Shown in pieces: positions 1-64,000 of a stretch of 64,000 bases of DNA (position 1 is its first letter; every line of letters starts with the position of its first letter). Where the stretch lies: positions 62,001-126,000 of the forward strand of contig JARWMV010000036.1 of assembly GCA_030998015.1 (NCBI GenBank). The letters run 5' to 3'. Position numbers and translations under genes: made by a program. The notes under the pieces were generated by a model. The model was not told where the DNA came from, searched no databases, and saw nothing but the letters and a program-made list of their open reading frames with translations. This DNA is from Ceratorhiza oryzae-sativae (Eukaryota; Basidiomycota; Agaricomycetes; Cantharellales; Ceratobasidiaceae).

Positions 1-67
1 AGGTGTAGCAGGTACACGCAATATTAAATAAAATTTCCCTGTCACTAATGTTACGAATGATGGGCAG

Positions 68-1528
68 GTTTCGATTACCACTTCAATGCATTAGGAAATG
101 ACGATGAGGACGAGCTCGCCAAGGCATTTGCGAGTGTATTCCAATCTGGAAAAGGAATATCAGCCTACCACTATATCAAGGCCAGAGTCCCCGGTGGAAG
201 CTTGCTGGTTAGCATTCTCAGCTCCGACTATCATTCTGATTAAAAATTTTTTGTCAACATAGCCCGATGCGCGACACAGGATGCTGCAGAAAAACAAGGC
301 AATGTGAGAAACATTATTTCAGTCATATTCCGGGGGCTTATAAATACGGGCCAGTATGAATCAAATCGGCCAAAGACTTGTCGCTCAAAAGAAGGAAGCA
401 CTAGCGGAAGAGTCAAAAACAGGGGCGACCGCCCAAGGACGTGACTTGCTGACGCTCTGCATCAAATCAAACATGATGGCTGAAGACGATGATCATAGAA
501 TGTCTGATGAGGAAGTATTGGCTCGTGAGCGATCTCACCTTGCTACGCGCTACAAGTTAACTAACCCAGACACGTAGAAATCGCTACATTTCTGGTCGCT
601 GGCCACGAAACAACCGCCACTTCCACGACGTGGGCGCTATATGCGCTGGCAAGGAACAAGAAATGTCAACAAAAGCTCCGCCAGGAAATCCTCCGCGCCG
701 GCCTAGGCGAAGAGCCTAGTATGGCCGACCTTGATAAGCTTCCGTATTTGGATGCGGTTGTTCGTGAGACCATGCGGATTCACCCTGCTGTAACAAGTTC
801 CATACGCCAAGCGACAAAGGATGAGAGTATTCCAGTGTCAAAGAGCTTCAAAGATCGCAACGGCTTAGATCAGGGACACATCTGGTATGATTTATTAATT
901 TGCTATTGTCACGAACTCGTCTGATAAATAATGCTAGCGTTCAAAAGGGTGATATTATTCTTATCCCAATTGCGATTATGAACCGCAGTAAAGACATCTG
1001 GGGCGAGGACGCTATGGAGTTCCGGTATGTGATTCCAACATTGCGAAAGATATTTCGTTCATGGGTTTCGCCCCCTTTTCAAGTCCGGAACGATGGGAGT
1101 CAATTCCCGAAAGTGTGAAAGACTTGCCAGGCGTCTGGAGCCATCTTATGAGGTTTGGGCTTTCTATCACAACATAGCTGGCATCTTGACAGATCTAATC
1201 GGAATAGCTTCCTGTCTGGACCTCATGGATGCATAGGTTTCCGATTTGCTGTCATCGAGTGAGTCGAGCTCTGTCTCCAGATTTGCCCTGCTGATATTTT
1301 GTCAGGATGAAAGCTTTGTTGTATTCACTGATTCCGGCTATTGAATTTGATATCGACCCCATTGTTGAGGTTGAAGCGCAAGATAGGTATGTTAGCGTTC
1401 ACTCACATTCCCACTTTGGGTTCACATGTCATATATCTAGCACTATTGTAGCTCGTCCACGCATACGATCAGAACCCGATAAAGGCAACCAGATGCCGTT
1501 AATATGCAAAACTGTGATTTCCATATAG
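68..1528 (+). CDS. Cytochrome P450, 5' end outside the window
   Basis: Heme-thiolate monooxygenase; substrate cannot be told from sequence. The reading frame runs through exons of roughly 68-207, 263-303, 355-524, 578-884, 938-1024, 1084-1152, 1193-1258, 1306-1386 and 1441-1528, joined by GT-AG introns of about 48-60 bases. Visible family motifs, in order: I-helix oxygen-binding AGHETT (near 610), K-helix ExxR as ETMR (near 768), PERW (1084-1095), and the heme-cysteine loop [10 protein letters not shown] (near 1209-1238). The C-terminus follows with a stop at 1526-1528. All exons translate without internal stops, so the gene may be functional. The N-terminal membrane anchor and first exons lie left of the window. 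The acceptor of the intron starting at 1153 is uncertain (1177 or 1192). A 284-base repeat element sits 100 bases downstream. Confidence 0.9.
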
Positions 1529-1628
1529 ACTTTGGGAAATTCGTTGACTTCTGCGCTCCTCTCTTTGAAATTCGTATAACAAGGAACCACTGCATTTATT
1601 GCAGATCAATACGAATATTGGTTGGCTG

Positions 1629-1912
1629 TGTTAAATTCACAATCATAACCGTTCATGTATGCGGTGTGTTTGTATTGGTGTGTCCACTTCTGATATCATG
1701 CGTTCCCCCTGTGAAAAAATTCGTCCCTTAGTTCTCTACCTTCGTAGTTGAGCTAAGGTATAAATTTATCTTTCTTTTCTCATGTATTTCTTTCCTTATT
1801 TTCCTTTGTCGTACATTCGTATCTAGGTACAGTCAATATACAAGTTATCTACCTTCGTAGTTGGGCTAATTACATTCGTACCTAGCTCTCCCTAAACCTG
1901 CCCTGCGTGAGA
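1629..1912 (+). mobile_element. Short repeat element, copy 1 (284 bases)
   Basis: Begins TGTTAAATTCACAATCATA and ends CCCTGCGTGAGA. It is flanked by GGCTG on the left and GGCTC on the right, a 5-base target duplication with one mismatch. Inside are two copies of the motif CTACCTTCGTAGTTGRGCTAA. The same element recurs at 12,489-12,657 (reverse) and 29,407-29,687. Its size and 5-base duplication fit a solo LTR or LTR-like short element, but it does not end in CA, so the class is open. Confidence 0.75.
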
Positions 1913-2449
1913 GGCTCGTGTCATTGACTTGTACGAATTATCTCTGATGCATTGTCGGTGAAAGGATCACGAGCAATGGCTTGTAAGAAGGACCGGCTGG
2001 GTCGTCCTGGAATTCAATAGAACTTATGATTGGCTCGACAACGTGCCTTTCTATTGCGATGAGGCAGAAACCCGCGTCCAACTGCTCTTAAAACCCCAGC
2101 GGCCGAAGCACTACAATTCACTGAGCGCAACCCGATGATTTTTTGGATGGCCGTATCAATCCGCTGAATACAATTAATCCATGATCAAAAACATACGTGC
2201 AAAATACTATAAACCACGCTATCCAAGAAAGGTACGAACAGGCCGTAAATTGACAAAAAAGAGGTGTGCAAACACAGATGATATGATACTGGTGTTTCAT
2301 TGTCGTGGGAAAAACAAAAGAAATGCAAGAGAAGCGGAGAAACCAAGGAGGCACAGGACAATCCACTGGGCATAGGCATAGGCACAGGAAGGAGCGCATG
2401 AATTAATCCTATTGCCGCCGTCGTCCATTTTACGCGGAGGCGACACGAG
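1913..2449. other. Intergenic, nothing recognised
   Basis: Lies between the repeat element and the end of the histidine kinase. Short open frames here (for example 2,181-2,375) show no family features and no splice-linked partners. Confidence 0.5.
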
Positions 2450-5400
2450 TCATAATGGCACATCTCGGCTTGACATCTCGACAGTGATGGTAGGCTCGGC
2501 CTTGACGGTGGCGTCAGAACGATGTGATTCGGTACCTACACTTATTACAGAATCAACCGAGTCTGATGTCTGAGCCAAAGGTGGTCGGGACGAGATGGGG
2601 GTGCCATTCTCAATAGTAGGAGAGGACACAGGGGTTGTGGATGCAGAGTGCTTGCTCGGCGGCGGGAACCATCTGGACAGTTCTTGTCGATAAGTCTCGT
2701 CGTATAGCCATCGCATGAGCATAGCCTCCAGGGACTTTCGCTTTACTGGTTTTGATAGATAATCTGACATCCCGACTGGAAAAGAACATAAGCCCGCTTT
2801 CCAACCGGGAACGGATAAACCCACCATTTAAACACTTTTCCCGATCACCTCGGATCGCAGATGCAGTCATCGCAATGATAGGCACAGAGCGGGTCTCAAC
2901 AGAATCAGACTTTCGGATACACATTGTGGCTTCATACCCATCCATCTCAGGCATCTATAATCGGATTTGTTCGGCTCTTACTAGCACGGGAGCCTATGGA
3001 AAAACTCACTTGACAATCCATTAAAACCAGATCGTACGTTCGTTTTTCCATCGCAGCCAACACCTCTTTGCCATTGTCGACTGCCTCGGCATTAAAGTTC
3101 ATCTTCCGCAACGTCTTGAGTGCGATTTGTTGGTTAATCAGATTATCCTCGGCCACCAAGATCCAGATCCCCTCTCGTGGACACTGCAGCGTCCCTGCCG
3201 GTCGTGGCGCAATTCCGTTGACCATGTTCGAGCCAAGTAGGCCATTGCAGTTCATCGCATTCATGGATGAGATTGCACTTCCAGCCCCAAGAGGCAGCGA
3301 GCTTGGCGCGCCAGGTTCAGAAGGAGCGTCGGGTACTGCGACCTCTGCCGAAGGCGCAGTGTCAGGAGAGGGTGAGCGCCGGTTTTCCACATCCTCGGGG
3401 GCTTTTTTGAATGGGATGGAGAACCAAGCGCATGTACCCTGACCTTCTGCGGAATCCAGTCCGATTTGTCCTCCCATAAGCTCAACCAGCTAACTAGGGG
3501 GTGAGAATAGGCGGCAATGCAACATCGAGTTGCTTACATTTTTGCTAATTGTTAAACCGAGACCGGTTCCTCCATACCGTCGAGCGGTGGACGAGTCTGC
3601 TTGCGAAAAGGGTTGGAACAGCCGTTTTCTAATCGAGTCTGGGATCCCAACACCCTCGTCTTCGACTGAGAATCTGACCGTGACACGTCGCGTATCTTCA
3701 GATTCTTCGATCGCCCTGAGCGTAATCGACCCCTGAGAGGTGAATTTGATAGAATTGGTGAGTAGATTGGTGAGAACCTGCCGGAGACGGCCTAGTTTGG
3801 ATTGTTAGGATATTGGAGATGGGCTATATGCGTGGCCATACCAGGATCTCCCATCACCCGACCTGTATACGCAAGGTGCACCTGTTCGTTGAATGTAAGG
3901 CCCTGGAGTTTTGTTCAGCATTACACTCATTCTTCGAGTATAAAATGACCTTTTTGGCTGTCGCGAATGACAGCATTTTCTTGGTATCCAGAATCACCAC
4001 GCCCAACGAGAATGGCGTATTATCTATGTCGAGCTTTCCCATTTCCACCTCTGCAAGATAATTACGTTGGCCTGGATTCTGAGACAACAAGGGGTACTCA
4101 CTTGAGAAATCGAGAATATCATTGATAACACTATCCAAAATTATCGTGAAACCCCGGGTCACGTATTAGATCGTAGAACCTACGTTAAAAGCGCATCCGC
4201 GGACCGCTGAATATTTTCTGCAATCCCCCGCTGTTCTGGATTCAAGGGCGTATCGCACAACAGCTCGGACAACCCAATGACGCCAGCGATCGGTGTGCTA
4301 GAACCAAACCGTTTGAACCACCAAGCTAAAAGCATAACCGATAGAGAGACTAACCGAATCTCGTGAGACATGTTTGCCAAAAACTGAGACTTGAGCCTGC
4401 TCGCCTCCTTGGCTGCAGTTTCCGACGCCAGCAACCTTGACCTTTCGGCAAACGACTCGCGTAGTCGGACTTCGGCCAATTTCCTGCCCCTGTGATTAGA
4501 CTCTGCTGTGATACATCCTGCGCTAAACCTACCGATCCGTGATATCCTACTCAAAGTCAAGATCAAACGGTTCGATCCCAGCACTGCGAAACTAACCATC
4601 GAAGCCCCAACAACACCCACGACTTCTCTCTCGCTCTCGTCCGTCGGGTCCTCTTCCACTCCCGCCCCGTCCCCCTCGTTGTCCTTTCTCAACGGGGTAT
4701 ACTGAGTTCGGAACCATCGGCCTTCAACCTCCATTTCCTGAACGACTTTTTCGCCCGCAAATGCCTTGTCGAGCGCGCCCCGGATCAAAGTAGGGTCCCA
4801 GGCCTCGTAGATCGATCGACCCAGCATCGAATTGTTTCGACGGCGGGGTCTTTGACACTGGGTTTGTGAATGGGACGAGTATTCTGAGCGAGAGTGAGCA
4901 ACATCGGATGACGAGTGATCGGAGCGAGAGGACGAGGACGAGCCTTGGGGCGATCCCATGAGGCCGAGTTGCCGAACACCCGGTCCTTCGGCAACCGTGA
5001 TCTTCATGTCTGTCACACGACGTCGGAATTCGTTATCCCTGCCCAGCGGAAATCCAACGCACCTCGGTCAACCGCCCACAGGGTGACAGCCGCGTGATTC
5101 AATGTCGATTGCAAGCGCTCTTGGGCACGCCTGGAACTCGCGAGCGCCTCGATCGTGTCATGAATATCCGTACACGACCCGAGCCACTTGGTGATTTTCC
5201 CGCGTGTGTCTCGAACAGGCAGCGCTCGGCCGACCATCCACCGCCAAGCCCCGTCTCGACGTCGACACCGATAATTAGTCTCGTACATTTCACCGGTCCG
5301 GAGCGAGTGAGACCATGCGCGGGCTAGAAACGAAGCACAGAATCGAATGTGAGTTTTGAGTCCCTGGGTCCAGTCACTCGACTCACAAGCTGCTGGCATA

Positions 5401-7444
5401 TCATCCGGATGAAAGAGCCCTTGCCAACCCAGGCCAGCCGAGTCGTGCTGGTCGGCACCCGTATAGTCGTACCATCCCTTGTCTAGTCGGCCGAGGCCAA
5501 AATCAATTATTCAATTATGCACCACATGACGACCCGTGCCGATATCATGTCATGCCGAACGACGTTCGAACAGGGATCAGGCGCCACATTAGAGATTGTT
5601 ACGTATGGGCCAAGCAATTGCGTCATAGAGTTTAAACGTGTCCGGTTACATTGGCCCGCGAAACGTGTTGGACGGGGATGATCGAGGTGGGGGGAAGTGG
5701 AGTGGGAACCGGGCGTGGCAGACAGCAGTTGCATGTTGTCAAGTGGATTGAGCAAGTTGCACGTTGGGGTGATGAACGAGATGTAGTTTGGGAGAGCGAA
5801 GCAGAATATGCCAGAGGAGTCATGATAAGCTGTTATGCCTCCGTGTCATTAGGGCACTCACTGTAATAGGTGTGATAACCATCCGGCCTCGTCGTCCAGA
5901 CCAACTGAGGCAGACAATCGCATATCTGCTCAAACTCTATAGGGCCATTAACGCTTGTCATGCGCTACATATGTGAGCCACTCACGAGAATCGCTCTCAG
6001 CCTTGACGCTTTCGACCCTCTCCCTCTCCCCTTGGGTGACATCCCGAACAGTCATCACACCCCCGACGAGCTCGCCCAGGGCATCCCGGACCGGTCTGGC
6101 GGAAATCTCTAGAATGAGGCGAGTGCCGGTCTGGGGGACGTCGACCTGCTCACTCGTCGGAAACAGTATCTGGTCGGTGACGGGAGCTCTGGGGGTATGG
6201 TCTGAATCATGCGTGGAGGGTAGGGATGTGAATGTTCGAGCGGGCGAGACGGCTTGAACTGTCGAATTATCCTCGCTCGATTCAGGGCTGCCGTCGCCCA
6301 AGCCTGCCGAGCTCCCTCGTCGAGAAGGCAATGGATCATGCCCATCGAGACGTACACCCCCACACTTGAACTGATGCACGACCTGCCCAAGGACCGCAGC
6401 GCGATAGAGCGGGTGTTGAGCCTGGGTGAACCGCTGGGTAAATGATAGGTTTGTGAGGATCAAGGGGGTCACATAGGCGCAGGACGTTGGGGGAGGAGAT
6501 GAGCAGGGGGATGAGGATGACGTCTGGATTGTTGGGCGCGTGGGTGGCGAGGCGTGAGGCTTGTCCTGGGATATCGGGTCCTTGGTAAAATACGGGTTGT
6601 CCGTTTTGGCGCGCTCTGGACACCCATTTCCTGGATCGAGAGCTGATTCGACGTGGTCTTGGTCCTTTTCCCTGGCAAAGACGACCACGCCTGGTTCTTC
6701 GCCTCGGAGGCCCAACAGATCTATACAAGTCTGATTCCGCACGCCAACGCTCCCATCGGTGGAAAGGGCGAATACGGCGACGTCGAGTGCGTCGATTACA
6801 CCTTCGCGCAGCACATCGGCCATCGAATGCGGGGGTGGGGATGGGGACGGGGCCGGGCGCCGTGGTGGAGCGGGTGCGGGTGGCGTCTGCGAAACAGGTG
6901 GAGAGGGCGTGCTCGTGAACGGGGACGACGACGTAGGAGAGCTTCCCTTGGGCCGCAGCGTGGCCTGGTTCGCCCCGGCCCTGCGGCCGACGTCTCGGAG
7001 GGAGAGCGTGTAGAAGCACTCGTGGATCATGATTGGACGGGGCGACACCGCAATCGGGGACTTGGCCGGGGCATACATCTAGGCGACAGCTGAGCTCGCA
7101 ATCGCCAGCATCACCAGCACCTGGCGCGCACTCACCGGGTCGTCGGTCGGGTGCCAGGCCACGACGCTCATGTCGAGCCAGATCTTGCCCGTCTTGAGCC
7201 GGCGGATGACGACGTCGCCCGCCCGCTGCGCCGCCTCGTTGAGCGCGAGCATAAAGCCCTGCCGCGAGCCCTCGTCCGCCGCCCACACATGGTCCGTGCT
7301 GCGGCCCACAAGGTCGCTCGCTGCGATGCCCAGCACCCGCTCCGCCGGCCTCGACACCACCCGCACTTGCCGGTTCGAGTCCAGCACCAGCAGCGCATCG
7401 GGTGCAAACCGCAGCCCGCGCATCGCCTCGTGCAGGTCCAGCAT
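2450..7444 (-). CDS. Hybrid histidine kinase with several PAS domains
   Basis: Cytosolic two-component sensor that autophosphorylates on His and passes phosphate to its own receiver domain; in fungi this usually feeds a phosphotransfer protein and the HOG pathway. The start ATG at 7,444 opens exon 1 (7,136-7,444), a PAS-like domain. Exon 2 (5,986-7,078) has a Pro/Ser-rich linker and a second PAS. A third PAS spans exons from 5,936 to about 5,140 (WYDYTG, then the SCTDIHD strand) and a fourth PAS-like stretch lies near 5,000-4,600. HisKA has the H-box SHEIR split by an intron near 4,350 and completed by TPIAG. HATPase shows an N-box near 3,760, DEGVGIPD and GGTGLGL. The receiver carries AEDN, phosphoacceptor LMDCQ/MPEMDG (split by an intron) and Lys in LSKPVK. 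The tail is Ser/Pro rich. The intron at 5,483-5,861 (379 bases) is far longer than the rest. I see no in-frame stop in the exon model. Confidence 0.88.
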
Positions 7445-7471
7445 CGTCGTTGTCGTCGTCGTCGTCGTCGG
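7445..7471. repeat. GTC/CGT trinucleotide microsatellite
   Basis: An almost perfect run of CGT/GTC triplets directly upstream of the histidine kinase start codon, hence in its 5' leader. Confidence 0.85.
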
Positions 7472-7917
7472 GAAGAAATGGATGGCACGTCACCAATACA
7501 AATTCTTCATGTCCTTACGTGAGCCGAGACCAAGAGTCAACATATATCATGATCGCCGTTCGATCGCGCCCTGATGACCTTTCGCCGAGGTTCCTCCTAA
7601 TTGCTTGTCCGTTTTCGGACGTCGGGTCTCATCGAAAGATATGCATCACAAAAACACACACATACACCCACGAAAGACGGTTCATTCGATTTGCAGTGGT
7701 CAAGTCGAGCACATAAAGCCGGACGTTAAAAATGGCACCACCCAACCCGGCTAGTTCCGACGACAGGCGCCGATCGTCTGTCGGTTAGCATCGGGCTTGT
7801 CTTCGGACCATCATTTTACCCGCGCCTGTCCCTAACCGATCTTTTATGCGCACATTAGATTCGATCCACAAACACACCCACAACTACATTCTCACAACAT
7901 GTTCAACTTTCAGCACA
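7472..7917. other. Intergenic between kinase promoter and GTPase 3' end
   Basis: Presumed promoter of the histidine kinase and 3' flank of the GTPase gene. No further gene or repeat recognised. Confidence 0.5.
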
Positions 7918-9715
7918 TCAACACTTTTGCCTATCCGAGATATCCTTCCGCCGTTCAAAAGTTGCAATGCTTTCGTCAATCAAAGCCACCTCGTTTCTTG
8001 CGTTTGCGTCGCTCTCGAGCTCTTTCTTGCGCTTTTGCAGCACTTGGATGATCCCCTCAATATGACCAACATAGTTTCCGCTCAGAGAAATCTCATTGAA
8101 TTTGTCGACTAGGTCATGGATTGATTGATGAACGGCAGGCAACTCGGTGTCGATCCTTGACAATTCTTGACAAGTCAGCCTCTGAGCGACCTCGAGTTCT
8201 TGCTCCTGGCCTTTTGCGCTTTTCAATTGCTGGAGGATTTCAGGGCTGGTCCAGAGCTTGGACACATGCTTCAAGCGGTAGCGGCCGTGTAGCACCCCAT
8301 CGTGACAGCAGACCTTGCAATCTCGGATAGACGACGCGACTTTGACTGAATCATCCAATCCCATAAATATAGTGTCAACCAGGTTGTCTTGGCAAGATAA
8401 ACTGCAATTGCTATGGCAGCCTGGTGCGAGGCATATCTTGTTGATACCGACTGTTTCTTCGCGACACCAGACCAGCTTGGTACTAGATTTTTTCAATGTT
8501 TCTGCCGCCTCTATCTGCTCTACAGCCATTGTATAAGCCTTACCCTCACAACGTCGAGTGAGCCAGTACGTACCTTTTGCATCCTGAAGTTTGGCGTTGA
8601 TCATCGCATATTCGTCCCTCTGCTTGCGCAACTGCGTCACGGAAAACATCGCCGCCTCGATTTTCGACTCCATTTCGACAGTGAGGTTATACAAGCGCTC
8701 GATCTCGGTGGTCGGCTGGGCTTGGCGATCATTCAGCCATGATAGTAATTTGTTTAGTTTTGCAATCGCCCCCTTGTAGCATTGTTCGATTCGTATCATC
8801 ATTTCCTGCCTCTCCTCCTTGTCGAGTTCATCTTGTTCGCGGTAGTTTTTCAGCATCGCAAGTGGGTTCTGAATCGGCCATCTTTGAGCATTTCGGAGCT
8901 CGGGCTGGAGACCCGCCATTTGAAAGTTTTTCGTTACACTCTCCGAGTTTGTGAATATAAAGCCAATGTTGTTGACGATCGACTTTGGAAACATGGCAGC
9001 AATGACTCTGAGTGTGTATTCGGTGGTGATGTTCAAGCGCTGGATTGTGCCATTGGCTACAATCAAGATAGCATCAACCGGGGTAGTGAGCTCTAGGATG
9101 GCGTTGTTGATTTCCTTTTTATGCGCATCGTCCTGTTCGATCCCACGAGTATCTGCCAACCCTGGTGTGTCGAGAATCCGGATTGTAGTTCCGTCAGGTG
9201 TGACTATAGTATATAGCTTAGCCTTGGTAGTCTGGCTTTGCGTCACCGCAAGCCCAGATTCGCAGTTTGGGTCTTTGTAGTCTTCCAGGTCGAGATACCC
9301 CGCGCCACGAAATAGGTTCAAGAGCAGCGAAGTGAACTCGGTTTTTCCACTACCCGTCTCGCCAATCAGCAGTATCGTGAGCACACGTTTGTCAATTGAC
9401 TTTAGTGCGCTCCTTTGGCGTATTCATAAGCCATACCGCACTCGAAAGTATTTTTAGATCTTACTTGTTACACCTCCCATCCGATAGAATACAAGGTTGG
9501 TTCGGAGGCTCCACTGCTGACCCCGCTTTCGCCTCGATTTTTGGTCCAAGCGGAGGGGTTAGTAGCTCAAATGCGTCCTCGATAGGGGACTCGATGGAAG
9601 AGGTGCTTCGACAGTCCGGCTGAGCAAGCACCGAGTCGAACCCACCCAGGAATTCGAGGTGACCAAGACTATCGGAAGACGAATAAGCCGATACAGCGGA
9701 CAAACTACAAGCCAT
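7918..9715 (-). CDS. AIG1/septin-like P-loop GTPase with coiled-coil C-terminus
   Basis: GTP-binding protein of the AIG1/GIMAP-like or septin-like P-loop class; cellular role unknown. I place the start at the ATG at 9,715: exon 1 is 9,465-9,715, the intron 9,413-9,464 has GT-AG ends, and exon 2 runs to the stop at 7,918. The large exon alone has only a GTG at its apparent start, and the splice restores one frame ending in IDKRVLTILLIG just before Walker A. G1 is GETGSGKT, G3 is DTPG, and TNSE is a candidate G4. After the G domain, about 300 residues are Gln/Lys/Glu rich with likely coiled coils, plus a Cys-rich stretch (CLAPGCHSNCSLSC, DCKVCC) that could bind metal. The N-terminal 80 residues are low complexity. 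Total about 580 residues, no internal stop. Confidence 0.82.
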
Positions 9716-10438
9716 AGAGTACAGGTTTGTATACGAGAATTCAGGGGGGCAAGCCAGTGGCAAAGCCGCACGATCCGCATGTCACGCAGTGGATTAAATG
9801 TGTTGTACACGTTTGGTGAGGATGGCCTGACACGTGCGATCTGGTGCATCGTGGTATGCAGAGTGTCTGATATCACGCTGCCATCGATGTACAGGTACTG
9901 AAGAGAAGTGTGAGCACAGTGCACGTGACTCACATGTGTGTCACACCGTAATTCGACCGCCGCTCGCTAGATTCGTTTGGAGCTGAACCGTGAGAAGCGC
10001 ATTGTATGCGTTATGTCACCACAAATAATACGAGTCTGTGACGACTACCCGTCCAGTTATAGCACGTGAAATGACAACCCCACCCAGCATCGTTTACGGT
10101 CCCTTGCTTGCCTAACAGCGAATACAGTGCATAGCGACTACTTTTCTGGCGAACTTGTGTTCATAAAGTGAACTCATTAGCCACAGGAACAAGACATGTT
10201 GAAAAAATATGATTCTCTAGATGTAAACCCGACGTTACGCTTATGATTTCCTCATTTTCTATCGTACGTTCCAGCTTCTCTTACATGTGAATTGTATCCT
10301 GTCTATGACCGCTCTCACAGCGATGTATCTCCGCGTCTCCGCTCCACCTTAGTCGTTGTACCTCATATATAAACGAATATAGTTTCGCCTCAATCCTCAG
10401 CGATGCGTATAATTTTCTCTCTCGCATGATACAGCCTA
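9716..10438. other. Intergenic, nothing recognised
   Basis: 5' flank of the GTPase gene. Short open frames only, none with recognisable features. Confidence 0.5.
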
Positions 10439-10828
10439 GGAGCTCTCTGTACAATGCAGACACCCAATTTTTTTGGATCCCAAAAAGGGCCACTTTTTGA
10501 CTAATTTGCCCAAGAACAGTGGTCTTACAGAGCATATAATATGTATGTTTTGCACAAGGTAGCTTAAGTTGTCAAAATGATCCAGTTCAGGGAGACGGAG
10601 ACCAGGGCTGGCTCGTGTGATTTTGTGTGATTCTTAGTCCTGTCAAAAGAATGAAGAGCTATTACTTGCATACCCCTCATGAAAATGGACATTCAAGCCA
10701 AATTCCAGTATTTAGGTGAAACATCCAGATTTTATGTCGGGTATAACCACTATAACTAGCTATATTGGTCAGAAAGAGGCCCTTTTGAGGATCCAAATTT
10801 TTTGGACGTCTGAGCTGTATAGAGGCTC
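10439..10828. mobile_element. MITE-like element with long imperfect terminal inverted repeats
   Basis: Two arms of about 65 bases (10,440-10,505 and about 10,760-10,828) are imperfect inverted copies. Both contain a T-rich run, GGATCC and a GGGCC block in matching order. The roughly 250 bases between them code for nothing. This fits a non-autonomous DNA transposon. No convincing target duplication is seen. Confidence 0.6.
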
Positions 10829-11433
10829 AACCGCTGGCATACACTGCGCTACTTTATACTAAAGCGCATCTCCATCGTATCGCTTCAACAAGATAAAATC
10901 CTGTAATATCCTCCGGCCAATAGAATCCCATCGTGTTGAAACTGGGCGTAGATTAAATTTTAACGAGCGCAAAGAAAGTTTACAAAAGAATGGTTGGCTC
11001 CCGCAGCGGTCAGACGACCAGAAGGTCAAGGTTTTATTTGGTCATTTACCCGGATGCAAAGAAAAAACACGGAATCATCCGCGAACTGGTTGCAAAACTA
11101 AAGGCTGGGTATGGTCAAACAGTCATATTCTGACTGTCTGTGGAGGGGGGTACCCTGGCCTGGAGCCAAGCCCTCGCATAGACCCTGGCCGGCGATCGTC
11201 TCACGAGGACTTGGTGGATTCCAGCCTAGTGGGAGAGGACTGGCTATTGGGAGGCCTGTTGTGCCATAATAGAGTTGTGATGCCTTTTCTGTCGAATATT
11301 GAAAGTTGTAGTAATCGATTTTGGCTTTCATTTGTGACCATCATAATAGACCGAGACCGAGGATCGGCATTGCGTGCGATTCGCCCCGAGCGCTTACCGT
11401 GCGTACAAGCTGATGGAGACGCTCTCCACTACA
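10829..11433. other. Intergenic, nothing recognised
   Basis: Between the MITE-like element and the helicase remnant. Further decayed helicase C-terminal sequence could be present but cannot be aligned by eye. Confidence 0.4.
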
Positions 11434-12272
11434 TCATGAGGATAACTCCGTCATATTCGGCACCCTAGAGACTGTTAAACGTCGCATTACCAAGAGAACA
11501 GTGCATACCATAGTAAGTACTTCGCTTGCAACAATACCATCGCGTCCGCCTGCCTTGAATGCTGCTATTATCTCCCTCTTTCCACTCTCTGCTCGATTTG
11601 CATGGTAGGGGCGAATACGATTTGCTGATTCAACCGTTCGGCTTAGATGCTTCCGCAAAGCAGAAGCGATTGCATGAGTGTGCTTGACATCATCCACAAA
11701 TGCGAGGGCTTGCCCAGAACATCGAAAGAACTGAAAGGCCTCCTGGTAAGAGTCAAGTCCCCCCTTCACGATATAGACGTCTTAAAAAATGTTCTTTCGA
11801 TAGCTGCCCAAGTTAAGGACTACCAATGGTTTCCGCGCGCCAAGATAGAGACAGGATATGATAACAGATTTAATCTCCGCTGTCGTTGTAGCTCCAAGGC
11901 GCGCATACCCTTTGCAAAACTCTGGTCCCCACATTTTGATAACGTGCACCTCGTGCACAATTATGTAGTGCTGATAATCCCGTAGTTCCTTCGACATGAC
12001 AATCTTTAGCAGGTTGTTGCTATCTTGGAACGCTTCCGGCGATGAAACGACAATCTTGTACTGACCTCGGAGTATTGTCTGGCTTCAACGTGAGTAAACC
12101 CGAATGTATGCGGAAATTGATTAGTCACCACCTTTTCTGCCTCAAAGCATGTATTTCGATTGATGCATATCGTAGGTACGTTCAAGCCACTAAATACGAA
12201 AATTTGCTGCTCCTGTATGATGTTTAGAGGTGCCAAACCCAAGTAATCGGCTTCTCGACCATGAATGAACAA
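11434..12272 (-). pseudogene. RecQ-like DEAD/DExH helicase remnant
   Basis: Reading from 12,272 downward: a motif Ia-like APLN/IIQEQQ segment, then VVSSPEAF (motif Ib region), then a motif II that reads HEVH instead of DEVH, followed by MWGPEFCKGYARLGA. Next comes a helicase C-terminal domain segment (ALAFVDDVKHTHAIASAL ... YHAN ... VASEVLTM). The order matches RecQ-like helicases seen in basidiomycetes. Walker A and the N-terminus are absent. The frame is broken by a one-base shift near 12,050 and by an in-frame TAA near 11,790, after SYRKNIF. The first acidic residue of motif II is lost. This is a dead copy, possibly a former subtelomeric or mobile helicase family member. Confidence 0.75.
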
Positions 12273-12488
12273 TTTTTTTTTGCATAAATTGGTATTAATA
12301 TAGCATTGAATATGATATAAATAATATTTATACCATTAGAATGAGCATCAAGAGCATAGAGCGCGAATGGAGGTCGTGCGCTGTAAATGCGCCACGGCGC
12401 TTAGTGTTTGATGGATTACAAATTGGCCATTCCCAAGTGAAATCTCTCACTTGCGCGCCACATTTTGTCCCTTGAAGCTCGCCGATTC

Positions 12489-12657
12489 TCTCACTCAGGG
12501 GGGTTTCAGGGAAGCTAAGACACGTATGTACTTAGCTCAACTACGAAGGTAGAGAACCAAGGAAAGAAATTTTCACAGGGGGACGCATAATATCAGATGT
12601 GAGTGCACAAATTCAAACAAACCGCATCCATGAACGTATTTGATTGTAAATTCAACA
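12489..12657 (-). mobile_element. Short repeat element, copy 2 (169 bases, internally deleted)
   Basis: On the minus strand it starts TGTTGAATTTACAATCA and ends in CCCTGAGTGAGA, matching the ends of copies 1 and 3. Only one of the two internal CTACCTTCGTAG motifs remains, so about 110 bases are missing. No target duplication is clear. Confidence 0.65.
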
Positions 12658-14247
12658 GGGATTTCGAGCGTTTTCGTGTCTCGCTTGGTCCTCATAGGAC
12701 ACCCGCAAATACTAGGAGAGGTCCAGAATTTCGGTCGCGGTTTTTGCGCAGCTGTGTCTCGTTCGCTTTGGACTTGGATTTGTCCCGGCTTGTGAACAAT
12801 ACCAGAAATCTGGCGGATGAGCCTCGGAAAACTTCCCGACCTAATATTAGATGTAAATTTTGGATACGAAATGCTTCCTTTCCTCTTGCAACACACAGAG
12901 GTTTCGCTATTTGCATATAATTCCGTTCTACGGCATCGCCTGCATGCAGGATGAAAACATTCCGAATACAGCGTTTTATTGTATTCTGTGATTACAAGAG
13001 AGACCTTCTATGCAGGTAGGAACGCATTGGTATAGCTTTCTGCCTCCAGTATCGCGTTCCCTCCATACCAGAGCAAGTGCATCCTTGTACTTTGATATGG
13101 CCTCCCAAGCATTCTACGCTGTGCTAGTAGCTCGGAGCCTTCCGGAAGCAATCTGATTGACGAAAGATACTTGAACCACGAAGAGTAGGCCCTCCCATGG
13201 GAGATGCGCAAATCGGTCAGCATGATACGACGAGGTCGGCTTAACTATTGGACGGAACTCTCCATAACCCCAATGCTCCCATAATTAGACCACCACATAC
13301 GAAAGGCACCATATACGGTCTCCAGATTCGACCCAAGCGTGATCCATGCTTTTCCTATCACCCTTTGACCCTCCGCAGGCACGCCACGCATGACTAGCAA
13401 CCACCATGTTTGTGCTACACAATAATTTGGGCAATCCTATGAATGGTTTGTCGAATTTTGACAGCTTGCAGGTGCGAATCAACCTGAAAATAGCTCTACT
13501 GTACTTCTGGAATCGTCTTTTCGTAATAACCTGTTTCCTCTGGACTGTTCTTTCCTCCAGATTTAGGTAATTGGTTGGCTCTCTAAGCAGGGCATGCAAG
13601 TAGCGCACATCGTAATTTATTCGTGGAACTAGCTAGTACCTACACATGGTAGTAAAATGACCCATCTAGCCCTCGGCCGTGCCCGCCCATGAGACATTTT
13701 GTCCCGCCAAAAACCAGAACTGACGTTCAATCGGACGCCAAATCTCCCATGAATTACCCAAATTCCCCGCGCTGGCGCATGGGTTGTGTCCCGGCAAATT
13801 GCGGACCCCCCTAGTATTGGCCGGGGTCGTGTCCTCGTGATCTTCTCTACTAGTGTGTTCTCTCTGTCTCCCTTCATTAAACCCAGGCGAGTGATGTGCA
13901 TAAATCCGAACAGAAACCTTGCAGGCTGAACCTAATCACACAGCTCTGTGTTTTTAAAACATATACTCAACCCCCATTTTGTATGGCTACTCGGATCCAT
14001 CTGTAGCGGGTATGGGAAAGATATCTGGCATACTATATCTGTAGACAAAGGATTGGCTAAATGCCCGATGTAGTTTGATCCGAGACGGCGATTCACTCTC
14101 CGGACAGGTAACAAGGGACGCGTGCAACGTGCACCGGGATCCGTAAAGCTACTTAAGTGGCATGTTATTCGTGGTCCAAAGAACTGCCTCGTCCCCCACA
14201 TTAATTCGGCCATCAGTGGTTTGAATTTCTCAGTGCAACTAGGTGCT
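12658..14247. other. Intergenic, no recognisable gene
   Basis: Several short minus-strand frames (13,008-13,223; 13,285-13,608; 13,629-13,901) are the longest. None shows a known motif or joins convincingly through splice sites. They may be remnants. Confidence 0.4.
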
Positions 14248-16364
14248 ATGTTAAGCAACAAAAAAGACTCCGTGGACTTCAGCAGACCTCAGGCGCGCTG
14301 CAATCCAGCTCGGCTGTTTCGTGCGCTAGTGTTCTGCTTTGTCGCAGCCGCAGTGTTCGGGACTGGACGACGAACACTTGGTGAGTTGAAAGCTATAGTC
14401 GATAGAAAGCTTCAAAAATTGCTCACTGCCAATATCAGTCTCTGATGCATCATTAGAGACATACATTGTACGGCCCCAGCCGAGTCAGAAATTTCACAGC
14501 TTGCTAATAAATTTGGGTTAACTATAGGCACATACAGAAGAATCCAACAATCCTCAGATCTCAAAGCCGCCTACTGGAAATGGCCCAGGAAGCAATGCAA
14601 GTGTTATCTCACGCGGTAGACCCTCGGTATCTTACAACTAGTTGATTAGCTCACCGTGTTTGATGGAAAATGCAACGCCGCCGTCACTCTCCCTGGGGCT
14701 TACGATGGACACTGGTGGTCAGGAAGTCTTCCCGGTTTCAAGTCGCGTATAATCACTCAACCGTGAGTTTGGGTGCGCGGGGACCATTCACATATAATAA
14801 CGACATATGTCAGCCTTCAATACCCGTTCGAGTATAACCGCCGGAGTGATGAGGTAGGGCAAAAAACATCTGACGATCTCAGTACTGAACAGCTACTACC
14901 GTCCTAGTTCCGAGTAGCCTACCGATTCATGCAGTCACTATACGGTGATAAAAACGTATGAAAATTAAGCGAGCTATTTGAATCCTTGTAATGATCAGCT
15001 TGGGACAGCGGGTGAGAACCGATATAATGTTCGAGGGTCTAAAGGGTAGATCTTACTCTGCCCAGAATCGTTAAAAATGTGCTAATAATCCCTACAGCCC
15101 TACAGTTGGGTCAAATTGGCGATACAGCAACAAGAAATGATGCCAGTCGTCCCGGTGACGCGCCGTTTGTCGCACGTGCAACGTTGGTCTCGCAGTGTTT
15201 GACGCGTTGTGACGAGCTCTAATATAACCACATATGGCTAGCCTACCTCGGTGGTATCCAACCGAACTGGGATATCGGTAAGTATGGGTTCCGATTACTG
15301 ATCGAGACATTCTCACTCTTCGTAGGGTGACGGTCAGTGAAGCAGAAACTAAAACAATCAGAATCTCAAACATTATTCAGGCTGTTTGGCGTGCGATTCT
15401 CACCATTGCCATGGATCAAAACACCGACGAGTAGGCGATTTCTCCAACCGCTAGTTGCCCGAATAACCCCTGCCTGATATAGCCCCGTCAAGCGCTACTT
15501 TGGTTGGTCGTTCTTATTAGTGTCAAACATATTGCTCATGCCCGAGTTGCCAGATACCCAAGTGCCAACGGCCGGAGTGGGCCCAGCCGCAATCGCCCAG
15601 TATCCGCAACCCGTTCGTGACTTGCTTACCGCCAATTCAGCTAAAGTGCACTCTGGCGGTACTCTAGGTAGAACATGGATTGGGAGAAACGTCAGTATTA
15701 CTGGATCCAACTTTGCGCCATTTACTGGTATCCAAGTGAGTCCCACATACCCGATTTGGCTGCCAGTTCACAGTTGAGCCATGTATTAGGTCGGATACGA
15801 CACTCGAGTTACTACCTGGCAGCGTGGGGCAGCTGGACCATTCAGTGTCGAAGCTGCATTTATACTGGCAACACAAGTAAGCCAATTAGTTGATAGCTTG
15901 ATCTGTAGTTTATATTTTGTAAGGTGGCCGGCTTGAATTACAGGGCCATTGCTAGAGCCAGTAGGTCGCTTCATGTGCTGGGGCACTTGAACAACGATGT
16001 TGAGTTTCTTACAAATCATAGTTCAACAATCAGATCAGATCGAAGCCTGGTACGGCGCTGTTTTGAGCAACCCATCCTTCTCTCTAACCGCTAACCATAA
16101 CAGGTGGTCCGGTGTTTTGATGCCGGGGAACAGGGTTCAAGCGCTCCAATGCTTGAATGAACAGGCCATAGCGTCAGGAGAGCGACTCTACGGAAGTACG
16201 TTGACATCCCGCTTGCGTGCAAAAGATTGATGTTAATCTATCAAACAGAGTATCAGGTTAGTCATAAAAATCTGGGGTATTTACGGGTGTATTGATCCTG
16301 GGCAGCTGTCGGGAGCCGGTATGCAGCATGATCCTCGGTAAGCATATAACTTGGTTGTGAAGCA

Positions 16365-16666
16365 TGTAGAAATCATATTTGTACATACACGAATATTATA
16401 CATATAGTTAGTGCTAGAACAATCGTATGCGTGAATGCACCGGAAAGCCATGGAACAAGGACGCGCATGCGTTCTATACCATTCTACACTATTCGCGCAT
16501 ACAGGCTCTATCGTGTATAAAAGGGGCGCCTTCGGCCTCGTAGCTAGTCACCCATTGAATATATACTTTTCACCGGTAAATCACACACACGCCTTCGGCG
16601 TCGTCTTAAGCACACTGCGCACCGAGTACATATATTGTATTCGTGGTTATATACATAGTTTCTATA
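16365..16666 (+). repeat. 5' LTR of copia element
   Basis: Starts TGTAGAAATC and ends TTTCTATA. Contains a TATA box (GTATAAAAGGGG) near 16,515-16,527 that likely drives the element. Confidence 0.93.
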
Positions 16667-16678
16667 GGTTATGAGCCC
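16667..16678 (+). other. Primer-binding site of copia element
   Basis: GGTTATGAGCCC directly follows the LTR. It is complementary to the anticodon stem-loop of initiator tRNA-Met (GGGCTCATAACC), not to a tRNA 3' end. Copia elements of flies prime from such a half tRNA-iMet. Confidence 0.75.
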
Positions 16679-16830
16679 CGAGCTCATCGCTTAAGACCAG
16701 AAGTACACCGCGTGATCACCCCAGAGCGAAGCACATAGGCCCCGCAACGACAGAGACGTCATACAGTGACCTCAGAGCCCAGAACGAACGAGTAAGACTC
16801 ACCGCGTGATAGTAAGAGCTCGACACCGAC

Positions 16831-17238
16831 ATGTCCGACATGAACACAAGCTCCGGCACATCCGTTTATCGGATTACTCCGCTGCATGGCACGGAGAACT
16901 TTAGCACATGGCGCATACAGATGGAAGATATCCTCACCGACCTAGGCCTATTCGAATACGTGAACGGAACGAACCCGTTTCCCCCATACGACGTCAACAA
17001 GGTTCCAGACCCGAAAGCAGTAGGTTCAGATGGAAAGCCCGACCCCAACGGAACGAAAGACGAAGTTAGCACAACAATGAATAAGAACCAGGAGAAATGG
17101 ATCAAGGAAGATCGGAAGGCACTCTCACAGATAAGATTACGCGTAGATGCTCACGCACTAACGCATATACAGAGCTGCAACTATAGTAGAGAAGCATGGA
17201 GTCTACTAAAAACACTTTCCAGGTACAGGGAACCATAG
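16831..17238 (+). CDS. Copia gag, N-terminal part (frame-broken)
   Basis: Capsid-type gag beginning MSDMNTSSGTS, with the copia-type segment FSTWRIQMEDIL. The frame ends shortly after AWSLLK because a run of five A (17,208-17,212) leaves it one base short. The rest of gag (RRKFFSHRM, WFQQIN) continues in the next frame. A six-A run would keep a single gag-pol frame, so I read this as a one-base loss. A programmed -1 shift is less likely because the slippery site is imperfect. Confidence 0.8.
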   Translation: MSDMNTSSGTSVYRITPLHGTENFSTWRIQMEDILTDLGLFEYVNGTNPFPPYDVNKVPDPKAVGSDGKPDPNGTKDEVSTTMNKNQEKWIKEDRKALSQIRLRVDAHALTHIQSCNYSREAWSLLKTLSRYREP

Positions 17239-20200
17239 GCTTAATCGACTTACGTAGAAAGTTCTTCAGTCATCGCATGACTGACGGAGAAGACGTCGAA
17301 GAACATATGCGCAAAATGCGCGATTGGTTTCAACAAATCAACATTATATCGCCCGATGCGATAACTGAAGTCGATTGGATCACAACATTAGTAGCTAGTT
17401 TGCCCGATTCATGGGATTCATTCACACAATCTGTAGATTTTAACTTCGATCTTAAGAATATAAACCTACTTAGTGCGAAGGTAGCTAACCTTCGATCCCG
17501 CATTTTAGCCGAAGCACACAGAAGAAACACTCGAAGCAAGGGGAACCTCTGGCAGTTATTGTGCGATGCCGTGTACCCATCTAAGCGCATACAGTCGGAT
17601 ACCAAGAATAACCAAACTGAGACAGTACTCACCAAGGTAAGTGGACGTACTTGGTACGATTGGCACAGGATTTTGGGCCATATCGGCGCCCAAGCGCTCC
17701 AGAAAATACAGACAATGGGAGCGATAACAGGCATGGAAGTATCAGAAGGTAAAGAAGGTTTAGACTTCCAGTGCGAATCATGCATACAAGCGAAGATGTC
17801 AGTTAGGCCTTTTCCAAAAGAATCGAAGACTAATATCACAAATATAGGCCAATTAATAGTTACTGATGTCTGGGGTCCTGCGCGTATACCTTCTATCGGA
17901 AAATACTTGTATTATGTATCTTTTACCGATGTATCTACAAGATTTTCTACTGTAGCTTTTCTTAGGCAGAAAGACGAGACTCTGGATGAATACAAAGCAT
18001 TTGAATCGTTTTTACTAACACAGAAGAATGCTAAGGTTTTGAAGGTTCGATTCGACAACGGAGGAGAATTTGTTAATCAAAGCTGGAAAGCGCATACATC
18101 GAAAGCGGGTACCGTCCTGGAAACGACTGCTCCATACTCAAGCCAGCAGAATGGAATAGCTGAAAGGCTAAATCGCACACTTTTGGAACATGCTCATGCA
18201 ATGATGTTCGAGAGTGACACACCAAAGTTCCTTTGGAGCAAAGCGGTCGCATATGCGTGCTACCTGAAGAACAGAGTACCTACCCAAGTACATGGAGTCT
18301 TTCAACTGACTCCATATGAGCGATTTTGGGGGACGAAGCCCGACGTTAGCCTGCTAAGGCCTTGGGGATCGAAATGCTATGTACTGGATCAGGCAGTAAA
18401 TCGATCTAAACTCGACCCCAAAGCTTTCAAAGCAGTATTTACAGGAATTTCAGATGTACAAGGCAAGTCCTGGCGATACTACAAGCCCGGCGCAATGAAG
18501 ATTCTTCACTCGCGCAATGTGGCGTTCCTCCGAGATGACGATACAATGACGAACGATGGAGACGAAGTGCTCGTTCCAATCGCTCCGCCTGCTGAGGGGG
18601 AGATTAAGAAAATTTCGGAAGATTCCAGCAAGCCAGAGCAATTGAAACGACAGCCTGTGACAGGGGGAGAGCTAAAGCCTATAAAAGCGAAGCTCAAAGA
18701 CAAGACAGAGTCACCAGCGACTCCAATTTTATTCGATTCAACCAAGTCTACTACTACTGTAACATCTCCCACCGTTTCATCTCTACTTGAACCACTTGCG
18801 ACTTCATCTACGACGCATACAACCTCCTCTCAACCGTCTAAAGCAGTACGTACGCTGTTAAAATCATCTAAGTCCTCCGGCGCTAACTCCGGCGCTAAAC
18901 CACAAGGACCATCGCAACCTCCAGCAATGTCGAAACCAGGCGCTACTATTCAGACCCGCTCTGCCCGAGTTGGTCAGCCAATTATGCGACTTGAATCTAC
19001 TCATGGCGCACCCAAGATCACTGTCATGGACGATAAAGGTAATCTACCAATTGCTGCGCATACAGGCGAGCAACTGACAGATGATACAGTTGGCGAAGAC
19101 GCTGAAATGGCCAATGTCTGCGTCGACGACCCCTACGCCGACATGCCGTCTCTCGAGCCTATCTACAAGATCAAGTATAGACCTGATGTACCACCTCTCG
19201 TGCCGATCACAGTGGATCAACTCGCTCGCCCACAAGAATCCTACTCGGCGACTCTCAAGGCCAAGGAGAACGCCTTCACGAGCGCGTTCTACGAAGGGTT
19301 CATGCACCAGTCTTTCATGACTCGCACCAACCCCGATGGCGACAATCCTTCCTACGAGGATGCGATGAACGGACCCGAACGCAACAGGTGGATCCAGGCG
19401 ATGCAGGAAGAGTACGATCAACTCGTCCGAATGAAGACCTTCGAACTTGCCAGTCCGCCCGTCAACAAGAACGTCATTCAGAACAAATGGGTACTCACTC
19501 GCAAGCGCGACGAGAACGGCAACATCGCACGCTACAAGGCACGGCTTGTGGCGAAGGGATTCACTCAAATCCCTGGTCAAGACTTTTACGACACTTTCGC
19601 CCCCATTGCCCACCTTGATTCGTTGCGTATTATGTGTTCTCTCGCTAATTGGTATGATCTTGATATTCACCAACTCGATGTCGTTTCAGCTTTCCTTAAT
19701 GGCGAACTCGACGAAGAACTATACATGCGCCAGATCCCTGGCTTCGACGATGGCTTAGGTACTGTGCTACGTTTGAGGCGATCTTTGTATGGACTGAAAC
19801 AGGCTGGACATGTATGGAATAAATATCTGGATGCGAAGTTGAAATCTTTAGGCTACACACGACTTTTGACAGATTCTTGTGTCTACCGGCGCATTCGCCA
19901 TGATCGTGATGGCTATTATCTTGTTTCCTTTTTAGCAGTACACGTCGACGACTGTATTCTCGTGACAACTCCTTCTCACACGTACGATGCGATCAACGAG
20001 CTGCGCCAAGAGTTCGATATGCGTGACCTAGGCGAACTGCGACATTTTATTGGCATACAGTTCACTCGAGATCGAGCCAACCGCACGCTCACGCTCTCTC
20101 AATCCGCATACATTCTCAATATCGTCGACGAGGCTGGCATGCTAGGCGCTTACCCGGCCGACACCCCTGCGTCGACTTCTACACAACTCGAGCGCAACAC

Positions 20201-20924
20201 CGGTCCGAAACCCAACTACCCTTATGCCCGAAACATCGGCCGTCTCATGTACGCTGCTATCTGTACTCGTGCCGATATCGCTTACATCGTCAATCACCTC
20301 GCGTCGTTCACTACGTGCTACGGGCAACCTCACATCACGGCGCTTAAACGAGTTATTCGATACCTCGCTGGTACCGTCAATCACGGACTCGTTTATCGGC
20401 GAAACCCTCAAGATCTATCGAGCGATGTAATCGGCGAAGTTGGCTACTCGGACGCCGATTGGGGATCAAGCCTACTCGATCGCAAATCGATATCCGGCAA
20501 CTGTTTCCTTTTAGGTGGCGCTGCAGTCAGCTGGTCGTCGAAGAAGCAACACACCGTCGCTCTCTCTACGATGGAAGCTGAGTACATGGCTCTCGCTCAT
20601 GCCTCTACTCAAGCTCTTTGGATCCGTCAATTCTTCGACGAGATCAGCATGCCGTCGGAATCTCCCACTCTTATTTTGTCCGACAACCTCGCTGCGCTTA
20701 CTCTATCGGTCGAATCCCAGTACCGTGGTCGATCGAAACATATCGACATTCGTCACCACTTCATTCGTGACTGCGTCGAAAAGCGTTTGTTATCTCCTAT
20801 GTATGTTAACACAAAGGATAACTACGCTGACGCCCTTACCAAGCCACTCCCGGCGAACCAGTTTCATACTTTGATGGAAGGGATTATGGGCGAACAGGAA
20901 GAACGTGATATTGAAATCATTTGA
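17196..20924 (+). CDS. Copia gag C-terminus plus pol: integrase, reverse transcriptase, RNase H
   Basis: About 1,240 residues open from the overlap with gag. In order: the end of gag (to about 17,520), the GAG-pre-integrase zinc finger (WHRILGH ... CESC, near 17,660-17,790), the integrase core with Asp in TDVWGP (about 17,862), Asp in RFDNGGEF (about 18,050) and Glu in NGIAERL (about 18,160). A Ser/Thr/Pro linker follows, then RT with VHVDD (about 19,940), then RNase H (SDADW, SKKQHTVALST, EAEY) ending TKPLPANQFH. The usual CCHC knuckle and DSGA-type protease should lie between gag and the pre-integrase finger, but only about 35 unrelated residues separate them. The protein cannot process itself, so the element probably needs helper proteins in trans. 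Stop TGA at 20,922-20,924. Confidence 0.9.
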   Translation: MESTKNTFQVQGTIGLIDLRRKFFSHRMTDGEDVEEHMRKMRDWFQQINIISPDAITEVDWITTLVASLPDSWDSFTQSVDFNFDLKNINLLSAKVANLRSRILAEAHRRNTRSKGNLWQLLCDAVYPSKRIQSDTKNNQTETVLTKVSGRTWYDWHRILGHIGAQALQKIQTMGAITGMEVSEGKEGLDFQCESCIQAKMSVRPFPKESKTNITNIGQLIVTDVWGPARIPSIGKYLYYVSFTDVSTRFSTVAFLRQKDETLDEYKAFESFLLTQKNAKVLKVRFDNGGEFVNQSWKAHTSKAGTVLETTAPYSSQQNGIAERLNRTLLEHAHAMMFESDTPKFLWSKAVAYACYLKNRVPTQVHGVFQLTPYERFWGTKPDVSLLRPWGSKCYVLDQAVNRSKLDPKAFKAVFTGISDVQGKSWRYYKPGAMKILHSRNVAFLRDDDTMTNDGDEVLVPIAPPAEGEIKKISEDSSKPEQLKRQPVTGGELKPIKAKLKDKTESPATPILFDSTKSTTTVTSPTVSSLLEPLATSSTTHTTSSQPSKAVRTLLKSSKSSGANSGAKPQGPSQPPAMSKPGATIQTRSARVGQPIMRLESTHGAPKITVMDDKGNLPIAAHTGEQLTDDTVGEDAEMANVCVDDPYADMPSLEPIYKIKYRPDVPPLVPITVDQLARPQESYSATLKAKENAFTSAFYEGFMHQSFMTRTNPDGDNPSYEDAMNGPERNRWIQAMQEEYDQLVRMKTFELASPPVNKNVIQNKWVLTRKRDENGNIARYKARLVAKGFTQIPGQDFYDTFAPIAHLDSLRIMCSLANWYDLDIHQLDVVSAFLNGELDEELYMRQIPGFDDGLGTVLRLRRSLYGLKQAGHVWNKYLDAKLKSLGYTRLLTDSCVYRRIRHDRDGYYLVSFLAVHVDDCILVTTPSHTYDAINELRQEFDMRDLGELRHFIGIQFTRDRANRTLTLSQSAYILNIVDEAGMLGAYPADTPASTSTQLERNTGPKPNYPYARNIGRLMYAAICTRADIAYIVNHLASFTTCYGQPHITALKRVIRYLAGTVNHGLVYRRNPQDLSSDVIGEVGYSDADWGSSLLDRKSISGNCFLLGGAAVSWSSKKQHTVALSTMEAEYMALAHASTQALWIRQFFDEISMPSESPTLILSDNLAALTLSVESQYRGRSKHIDIRHHFIRDCVEKRLLSPMYVNTKDNYADALTKPLPANQFHTLMEGIMGEQEERDIEII

Positions 20925-21050
20925 GTAGCATATATACAATTTAAATAGCTGTAGTGTCTGAAAACGGAATCGTTATGTTTGTGAATTGTTTTGTAATTCT
21001 GTTTTGTCCGAATCTAGTTTGATTTCTTTACTCTCTTACGAGCATACGAT

Positions 21051-21060
21051 TGAGGGGGAG
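21051..21060 (+). other. Polypurine tract of copia element
   Basis: TGAGGGGGAG lies immediately before the 3' LTR, the expected plus-strand primer site. Confidence 0.8.
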
Positions 21061-21362
21061 TGTAGAAATCATATTTGTACATACACGAATATTATACATA
21101 TAGTTAGTGCTAGAACAATCGTATGCGTGAATGCACCGGAAAGCCATGGAACAAGGACGCGCATGCGTTCTATACCATTCTACACTATTCGCGCATACAG
21201 GCTCTATCGTGTATAAAAGGGGCGCCTTCGGCCTCGTAGCTAGTCACCCATTGAATATATACTTTTCACCGGTAAATCACACACACGCCTTCGGCGTCGT
21301 CTTAAGCACACTGCGCACCGAGTACATATATTGTATTCGTGGTTATATACATAGTTTCTATA
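21061..21362 (+). repeat. 3' LTR of copia element
   Basis: Same 302 bases as the 5' LTR, followed by the target duplication AAGCA. Confidence 0.93.
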
Positions 21363-21923
21363 AAGCATTGTACTCAAAGCGAGAATAGGGCAGGGGTATA
21401 CGTCGCCTTTGTAAGTGTATGCGCTGACATCGCTATACAAATTAATACTGCCATCAGGATCTGGATCCTACCTTAACAAAAGCCGACGAAGAGCGCCATA
21501 ACGTCTTTGTTTTCGTGAGTACTGAAACCTACCATTAGTCGGGCAAATTCAAAATGGGTCAATCTAGGTCGTCCATGCTCTTGATGGTACTTCTACGACT
21601 GCCTAAACGCCAAATCATGTGAATAATATTGTCATAGGCTATTCTGTTTTTCAGGTTGCACGAGACTCAACTTTGCGTGACGTCCAAATAGCTCGTTACA
21701 CGCCATCCCAGGTGAGACAGTTCATAACTCAAAATAATACCAGTCATTTAAAGCAAACAACCATATCAGGGGGCTGGTGACGCTCTTTACTGGGGTCCAC
21801 AGGGCTCGTCGAATGATCCACCACCTCTCCCCCCTCGGGATCCGAACCGTGCCAATACACGACAAGTGTAGGTGACATTTGTATCACTACTCAATAGATC
21901 AAGGCACTAACCAAAAGAAATGA

Positions 21924-23327
21924 TAGCGCCGTAAGTACAGCCATTATGCTCTCAGAGTGTTCATGCTGCTTAAATCACTACGAATAACGTTGGTTGACTA
22001 GCATGGTATGTAACCTGCAGGTTCGTTTAATCCGTGGTTCGAATGAGTAACGGTATTTTTCTAGCCCATGTTGCGATCTTGAAAAAGTCGGTTTTTTTAG
22101 AATGGCTACGGTCAACCGATAGCCAAAAGCCATTGCCGGGATATACTCAAATTTCAATGCAACACCTAGTAAGTGTGAAGCCATGCAGCTGGACAGCTTA
22201 TTCAAGATTTATTCCAGTACATTCTTACCGAAGACTGGGATTTGGGACCCGGGGATAGACCCCAGGACTGGCCGCGGCGACAATGGCTGTCCACGGTGAC
22301 TTGACTAATGCATGAAGCGGTGGATGTGATGGCTTTGATTGATAATTAGGTACTGAATTGTAATGAAGATTAAATGGAACAGGGCCTTGAGCAAACTACT
22401 CCAACTGTTTTCATCATGGGTGTTACGGGAATCGTGGAGGGGAGGATGGTGTGTCTCAGCGTTAGCTATATCAGAGGGAATCGCAAAGATTTCAAGCTAA
22501 AGTTCATGAATAACGGCGACGATATCGAGTGACCGCATATATGAAACTTGTAGTATAAAATTGGCCGCACAGGGCGAGATGAATTGGTGGATAGTTGAAC
22601 GCAATTTTCGGCATGGGTGCTGGGGAATAAGAAAGTAACGTGATTGAAGTAGAGCGTGAACCATTGATCGGGTAGAGCTGATCAATACATATGTCGGTTC
22701 ACTTGGCATTCAAATTCGCCTTCATGGCTGATTCCAATGTTTTCAGGCATCTACGATGGGGTCACAGGGTTAACAGAGCACACTAGTGGCAATTTAGGAC
22801 GAGCCGGGTAACCTTGTATCATTGTACTGCCACAAATCCCTCGCATGTACCCAAAGATTCTGCCGGCGTGAACTTGGGACCGAGTGGCACGAGATCCGTT
22901 GCCCCAATCACGTCGCTAGTTGCAAGACCCTGCTGATTGAGCAGATCTTCTGTCGATCGTCAAGACGCCAAGCGAACATCAGGTCGTACTTCGAGGTCAA
23001 TCGGACCGCCTGATGGATAGGCCAAAGGTGAAAATGGAAGCATGGGCAATTTCTGCAGGATACAGATCGAAGCGCCAGGGCGCCTATGCTGGTTCGCGAA
23101 GGCGTTTTCTTGGCAACCGTAGGTTGATACACAGAGGAAGATGAAGAAATGGGAATACCCACGTGGTGATTATCGGAAGTGTGTGGCAAGCGAGAGTGGA
23201 ACGAGCGGAATGGAATCCAGGACAGTTAAATACGAGAGAAATGCGCTCGATAACTGCACCATCGCTTCTTTGAAATCTAAATTCATTCATTCACTTCGTT
23301 CCATCTCTTTCTTTTTTGTTGCTCAGC
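21924..23327. other. Intergenic, nothing recognised
   Basis: Downstream flank of the decayed gene and promoter side of the small secreted protein. No coding pattern or repeat seen. Confidence 0.5.
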
Positions 23328-23999
23328 ATGCTTTTTACTCGTATACTCGCTGTCGCCGTTGCGCTTTTGCCCGCTGTTCAGGTGTTTGCTGCCCCTTCGG
23401 GTTTGCCTCTTCGGATGAAGAGGGAGCTATCAGCTCGGCAGACAGTCGATGCAGCGCCGGCACAGAAGGTTGTTTCTTTGGATGATTTGGTCGCTGGTGT
23501 TCGAACCAAAGTCGCCACTATTAAATCCCAGCTCGGTAAGTTATGAATAGAAAAGAACAACGCCCAGGCTCACCACAGCCTAACGATTAGCCAACAACAA
23601 TAACACCGCGGAATCGATGTCGCCGGAAGCCGCAGCCGCCGAGCTCAAGACCGCGTTCGACGACTTTGTTGGTGGAATGCAGTCTCTGAAAAAGTCCAAG
23701 ACTGCCGGAATAAATGCCAACTTCTCGCTCGGTGGGATATTTAATCCAAAATCGTGGCCCGTGGTTGGGGACATATACGAGGTTGTCAAGGTTAGACTTG
23801 GGCAAGACGTCTGAGAGCAGGAATACTCAAACAGAATATCCTGCAGGACGTTTTGACGGTCGTCGATGAGATCAAGACAGTCGCATCGGCCCAGACTACG
23901 GGAGACAAACTGCAAGGCGTTATCGACATCCTTGGCACGATCATCCAGGCCGCGCCGTCGGTGATCTCGCTTGTCATGGCACTCTTGCCATTTCTATAA
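23328..23999 (+). CDS. Small secreted protein, 190 residues, unknown function
   Basis: Three exons, 23,328-23,535, 23,591-23,790 and 23,835-23,999, join in frame through clean GT-AG introns of 55 and 44 bases. I chose ATG 23,328 because it opens directly into a classic signal peptide (MLFTRILAVAVALLPAVQVF, then AAP). An upstream ATG at 23,316 would add four residues. The mature part has a dibasic KR near residue 30 that could be a processing site. It is Ala/Val/Lys rich, mostly helical in look, with no cysteines visible. The C-terminus is hydrophobic (SVISLVMALLPFL). No family recognised. Size, secretion signal and orphan look make it an effector-type candidate, which is inference only. Confidence 0.75.
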
Positions 24000-24625
24000 C
24001 TGCCCACAGGCCTGGGGCCTCATCCGAATGTTCCGGAGTACATATCGGCTTATTAATATTCAGTTGTTTATCCGAGTTGAGCTCATACGGGACAAACCGT
24101 ACCTGTGAGAATGCGCAGCCGCGTGTGAACAAGGATAGCGCCACGTCTTCTCAGACCCCAGAGGCAGGAGGCGAGGTTTGATTAAGCTGGATAGGCAAGT
24201 AGACGTTGACGTCATGACTCAGGAGAAGCAGACAGACGCCCGAGTTGGAAATCTCCGTTTCTCGGAAACTGAATTGCGCCGACCACCGCACGGACTCGAC
24301 GTCATGCTCGCAGGTATATTATTCACGAGCGAAAGGATCCAGGCCTGGGCTTTATCTTGGCGATTGGAGCGACGTGGGGTTGTTTGATAGAATGCTGCCG
24401 ATCGTGCGGCCTCACACCCGATCGAATGACGAGGGCCCGAGGAGATCACACGTTGTGTTGATGATCTGAGGTGGTGACCAGAGGTGGTGACACGATTAGC
24501 AGGGTATTTGCATGATATTTGCAGCGCGGGTGGTAGGGTAGTGAAACGGGCCTGGGTACGTCATTCGGGGACTCGGCAGGTTATAGCTGTCTTGGCCGCT
24601 ATTGGACCGCACACCCCTCGATAGC
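24000..24625. other. Intergenic, nothing recognised
   Basis: Flank between the secreted protein and the ABC transporter remnant. No repeat or coding signal recognised. Confidence 0.5.
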
Positions 24626-25142
24626 ATGGAGACCAGGCTGCGACCTACGCGTTCGCGCTCGGGCTCTGTCCGAGCCGACTATTTCGACAGCGAAGGATGC
24701 GCCGCCCTGGGCCGCACGCTCTCTCGCATGAGCCAGGAACAAGCCCACAGCGCCCCGCCGTCGCCCGTCCGGCACCGGGCCCGCCCTCCCGGCCACAGCG
24801 TCCAGCACACCGAGCCCGGCACCGTCCCCGAGTCCCCGCCCCCTACCGAGAGCTCCAACCTAGGGACTCTGGCCGAGAACAAGGCCGCGGAGGACAAGTT
24901 CAATTTCGCAGACCGACTCCGCACAGCAGTCAACCAGAGAAACGAAGACGGAATCAAGGGCCGCGAACTCGGAGTCGGTTTTGTGGTGAGTCGACCTGAT
25001 GCATTCCTTGTTCAAGTCCGGCTGAATAGGCCACAGAATCTGACTGTCCAGGGCCTCGGTGCCGCAGCCAAATATCAGCCGACAATCGTCTCGATTTTTT
25101 CGCCCAAAGTCTGGCTGCAGCAGTTGCGCGAACTGAGGCACC

Positions 25143-25415
25143 TGTTGAAATGTAAACTATATGTATATATCACTCTATACTTGCGGAGCGCAGTGTGCTT
25201 AAGACAGGTAAATATAATATATTTGAGTGAGCAGGTGACTGCCTACGGAGCGAAACAGAGCTCCTTATATACACAGAAAAGAGACGTTCTAGTACATTGT
25301 AGAACGTTACAGTAAGTACGCGATTCGTACTACACGAGTCATGCGATTGCTAGTTTATTCTGGCATGTTCGATATGTATCTATGTATCTATGTATTTGTA
25401 TATTTGTATTCTACA
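25143..25415 (+). mobile_element. Solo LTR inside the ABC transporter coding sequence
   Basis: 273 bases starting TGTTGAAATG and ending TATTCTACA, flanked by GCACC (25,138-25,142 and 25,416-25,420). Removing it with one GCACC restores the ABC reading frame across ELRH/PPVKDIL. It has a TATA-like CTTATATACAC near 25,262. It differs from the copia LTR at 16,365. Confidence 0.85.
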
Positions 25416-27373
25416 GCACCCACCTGTAAAGGACATCCTCACAGACTTTGCAGGTACGGTTCAGAGCGGAGAAATGCTTTGTGAGATTATTCCCTCCTTC
25501 CCATACTCTCACGGCTGATGCCACTCCATAGTGGTCCTCGGCTCCCCCGGCAGCGGTTGCTCGACATTTCTGAAGACCATTGCAAACCAGCGCCAGGGTT
25601 ACCACAAAGTTACTGGCGAGGTGTCGTACGACGGCATTTCCCCGGAATACCTTGCCAAACACTATCGAGGAGGTGGATCATTCTTGCTCGTTCCCATGTT
25701 GCATTTCCTGATTGCCGACCGTAGATGTTGCATATTCACCCGAAGACGACACCCATTTCCCTTCCCTCACGGTAAAACACACACTCGCTGTCGCGGCCAA
25801 GATGCGAACTCCTCAGAACCGTGTCTCCAATCTCTCCCGGAAAGAGTTTGTCCAGAGTAAGCTTTCCGATTCCGCTTGCCTCTAAATACTTACGTCATAG
25901 TTGGAAGATATTGTTCAAACACTCGCAACAGTCTTTGGCCTCCGTCACACCTTTGACACGCCCGTTGGCGACGAATCCATTCGAGGGGTCAGTGGTGGCG
26001 AAAAGAAACGCGTGAGCATAGCCGAGATGATGGCCACTCGAGCAAGGATTGCGTGCTGGGACAAGTACATGGAAGTTAGATTTCCTCTCGCTTTCGACTA
26101 ACGCTGGAACCACTCTAGCTCTACTCGAGGACTAGATCCCTCGACGGCTCTTGAATTTGTTCGGGCTCTCCGGATCGCCACCGATATTGCCCGCGCCACC
26201 ACGATTGTCACCATTTACCAAGCCTCCGAATCCCTCTACGACCTGTTTGACAAAGTCTGCGTCATATACTCTGGTCGCCAAATCTGCTACGGCTCCGCCG
26301 ACGATGCAAGTCAATATTTCATGGACATGGGGTGGGAGCCTGCCAACCGACAGACCACAGCAGATTTCCTTGTTAGTGTTACGGACCCACTTGCTCGGAC
26401 AGCTCGCGAGGGGTAGAGCGACCGTGTGCCCAGAACGGCCGAGGAGTTTGCACGCCGGTGGGAGGAGAGCCCCCAAGGTCGAGCAAATCGTGCGCACGCC
26501 GAAGCCTACATCAAAGCTCCTGAGGATATGTTAGTGGAAAAGGCAAAGGAGTACAAGGAATCAGCACGAGCGGAACGAGCCAAAACCCAAAGCCGCAAGA
26601 GCGCATATACGGTTTCGATCGCCATGCAAGTCCGAGCCATCATGCTTCGTAGACTCCAGATCCTGAAGGGTGACTTGACAGCCCAGGCAATCACCACTGT
26701 CAGTTTCTTGGCCCAGGCATTGATTATGGGTAGCGTTTTCTTGAAGATGCCGACTGAGACCAGTGCATACTTTTCTCGGGGAGGTGTCCTATTTTTTGCG
26801 GTGTTATTTGGTGCCTTGAGTGCGATGGTACGTTCTCCAGCACTTTAAATTGCCGGCTGAATCATTCCCTTCCACAGGCCGAGATTCCAGCATTATATGC
26901 ACAACGCCCGATAGTTGCCCGGCATCAAAAAGCAGCGATGTGTGAGTACCTTGGTGGCTGGGGATAGCAGCATAACCATATCCGTTACAGATCATCCCTT
27001 CGTCGAGGCTCTCGCACTAACGGCTGTGGATATACCAATCACATTTGTTACACAAGTACTATTTGACGTCGTTTTATATTGGATGACCGGTTCGTTTGAT
27101 TATCTTTACTCGAGGAATCTAGTCTAACTAGGTGACGCAGGCTTGCAGAGAGAGGCGTCGAAATTCTCTATATTTGTGCTGGTCACATTCTTCATGACCC
27201 TCACCATGAAAGCGTTTTTCAGAGCCCTCGCGGCGAGCTTCGCAAAGGAATCGACAGCCCAGGCAGTAGCTGGGATCGGAATCCCCGCGTTGGTTCTCTA
27301 TACCGGTTATACCATCCCTCGCCCTTCTATGTATGTCCTTGGTTTTATTTGTAGGTCTAACCATTCATTGAAT

Positions 27374-27386
27374 CCCCCCCCCCCCC
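27374..27386. repeat. Poly-C tract in an ABC transporter intron
   Basis: Thirteen C in a row just upstream of the GCCCCTAG acceptor. Likely unstable in replication and sequencing. Confidence 0.9.
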
Positions 27387-29406
27387 GCCCCTAGGATTGC
27401 CGCTCTAAAGTGGATAACTTGGATCAATCCAATCCGCTACGGGTTCGAAGCTCTGATTGTCAATGAGTTCCACGGCCTCAAAGGCCAGTGCTCAGCGTTT
27501 GCACCCTCTGGCCCTGGCTACGAAAATGTCCAGCTTGCAAACCAAGTATGCACGACCGTAGGGTCATCACCCGGCGAGTCTGTCGTGGACGGAGACGCGT
27601 TTGTCGCAGCTTCATACGGCTACTCGTATAGCAATCTATGGCGAAATTTGTGAGTCTCTAGACCACCGTATCGCAACATAAGCACTGACAATCTTCCAGT
27701 GGGATCGTTCTGATCTTTTGGGCTGGTTTCATCGCCTAGTTCATGGTTGCGACCGAACGCGCTGGAAATATATCTGCTGGCGCCACTCAACTGGTACTCA
27801 AACAAAACGCCCAAATTACATCCCTGGAGTCCAAAAGTAATAGTGACCCCGAGGCGGGATCTGGGGACCCCGACGCTGCGGCCGAGAGACAACAGCAAGA
27901 GGCCGAGGCTGCCCAAGAGGCACTTCCAGTATCCCGCTCAGTATTCTCATGGCACCACCTTAATTACGATATTTATGTCAGCGGCGGGAAAAAGAGGCGA
28001 CTGCTGAATGACGTATCTGGATTCGTCGCGCCAGGAAAGATGACGGCGTTGATGGGCGAGAGCGGAGCTGGCAAGGTATGGATTCGACTGTGCAGGCGTA
28101 TTGGAAAAGTAACAATCCTCCCAGACCACACTTTTGAATGCTCTCGCGGAACGAGTTGGCACTGGCATTATTACCGGCGATCGCTTTGTCAACGGTCATC
28201 CCCTTCCACGAGACTTTGCGGCGCAGACCGGATACTGTCAACAAATGGATATTCATCTGGGGAGCACCAGTGCGTCCGAAACTTTGAACAGTTGATACTC
28301 ATCTAACTCGAACTTGGCAGCCGTTCGAGAAGCACTAATGTTTTCGGCCCGTATGCGTCAGCCTGCATCTGTCCCATTGGCCGAAAAGAGTGCATTGTAA
28401 GAAGGCGCAATGGATAAAGCACGTTACTTCGCTTATAATTCAATGTGTAGTGTCGAGGACGTGATCAAGATGTGCGGGATGGAATCATACGCTGATGCGA
28501 TTGTTGGAGTCGTAGGCGAAGGCTTAAACGTCGAACAACGTAAACGCCTGACGATCGGAGTTGAGCTTGCGGCCAAGCCACAACTTTTGCTTTTCCTAGA
28601 CGAGATATATATACAGTATCTTCACCTTTTCCGCTCTAACAGCTTTCGTAGCCAACTTCTGGTCTCGACTCTCAATCTGCCTGGGCTATCATCGAGTTTT
28701 TGAGGTCTTTGGCGGATCGAGGGCAAGCAATCCTATGCACGTGAGTCCAAATAAATCTTGGTTCAGCACTAGGACTGACCTTACGACAGGATCCATCAAC
28801 CATCCTCCGAGTTATTTCAAGCGTTTGATAGGCTCCTATTGCTTCGAAAGGGCGGTCAAACTTGCTATTTTGGGGATATTGGGCATAATGCAAATACGCT
28901 AATCTGTGAGTCTTTTATAAATTGCATCGTTTCATCTCTCACGGATAGTCCAGCATATTTTGAACGGAATGGAGCCCGCAAGTGTCAGCCCGAGGAGAAT
29001 TCGGCCGAGGTGAGTGATTTGATGATAATGGCTGCTCGTTTATTCACAAAAAATTGCCTCTAGTACATGCTAGATGTCATCGGGTATGTGACCGCCACTC
29101 AAGATTGATAATATTGCCTCACAGGCGTTCAGGGCCGGAGCCACTGCCACGAGCGACATAGATTGGCATGACGCTTGGAACAAGGCCTCAGAGTCTTTGG
29201 CTCTGGAGAAAGAGCTTGAGAAGATACACAATGAGGGCCACGAGATGAAAGTCGACGAAGAAGAATCTCACCCGGAATACGCGACCGGTTTCGGAAACCA
29301 ACTGATCGCACTATTGGTTCGCTCGTTCCGCGTAAGTCAAATGATCTTTGGTTATTTGATTGTACTGAGCGTTTGGGCACAGCATTACGCTCGCAACCCA
29401 GTATAC

Positions 29407-29687
29407 TGTTGGAATTACAATCATATGCGTACATGTATGCGATGTGTTTGTATTTGTTTGCTCTTTCTTGTATTTCATTCGCCCTCGTGGTAAATTTTCT
29501 CCCCTTAGTTCTCTACCTTCGTAGTTGAGCTAAGGTACAGTTTTTCTCTTATTTCTTTTATCTTTTTCTGTTGCTCATCGTACCTGTAGTTTGTTATAAC
29601 TAGGTACAGTCAATTGATAGTTCTCTACCTTCGTAGTTGAGCTAAGTTTGTTATAACTAGCTCGCCCGGAAACCTCCCTGCGCAAGA
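29407..29687 (+). mobile_element. Short repeat element, copy 3 (281 bases), in an ABC transporter exon
   Basis: Starts TGTTGGAATTACAATCATA and ends CCTGCGCAAGA, with an exact 5-base duplication TATAC (29,402-29,406 and 29,688-29,692). Removing one copy rejoins the exon in frame between RNPVY and IVSKLF. This copy defines the element ends for copies 1 and 2. Confidence 0.88.
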
Positions 29688-31021
29688 TATACATCGTGTC
29701 CAAGCTGTTTTTGAACGTATTTGCCGGACTATTTATTGGGTTCACTTTCTTCAAAGCCGACAACTCGATTCAGGGGTCCCAGAATAAACTCTTTGCGATA
29801 TTCATGGGTAGGTCGGGCGCACATGCACTTGAACAGCAGCTAATTTTTTGAAATAGCAACTATCTTGTCTACGTCCTTAAGTAATCAGCTTCAGGTTGAA
29901 TTCATCAACTTCCGGAATATTTATGAATATCGTGAGAAGCAAAGCAAGATGTATTCGTGGATCCCGCTTGTCACATCGAGCATTGTAAGTACTTCGACCA
30001 CGTCCCTTTCTAAAATCTACTGACGGAAAATCAAGCTTGTTGAATTGCCGTTCAACATATTTGGCTCGGCAATATTCTACTTCTGCTGGTACTGGACTGT
30101 AGGGTTTTCGAGTGCTGCGAGTCGCGCCGGATACATGGTAAGCTCAATTGCCGACCTCAATGATCGTCAGGCTGACTGTTACCTAGTGGCTCATCTTGTG
30201 TATCTGTTTCCCGCTGTACTACACGACATTTTCACAAGCGGTCGCGGCAATGTCGCCAAACGCTGTTATCGCGGGGATTCTTTTCAGCTTCCTGTTCTCA
30301 TTTGTCATTACCTTGTAAGTCTCATCTTCGGTTTAGTTTAGTACCAGGAATGGAGCTAACCTATCCAAAGCAACGGCGTGCTCCAACCGTACTCGCAGCT
30401 TATTCCGTTCTGGAAGTGGATGTGTAAGTTGGTTCCAATGACCACGCCCGAGGCGCTTACAGAATATTATGATAGACCATCTCTCGCCGTTTACATATTT
30501 GGTCGAAGGAATGCTTGTCGACGGTATTGGGAAGACAAGTATTCAGTGGGTAGTTTCCTGAGAAACACGATTCTTCGGGATTTTAACCCCATTCATTTCA
30601 AGATGCTCCCAGACAGAGATCCAAATGTTGCAACCACCATCGGGACAGACCTGTGAAGGGTACATGAGTCAATATATATCTGCAATGGGAGGGTATTTGA
30701 TCAATGGCGGCCAGTCTTCAAATTGCCAATTTTGCCCACAACGCTCTTCGGACACTTATCTGTGAGCTCAAAATACCGTTTTGCGTTCAAGAAGATTAAC
30801 TCTGTATGTCCAGGGCTTCCTTGAACATGTCTTTCACTCACCGATGGCGCAATATTGGTTTTTTATTCGGATATATTGTAAGCCTCTATTCCTACTCTAA
30901 AGAAATTCAAACTGACCGATAACAGGTCTTCAACATATTCTTAGTTTATGTTTGTACTTATCTCTTCCGCATACGCCGTTCAAATCCCCTTGGATCATTG
31001 CGTGCGATGTTTAAGAGCTAA

Positions 31022-31888
31022 ATATTTAATGTTCTGTGTACTCTATTTACTTGTCTGTTTTGTGAATGCAGATGGAAACAATTATTCTAGTACGTACGCA
31101 ATCACATCCCAGCATATCCATAGGCGACAAGGCCTTGGAATGTAAGGCGGGATAACCCTAGTATGAAACCTCGAACCAGCCACTGCAGTAATTGTATCCT
31201 GATATATTTTTGGGTTAACTGGAGGCAGTGTGGGCTGCGTCTAGTCCATATCTGCAGAAAGTTCCTCCCCAACAAGGGCAAGTTGTAGCGCGCATGCTAT
31301 GGATGGATCGTTCACATCTCCAGTTTCATCAACATCATTGATCCTCTTTGATGCTTGCGCAGCATCCTTGTACTCAACATCATCTGTATCTACCATTATA
31401 TTTGAACAAGTTCACGCTCGGGCAATATTCTAGCGCATACACTTCGCATTTATTCGTATTCCTGACGTTGCTCGCACAATTGGCCGTACCATTGTATATA
31501 AACCATTGCATCTACACATTCCCGATACTGCGACATTCACACGGTCTTACCTAGGCATGTTAACCATTAGTCGAGCCTAATAACCGGCTCTTAAACCATA
31601 GGATGCCATTATTTAAATTATAACAATTAGACTGTATACGTCTTGTGCTCCTTCAGAATTTATCAGCCAATGTTTGAAACCGAAAATTAAGCTGTTCTCT
31701 CTTGGGTGGGCAAATATTCAGCAGGATTACCAGAATTATTGCCCACCGTCCAGTGCGAACTGTACGCGGATCTGAGATCGCCCGTTTTGCAAGCTTGAAA
31801 ATTTCAAGCCAAATCATCGTGCGTCCAAGTTCAAACCCCTTGGAATGATGACGTTTATTCTAAATTCTCCACTGCAGCTTCCCCCCTT
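31022..31888. other. Intergenic, nothing recognised
   Basis: 3' flank of the ABC remnant. A/T-rich, without coding pattern. Confidence 0.5.
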
Positions 31889-32132
31889 TGTAGAATATAC
31901 ATGTACATACTCGAAGGATCTAGAATGTGTACGAGTCAGTAATCGAGTCAAGTGTGATTGTGTCATGTATGCGCAGTATATGCACAGCAGCATAACATAT
32001 GACTCACGCGCATTCGTAGGGTATAAATAAGGGCTCCGCGAGCCCCTCGTACTTTATCGAATCAATTCACGACAACACATTCTTTCGTAAATCTGTCTAT
32101 ACATAAATATATATATACATTTGATTTCTACA
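31889..32132 (+). mobile_element. Solo LTR upstream of the SRPK-type kinase
   Basis: 244 bases starting TGTAGAATATACATG and ending TTGATTTCTACA, with the exact duplication CCCTT (31,884-31,888 and 32,133-32,137). It contains GGTATAAATAAGG followed by a small GC hairpin (GGGCTCCGCGAGCCC) near 32,020-32,045. The layout resembles the copia LTR at 16,365 but the sequence differs. Confidence 0.85.
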
Positions 32133-32308
32133 CCCTTACCATTCTAGTTGAGTGGCGGCTACGAAGCGCTCATTGGCCGCTGACCTTTCAAAATCACATG
32201 GTTTGTTGCCACCTATCCACTACTACCACCGTGAACACCAGAAAATTTCCCGCCATTCTTTCTTGTCTTTGCTGCAGCGGTCGATTCGTCTTCGTAGCTC
32301 GTCGTTGA

Positions 32309-33890
<1,582 letters not shown>

Positions 33891-34599
33891 TTTGTGAGTA
33901 TCATGGCACTTCACCCTGGACCTGACCGAGCCATGACACGAAGAGAAGGGGTGGAATAGGGTGTGGTTTGAAAGTCATTAAGACTTAAAACCCTTTTTTC
34001 CTGGAGTGTCATGTAGTTGCAAGTTTTTAATGCCCTCATACGTCACTGTGACGACCTAGTGGATTGAACCTTAGTCCAAGGCACAGGCTTCACTAAAAAC
34101 CCTTGATGGACTTTGATTCAGTCCCGATTGGACTTATTAGATATCCAAATTGGAAGTGTTAGACCTGGTGCAAAACCTGATTACCAAGACAGCTGGAACT
34201 AACAAAAGTCCACTAAGTGGACTTCCTTGAAGTCTACTGGACTATCAAATAGGCAGTAATGGACCTTCCACTAGTCTAGGCGGGTTTTCCTGCCAATCCA
34301 ATCTGACAGTCCAGCACACTCCATTAAAGTCCATAATCTGGACTATTAGGGCAGCCATATGTCTGTCACACTAGTTGCTATATGCGTTACCCAAAAGCAT
34401 ATATTCAATTAGGTTGAGAGGGAAAGCTAGGTTGGGGATTAGGTATCAGAATTTTTGGGTATCACACAGGTAACATTCAAACCTGGCATGCACACATGGG
34501 TGCAGGAAAAAAGAAAGAAATTACAAATACAGCTTGAGACAAGTGCAATTATACTGTGTGTAATTGGAGCCACATGAAGTCACACAGAGGTCTTGTGAA
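33891..34599. other. Start of repeat-rich, CpG-poor DNA; no gene
   Basis: From about 33,950 base use changes: CG dinucleotides become scarce and TG/CA common. No coding pattern recognised. Confidence 0.5.
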
Positions 34600-35060
34600 A
34601 AATCATTGAAAATTTAATATCCTGTTTACAAATATCTTGCATGAAGCAAAGCATGCATACCAGGTATGCATACAGAACTGACAAGGAAAATCAATGTAAA
34701 TGCAATATTTGATTTGATAATACCATGCATGAGGAGAAGCATATGTACCAGGTATGCACTCAGAGATCACACAGAAAATGAATGAAAATGCAATATTTGA
34801 TTTGCAAATACCACACATGAGGATGAGCATGCGTACCAGGTACACACTCAGAGGTCATGCAAAAAATGAATGAAAATGTGATATTTGATTTGCAAATACC
34901 ACACATGAGGATGAGCATGCATACCAGGTATGCACTCAGGTCACACAGAAAATGAATGAAAATGCAATATTTGATTTGCAAATACCACACATGAGGACAG
35001 GCATGCATACCAGGTACGCACTCAGGGGTCACACAGAAAATGAATAAAAATGTAATATTC
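34600..35060. repeat. Minisatellite, five units of about 88 bases
   Basis: The core ACCAGGTAYGCAYWCAG recurs with starts at 34,659, 34,747, 34,835, 34,923 and 35,009, so spacing is 88, 88, 88 and 86. Each unit also has a TGAATGAAAATG block and a CACACATGAGGA block. Not coding, since the unit length is not a multiple of three. Confidence 0.9.
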
Positions 35061-37240
35061 TATTTTCAAATTCCAAACAATAGAGTAACATTCCTGTCTG
35101 CAGAAGCCCAGGTCCAGGCACTTCCAAAGGTATGTTCTTGAGTGACGACACACAATTAAGAAGCTTGATGTAAACATATTGAAAATGTGCATTTTGTCCA
35201 ATTTTTGAGCAATCAGGTTAGAATTTCACAAAATGGAGCTGGGAAGACTATGGTTAGGTTAGGTGGAGTGAGGAGTTGTGAGTGTGAGCAGAGCAAGCAC
35301 AAGTGGCGACAAGTGGAAGAAAGGCTAAGAACTCCTAGGTAAGCACCCAGGAGAGACTTTCATAGATACTCATCAGAGCCCTTCCACTGTGTCTTTTTAT
35401 GCCATGGCAGATGAACATGCCATGTCACTGGCATGAGAAATGCCAAGGGAAGAAGACTTAACCAAACAAAGGAGAAGAACAGCTGACTGATCCTGACTGC
35501 ATGGTAACTGTCCATGTGATCAATCCTCCACACGACTGGCCAATCAGGGGGAGACACCTGACTAACACCAAGAACCATCAAGGTCTGTACCAAGTTGATC
35601 TGTGTGAAGCCAAGGCTCCCATGGACTTGGCGCTCCAAGGATCAACTGGCTGAGGGCTCAACTCAACTCCACCCAGACCCTACCTGGTGAACCCTGAGGG
35701 TTCTCAAAGCGCCAGAACAGGTGCTCAGACCCTGAGGACCAAGAAGTGCCTAACTAAGTGACCAGGGATTTTGTAATACACCCTGAGTCACATGACACTT
35801 AGTCAGCTAGGGAGTAAAGGACAAGTCATCCAAGATGACTAATCCTCCCTTAACTATTACCTAATCTGGTTATAGGAGCGAAATCAGGTGAAAAATCTTG
35901 AAAAAAGTGAAATAACTCAATAGCCAGCAATTCAATCGCGGTGAGATTTTGTGAGCCGGTAGCTCTATTACCCGCGCACCTACCCACAAATTTTCAGCCC
36001 GATCGGTCTCGCCAATGACGAGTCACGTGATCTACCGTGCGGCGCACGGTAGGTCACATGATAAATTCCCACGACATTGAAGTATATGGGTTTTATGACA
36101 TGTTATATACCATTCAATTCCAAATTTCAAGGAGAATCTGAATATGGCAAAATGATCATTCATATCTGTACTTGTGATGGATGGATAGTTAATTCATAAT
36201 TATTGATTGTTATGAAAAGTCAGAAAAGTCATCACTTTTCCAAGAATATGCTTGCTGGATACATGTGTGAATTGGAACAATGGTTATTCTTACTTGGGGG
36301 AAATTTTACATTTTGGGAAATGCCTTGCCCCAATTTGGTAATAGATCATGTGACTAGCCATCAAAAAGACCAATTTCACCAGCAAATGGAATTATCATTG
36401 AGCCACAATGATTCAGGGGGTCACCTTGAGTGCATGGGCCATGAAAAGGAGGGAATGGTGGCAGGGGAGGAGGAGAATAGGAGCTAAAGGACCCCTGGAC
36501 AGTATCTCCAGCTCCACCTGATGAATTCAGGCTGGAAAAAATTGTAGAAATATGAGAAAATTTCAGGCTATCAGATAGGATAGAATGTATGAAGTTTAAT
36601 TGATTTATTTGTAATGTATAGTTATTCACTGATCAGTACCTAATGCACTGCATTGTCCTATATACCACCCCAATGGATTGGGGGGTCACCTATATAACAC
36701 TCCAGGGGATGGGGGAGCAAGGAGTTGTGGGTTAGGTTATTAGGGTGTAGTAGGCTGCTGGTAGGTCTGATTTTTCCATGTTCTAGCCTGCACTCTTCCC
36801 CATGCCAGTCTGGTCCCTCATGGCTTGCTAAGTGGGCAAGTTGCATACTTTGTACCCATATGCTTCATGGCATTGGCTGCTGACAAATCACTTGGCTGTG
36901 CCACATGGTCACTTGGTCTGTTAAGCACTGTCCTCTTTGCTTTCCAATCATGTTGGTAAAATAACACTGTGTCATGAACTGACACACATATATCCACTCT
37001 ATAATATTTTCTTGATTTATTACATTTTGTGAGATCCTTTCAAAACACATTTGCCTTTTATGGTATATCTGTGTCATGTGATTCAGGGGATGTTTTGGAC
37101 CAATAACCGAGGTGTATTTCAACTCTGATGTGAAATTCTGCAGTTCTGCAGTCACTTCTATCGCTTCTATCTCTTATCAGTCATGACTCACTGTACAGAC
37201 TTGTTTGTTATGATGTGGCTCATATCATGTATATAAACTG
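35061..37240. other. Non-coding repeat-like DNA left of element A
   Basis: No gene recognised. It holds a strong hairpin at 36,023-36,061. A TATA-like GTATATAAACTGG near 37,230 could be the promoter of element A, but I could not find a matching 3' LTR, so LTR limits remain unknown. Confidence 0.45.
36023..36061. repeat. 18-base inverted repeat with 3-base loop
   Basis: Arms 36,023-36,040 and 36,044-36,061 pair with two mismatches around loop GGC. The arms include TCACGTGA and CTACCGTGC. It would form a strong hairpin in single-stranded DNA or RNA. Confidence 0.85.
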
Positions 37241-37389
37241 GGTCAAGTTTGCAGAGGACTCCTCAAGAACTTGACCTCTCATTGAATACAAGTTCTTTTC
37301 TTTTCTTACTATTTTCCTTGTTGCCTGACTTGTCGTCGTTGACATCAGATCAAGTTCTTTTCAAATCTGGCACAACCTTTTACAGAAGA

Positions 37390-38080
37390 CCAGTGCTGCC
37401 CTTTGTGTGGGTGGTTTGGACACCTGTCCATCTATTGCTTCACCCTCAATTCAGTTGAAGACATCCTTGAAGAAGCCAGGCACATTGATTTTAACTGTGT
37501 GATAATCATCAAAGTCCGCCCCCAGAAAGTTGGACAAGCCCAACAAGCCTTCATTACCGAGCTGGGTGCCCCTGAGTGCAAAATTTGCCATTGAACAAAC
37601 AGAGCCACCTTCCCTGCATGCTGCCCCTACTGTCCTAAGAAGGACAAATTTTTATACTACTACACCATCCCCTGCAACCAGCTCTAAGCTGGCAAACCTT
37701 GGCCAACAACTTCTTCATCACCTATTAGATACCATCAAAAATTTCCAAGACAGGTATTGTCACTACTGTAACAAGTACAAAGAAACCTGTGAAAAAGTTC
37801 ATGAAGCTGAGGCCCACTGTGCATACCTAACTGAGCGGTTGCGCGAACATCAGGAGGACTACTTATCCCTCCTCCAAGACCATCTCAGACTAGAAACACT
37901 AGTCCAAGAAACAACTGCACCCCATGAGTACACCTTCCCTGTCTTCTCAACACTGTCAGACCTCCCTCACCCTACTTTTCTAAGTGGCACAGGCTTGCCA
38001 ATTCAGGAAGAAGTACCCCTTCAGGCAGCCCAAGTCAATTCTCCCCAAGGAAGCACTCCTTTGGGATCAGACTAAACTAA
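37390..38080 (+). pseudogene. CCHC-knuckle ORF remnant upstream of element A gag
   Basis: Near 37,390-37,435 one frame reads CPLCGWFGHLSIYC, a perfect CX2CX4HX4C zinc knuckle. It runs to 37,594. A second frame continues to 38,075 with a Pro/Thr stretch and a helical stretch that has repeated Cys/Tyr (YCHYCNKYKETC). The frames overlap, so a frameshift is likely. Gag of element A with its own knuckle lies downstream, so this looks like an extra 5' ORF or a remnant of another element. Function unknown. Confidence 0.5.
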
Positions 38081-38288
38081 AGAGGGTGGTACCACCTTAC
38101 CATTGCCAGGATACCAAGAGTTGGGACCTGGACAATACTTGGCTGAGATTTGGGGGAACTGAAAACTTTGAAATTTATAGACTCATGCAGGGTACAGAAG
38201 TCTTCTACTACCAAAACAATTCCCGGTTTCCTGTAATTCCTTATCGTCTCTGTCGCTCCTAGAATTCATCTGAGATCCTTTTCTGGAA

Positions 38289-39528
38289 ATGGTGTCACAA
38301 CCCTCTGCCCCTGCTTGGGCAAATATGTCTGATGGAGAAAAAGTCATTTACATGCTTCAGTCAATGGACGAGTTGCAAGAACGAACCAACAACCTCCAAA
38401 ATGATATTGGAGATGTTGAGCATAACAATAAGACCTACACCAACTCGCTTGAGGCAAAACTCACAACAAACCAAACCAAGATAGATGCTGATGTGGCTGG
38501 ACTAGCCACCAATGTTAACAACCTAGTTGGCATGTTAACAATACTTCAAACCACTATCACGCGCATGGAGGTGCAAATTAACACCTCCTCAGGTGGCCCA
38601 GGCGCCACCCAAGCACAACCCTCCTCTAGCACAACCCAGTTACAACCAGCCACCACCCCTGGTGGATCAACTGCAAAAGTTAAGATGGCTGCCCCCCAAA
38701 AATTTGATGGCACAAAGCATGAAGATGCCATCTCATTTAGGATCGCATGTGTGTGATACATCAACACAAACATGAGTGGGCACTCTGCAGATCAGGTGGT
38801 CACCTTCATTACATCCTACCTCAAAGGGTCTGCTGCTGAATGGGTTAACTCATATGAGGAATTTGAAATCCTAAACCCTGGAACCACAATTCCATGGCTT
38901 CATGATGCCAACCTGTTTTGGCAGGAATTCACTACCCATTATGGGGACTTGAACTGCACTGAAAATAACTGTGATAAATGGTGGAAACTGGAACAGTCCA
39001 AAACGGTTCAGGATTACCTCACCTTGTTCAACTTATATTCAACAGGGCTCAACTACAATGACATGGCCATGCGTGAACAATTCTATGATGGTCTATCATT
39101 GGATGTAACAGACAGCATGGTGGCCCAAAACTATGACCCCTGCACCAAAACCTTTGCCCAGCTCACCCAGCGGGCCCTGGAAATTGACTGTCACCTCATC
39201 TTGTTTGGTAGCAAAAGGACATCCCATGGAGGCAACAAGTCTAGCAGCAACAATGCCTCATCCAGTAAACTGCTGACAGCCTCCCAAAGTGGCCCCCCAA
39301 AAGAAAAGTTCAAGAGTGGGGAGCAAATATACAAAATCAAGGATGGCAGGGTGGTAAGGGGCCAAATTGTGGCCATTGGGCCCAATGCCAGAGGTTTCAT
39401 GGTCCCCACTGTCTGTTATGACAGTAGTAACTCCAATGTCCAAGAATCCTTCAAAGATATAAAGAAGGATAATCACCTGCTGGCAGCCCCCAAGGCAAAA
39501 GACCCAGATGCAATGGACCTAGATAGTG
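38289..39528 (+). pseudogene. Element A gag, 5' part
   Basis: Starts ATG 38,289 (MVSQPSAPAWANM) with a helical N-terminus, then the retrotransposon gag domain (FITSYLKGSAAEWVNSYEEF, FWQEFTTHYGD, LEQSKTVQDYLTLFN). It ends in a Lys/Asp-rich stretch that runs into AMDLDS. An in-frame TGA at 38,754-38,756 breaks it. The remaining part, with the zinc knuckle, is at 51,320-51,465 on the other side of element B. Confidence 0.85.
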
Positions 39529-40310
39529 TGTCGTGACCCTCTGGAGGCTCCCTTGTGGAGCACTTAAGTAGTGGCTGCGTTGACGGTTTGGTGCTATGCA
39601 GTATGTATTGAGCGTTCTAGTTACAGTGTTTGCTATGGTCTATGGTGGTTGACAAGATAAAGCAAGCTGAGGCGTCCAGTCTTGCTTTATCCTCCTTATA
39701 TATACCTGTGGCTGCGGTGGCTGCGGACGTATTATCTAAGCACACTCTGCAGTAGGAGTAGGTTATGTACAGTACTATGGGTTAGGTAATTGTTTGTCTT
39801 AAGTTTGTGCGGCTCTGAATCTTATAGAGCTGCACAAGGTCCGAGGGGTAGGTGCTGAGGTCACGTGATCCTGCTGTAAGCGCCAAGATCATGTGACAAG
39901 TCGCTCCTTGCTCCAAGTAACAAGGGAGAGAAATGCTGGAGCGAGTTCAGGGTAACCACCATAGGTGCTGAGGTCACGTGATCCTGCTGTAAGCACTGAG
40001 ATCACATGACAACTCACTCCTCGCTCCAAGTAACAAGGGAGAGAAATGCTGGAGTGAGTTCAGGGTAACCACCGTAGGTGCTGAGGTCACATGATCCTGC
40101 TGTAAGCGCTGAGATCACGTGACAACTCGCTCCTCGCTCCAAGTAACAAGGGAGAGAAATGCTGGAGTGAGTTCAGGGTAACCACCGTAAGCGCTGGCTA
40201 AGCGCCGAGGTCACGTGACCTTGTTTATGGCTTGTTCCACTTAGGAAAAATGCCATAAATCTGTAAAAATATTTGGTTGTTTTGTTATGTCCATTTGACA
40301 GGTCATAACA
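39529..40310 (-). repeat. 3' LTR of element B (782 bases)
   Basis: In plus orientation starts TGTCGTGACC and ends GTCATAACA. It holds three 113-base tandem units; the other LTR has two. Confidence 0.92.
39850..40190. repeat. 113-base tandem units inside the element B LTR
   Basis: AGGTGCTGAGG starts at 39,850, 39,963 and 40,076. Each unit carries TCACGTGA-type palindromes and a GCTCCAAGTAACAAGGGAG block. The sister LTR has units at about 50,968 and 51,079 only. Confidence 0.88.
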
Positions 40311-40325
40311 TTATCCCCCCCTTTG
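40311..40325 (-). other. Polypurine tract of element B
   Basis: On the minus strand CAAAGGGGGGGATAA sits directly before the 3' LTR. Confidence 0.75.
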
Positions 40326-40373
40326 GACATGTCTTGGGGGACCTCGAGACATGGTTTAGTTCCTTATGCAAAA

Positions 40374-40503
40374 GGAATCTCATGCACCAAGGAGGTTAAG
40401 GGCGCTGGACTCGAACCAACAACCTTTTGGCTGATTCAGTATTGTTTGATGAGGTCAGGCTGAGTCAGGCTAGACCCCTTAACCTCTCCGTTACATGAGA
40501 TTG
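40374..40503 (-). repeat. tRNA-like T-arm in an imperfect inverted repeat
   Basis: On the minus strand a canonical T-arm (GTTGG-TTCGAGT-CCAGC) with a perfect B-box GGTTCGAGTCC (40,407-40,417) is enclosed by TAAGGGG / GCCCTTA, spacing 85 bases (40,397-40,481). The outer ends (AATCTCATG, AGGTTAAGG) are also inverted copies. No clear A-box or anticodon arm, so I do not call a functional tRNA. It could be a tRNA-derived relic or a 3'-end structure of the element. Confidence 0.45.
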
Positions 40504-40619
40504 TTTTTCTTTTCTTTGTTGTGGAGGTTATTTAGGGGTGAGGATTTGTCTGCTTCTTCTCAGAATGCCCCAACTGTTTGGATGGGCATAGCAGAAGTTG
40601 TACAGTACTGTAAATTATT

Positions 40620-41975
40620 CTAAGGGAATACAAAGAATGGTTTTCCTCCTGCATACACCCATTCCACATTTCTTGATACCCATAAGTCCCCTTCTTCCCC
40701 CTCTATGTCTGACCAACATTTCATGATTGCTGACCAGCTATTTCCCAGAATAACTGTTGGCCGTACCTTCATTGATTTCACGTGCGCGTACCTGCCTGTG
40801 AAGTCCACCTTGTACTGGCTCAGGGCCTTGAGCGAGTACTTCCTGTTCGACTGGACCATGTTGTCCAGGATCCAAATGTCAGCATCTTCTGACAAGTTGC
40901 CCATATTCCACACATTGCACATCCAGCTGTGGCAGCCCTTGGATCGTGCATATGCTGTTTTCCCTGTTCCAGTTTCTCCTTCTATCACCAGGATGCGATG
41001 GCACACCCCTCTTCCCCTCTTCTCGACCTCCTTGGCAAACCATCTGTCTGCTCGGTCAATGTGCTCCCAGTCTTCCAGGACCTCTAACTCCACAGGGATT
41101 GCAGGCATGCAACCCTGGTCTTCCTTGTATGTGTACTTGGCATATGCTCATACCGAGTTCCACGTCGTCACCATCTGGAGGGGGCAGAGGCGCTTGAACG
41201 CCTGGTAGTACTCCTGTTTTGTTGCTGAGGCAACAATCTCTGTCCCATCCTCCAAGTCTGCCTCCATCCTTGACCATTTTCTGCCCTTTCCCTTCACCAA
41301 AATCTCCTCCAACCTTTCCAAGGTCAGGTCCCCCACCATCAGGTCCTCTATCTCCTTGCCATTAGCTCCAACGTCCTTCCAGAGATAGTTGAAGGCATCC
41401 CTTGCTGGGTTGCCTCCTGGTCCGTCCTTGAGGTCTTTGGGCCGTATGTTGGGGTGTTGCCCCTCAAAGTCCCAGAACCCCGCATTCTGGGTGTTCCACC
41501 CGCCCTTCCGTTCCTGACTGATGGAGAGGGCATGGACATGCAGGGGCTGGGTTGGGTCGTAGTTTGGCTCCTCTGGGTTGTGCCGTTCGACCACAGCTAA
41601 GGTTGCCCAGTGATTGGGTCAGTGGCAGCAGAATGCCTTGTATTGGGCAGCGAGCCCACTTGAGGGCTGATCGCGTAGCTTTGACCAGGTCAGCAGCACC
41701 GCCCTGGTCTGGACACAGAATCAGGGGGCCTGTGTGGTTTCGGTCAGCTCTTCAGACCCACGATCCATCAGTGTAAGCTGCATAGAAGCGGGTGAGGGGG
41801 CTTGGCTTGATTCTGAGGGCGCCAGCAATGGCAATGCCGACCTCTGCCCTGCGCTTGATTCGTTTGGCTGGGGTGTTCCCATGTTTGAGCCATCTTTGCT
41901 TAGCATTGTTGGTGTTTTTAGAAGTAGATGTATCTTGTGGGGAGGGCATGAGATGATGGCCCCTGTTACCCCCAA
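40620..41975 (-). pseudogene. Rep-like rolling-circle initiator (HUH nuclease + SF3 helicase), degenerate
   Basis: CRESS-DNA-virus-type Rep, closest in layout to geminivirus/genomovirus Reps by eye. Such proteins nick a circular DNA at a hairpin origin, stay bound through Tyr, and unwind DNA. In one minus-strand frame, in order: motif-I-like VLLTWSK (near 41,680), HUH motif LHVHAL (41,525-41,542), a GRS-like FWDFEGQHPNI segment, motif III YLWKD with the expected catalytic Tyr (41,373-41,393), Walker A GETGTGKT (near 40,965), Walker B DADIWILDN (near 40,870), and motif C VILGN (near 40,745). The frame is closed by TGA at 41,721-41,723, 41,619-41,621 and 41,148-41,150. Final stop TAG at 40,620. 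No ATG is certain at the 5' end, and a competing frame exists at 41,752-41,949. It lies in the sense orientation of element B between pol and the 3' LTR. Not expected to make a full protein. Confidence 0.82.
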
Positions 41976-42430
41976 AGGTGTCCCCTAGATATACCCTCTC
42001 TGGTTGTTGTGGTCACGTGGTTTCCTGATGTAGGCTTGTGCTGGTTATGATGCATCTCCGAGGGGTGCCCTTCCTGCGTTCCCCTGCGTCGGCCTTTCTC
42101 CTCGCTACGCTCGGGGCCTCTGCTCCTCCACTTCGGTCAGTGCCCCCTCTCCAACCCCTCCAGTAGTTAGGGGATAGCGTATATTCATGTGACTAGGCTA
42201 GGTCATGTGATTCCTGTGCTTTGTTGTTTGTTTTCTGGCAGGTGGTCACATGACTAGGCTAGGTCATGTGATTCCCCTGTTTTGTTGTTTGTTTTCTGGC
42301 AGATGGTCATGTGTCTGTTGGTGTCACCTGACTGGACCTTGTTTTGATGTTTGTGCAAGTTATCGTGTTGCACCATGGTTTTTTAATGTTTGTGGTTTTT
42401 GTTGTTTTCCTTCCTCATCCTGTCTTTACT
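41976..42430. promoter_or_regulatory. Divergent intergenic region with 61-base direct repeats and hairpin
   Basis: Lies between the leftward Rep-like gene and the rightward gene at 42,431. Two 61-base direct repeats start at 42,186 and 42,247. The second contains a perfect inverted repeat CACATGAC/GTCATGTG (42,247-42,270) around TAGGCTAG; the first has it with changes. A GC-rich stretch covers 42,060-42,180. The canonical nonanucleotide TAATATTAC is not present. May hold divergent promoters and, speculatively, a former replication origin. Confidence 0.5.
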
Positions 42431-42972
42431 ATGTGTGTTATTTCCCTTAACTACAATCCCCTTGACTGCACCTGCTGGTCTCTCCCTGAGGGGGAGTACT
42501 GCACCTACTGTGATGCTGTGTGCAACGCCTCCCTTGAAGACTTCTATGGAGGTGTTGGGGACTGGTTCTTCTGTGGGGTGCCAGGTACGTGTGTTCGTTC
42601 TTTGTTGTTCTCATGTAGCTAACTTGTTCTGTAGAAGAGCGCATCCTCCTTGATGGTTGGGCCCATGAGGTCACCCTTGAGCATGTCTGGGTGCTTGTTG
42701 ATCAGGACTACAAGTCCTTTGAGGAGTGGTCTCACCAGGCCGCTCTTGCTGAATTCTTCAAGGAGGGTTCTGCTCCCTTGTTTGATGAGGCTTCGCCCTT
42801 TGCAGCATCTGGTTCTGGGTGTTTCCAGAACTACATGGCCAACTTCCCAGGGGGGGAGGCTCCTTGGCTGCAGCCCACTACCTGGTCAGTTGTTCAGACC
42901 AATAAGAAGGATAAAAGGGGCAAGAAGCCCTATACCCGGCCCCTCAAGGGCAAACATAAAAATAAAGAGTAA
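42431..42972 (+). CDS. Two-exon cargo gene X, Cys-rich, unknown function
   Basis: Exons 42,431-42,584 and 42,635-42,972 join in frame through a 50-base GT-AG intron, giving 163 residues. The N-terminal half is Cys rich and acidic/aromatic (CTCWSLPEGEYCTYCDAVC), suggesting a metal-binding or disulfide module. The middle is acidic and helical (SFEEWSHQAALAEFF) and the C-terminus strongly basic (KKDKRGKKPYTRPLKGKHKN), like a nuclear localisation or nucleic-acid-binding tail. An in-frame upstream ATG (42,347) would add a hydrophobic N-terminus; I prefer 42,431. It runs antisense to element B, divergent from the Rep-like gene and convergent with the gene ending at 43,057. No in-frame stop, unlike its neighbours. 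Family not recognised. Confidence 0.6.
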
Positions 42973-43056
42973 AAAGGAAATGTATTAAGTTTGGTGTGTA
43001 AAAGAAAAAATAAAACTCTTATACATTTGGGAGGCACTTCGTGGGAGGCAAAGTGG

Positions 43057-43878
43057 TCATATGGGGGTTGGTTCCAACAGTGGCACCTCCTCCAGAGCTT
43101 TGACAAGCTCATTTTCCCACCAGTCCCAGTCCTGTTTGGCTTCCTCTGCAGCTGGGTCCAGGGTGGGTTCCTTTATTTCTGGCTTGGCTTCTTCCTCAGC
43201 CATGACCAGTGATTCTAGGCTTGATGTAAGGCTTGTCATATCAGTGTCGTAATTGGTGTTTTTGTTTGGGTGCACCTTCACCCAATTTCGGAAGTCGCTC
43301 ATGTTTGCCTGCTTCGTCCTGATAGCAGTAAACATCTCATCAGTGGTAGTTGCTTCGAGCAGTCCCACATACGGTGTGGCTGGTGTCAACTTCCATTCTT
43401 CCAGCAATGCCTTTGCCCGGCGCTCCACCTCCCAGTCCCCCCCGTCTGCCATTTGGCCTGTGGCCCTCCTCTGTTGTCTTGCTGCCTTGGTCACCATGTC
43501 GACTGTTGGTCCCATGATATTGTCAACGACATACATCGGTGTTCTTAGCAAGGCGTTTCTTGTCGTTGGCTTCTGGCTTCCATGCCATGTCAGGACCCCT
43601 AACCTGGGATCCAGGTACTTGTCATTGTCGATCCAGTTCCTTTCATCCCTTAACTTCTTTGGGATGTACACTAGGTTAGCCCCTGGCAACAGTTGTTCGG
43701 CATACCTCTGGGCGTCTTCCACACTGGAGCAGTACATCCCTGGTTTAGGACGATTTTCCCTGCCAGGGTAGGGTGCTGGCCACCTGGTGGTGGGTGGCTG
43801 CCAAAGTGGGGCCACCTGATTTTCAGCAAGTGGTGTGTAACAGTTGGGATGTGCAACTGGGTGAGTGACAAAAGGCAT
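43057..43878 (-). CDS. Cargo gene Y, 273 residues, unknown function
   Basis: Open frame from ATG 43,878 (MPFVTHPVAHP) to the stop at 43,057; the frame is open further upstream, to at least 43,911. The N-terminal part is Pro/Trp/His rich. The middle has charged helices (AARQQRRATGQMADGGDWEV, RAKALLEEW) and the C-terminus is acidic (EEEAKPEIKEPTLDPAAEE, DWDWWENELVKALEEV). No membrane segment or known motif. Same orientation as element B pol, with its 3' end only 84 bases from the 3' end of gene X. The intact frame inside a decayed element suggests recent origin or selection, or chance protection. Confidence 0.5.
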   Translation of the reverse strand: MPFVTHPVAHPNCYTPLAENQVAPLWQPPTTRWPAPYPGRENRPKPGMYCSSVEDAQRYAEQLLPGANLVYIPKKLRDERNWIDNDKYLDPRLGVLTWHGSQKPTTRNALLRTPMYVVDNIMGPTVDMVTKAARQQRRATGQMADGGDWEVERRAKALLEEWKLTPATPYVGLLEATTTDEMFTAIRTKQANMSDFRNWVKVHPNKNTNYDTDMTSLTSSLESLVMAEEEAKPEIKEPTLDPAAEEAKQDWDWWENELVKALEEVPLLEPTPI

Positions 43879-45321
43879 GTTTTGGGGTTTTGCCAGTGTG
43901 TTGTGGTGCAAGTGAGGTGGTAGAGCGGGCTCTGGCCTTTCCTGGGTATCCTGGATGGCTCTTTTTAAAGCTTTCCAGATCCTCGTTTGGTTCTCTTTGG
44001 CCTGCCTTTTGAGTCACCTGAGTGCTGACTTGTCTTGACTGGCATTGGTGCATCTGGTAAGCGCCTTTGTGTTATGGATCACTAACATTTTCTATTATTT
44101 TAGTCCGCTCTGCCAACAAGTGATGCCTCTGTAATTAAATTGGGAAATACTTGAATTTGTATGCACTCTGAATTGTACTATTTTCTGTTCCATTAAATAG
44201 TACAAAATTCCCGCTCTCCAACGCATATTTTATTAAGATTTTATGATAAGATCTCAGAGAGATACAGAGGTTGCGATATTTCCTCTTATCAGGAGATATT
44301 GATTACAACATCGCACCGCTCATATCTCGGCAACCGCTTACGCTATCAAAGCGATCTTGTGCTCTATCGATAGCCAATCTTCGGCGGTATCTGCTGCCCG
44401 AAGATCGTCGCGATCCACCGGATCCTCGCGCCGGAATGGCCCGAAGATCATTAGAATCTTACTGGACCATCAATCAAGATCTAATGACTCCAGTGAGTCA
44501 GGAGAGCTTCCCAAATTGATCCAGAAGCTTCTCTGACTCACTTTATGACTCACTGAGATGTAGCCTCCATTCATTACATGTATATACTATGATAATATGA
44601 TCTACAAGCCAATAGCAGGTCTCAGATGCATCAATGCCTTCGATCCACACCCTGTCTTTACTCTTTTATCCTATACTGGGCTAGGGTGTACCCCAAGTAT
44701 AGCAGTACCCTCTTTTGATGATTGCACTGGCATGCATGTATCTATTTGGCTCTGGAATGCCCTCCTCAGGGTATAAAAGGACCTCCTCTGAGGCCCTTCC
44801 AGACCGCCTCCCTCTACTCAACCCAGACCGGTTATTGGTTTCTTTTCTCTTTCTATTTCTCTTGTCTGTGTGTGATTTCTTATATAACTAGTACTGAGGA
44901 ATATAGTACCATATTAGTTATATACTGTCTGAGTCATTGTATCTTATATACAGAGATATATAAGGATACAATATTGCCTGATTGAGCGTGACATTAAGTA
45001 CCAGCTATTAGAGGAAATCTAAGTACCTGTAGCTGAGGAAGTACACGCATTAGGCAGCCCACCATTTATCCTATAAGATATCGCTTAAGCCTAGTATTAA
45101 GATTAGTATCAGTTAGTCCAAGCGACTAGGGCTGAACTACATTTAAGATATCTAAGGGAACCTGACCATAGTAGTCTTGCTCTTTATACCTATAAATTAG
45201 TCAGTTTACACTGTGAAAGATTAAGACTACCTTGAGTGTTACTTGATCGCATTGCAACTACTTTGAGCCTTCTTACTCTAGTCTAAGAAGTATTGAGTAC
45301 GATTAGTGTATACTAACATAT
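43879..45321. other. Non-coding cargo segment with a TATA promoter
   Basis: Between gene Y and the end of pol. Contains GGGTATAAAAGGACC near 44,777 inside an inverted repeat CCTCAG/CTGAGG, on the plus strand, which looks like the U3/R part of another LTR. An isolated CpG-rich patch lies at about 44,300-44,460. A decayed plus-strand coding trace lies at 45,110-45,260. I cannot place LTR ends. Confidence 0.4.
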
Positions 45322-48300
45322 CTACATTTGCTTAAGCTCTAGATATTCAAGTGTACCCTGACCCGTAACACTTTGCAAGTCATTTAGAACCTCTTTCATG
45401 TCAGCAAACTTGCTGGCACGTTCCATTGTGTCTTCTATTGGGTCGTAGCCCTTCCATCTGATTTGGTAAAACAGCTTGCCATTCTGCCATTCATAATTTG
45501 CAATGTGGTCCACCTTGTATTCCTCCTCTCCTTTTTCCGTTATGATTGGTGGTGGTTTGGCCTGCCTTCTTCAGAAGTCTTTATCTTCTGTGAATGGTGA
45601 GAGGAGATTTACATGGAATACATTGTGTACACGTATGGTTTTAGGTAGGTCCAGGCAATATGCATGGGATGAGATCTTTTCTGTGACTCCAAAGGGCCCC
45701 CCTTTTCGGTTGTCCAGTTTCTTGGAGGGTCTCTTGGACGAGAGGTTTGTTAGGAGCAGCCAAACCTTGTCTCCTACCTTGAATTCCCTCCCTTTCTTTT
45801 CCATTTGTTGGTGTAATTCCATTGAGGCTCTTGCCTCATCCCATACCTTTTCCATTTGATTGCGCATGTTGTCTGCAGCAGGTGCCTCAGATGGTTCTTC
45901 TCCCTCTCGGATAACCCATCTTGGGTTTTTTCCATATACTGTTTCAAATGGGGTTTGTCCTGTTGTAGCATTTACGTGGTTGTTATGGCAGAATTCGGCA
46001 ATGGGTAACCATTTTACCCAATCATCTTGTCTATAATTGCAGAAGGTTCTTAAGAACCCTTCTACCCATTGATTTGTCCTTTCCGACAGACCATCTGTTT
46101 CTGGATGGAAAGCAGTGGAGAATCTGGGCTTTGTCCCAATTCCTTTGTATAGGGCTTTTAGGAATTGGCTGTTAAAGGTTGGCCCTCGGTCTGAGACAGT
46201 GGTTTCTGGGGTCCCGTGATGTCTCCATACTTCCCTTATAAATATTTCTGCCAGTTCTTCTGCATTGGTGCTCTCCAGACATGGTACAAAATGGGCCTGC
46301 TGGGAGAAGCAATCTACAACTGTCAAGATACTGTCGTACCCCTTTGAGATGGGTAATTTGACGATGAAATCGTATGCAACATCTGCCTATGGTTTCCATG
46401 GGATTGGTAAGGACTTCAGGGGAGTGCCTTGTTTGTGTCCTTTGCTTCTTTGACATGTTTCACAAGATTCCACGTATTGGTTTACTTGGGCCTTCATTCC
46501 TGGCCAATAGTAATCCCTTGATAGTAATTCTAGTGTTCGGGCTTGTCCCTGATGACCTGCCACTGGGGCGTCATGGCACTCCTCAAGGAGACTCAACCTC
46601 AAGTCCTTGTCATCCGGGATGTAGAGCCTATCGTCATACCTTAATAGGCCCTCCTTCATTTCATACCGTCTAAATTCCTTCTGTACTGAGGGCGGTAGTT
46701 GTTCTTTATTTGCCACACTCAGCCTTAAGGATCTGATAAATTCGTCTTCTTCCTGAGCTTCTTTAAGCTCTTCCCAGAAATTCCCCTGTACTTCTGCCAT
46801 GAAACCTATGAACCTTTCTTCTGGAATCATGATCTGTGGTTCCATAGGGGTATCCCCATGGTCGCTCCTTCTGGAAAGGGCATCTGGCTTCTGTGAGAGT
46901 TTCCCTGGTCTATACACAATCTGAAAATTGAAGGGTGCCAGAGTGAGATACCATCTGGCATGCCTTCTATTCCACATCTGGGCATTTTGCCAGTACTGGA
47001 GGTTCCTATGGTCAGTGTATATCACAATAGGTTCCTCTGTCCCTTCTAAGTATAACCTCCAGTGCTCTAAGGACCTAACAATTGCAAGCAACTCCTTGTC
47101 GTAGGTGTCATAATTTTTCTCTGGTGGGGTGAAGCTCTTCGATAGGAAGGCAATTGGATGCAATCGGTTGTCATCACCCTTTTGGCTTAGTACCGCCCCC
47201 ATGGCCACTCCTGAGGCGTCTGTTTCCAGTATGTATGGCCTGTTTGGGTTTGGGTGGATCAGGACCGGTTCTCTTGCTACTGCTTCTTTGATAGCTTCAA
47301 ATGCTTCCTGTTGTTTTCTTTCCCACAGGAATTTGACATCTTTTTGGGTGAGATCTGTGAGGGGTTTGGCTAAGGTACTAAACTTCTCTATCCACCTTCT
47401 ATAGAACCCCACGAAGCCTAGGAAGGCTTGGACTTCTTTTACTGTGTTAGGTTCTGGCCATTCTAGAACTGCCTTTACCTTTTCCTTTTCCATCGATATC
47501 CCTTCTGGGGATATGACAATTCCAATGAAGCTTACCTCCTTCACAAAGAACTGACACTTGTGTGGTTTGAGGAAGAGGTGGTTTTCCCTCATTCTTCTTA
47601 ACACTTCCCTGACATGTTGTACGTGTTCTTCCCTGTTTCTGGAAAACACTAGTACATCGTCCATGTAGATTACCACATAATCGTCTATTATTCACGGAAC
47701 TTTTCCATCATGAACCTGGTAAAGGTTCTTGGTCCTTCTTTTACTCCGAATGGCATGACCAAGCATTCAAACTGGCCTTCTCCTGTCCTGAAAGCTGTTT
47801 TCCATTCGTCTCCCTCTTTTACCCTGATGTTGTTGAACCCCCATCGAACATCCATTTTTGAATAGATGGTTGCATCCTTCAGTCTCTCAATCAATTCTAT
47901 TTGGATTGGAAGTGGAAACCTGTCTGGCTTGGTGATGTCATTCATCTTACGGTAGTCGACTACCAACCTAAGCCCTCCATCTGCTTTGTTCACATAGAAA
48001 CAGGGTGCAGCTACAACTGACTGGCTGGGCCTTATTTTCCCGTTTCTTAGTTCCTCCTCTAGGTACTCCCTGAGCGCCTTTGTTTCTGCTGGCGACATAC
48101 TGTACCTCTTTGCAGGCTTTGGCAGCTCCGCTCCCTCGATCAGGTCCATTTTGAAGTCTAGGTTACCTCGGTGGGGTGGAAGTTCTCGGAAACCTTCTTC
48201 CCCAAATAGGTCTTCAAAATCCCTAAATTCTTCTGGGATTTGTAGGCTTTCACTTGCTGCCCTTGCCTTGATTTCGTCTGGGTATGAGATGGTAAGGTCT

Positions 48301-48683
48301 TTCCAATCTATGATAGGTTCTGCTTCTTCAAGCCATTCTTTCCCTAGGACTATGTCTGTGTCACCTAGGGTCATTACATAAAGGGAGCATTTTAGTGTCT
48401 TCCCTTCCACTTCGATGTTTAGTTCTGCCCTTTCTTCTATGGCATCCTTGATTTCATTTCCATCAATGGCCACAATTGATTTCTTGTGTTTGAGGGGAGT
48501 GGTTGGAATCCCTTTTTCCCTTGAATAGGCCTTATCGATGAAGTTGGTTGAAGATCCTGAGTCAATCAGCGTCTTAGCTGGTTCCATGATTCCCTCTACC
48601 GTAGTGTATATTATTGATTGATTACTAGACTTCTTGAGGTAACATACATCTGCGGTAGGGGTTATATTGGGGTCCTCCAACAT
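45322..48683 (-). pseudogene. Element B pol: protease, RT, RNase H, integrase, chromodomain
   Basis: Begins ATG 48,683. Protease active site LIDSGSSTNF (near 48,560). RT with VVDYRKMND and YMDD (near 47,660). RNase H with ILETDASGVAMGAVLSQ and TDHRNLQYW. Integrase zinc finger (HDAPVAGHQG ... CETC) and DDE core (Asp in TVVDCFS near 46,320, Asp in SDRGPTF near 46,195, Glu in DGLSERTNQW near 46,080). The C-terminal chromodomain (EYKVDHIANYEWQNGKLFYQ, YDPIEDTME, 45,340-45,520) marks it as a chromovirus, whose integrase targets marked chromatin. Breaks: tandem stops and a one-base loss before the YMDD part (near 47,690), TAG at 46,387-46,389 where Trp is expected, TGA at 45,571-45,573. Not autonomous now. 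Confidence 0.92.
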
Positions 48684-48700
48684 GGAAGTGGTAGGACCAA

Positions 48701-50530
48701 TTAGTTTTCCGACTCAGAGCTGCTTTCTTCCTCAACTTGTCTGCTGGCCTTCCCTTGTATCTTAGCTTTGTCGTAGGTCCACTGGCCTCGGCACTCCTTC
48801 AGGACATGCCCTGATTTACCGCATTTGATACAGAGTCCTTCTTTCCTTCGCCTGTCCTTTTCACTGTTTGGTATCCTTACCATGTTGTTGGTTTGGGTAT
48901 TCCCCTGTTTGCCGCTGGTCCCTAAAGGCTTGTTCCCCCCTTGTTTGTATTTCGCTGGTGCCCAGGTTGAATTTGATGAGTTGCTGGTCCTTGTATTCAT
49001 TTTCTGGTTTGCAAACTGCATGTTCCATTTTGCAGGCAAAGTCAATTAATTGATCTAAGGTATATGATGGACCTTCAGCCTCATTTGCCAGTACTTCAAT
49101 CCTTAAGATCTCTTGTCGTACTTCGGGTTTTAACCCTTCCCTGAATTGGTCCTTGAGGGCTTCCTGGTTCCAGTCTACCTCTTGGATCAGGATCCGGAAT
49201 TGGGTAGCATAATCCAATGCACTCTTGGTCTGTGTTAATTTCCTTAGTTTCCGGATGGTCTTTTCCTTTATGACTGGGTCATTAAAAGCATCCAGGAATC
49301 CCTTCCTGAAATCCTTCCAGGATGCAAGAATACCTGTGTGTTCGCCTGCTAGTAGTTTCCGGGTAAGGTTGTGCCCAGTTTGCTGCTTCCCCATCCTCCA
49401 TGTTCATTAGCACAGCAGATATCTTTTTTTGGTCATCAAAGGCTGATTCGTCATAGTCAGCAAAGAAAAGTTCCATGCTGATTATGAAGTTCTCTGCTTC
49501 CTTCCCCTTTTTCCCATTAAATTTGCTGGGTCTCCCTAGTCTCGCCTCCTTAGGAGTGTGGTTTGCAGCAAGGGTAGGTTGGTTTGCTTGGGATGGAGGT
49601 TCTGTTCGGGTCTTATTGTGGACTCAGCCTGGAAGGTTCTTCCCAGAAAGGGTGTTCGTACTGGGGAGGCTGAGGGGGATCGTGAGGGGCTTCCTATGAC
49701 CACCCTAGTTCTTCCCCTGGTTTCTTCTGTCCTTTCCCTTGGCCTTCCTGCTTCAGTTGTTTTCCGGAGCTCATTTCCTAGATCGGTTACCCTTGTTCTA
49801 GTGCGATTAGGATCTCCCCTGTGTTTTCGGTTTTCTTCTCTAAGCTTTCGAGCTTTCGCTCTTGCATTCCCAGTACCCGGTTTATTTCCATGGAGATGTC
49901 CTTTAATTCTTTTATCAGGTTCCCCATTTCTGCTTTTAGGTCGTCCTGGTTCTTTGCCACATAGAGGACATTTTTGTTGGATGTTTCCATTGACCTTACC
50001 ATCCAGTCCACGTTTCCTTCTTGTCGGGTTAGTGATATTTGACACTGATTTATACCCGTGATTGCCTTTTCTAGTTCCCTATGATTATTGTCTCTAAGTT
50101 CCTTGAGCCCTGCCCTGATGGCTGTGGCAATGGTGTGAATAGGGTTGGCAGTGGCTATGGTTCTGGGACCTGGCTGGGGTTGTGTCCTTGCCTCTTCCGC
50201 CAAGGCCGTGCCTTGTTCGTATATGGTTCGGGTCATATCTTCTACCTCATCCCTCTCTGGATTTGAGATATCTTCTGGGTCTGGATTTATCAGGTGAATT
50301 GGCGGTTGAGGGCTGCGGAGTGGTATTCCCCCTATTTCCCCTCCCAGGATGGGGGCCCGAGTGGGGTTGGGTTGAGCCACTGGTTGTGGGTTTTGTGGCA
50401 ACCCCCCTGGCATTCCTTGGAGGGTCTCATCTGGGTTACCTTCAGCCTCTGGGGAAGCAATGGGTTTGGGTGATTGTGGCCTACTATTTGCCACTCTGCT
50501 TTGAGATCGAGTTTGTGGTCTCTGTGACAT
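48701..50530 (-). pseudogene. Element B gag with CCHC zinc knuckle, frame-broken
   Basis: ATG 50,530 opens a Pro/Ser-rich N-terminus and a long helical region (about 250 residues) that ends at 49,787. The frame then shifts to a basic Arg/Ser-rich stretch, and again to the capsid core (MELFFADYDE near 49,470; WKDFRKGFLDAFND; LTQTKSALDYATQFRILIQE). The zinc knuckle CIKCGKSGHVLKEC lies at about 48,790-48,832, and gag ends at 48,701. At least two shifts break it. Pol starts 17 bases later in a separate ATG frame, so gag and pol were probably separate or linked by a frameshift. Confidence 0.85.
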
Positions 50531-50637
50531 AGTTTCTTTATGTTCTCTTATGTATCACAGGAGTTAGCTGGTTTTCTCGTGTACTCAGCCCTTAGTATCT
50601 GTGTAGTATACTTATGTTCGCCACTAGTTAAGTTAAG

Positions 50638-50649
50638 AGCTTGCTTTAT
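50638..50649 (-). other. Candidate self-priming site of element B
   Basis: Two bases inside the 5' LTR boundary, the minus strand reads ATAAAGCAAGCT. The LTR contains its exact 12-base complement AGCTTGCTTTAT (minus strand, 50,791 to 50,780), about 36 bases downstream of a TATATATAAGG box, where the RNA 5' end is expected. No tRNA-type TGG-starting site is present at the junction. Confidence 0.65.
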
Positions 50650-50651
50650 AA

Positions 50652-51314
50652 TGTCGTGACCCTCTGGAGGCTCCCTTGTGGAGCACTTAAGTAGTGGCTG
50701 CGTTGACAGTTTGGTGCTATGCAGTATGTATTGAGCATTCTAGTTACAGGGTTTGCTATGGTCTATGGTGGTTGACAAGATAAAGCAAGCTGAGGCGTCC
50801 AGTCTTGCTTTATCCTCCTTATATATACCTGTGGCTGCAGTGGCTGTGGACGTATTATCTAAGCACACTCCAGTAGGTGTAGGTTATGTACAGTACTATG
50901 GGTTAGGTAATTGTTTGTCTTAAGTTTGTGCGGCTCCGAATCTTATAGAGCGCGCAGGTCCGAGGGGTAGGCGTGAGGTCACGTGATCCTGCCGTAAGCG
51001 CCAGATCACGTGACAACTCGCTCCTCGCTCCAAGTAACATGGGAGAGAAATGCTGGAGCGAGTTCAGGGTAACCACCGTAGGTGCTGAGGTCACGTGATC
51101 CTGCTGTAAGCACTGAGATCATGTGACAACTCGCTCCTTGCTCCAAGTAACAAGGGAGAGAAATGCTGGAGCGAGTTCAGGGTAACCACCGTAAGCGCCA
51201 GCTAAGTGCCAAGGTCACGTGACCTTGTTTATGGCTTGTTCCACTTAGGAAAAATGCCATAAATCTGTAAAAATATTTGGTTGTTTTGTTATGGCCGTTT
51301 GATGGGTCATAACA
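50652..51314 (-). repeat. 5' LTR of element B (663 bases)
   Basis: Mirror partner of the LTR at 39,529. Contains the TATATATA box (near 50,822), an 11-base hairpin GATAAAGCAAG/CTTGCTTTATC, and two 113-base units with TCACGTGA palindromes. Confidence 0.92.
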
Positions 51315-51319
51315 TAGTG

Positions 51320-51465
51320 CAGGAAAAGGAAAGGGTACAAATACGTGCTACAACTGTGGAGGGCGTGGTCATATTGCCACCAAATGCCCCTCAGCCAAAA
51401 TGTCAGGATACAAGGCAGTGGTTGAGGATGTAGAAACAACTGATGAGGAGTTGGTAAAAGAATGA
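51320..51465 (+). pseudogene. Element A gag, 3' part with zinc knuckle
   Basis: Continues the gag frame from 39,528 across element B. Carries CYNCGGRGHIATKC, a CCHC nucleocapsid knuckle, and ends at TGA 51,463-51,465 after ELVKE. Confidence 0.85.
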
Positions 51466-54400
51466 GCTCAAACTGTGCCAGGGGGGTGGTCTTGGGCACT
51501 ATGTTACAAAAAGTGCAGACTGAAAATAAAAATATAGAAATGGAATGTATGTTGTTAGGAAACCAATCACAACTTCAGTTTTTCTTTCATGCATTCCCTC
51601 TGTGCATAACCCCTGAACACAAGTCTGCATACAATATGAAAAAGTTCAACAGATGGGCCATGATTGATTCAGGGGCCACATCAGTATTTATACACAAAGA
51701 CCTTGTTAAACAATATCATATCCCAACTGTCTCCCTCAAAACACCAAAAAAACTACAAATAATCAATGGAAGGGAGATCAACTCTTGGTCTGTGACCCAT
51801 TATTGCACCTTTGAATTGTGCATCCAAGAGCACTGAGAGATTCTCAGTGCTTATGTTGTGAATGTTGGCAAAAAACAATCTGGTCCTGGGCATGTCGTGG
51901 CTCAAATTCCATAATCCCAACATTGATTGGGATGGAAAGGACATGAAATTCAACTCATCAATATGCTTAAAGCATTGTATTACCAAACCCCTACACATGC
52001 AAGCAAATGAACCCAGAGAGCTCCAGTTGGACTCTTTAGACTTGCTTCCAGCAAAATACAAAGAATTCCAGGAAATATTTGCTGAAGAAGACAATGTCCA
52101 GCCCTTACCACCTCACAGGAAGTGGGATATGGAGATAGACTTAAAACCAGATGCTAAGCCAAGGCACAGCCCCATATACAGAGTGGGTGTCAAAGAGGAT
52201 GCAGAATTGCACAAGACCTTGGACTGTCAGTTGAAAGCAGGGCATATTAGACCCTCAAGGTCACCAATGGCATCCCCTGTCATATTTGTTAAAAAGAAGA
52301 ATGGGAAGCTGTGCATGTGCATCAACTACTGGTGGCTAAACGAGATGACTGTCTCCAATGTATACCCACTCCCACACATTAATGATATTGTGGAAACCTT
52401 GTGTGGGGCAAAGATATTCACTAAGTTTGATTTAAAGGGGGGTTTCAATCTTATACAGATTCAGGAAGGAGATGAATGGAAAGCTGCTTTCAAGACCAAG
52501 TATGGGCTGTATGAGCCCTTAGTCATGCAATTTGGCCAACAGAATGCACCTGGGACTTTTATGGCTATGATCCAAGAAGAATTCCAAGACATTGAAGGCA
52601 TCTACATTGTAATTTACATGGATGATATACTGGTATTCTCCAAAACCCAAGAGGAGCATGACAAACATGTCCAAGAAGTCTTACGTTGTCTTCAAAAGGC
52701 TGGCTTGTACTGTGCTCTGGAGAAATGTGTCTTTGATGTCACTGAAGTTGATTACCTGGGGATAGTAGTAACCCCCCAGGGGATTAAAGTAGACCCAGCC
52801 AAGGTTGAAAAGGCTGTTCAATGGCCAACCCCTACCAACCCAACTGAAGTCCTGGAAGGGTTGGAATTTGCAAATTGGTTAAGCCACTTCATAAAGGACT
52901 TCTCAAAAATCACAAAATGCCTTTATGAATTAGTCAAGAAGGATGTAAAATGGGAATGGACAGAAGAAAGAGATTGGGCATGGAACTTGCTGAAGCAGAA
53001 ACTAAAGGAAGCCCCCCTTCTCATCCAGCCAGAGCCCAATAAACCATTTATCTTGGAAACAGACACCTCAGGCTATGCCACAGGTGCTGTATTATTGCAA
53101 TATGGAGAAGACAGAATGCTTCACCCAATCTCCTACTACTTCAAAGCAATGGTCCCAGCAGAAAGAAATTATGATATCTACAACAAGGAAATGCTGGCAA
53201 TCATAAAGGCCCTCAAACACTGGTGTCACTTACTAGAAGGGGCTGAACACCCAGTAAACATTGTTTGTGATCACAAGAATCTGGAATATTGGAAGACAAA
53301 TCGGCCACTGAATGGCTGAGTCACACAATGGCATGAGTTCCTGTCCATGTTCAAATTCAAGATTCTATACATTGATGGGGCAAAGAATGGCTGGGCAGAC
53401 ATACTCTCTAGGCTGTCAAGGCACATTCCTAAAGAGGGGGGGTGAGAGCCAAGCTCTGCTTGTGCAAAACCAATTTTTGGAATTAAAATCTCTGTGGTTA
53501 CAAGCAATCATGCTGGACCATGACCTGGAACAACTCATTAGGGATGCAATCCCAGGGGATGAACACCTATCAAAAGTGCTGAAAGCCTTAGATGATAATG
53601 AGAAGGTCAAAAATTGGGAATGGGATGAAGGACTTTTACAACACAAGGGCTGGATCTATGTCCCAAATAACAAAGAACTGTGCAAGCTGGTCATCGAAAG
53701 TCAGCATGATAACCCAGCAGCAGGACATCCAGGGCAATTCTGAACATATGAGTTGTTAAACTGCAAATATATGTGGTCAGCAATGAAAAAATCAGTCAAC
53801 AAGTACATCACACATTGCGAATCCTGTATCAGGAATAAGCACAGCAACCAAGTTCCCCCAGGGCTCCTAAACCCAATACCAGCACCAGAAAAACCTTGGG
53901 AAGAAATCACCTGTGACCTAATTACTGGGCTACCCCTGTCAGAAGGGTTTGATGCTATATTTACAGTTGTCAATTGCCTGACAAAAATGGTCCACTTTAT
54001 TCCATGTCAATCAGAAGCCAGTGCAATGGACTGCACAAACCTTTTCCTAACTTATGTATGGAAACATCACAGGTTACCACAAAAAACCATCTCAGACCAT
54101 GGCCCCAACTTTGCATCCAAATTCCTAAGGCACCTGTATAAACAGCTGGATGTAAAACCATCCTACTCCACAGCATATCACCCCCAAACAGATGGCCAGT
54201 CTGAAAGGGCTAACCAAGTAGAAGGGTACCTGAGACACTACGTATCAGATCAGCAGGACGACTGGGTCTCACTCTTACCCTTGGCTGAATTTGCCTACAA
54301 CAATGGTGTCAATGCCTCAACTGGCAAATCACCATTCTTTGCAAACTACAGTTTCCACCCAAGGCTGGCAGTGGGGGACAAGGAGTGACAAGAATTTCCC

Positions 54401-54835
54401 TTAGCAGACAATCATGCAGAATGGCTTCAAAAGGGCCATGATGAACTCAAGGCTGCTCTGGAATTATCAAACCAGAGGATCAAAGAATATTATGATCAGA
54501 AGCATTGGACCCCAGAAGCCATCAAGGTGGGAGACAAAGTCTGGCTTGACACCAAGAACATATGGACACAACAGGCCTCCAGGAAACTGGCCCACAAGAG
54601 AGTTGGACCATTCAAGGTGGTAGCACAACATGGCACTCACGCCTTCAAACTGGACTTGCCAGTAACCATGAAAATACACCCAGTATTTCATGTTTCACTC
54701 CTGACCAAACATAAAGACAATCCCTATGGACGTCAGGTTCCCCCACTACCACCTGTGGTAACTCCAGAAGGGGCAGAAGAATTTGAAGTAGAACAGATCA
54801 GGTTAATACTGAAATCTAGGTGGAGCTAGGTTGGG
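51462..54835 (+). pseudogene. Element A pol: protease, RT, RNase H, integrase
   Basis: Protease with AMIDSGATSVFI (near 51,655). RT with FDLKGGFNLIQI, YMDD (52,615-52,626) and DVTEVDYLGIVV. RNase H with ILETDTSGYATGAVL. The integrase finger ends in CESC (near 53,818), with core Asp in TCDLITG (near 53,915), Asp in SDHGPNF (near 54,095) and Glu in DGQSERAN (near 54,200). A C-terminal part has KVGDKVWL and HPVFHVSLL and no visible chromodomain. Stops at 51,834, 53,317, 53,741 and 54,386 are all TGA where Arg would fit. One-base shifts lie near 51,870 (A run) and 53,437 (G run). Inactive. Confidence 0.9.
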
Positions 54836-54989
54836 AAATCTCCAGCATACCTCTACTCTCACTCAAGTACTTTTTGCATCACCCCATGGTCTGTCAGTCT
54901 AGAGGCACACCAGATGTCTGATCTAAACCTATTATCACCATTTCATTCAAAAAACAGTTGTGTTACCACTTAATCCTATACTAGGTTGA

Positions 54990-56340
54990 ACTCAACTTGC
55001 ATGCAATCAGCTGCGAGCCTGGCCCGCATGGACGGCATGGGGACTGAGGTCACGTGACCTGAGCTGATTACATCATAAATGTCTTTGGTATTCATGTGCA
55101 AGCACCCATGTTCTGGTGTATGATACACAGTCTCATTGAAACAGATTGACATTTTGAACAGGTTGTCCATCAGGGCTGATAACCATTCAGCAAGAATAAA
55201 CATCATTATTAAATTTTTAACAGCTCCTGAGGCAGCTGTGGAGACCCTCTGCTGCAACTGTGGGCCTGGCCCGCATGGACAGGACGGAGAGTGAGGTCAT
55301 GTGACTATCATTGATTTGCTTGAACAATGTTGATAATTATGTCTGAGTGTCAATGATCTTGTGTTGGATACACAGATTAGTTAAGACAGATGTTGCCCAT
55401 CCAGACATATAATCACTCAGTGAGAATTAATATCACTATTTAATGTTTTACACCTCCTGAGGCAGCTGTGGAGACCCTCTGCTACACCTGCGGGCCTGGC
55501 CCGCATGGACAGGATGGAGAGTGAAGTCACGTGATTACCAGTGATTTGTGCAAACATTGTCAATAATCATGTGTTTGATACACGGATTTGTTAAGACAGA
55601 TGTTGCCCATCCAGATGTATAATCACTCGGTGGGAATAAATATCACTGTTAAATGTTTAACAGCTCCTGAGGCTGCTATGGAGACCCTCTGATACACCTG
55701 TGGGCCTGGCCTGCACCAACACCATGGAGAACAATGTCATGTGACTACCGCTTATTCACAGAAACACTGCCAATAATTGTGTGAGTGTCAATGATCTTGT
55801 GTTTGATACACGGATTCATTGACACAGATGTTGTTCATCAGGGTTTATAATCACTCAGTGAAAATAAACATCAACATTAAATGTATAACAGCTCCTGAGG
55901 TAGCTGTGGAAACCCTCTGCTCCATCTGCAGGCCTGGCCCGCATGGACAGGACAGAGAGTGATGTCACGTGATATATGTTGATTAAATAAACAATGTTGA
56001 CAATCATGTGTGGGCACCCAGTTCTGGGGCACAATACACAGATTCATTCAAATAGATTGAGAGTTTGAAAAATCTGTTCACAATGGCTTATATTTTGTGA
56101 CTGAGAACAAATGCTTAAAGGTCCTGGAGGTACATGTGGAGCCCCTCTGGGCCAACAGCTGCGGGCCTGGCCTGCATGGATGGGGCAGGAAACCTGTCAC
56201 ATGACACCACTGTGTGCAGCATTACATGTATATACTGCAATGATAAAAAATATAGCAATCAAAGAGGAATTATGTTTTTTTGAATGTAGATGATTCTCCC
56301 AACTCAGCCTGAGGCTATGTAAGACATCTACAGTATGTAC
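54990..56340. repeat. Satellite-like array, six diverged units of about 230 bases
   Basis: GCCTGGCC-type starts fall at 55,017, 55,264, 55,494, 55,704, 55,932 and 56,165 (spacing 210-247). Each unit has a GAGGTCACGTGA-type palindrome, a TGATACACRGATT block and GAGACCCTCTG. Non-coding, adjacent to the end of element A pol; may be the element's 3' UTR or LTR region. Confidence 0.85.
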
Positions 56341-57438
56341 AAGGTGCAGGAAACTTCTTTCTACATCACCCCATTATTGGCCCCTGAGAGAAAAGTTTCC
56401 TTAGTGACAGAGGGTTACTTGTTGGCTAAAGTCATCAAGAAAATAGTATTTTAATCTTCAATAGTACTACAGTTCTAATAGCTAACATTGAACCCAATGC
56501 ATATATACCTCTCTTAGACATGATCTACAAGTCCACTGTTGCAACTCTCCCATTGTGGAAGTTTTGGATCCGGAGTCTCAGTCGTATATTTTGCATATCA
56601 ATGTTGCCGGGCTTGCCTTGCTCTGTGGATTTTTGATTATACCAGCTACACTTCCAAAATTTTGAATCCCATGATTCCAGGGAAAGCCCCTGGTTGATAC
56701 AAGGTCATGCTTGCAAAGTAAAATACACATCTTTCCACCCTTGTATGGTCACCCATGCTCCTTGTTACTCCAATTTTTTTATGTAATGGTCGCCTTTGCT
56801 CCCATTGCTTTGTGGAAAGAACCACTGTGTAACATTTCTTTTCACTTGGTTGCTACAATCTCAATGTGTACAGTGTTGTTGAGTGAAAATACCCATTGTG
56901 AGGGCTTTTGCCCTCTGGCCAAGGGACATGATGAGTGGTTTATGAGCAGCAATGTCAGGAACATGGGAGGGAGAGGAAGTGTGGATGCTTGCCACAAGTT
57001 GACCCACACCTAGATGGTATGTCTTGTCCTGACAGTGAAACTATATCTTGTCGTTTGAGTCAGGAGTTTTTCCAAGGCCAATACCTTCTGACAATGAAGC
57101 CTTGGATTAGGTGGGTTTTGAGTGTTTTTTCAATGTAGTTGGACTTTAGTGCAATGAAAATGACACTGTCGAGCAGTGGTTGTCAATGGTTTCACAACAA
57201 AGGAACCAGGCCTCCACATTTTGCAAAATAGCCACAAAGTGTAATCCAAAACCTTTGGTCTTGGGTGCAGGTCTACACTCCTTGAAGCTGAGATGTGGGC
57301 CCTTGCGCTTGTTGTGCAGGGCTTCATCCTTGCTCCTGCCCCAGCCCATGCGTGCTGAGCATTAGGTGATCAAATAACGTGGACCGTTCACCACTCATTA
57401 GCATAATGCTTGAAATCACTTAGAGGGGGTATATACAA
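56341..57438. other. Non-coding, nothing recognised
   Basis: CpG-poor DNA without coding pattern. Could be the 5' part of the LINE fragment that follows, too decayed to read. Confidence 0.4.
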
Positions 57439-58254
57439 GTGAATACAAGTGAAGTAAAGTGGATACTGGAGGGTGAGCTGGCAGGCATCCTGTGTGCTAC
57501 CCAGATCCAGGAGTGCATGCTGTATATCAGCGAAGCAACTGACTACATGGACTCGCAATTGGCCATCACCTGCATTGAGGGATTCACCGAAGGCACTCCG
57601 TCGGGGCTGGTAGACACTATTAGATCAAGCCTGGAAAAGATCAAGGCTAGGAGGGACAGGCAATCGCTCACGCTACATTGGTGCCCCACTCACAGGGGCA
57701 ATGTTGGTAATGCATTGGCAGACCATGAGGCCAAGGTCGCGGCCAGCAGGGAGCAATACTCCCCAGAGTTTGTCCCCAGACTACTCAGACTGTACAAGCA
57801 AATAATCACCTGCTCAATAGCAAAGACCCTCTTCAAGGAAACAAACCGCGCTTTCACATTCTCCAGCTGGACTATTATGGACACAGCATAGAGGCTCCTG
57901 GACAAGTACCCACCAATCAGGCCAGAAACCTTCGTCGACAACATGGCCAACCTCCCTTGCTCCCACTCTACTCTCCTCTTCCAGCTCATCACAGGGCACA
58001 TCCAGCTCCAGCGACACCTCCACAGCATCCAAGTTGTGGCCTTGCCAATCTACAAGGGGTGCAGGAAAACCAAAGAGACGGTTGCTCACTTCATGCTCCG
58101 ATGCCCCTGTTTTGAGCAGATCAGACAGGAGGTTCTAGCCTCAAGGGGCTGCAAATTTCTGAATCTCTCCTATCTCTTCTCTGATAAAGACGCTTTCCCT
58201 ATTGTTATCGAATATGTTAGACACACGCATCGTTTCTCAGACTTACTTCAGTAG
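57439..58254 (+). pseudogene. LINE (non-LTR retrotransposon) RNase H and C-terminal fragment
   Basis: RNase H fold remnants: a Glu-containing ELAGIL start, DSQLAITCI, and the late motif LHWCPTHRGNVGNALADHEA, typical of LINE RNase H. Then a C-terminal zinc-finger-like end (CRKTKETVAHFMLRCP). An in-frame TAG at 57,889-57,891 interrupts it. Endonuclease and reverse transcriptase are missing, as in a 5'-truncated LINE copy. No clear poly-A tail found. Confidence 0.75.
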
Positions 58255-58481
58255 CTTTCATCTTGCTCTTAGATAGCATCTTATTGTCCTTCTAGTAAAC
58301 GTGTTTTGACTGTAGATTTGCAATATGTCTCTCTCTCCCTTCTTCTGTGCGGCGCTCTATACTCCTGTATCATCTCCCCACTCCCTTTTGATCAGATGTT
58401 CAATTTTGTATGAGACCAAGTGTTATGGCTCACATCCATCACAGATGAATACTGACATTGATTGACCACAACAAGTTATAA

Positions 58482-61078
58482 CTAAGGAGATACACAGGCG
58501 GAAGAAAAATATGGGGTGACAACAGAGAACACATCATTGACCTTGCAGATGATACCAGAGAGGTTTTTTGTAGGCAGCAACCACATCTGCTCACACAACG
58601 AGCACTGCAATGTGACCTCTGCCTGCACTACCACTGTGCCGTCCTCACAGTTATGGTTCACTACCCACCGTTTCAACTTCCGTCAGGCCCGAGGAGCATC
58701 CAGACTGCAAGGACACACATGATTTATGTCTGGCAGGGCACGGCCCAGTGGCCTGGTGTCAAAAGGGGATGCCACGATAGTAAGCGTTGGCTGGTTGGCT
58801 GAGAACCAGACAAGATCGGACAACTGGAAAACAGCCTGGTTCTCCATCCACGCCATGACTAGTCTAGGGATGGCACTCTCCGTGCCTTCCAATGTGGCCT
58901 CACAAACATCTGCAGCAAATCTACCCCATGCTGGTCCCTCAAAACCCCTAAGATGCCAGCTGACAACAATGTCACCGCATTGAAAAAGTCTGCATCAAGA
59001 GAATGTTAGCTACCTGCTGTGCAATTACTCCCACAATACCCCACAATACTACCCTTGCATAGCTGCTTCCAATGCTCTTGTTTCACTCATGCAAGATAAG
59101 TGAGATCCAGAGCCAACCACATTGCACGCGTGTCAGGGCCAATTTCGAAATTTCCCTGACGTGCCTTCGGCCAACAACTAGCAGCTAACAACTGGCACAA
59201 TCAGACATGAAAGCGTTGATACATCAAATGTCTTCACCTCAGATATGTCATCTGGATCTGCTTCGATGATACCCTGGGGCTCCAATGACTGAACAAAGTT
59301 AGTTACATGGATGAGGACCAAATGAAACCACGCTCTACCAACGAAGGTTAGTATGACCATACTGTTGCCGAACATGGTCAAACTCTTACCCGCCAAATGG
59401 AGAGGAGACAGGATCTTGACCATCCAATGGTTGTGTCTGGTAATCGCTCTGCAGAGAGGGTATTAGCTGAATAAATGGACGTGAACACTTGGCACACCTC
59501 CCAGCCAGCATGAGAAAGGTGGGCAGCAGCATGCCGACCAACTTCCACTGCATCATACATGACATCTTTGTGGTGCAGAACCACAACCAGGAATTTGGGA
59601 GCTTCCAGATTTGAATGCGAACCAGCAGGAATTGTTGTGCGCTGCATGTCAGGAACGGGATTGTAGGTAAGATAATCAGTGAATAAAAATAAGCTGATGA
59701 CTTACATGTGTTAGATTGCCCGACTGAACATTTTGACATGACCCTGTGGGTATCCAGCACGTGTGAGAGCATGAGATGAAAACTTGCAATCAGGTACTTA
59801 CCATGTCCAATCCCGAAAGGCCAGTGTTGCCAATTCCGTCAGTGTAGACAGCCTCTTGGCGCAAAGTCGATCCCTGGTTGGGCATCATTTGGCTAGATAA
59901 CTCAGCATCCATTAATTGCTTCAATTCCTGTAACTACGAGAACATAGAGATCAGCTGCGCTATGAATGATATAAAAGCCATCTTACTAGCTGCAAAAATA
60001 TGTGTTGTGGTTGTGTTGGCTCCACCTGTAGGGAATGTGTTAGTGGAACTCGAGTAGGATAATTGGATGCACCAACCTCTGTGTACAGTTTCCTGACCTC
60101 CTTGGCCCAGATATCGATACTATCTGTACAAACATGCAGGTCGATATATCGATTCCAAGTTGCTACTGGGCTATCCCTATTCATGTGAACAACCAGGCCA
60201 CCCCCATCACAAACATGTCTAGACAGGCTCTTCGCCATGGATGCAACCCTGGGAGTCAAGAGCGAAGTTCCAACAATTAACAACAGCTTGGTTGCTTGTC
60301 CATGGGCTGCTATCATCTGTTCGTAGTCTTGCCCATCCCGTCCTTCGACCGATTCCTGGTTGAAAACTATTGCAGGGGCTAGGTATCCAACCGGCCTCAA
60401 TCTTTTGCCCTGATGTAATGCCTGTGAATCTCAAGATAATTTCAATATAAAAGTCACAAGCCTATTAAGTACTTACTCCGCTCTACACAACTAGGACAGG
60501 GGATGCTCTCGCCGTCAGCCAACCTCTGATCAAATGAGTCTGTTGGCTGAGCTGGGATCTGACGACAGATTCTACATATGAGCCGGGAGTTAGATCTGTG
60601 AAGCTCAAATATGGTCTTTTCCATGTCTGGATAGTTGCGTGTTTGCAAGCCATCAAAGTTCTGGGTCTAGCATTGCACCAGTTGATCAAAGCATTGAAAG
60701 GAATGCACAAGCTGGTGAAACTCTGACAGCCAAGCAGCTCGACATTGGATACAGATCTTTAGCATCTCCATGTTTAAGATGCATAACAGCTTTGGGTCAC
60801 TGAGTGTGCTTAGGTCAAACATATTGTGTCCAGATAACGATGCACCGTTGTGGCGGAAGTTTTGATAGTATAGCCCATTTTTGGATTGAAAGTCCTGCTG
60901 GGAGTGAGTTTTTGTGCCCATCAAGTGCAAACATTGAACTCACCTTGATTCCAACAGACGTTGAGATACCTGCCCTGCATACAACAGTAATGCCTGGAGC
61001 AAACCTGATAACTTGGCTAAGTTTCTCTAGGAGATAGGGCAGTTTGCCTGGTCCATTTTGTATAGTTAAGATAGGCAT
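58482..61078 (-). pseudogene. Sirtuin (Sir2)-domain gene with long C-terminal extension, broken
   Basis: NAD-dependent deacylase fold. ATG 61,078 starts MPILTIQNG. The NAD-binding loop reads CRAGIST in place of GAGIS, then an intron, then DFQSKNGLYYQ (family DFRSxxGLY) and TQNFDGLQTR (family TQNIDGL). Zinc Cys pairs are CRIC and CPSC. After an intron: LAPAIVFNQES, LLIVGTSLLTP, VVHMNRDSP. In-frame TAG near 60,667 stands where Tyr of CYTQN is expected, and a frame mismatch follows at the next intron. Past the sirtuin fold, exons continue (LQELKQLMDAELSSQMMPNQ; FLVVVLHHKDVMYDAVEVG; AWMENQAVFQLSDLVWFSAN) to about 58,482, with another in-frame TGA near 58,686. The extension is unfamiliar. Whether it is one gene or two is unsure. 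Confidence 0.65.
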
Positions 61079-63200
61079 ATTTGGAAACAGACTCAGCAGT
61101 TGAGAGGAAACAATAGGCACTTGTCATGTGATAGGCTGTCCCCTTTGCCTGCAACGGATTCTCTATGCTTTTTCAACAGTGAGCCACTCAGTGCAACCAA
61201 AACTGTGAAAGTGCTGACATAATGCTGACAGGTCATCGGATTGTATCACGTAACCGAACTGTGGGATTCTTGGTCTGTATCTGTTGGCGTTGGGTGGGCT
61301 CAAGCACAGATAGCCTGAAACAATTTGAAAGTTATACCTCTAGTGGCTAGGATCTGTAGTACGAACAAGCAAATAGTTCAGCAGCCAACAAATTCCACCA
61401 TCAGGTGCATATCACAGGTGCCTCCAGATTAGTGCGTGAAGCCTGTTTGGTTTGACCAAAGTGCATGAATCGTGGGTATCACTGGCTCTGAGCTCACTAT
61501 AATTGAATATTTGGCATGTTTTCCTTGGTCGCTGGCCAAGATATTGTGCAAAAACAGAGGGAAATCATTGGCTGATGGGCTGGTCAAAGTGCCAGAAGAC
61601 TCATTGCCGGCCTGCAAAGCAATTTCTATTGAAATGCAAACGGATAGAGGATTTCTGAGGGGCCACTAAATATTATTATTGCTATCCGGTGCTGCGCTTT
61701 GTGCAATCACTATAGAGGTACAACAGCGTATGGTCCCATGAAAGAAGTTGTACTTCGTATCTGCCAGTGGACCAATTTCAAGCATGCTTAGTAGCACTCT
61801 AATAACTCAGATTGGTTCAATCAACGACTCCATGGGCGGATGTTAGTGCCCAGGGTCTGCCTATGAACAGCTTGAACCAGCTCTGTGCTGTAAGCTTGCT
61901 GAACACAAACACCTTGTCAGAAATATTTCATAACCGAGTGATAGAAAATCTTCCTGCAAATTTTGCATTTCTGCTGGAGTGCTGGGAAGTTACACAGCCG
62001 AACCCTCTCACAAATAGGTAACCTACATTATTAGGCCCTGTAAGAGCAGCATGTCTGTCATATCCTGACCAAATTGTGCTGGTGCTTCCTCTCAGGTTTG
62101 CTGCCATTTTCTCTACATGTACCCGGTTTCTGTTCTTTGATCAAAAGAATTTTTGTTTTTTTCTGTCATGTGTAGGATGAAATTTAGAAGATATATCCAA
62201 AGGCCACACCTCTAATTAACTACAATATAAATAATTTAGCGAACTTAATGGCCTTGAAAACTTCTCCTCAAGACTATGGAACCAGCAGAATACCACCACT
62301 AGACAGCTGTTGAAGACATAGATAAAGACTGGAGCATAACTTTGTGATCCAGAGGTAGAAGGACTCTTTGGAATAGACGAAACTATTAGGCAGACTCTCT
62401 GGGACATACCCAGAGAGGCATGTCAAAGGCATTGTGCAACTCTGTTGATCGTCAGCCACTCTCCTCTGCTGGGTAATGTTGTGTCACATCGAGGTTGTAG
62501 TACACCTCTACACCCTTGGCTTGTTGATTCGCCTGCCCCCTGGCCTGTAACTATGCTTAGGATACCGCCCAATACTTTGTTGTCTCCTATCCAGAATACA
62601 CTGGAGTCTAGTAGTATGTCTTGACCTGGCACGGAAGCGAACTCCTATCACCCCCGCAGCTCTTCTCTGTGCCTTTAGGGATTTCCGCCTCTCTGCAATG
62701 TGACAGGCCTACCAACTGGCTTGATGGCCTCTTACCCTGATCTGCTTTTCACACACTACCGACCCCCAACGCCCTTCCACCTGTAATGTTACTATGTCTT
62801 GTACAGGGTGTAGAGCTCAGTTGTCGGATGTGCCTATTTTCTTCCCCTTGTCCTTTTGTATCATTGTGAGATTGACGATATTAGGCCTGGCCTCTGGGCA
62901 ACTATGAATCACCCAATGCATTCTATTTTTTAGAAGCAGACACAACGTATGATGATGTGGCAATTAAATGGAGGTGGCAAGTCTGTTCAAAGTCTTGGAC
63001 AGCGGAGAATTCTGAGGGCGAGCAGTCTGAAGAAGATAAACCATTTGTATATTTGTAGAACATGCTTATTTTTGCAAGAATAAGATGAAAATATAGAGCA
63101 AGCACACTTCTACAGTACGAGTCAAAGGAAAAAAAATAACAACAAATGGCCGTCCGAATATAACAAATTACAAAGGAATGGCTGTGGTGGCAAGGCAGAA
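61079..63200. other. CpG-poor DNA with coding-like traces, no gene model
   Basis: Minus-strand frame 61,429-61,617 (SGTLTSPSANDF ... ILASDQGKHAKY) looks protein-like and may be an upstream exon of the sirtuin gene or part of another mobile gene. The rest shows nothing recognisable. Confidence 0.35.
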
Positions 63201-63971
63201 TTAGGACGGTGGGAGGTTTTTGGAAACGTCAAACGTGCGGTCAAACATCGTTTGATCGAACTCGGTGATCTGGCCTTCGATCGCAGGTTCCTTGAGACCA
63301 GCTTCCCAGGTTTTGACTGTCCGCATAATGTACATCCAGATTGAAAGGTAATGTTCTGTGCCAAATAGCAAGCACAAGGTCCTGTCCCAAGCCCAGATTG
63401 ACAAACGAGCCACCAACCTGTCCTGAAGTTCTCCCCGCTGTGCCATTGGGATGACCACAGCTGCGGTGAACATCTCCAGCAAGCATATCATGGGGATTCA
63501 CTCCTTTGCTGTCGGGAGGATCGCTTCAATGGGGAGCAAGAATTGGATCACAACACCAAGCGTTGCAGGATTCCCCCACATACTATATGGCCACCGCTCA
63601 ATCAACCACTCACGAAATCCTATCTTCGAGACCCCTTGTGACACATGGAACAAAAAGATATTCTGGCATACCTGCCGGGCCTCCACAACCACAGGTTCAT
63701 GCAGTGCTCCTGGGCTGCAGGTTGCATGGACGTCGTCCGTAAAAATATCTGGCATCAGTGTGGCTATCGCAGCTGCACTAATGCCTGGTCTTGGATTGGA
63801 CACTGTTGGGGAAGCCACTGGCTCATTGACAACAGTGGGAAGGGTAGAAGGGGTGTTAGTTGTCATTGCGGTCTCAACTGTGTCGTCCTGCGTACGGCCG
63901 CCTTTGTGAGTGGTAGCATTTGGAGGGGGATCGAGAGGCTGTGTTGTAGGCGATGGGGTGTCAAGTGACAT
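63201..63971 (-). pseudogene. Single-exon gene of unknown family with one in-frame stop
   Basis: ATG 63,971 (MSLDTPSPTTQPLDPPP) opens one frame of about 256 codons to 63,201, interrupted only by TGA at 63,498-63,500, where Arg (CGA) would fit. The N-terminal third is Pro/Thr/Ser rich and disordered. The middle has an aromatic, helical stretch (REWLIERWPYSMWGNPATLG). After the stop come MICLLEMFTAAVVIPMAQRG and RLSIWAWDRTLCLLFG, rich in hydrophobic and aromatic residues. The C-terminus is acidic (ITEFDQTMFDRTFDV). Not recognised; could be a gag-like or host gene. The right edge of the window cuts its promoter. Confidence 0.5.
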
Positions 63972-64000
63972 CAGTGACCCGTCTAGGGCGCGATCCAGCG

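What the first reader, a model, noticed from the sequence alone, without database searches (positions are those of the whole stretch)
40620..41975. Geminivirus-like Rep (HUH nuclease + SF3 helicase) carried inside an LTR retrotransposon
Seen: one minus-strand frame shows a motif-I-like VLLTWSK, LHVHAL, a GRS-like HPNI segment, YLWKD, Walker A GETGTGKT, a Walker-B-like WILDN and VILGN, in the order and spacing of CRESS-DNA-virus Rep. It lies between pol and the 3'LTR of element B, in the same orientation, and is framed by B's exact target duplication. Known: such Rep genes occur as endogenous copies in eukaryotes, including fungi. Inferred: capture of a replication initiator by a chromovirus, or insertion of a Rep-bearing DNA into it. 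The frame is closed by three TGA stops, so this copy is inactive.
Basis: partly seen in the sequence, partly recalled or inferred. Interest (0 to 1): 0.92.

Follow-up and report, generated by a model that had tools for sequence, protein, structure and literature searches.

The report
Retrotransposon carrying a viral replication gene
A family of copy-and-paste jumping genes in a soil fungus has long carried, and kept in working order, a gene resembling the DNA-replication starter of small circular viruses, which suggests that this RNA-copying element may also handle its DNA in a virus-like way.

Summary
A Rep-like frame (41984-40620, minus strand, three in-frame TGA) lies between pol and the 3' LTR of a chromovirus-type Ty3/gypsy element, 39529-51314, with target duplication TAGTG. 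It is not a one-off. The genome, apparently of the Ceratobasidium/Rhizoctonia group, holds at least 150 matches. Of 97 pol matches, 88 have a same-strand Rep downstream. Of 33 top-scoring copies, 32 run from Rep into the same LTR end, with 32 different flanks; the 33rd meets a contig end. In 32 of 150 matches the frame is uninterrupted for at least 426 residues. A sister subfamily (two copies read) has the same layout. Between subfamilies synonymous sites are near saturation while Rep stays 65-74% identical, about as constrained as integrase: an old, selected capture. The Rep call rests on ordered motifs, including a GRS like that of fungal genomoviruses. Pfam matches stay below cut-off; structure prediction failed. 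A conserved antisense two-exon gene diverges from Rep. The mechanism (DNA-stage nicking or rolling-circle copying) is inferred. My paper searches listed no LTR element with a Rep.

The parts
39524..39528 (.). target site duplication TAGTG, left copy
39529..40310 (-). 3' LTR of element B (782 bp; 3.1 tandem units of 113 bp at 39848-40196)
   Evidence: same end in 32 of 33 copies inspected
40311..40326 (-). polypurine tract (AAAGGGGGGGATAA) next to the 3' LTR; a similar tract in the sister subfamily
   Evidence: identification by eye
40620..41147 (-). Rep C-terminal piece, 175 aa: Walker A, Walker B, motif C (SF3-helicase-like)
41148..41618 (-). Rep middle piece, 156 aa: motif II HVH, GRS-like FWDFEGQHPNI, motif III YLWK (HUH-nuclease-like)
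41619..41720 (-). Rep piece, 33 aa, with motif I VLLTWSK
41721..41984 (-). N-terminal extension in the same frame, probably unstructured (inferred)
42020..42395 (.). region between the divergent Rep and antisense genes: conserved block (77% over 168 columns between subfamilies), 61-bp direct repeats with inverted arms around loop CTAGCCTA, TCACGTGA-like palindromes; candidate two-way promoter and/or Rep-binding site (inferred)
42431..42584 (+). antisense gene, exon 1 (Cys-rich, starts MCVISLNYNPLDCTCW); 61-63% identical in the sister subfamily
42585..42634 (+). intron of the antisense gene (GTACGT...GCTAAC...TAG, 50 nt), my reading; keeps the frame
42635..42972 (+). antisense gene, exon 2
43057..44013 (-). 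318-aa sense ORF of unknown function; 42% identical to its counterpart in the one sister copy compared
44070..45370 (.). solo LTR of another family nested in B, TSD CTTTG (not part of B itself)
   Evidence: reading by eye
45371..45570 (-). chromodomain remnant (read from the sequence; Pfam Chromo in sister copy L052)
45571..46386 (-). integrase (SH3_Tf2-1 over cut-off, rve below it)
46387..47691 (-). RT end, RNase H, integrase zinc-binding domain
47688..48713 (-). aspartyl protease and RT start
48701..50554 (-). gag (Retrotrans_gag in 48864-49403; zinc knuckle CIKCGKSGHVLKEC by eye), in several frames in this copy
50635..50651 (-). putative primer-binding site (TTATAAAGCAAGC), also in the sister subfamily
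   Evidence: identification by eye
50652..51314 (-). 5' LTR of element B (663 bp)
51315..51319 (.). target site duplication TAGTG, right copy

Best explanation
Element B is a copy of a Ty3/gypsy chromovirus family of Ceratobasidium-type fungi that long ago captured a Rep gene of the geminivirus/genomovirus type (HUH nuclease plus SF3-like helicase) between pol and the 3' LTR, where it sits divergently from a small antisense two-exon gene. SHOWN: Rep travels with the retrotransposon in most copies examined, predates the split of two subfamilies, keeps its catalytic motifs in most family members and is under purifying selection about as strong as that on integrase; this copy is dead. INFERRED: Rep is made as a separate protein, perhaps from an internal two-way promoter, and acts at the DNA stage of the cycle. 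It would nick and unwind the double-stranded cDNA or its circles at a site in the intergenic region or the LTR, which share TCACGTGA-like palindromes, thereby multiplying extrachromosomal copies or aiding end processing before integrase acts.
For: 151 helicase-piece and 150 nuclease-piece matches in 48.8 Mb, lower bounds. Same-strand Rep within 20 kb downstream of 88 of 97 pol matches, 69 of the 88 at 3.4-4.5 kb; 80 of 87 at pol identity of 90% or more; an opposite-strand Rep within 20 kb for 13 of 97. 32 of 33 distinct copies inspected (top-scoring ones, not a random sample) share the LTR end, with 32 different flanks. Sister copies C20 and C237 have their own LTR pairs (653 and 660 bp) around pol and Rep, with TSD CCCAT at C20. 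Rep between subfamilies: pS 0.67-0.75, pN 0.13-0.19, dN/dS 0.07-0.12 in the 8 of 12 comparisons with finite dS; integrase-chromodomain pN 0.17-0.18, 70-71% identity. Motif conservation. GRS 8 and 9 of 16 identical to the two Botrytis genomovirus GRS printed in PMC8309985; with the first of them 3 of 20,000 shuffles reach 8. Gemini_AL1_M aligns nearly full length (profile 10-106 of 107) at the expected place. Conserved intergenic block and inverted arms.
Against: No Rep profile reaches its curated cut-off. A whole-genome search with Gemini_AL1_M gave three weak matches, none at a Rep copy, and Gemini_AL1 gave none. PDB sequence searches gave no Rep. Both AlphaFold models are poor (mean pLDDT 35 and 40); fold searches with them gave no match at E <= 0.001 (one viral Rep at rank 21, E 0.14, which means nothing at this model quality). 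Motif I is atypical (uuTW, without the usual Y and Q) and the least conserved. No CRESS nonanucleotide-like site (NANTATTAY) occurs in the window's B, so no canonical rolling-circle origin is seen. TCACGTGA-like sites also occur outside B (31 in the window, 16 in B) and may be host transcription-factor sites. Nine of 97 pol matches lack a listed Rep. Nothing here tests expression, nicking or circles.
Confidence: 0.45

Rival explanations
1. Rep is a selected component but acts on the host or on transcription rather than on element DNA: it regulates the element's own promoters and/or pushes the cell into a replicative state (as geminivirus Rep does; recalled), which favours reverse transcription and integration.
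For: Selection and conserved motifs; divergent gene pair with conserved intergenic palindromes also found in the LTR; no canonical origin found.
Against: Nuclease and ATPase residues are kept in most family members, more than a DNA-binding regulator would need.
Confidence: 0.25
2. Rep is a protective cargo: a virus-derived Rep that interferes with circular ssDNA mycoviruses (or with competing elements), selected because it helps the host and so the element.
For: The printed GRS motif it resembles is that of fungal genomoviruses; endogenous Reps in fungi are known.
Against: Selection tracks the element, with Rep and integrase similarly constrained; intact catalytic motifs are not expected of a dominant-negative; no matching virus was found (in a collection that may be poor in such viruses).
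Confidence: 0.12
3. Rep is a neutral passenger that hitch-hikes with the LTR element.
For: This copy and others have stops: 57 of 150 listed helicase-piece matches have a stop inside the piece.
Against: Purifying selection over a time in which synonymous sites neared saturation; 32 of 150 matches with an uninterrupted frame of at least 426 residues.
Confidence: 0.04
4. The protein is an HUH/P-loop protein not derived from CRESS viruses (a plasmid-type or unknown replicase) whose likeness to geminivirus Rep is convergent.
For: Profile scores below cut-offs; atypical motif I.
Against: A GRS between motifs II and III, which PMC11052389 describes for geminiviruses and genomoviruses (passage); central-domain match in the right place.
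Confidence: 0.12

Closest known systems
Geminivirus-like transposon of the truffle Tuber melanosporum (Liu et al. 2011, PMC3198968; passages and section 8 seen)
   Same: High-copy fungal mobile element with a geminivirus-like Rep gene.
   Different: There a DNA transposon with 37-bp terminal inverted repeats, transposase ORFs and no obvious TSD, with an interrupted Rep frame; here an LTR retrotransposon with gag-pol, LTRs, TSD, uninterrupted Rep frames in some copies and evidence of selection.
Terminons, giant Penelope-like retroelements of bdelloid rotifers (review PMC6431247; passages seen)
   Same: A reverse-transcribing element that carries a rolling-circle Rep; the review suggests circular intermediates.
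   Different: PLE-class, telomeric, up to 40 kb, not LTR elements; the Rep type was not compared here.
LTR retrotransposons of Adineta vaga with captured ORF3s (PMC5408684; part of the abstract and passages seen)
   Same: An extra enzymatic ORF3 beside gag and pol in retrovirus-like elements; the review places such captured ORFs downstream of pol.
   Different: GDSL esterase, DEDDy exonuclease or env-like ORFs; no Rep in the passages seen.
Genomoviridae / Geminiviridae Rep (motifs from PMC8309985 and PMC11052389; passages seen)
   Same: Order of motif II, GRS, motif III, Walker A, Walker B, motif C; GRS half identical.
   Different: Motif I lacks Y and Q; no capsid gene recognised, no nonanucleotide origin; located in a retrotransposon.
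Chromoviruses (Ty3/gypsy with chromodomain; definition recalled)
   Same: gag, protease-RT-RNase H-integrase-chromodomain, LTRs, PPT, 5-bp TSD.
   Different: Extra 3' module: 318-aa ORF, antisense gene, Rep.

Membership tests
Ty3/gypsy chromovirus | two LTRs with TG...CA ends and a short TSD | tested here: met
   TGTTATGAC...GTCACGACA on the element strand, TSD TAGTG
Ty3/gypsy chromovirus | order protease, RT, RNase H, integrase | tested here: met
Ty3/gypsy chromovirus | chromodomain at the integrase end | tested here: met
   PF00385 25.4 bits (cut-off 25.1) in sister copy L052; 22.4, below it, in L051; a remnant in the window read by eye
CRESS Rep (geminivirus/genomovirus type) | motif II HUH and motif III YxxK | tested here: met
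CRESS Rep (geminivirus/genomovirus type) | motif I uuTYxQ | tested here: inconclusive
   LLTWSK: uuT kept, Y and Q absent; Thr in 27 of 38 (consensus from PMC11052389)
CRESS Rep (geminivirus/genomovirus type) | GRS between motifs II and III | tested here: met
   RFWDFEGQHPNILPKD in copy L018, 8 and 9 of 16 identical to the two Botrytis genomovirus GRS
CRESS Rep (geminivirus/genomovirus type) | SF3 Walker A GxxxxGKT, Walker B uuDD, motif C uxxN | tested here: met
   this window copy reads WILDN at Walker B, many other copies WILDD
CRESS Rep (geminivirus/genomovirus type) | Pfam Gemini_AL1 / Gemini_AL1_M above cut-off | tested here: not met
   best 19.5 bits v 24 for Gemini_AL1_M, 16 of 53 members matched at all; Gemini_AL1 in 1 of 53 at E 0.23
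CRESS Rep (geminivirus/genomovirus type) | fold of HUH and SF3 domains | tested here: inconclusive
   low-confidence models, no significant fold match
CRESS virus or RCR replicon | nonanucleotide stem-loop origin | tested here: not met
   no NANTATTAY in the window's B; four scattered matches in other loci, not followed
CRESS virus or RCR replicon | capsid gene | tested here: inconclusive
   the 318-aa ORF and antisense exon 2 reach no Pfam cut-off; the 318-aa ORF has no PDB match at E <= 5
Helitron or other self-mobile Rep element | own termini not coincident with the LTR element | tested here: not met
   32 of 33 copies inspected end at the LTR boundary

The most novel reading that the evidence does not exclude
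A hybrid retro/rolling-circle element: the chromovirus-encoded Rep nicks LTR circles of the element's cDNA at a hairpin site (arms around CTAGCCTA) in the conserved intergenic region and amplifies them by rolling-circle replication, so that one RNA template yields many DNA copies or a persistent episome for integrase; the antisense gene, transcribed divergently as in CRESS viruses, would be a helper of that stage.
Probability: 0.22. Interest if true: 0.95.

Novelty: new variant of a known kind. Interest (0 to 1): 0.82.

Why it matters
Retrotransposons amplify through RNA and small circular ssDNA viruses through Rep-driven DNA copying. An LTR retrotransposon that has kept a Rep with its catalytic motifs under selection joins the two strategies in one element. 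It makes an open question testable: can a retrotransposon amplify its cDNA as DNA? It also shows how virus-type replication genes become lasting parts of cellular mobile elements. The family is abundant (at least 150 matches in 48.8 Mb) in what looks like a fungal group with plant-associated members.

Tried and rejected
Rejected: (1) Rep as a chance insertion with its own target duplication: copies end at the LTR boundary and sister copies share the layout. (2) Alternative genetic code (TGA as an amino acid): not tested; judged needless because other copies have open frames without it. (3) Canonical CRESS origin: none found in the window's B. (4) tRNA gene near 40400-40500: ARAGORN (bacterial code) found none in 38000-52000.

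Led nowhere: single-sequence PDB searches, PHROGs, profile PDB searches, whole-genome Pfam searches, viral-contig scans (no relative; one contig, not used; none), plasmid tblastn, two AlphaFold jobs of low confidence and two fold searches with them, which I use as no evidence.

Rows dropped before a count: of 99 pol rows, the last two, which are second fragments of copies already listed, were left out (97 used). The Rep list there was the 150 helicase-piece rows plus 14 nuclease-piece rows chosen.

Full report
What is there. The minus strand of the window carries an LTR retrotransposon, element B, at 39529-51314. Its LTRs are 39529-40310 and 50652-51314; in a 782-column alignment 636 columns are identical, 27 are mismatches (23 of them transitions) and 119 are gaps, most of them one 113-bp repeat unit. 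The flanks hold TAGTG on both sides. Pfam finds Retrotrans_gag, aspartyl protease, reverse transcriptase, RNase H and integrase domains in order; a sister copy has a chromodomain just above cut-off. B interrupts a plus-strand element whose gag (38757-39536) breaks off at the left LTR. B itself holds a solo LTR of another family, 44070-45370, with TSD CTTTG (by eye).

The Rep frame. Between pol and the 3' LTR, on the same strand, one frame (41984-40620) is cut by three TGA codons. I searched its pieces apart. The tool calls such counts lower bounds. Of the 150 listed helicase matches, 93 have no stop inside the piece and 32 of these lie in an uninterrupted frame of at least 426 residues (recount). 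Five such copies were translated and aligned.

Rep belongs to the retrotransposon. Of 97 pol matches used (99 listed, two second fragments dropped), 88 have a same-strand Rep within 20 kb downstream, 69 of them at 3.4-4.5 kb, median about 4.1 kb; for pol identity of 90% or more it is 80 of 87. An opposite-strand Rep lies within 20 kb for 13 of 97. The nine without a Rep were not examined. The reverse figure, 85 of 150 helicase matches with a listed pol upstream, is lower; only 97 of 1,214 pol candidates had been scored. From the other side, of 33 distinct copies (38 loci less five repeats; the best-scoring ones, not a random sample), 32 run from Rep into the same LTR end, and what follows differs in all 32; the 33rd is cut by a contig end. 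That is the pattern of an internal gene of an LTR element at many insertion sites.

Age and selection. Pol matches at about 65% identity at C12, C20 and C237 also have a Rep (65-74% identical to the window's pieces) downstream on the same strand. A fourth 65% pol match, on C249, has no listed Rep. For C20 and C237 I fetched the ends: both have LTR pairs around pol and Rep (653 bp at 94%, 660 bp at 92%); C20 has TSD CCCAT, C237 shows none. Between the subfamilies Rep shows pS 0.67-0.75 and pN 0.13-0.19; dN/dS is 0.07-0.12 in 8 of 12 comparisons and not computable in 4 because dS is saturated (NG86 with Jukes-Cantor, imprecise so near saturation, and the comparisons share sequences). The integrase-chromodomain part shows pS 0.77-0.78, pN 0.17-0.18 and 70-71% identity; the 318-aa ORF only 42% identity, dN/dS 0.27-0.28. 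So Rep is about as constrained as the integrase. Within the main family dN/dS is 0.28-0.49 for ten pairs of five intact copies, which is weaker and includes decay after insertion. Differences among 13 copies are mostly transitions (3,575 of 4,173 pairwise differences, 2,161 of CpG type), as expected of methylated repeats.

Is it a Rep? [quoted passage not shown] conservation). The GRS of copy L018, RFWDFEGQHPNILPKD, has 8 and 9 of 16 residues in common with the GRS of two Botrytis genomovirus-like Reps (PMC8309985, one passage); with the first of these, 3 of 20,000 shuffles of the protein reach 8 and none more. The six motifs in order occur in 0 of 200,000 shuffles, under a pattern that I wrote after seeing the protein and with motif I relaxed to uuT. 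Motif I (LLTWSK) lacks the usual Y and Q and is the least conserved (Thr 27 of 38). Pfam Gemini_AL1_M matches 16 of 53 family members, best E 0.001 and 19.5 bits against a cut-off of 24, nearly full length and in the right place. Gemini_AL1 matches 1 of 53 at E 0.23. Other weak matches are as frequent or more so (nSTAND3 in 35 of 53, AAA_22 in 19, both at the P-loop). Against the reading, no Rep profile passes its cut-off, PDB sequence searches show no Rep, both AlphaFold models are poor, and fold searches with them show nothing usable. I put the Rep identity at about 0.9 and a genomovirus/geminivirus type origin somewhat lower.

Relatives. Protein searches found 50, 78 and 41 proteins (overlapping sets, candidates capped in the first two). 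All hits that bear an organism name are Ceratobasidium (AG-Ba, with RhiJN and RhiLY tags, 395, 428, 394, 414, UAMH 11750), called hypothetical; others are unnamed proteins, mostly from short contigs. One cluster stands for 38 sequences, so the gene is repeated there too. That the window's genome is of this group is inferred from these hits. A paper on such Rhizoctonia genomes discusses LTR elements but its main text has no 'geminivirus', 'gypsy' or 'virus' (PMC7884421, term search and passages).

What stands beside Rep. Upstream, in the opposite direction, is a small gene (42431-42972, plus strand) with a 50-nt intron (my reading) and a Cys-rich first exon. Its first exon is 61-63% identical in the sister subfamily, dN/dS 0.21-0.33 over 51-52 codons; with so few codons this is suggestive only. 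The region between it and Rep is conserved (77% over 168 columns), while a DNA comparison of this stretch between subfamilies aligns otherwise only pieces of pol, the 318-aa ORF, the antisense exons and a further 49 columns of the same region. It holds inverted arms CAYRTGAC / GTCAYRTG around the loop C(T/C)AGCCTA (once TTAGCCTA) in copies of both subfamilies. TCAYRTGA palindromes number 7 and 5 in the LTRs and 4 in this region, and none in the rest of B, but 15 more lie elsewhere in the window, so they may be host-factor sites. No NANTATTAY nonanucleotide occurs in the window's B.

Mechanism. What is shown: an internal, old, selected gene with conserved catalytic motifs. What is inferred: a role at the DNA stage, such as nicking and unwinding cDNA or its circles, possibly with rolling-circle copying. 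A regulatory or host-directed role is the main rival. A review of giant transposons, on rotifer Terminons, also reads Rep association as a hint of circular intermediates (PMC6431247, passages).

Known or new. Rep inside a fungal TIR transposon is known (Tuber), Rep in Penelope-like Terminons is known, and extra ORFs in LTR elements are known. My searches bearing on a Rep in an LTR retrotransposon (open-licence PMC papers only; only the top 15 of 67, 10 of 20, 12 of 289 and 12 of 35 were listed, and I saw titles and abstract starts) showed none. Subscription papers and repeat databases were not searched. I therefore rate it a new variant of a known kind.

Noticed in passing
window 42431-42972 (+): Antisense two-exon Cys-rich gene inside the retrotransposon, divergent from Rep, with its first exon 61-63% identical in the sister subfamily.
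   Followed up: partly
window 43057-44013 (-): 318-aa sense ORF of unknown function between pol and Rep, at least 126 matches in the genome.
   Followed up: partly
window 44070-45370: Solo LTR (1301 bp, TSD CTTTG) of another family nested in B; pieces of the same repeat also occur beside B in several other copies (such as L010, L022, L030, L031, L037, L038).
   Followed up: partly
window 46390-47691 v 40620-41975: B's pol piece is listed at 100% (protein, rounded) with three other copies while its Rep region is at most 95% identical (DNA) to any listed copy: the copy may be a mosaic made by template switching.
   Followed up: no
window 40369-40505: tRNA-like stretch (GGTTCGAGTCC on the minus strand) between inverted AATCTCATG / CATGAGATT arms, just inside the 3' LTR, seen by eye; ARAGORN calls no tRNA.
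   Followed up: partly
window 38289-39536 and 51447-54829 (+): Plus-strand Ty3-like element A, whose gag and pol are separated by the insertion of B.
   Followed up: no
window 55179-55973: 210-bp tandem repeat, 3.6 copies, with TCACGTGA-like sites.
   Followed up: no
window 17196-20924 (+): 1242-aa uninterrupted ORF, perhaps another retroelement pol; not examined.
   Followed up: no
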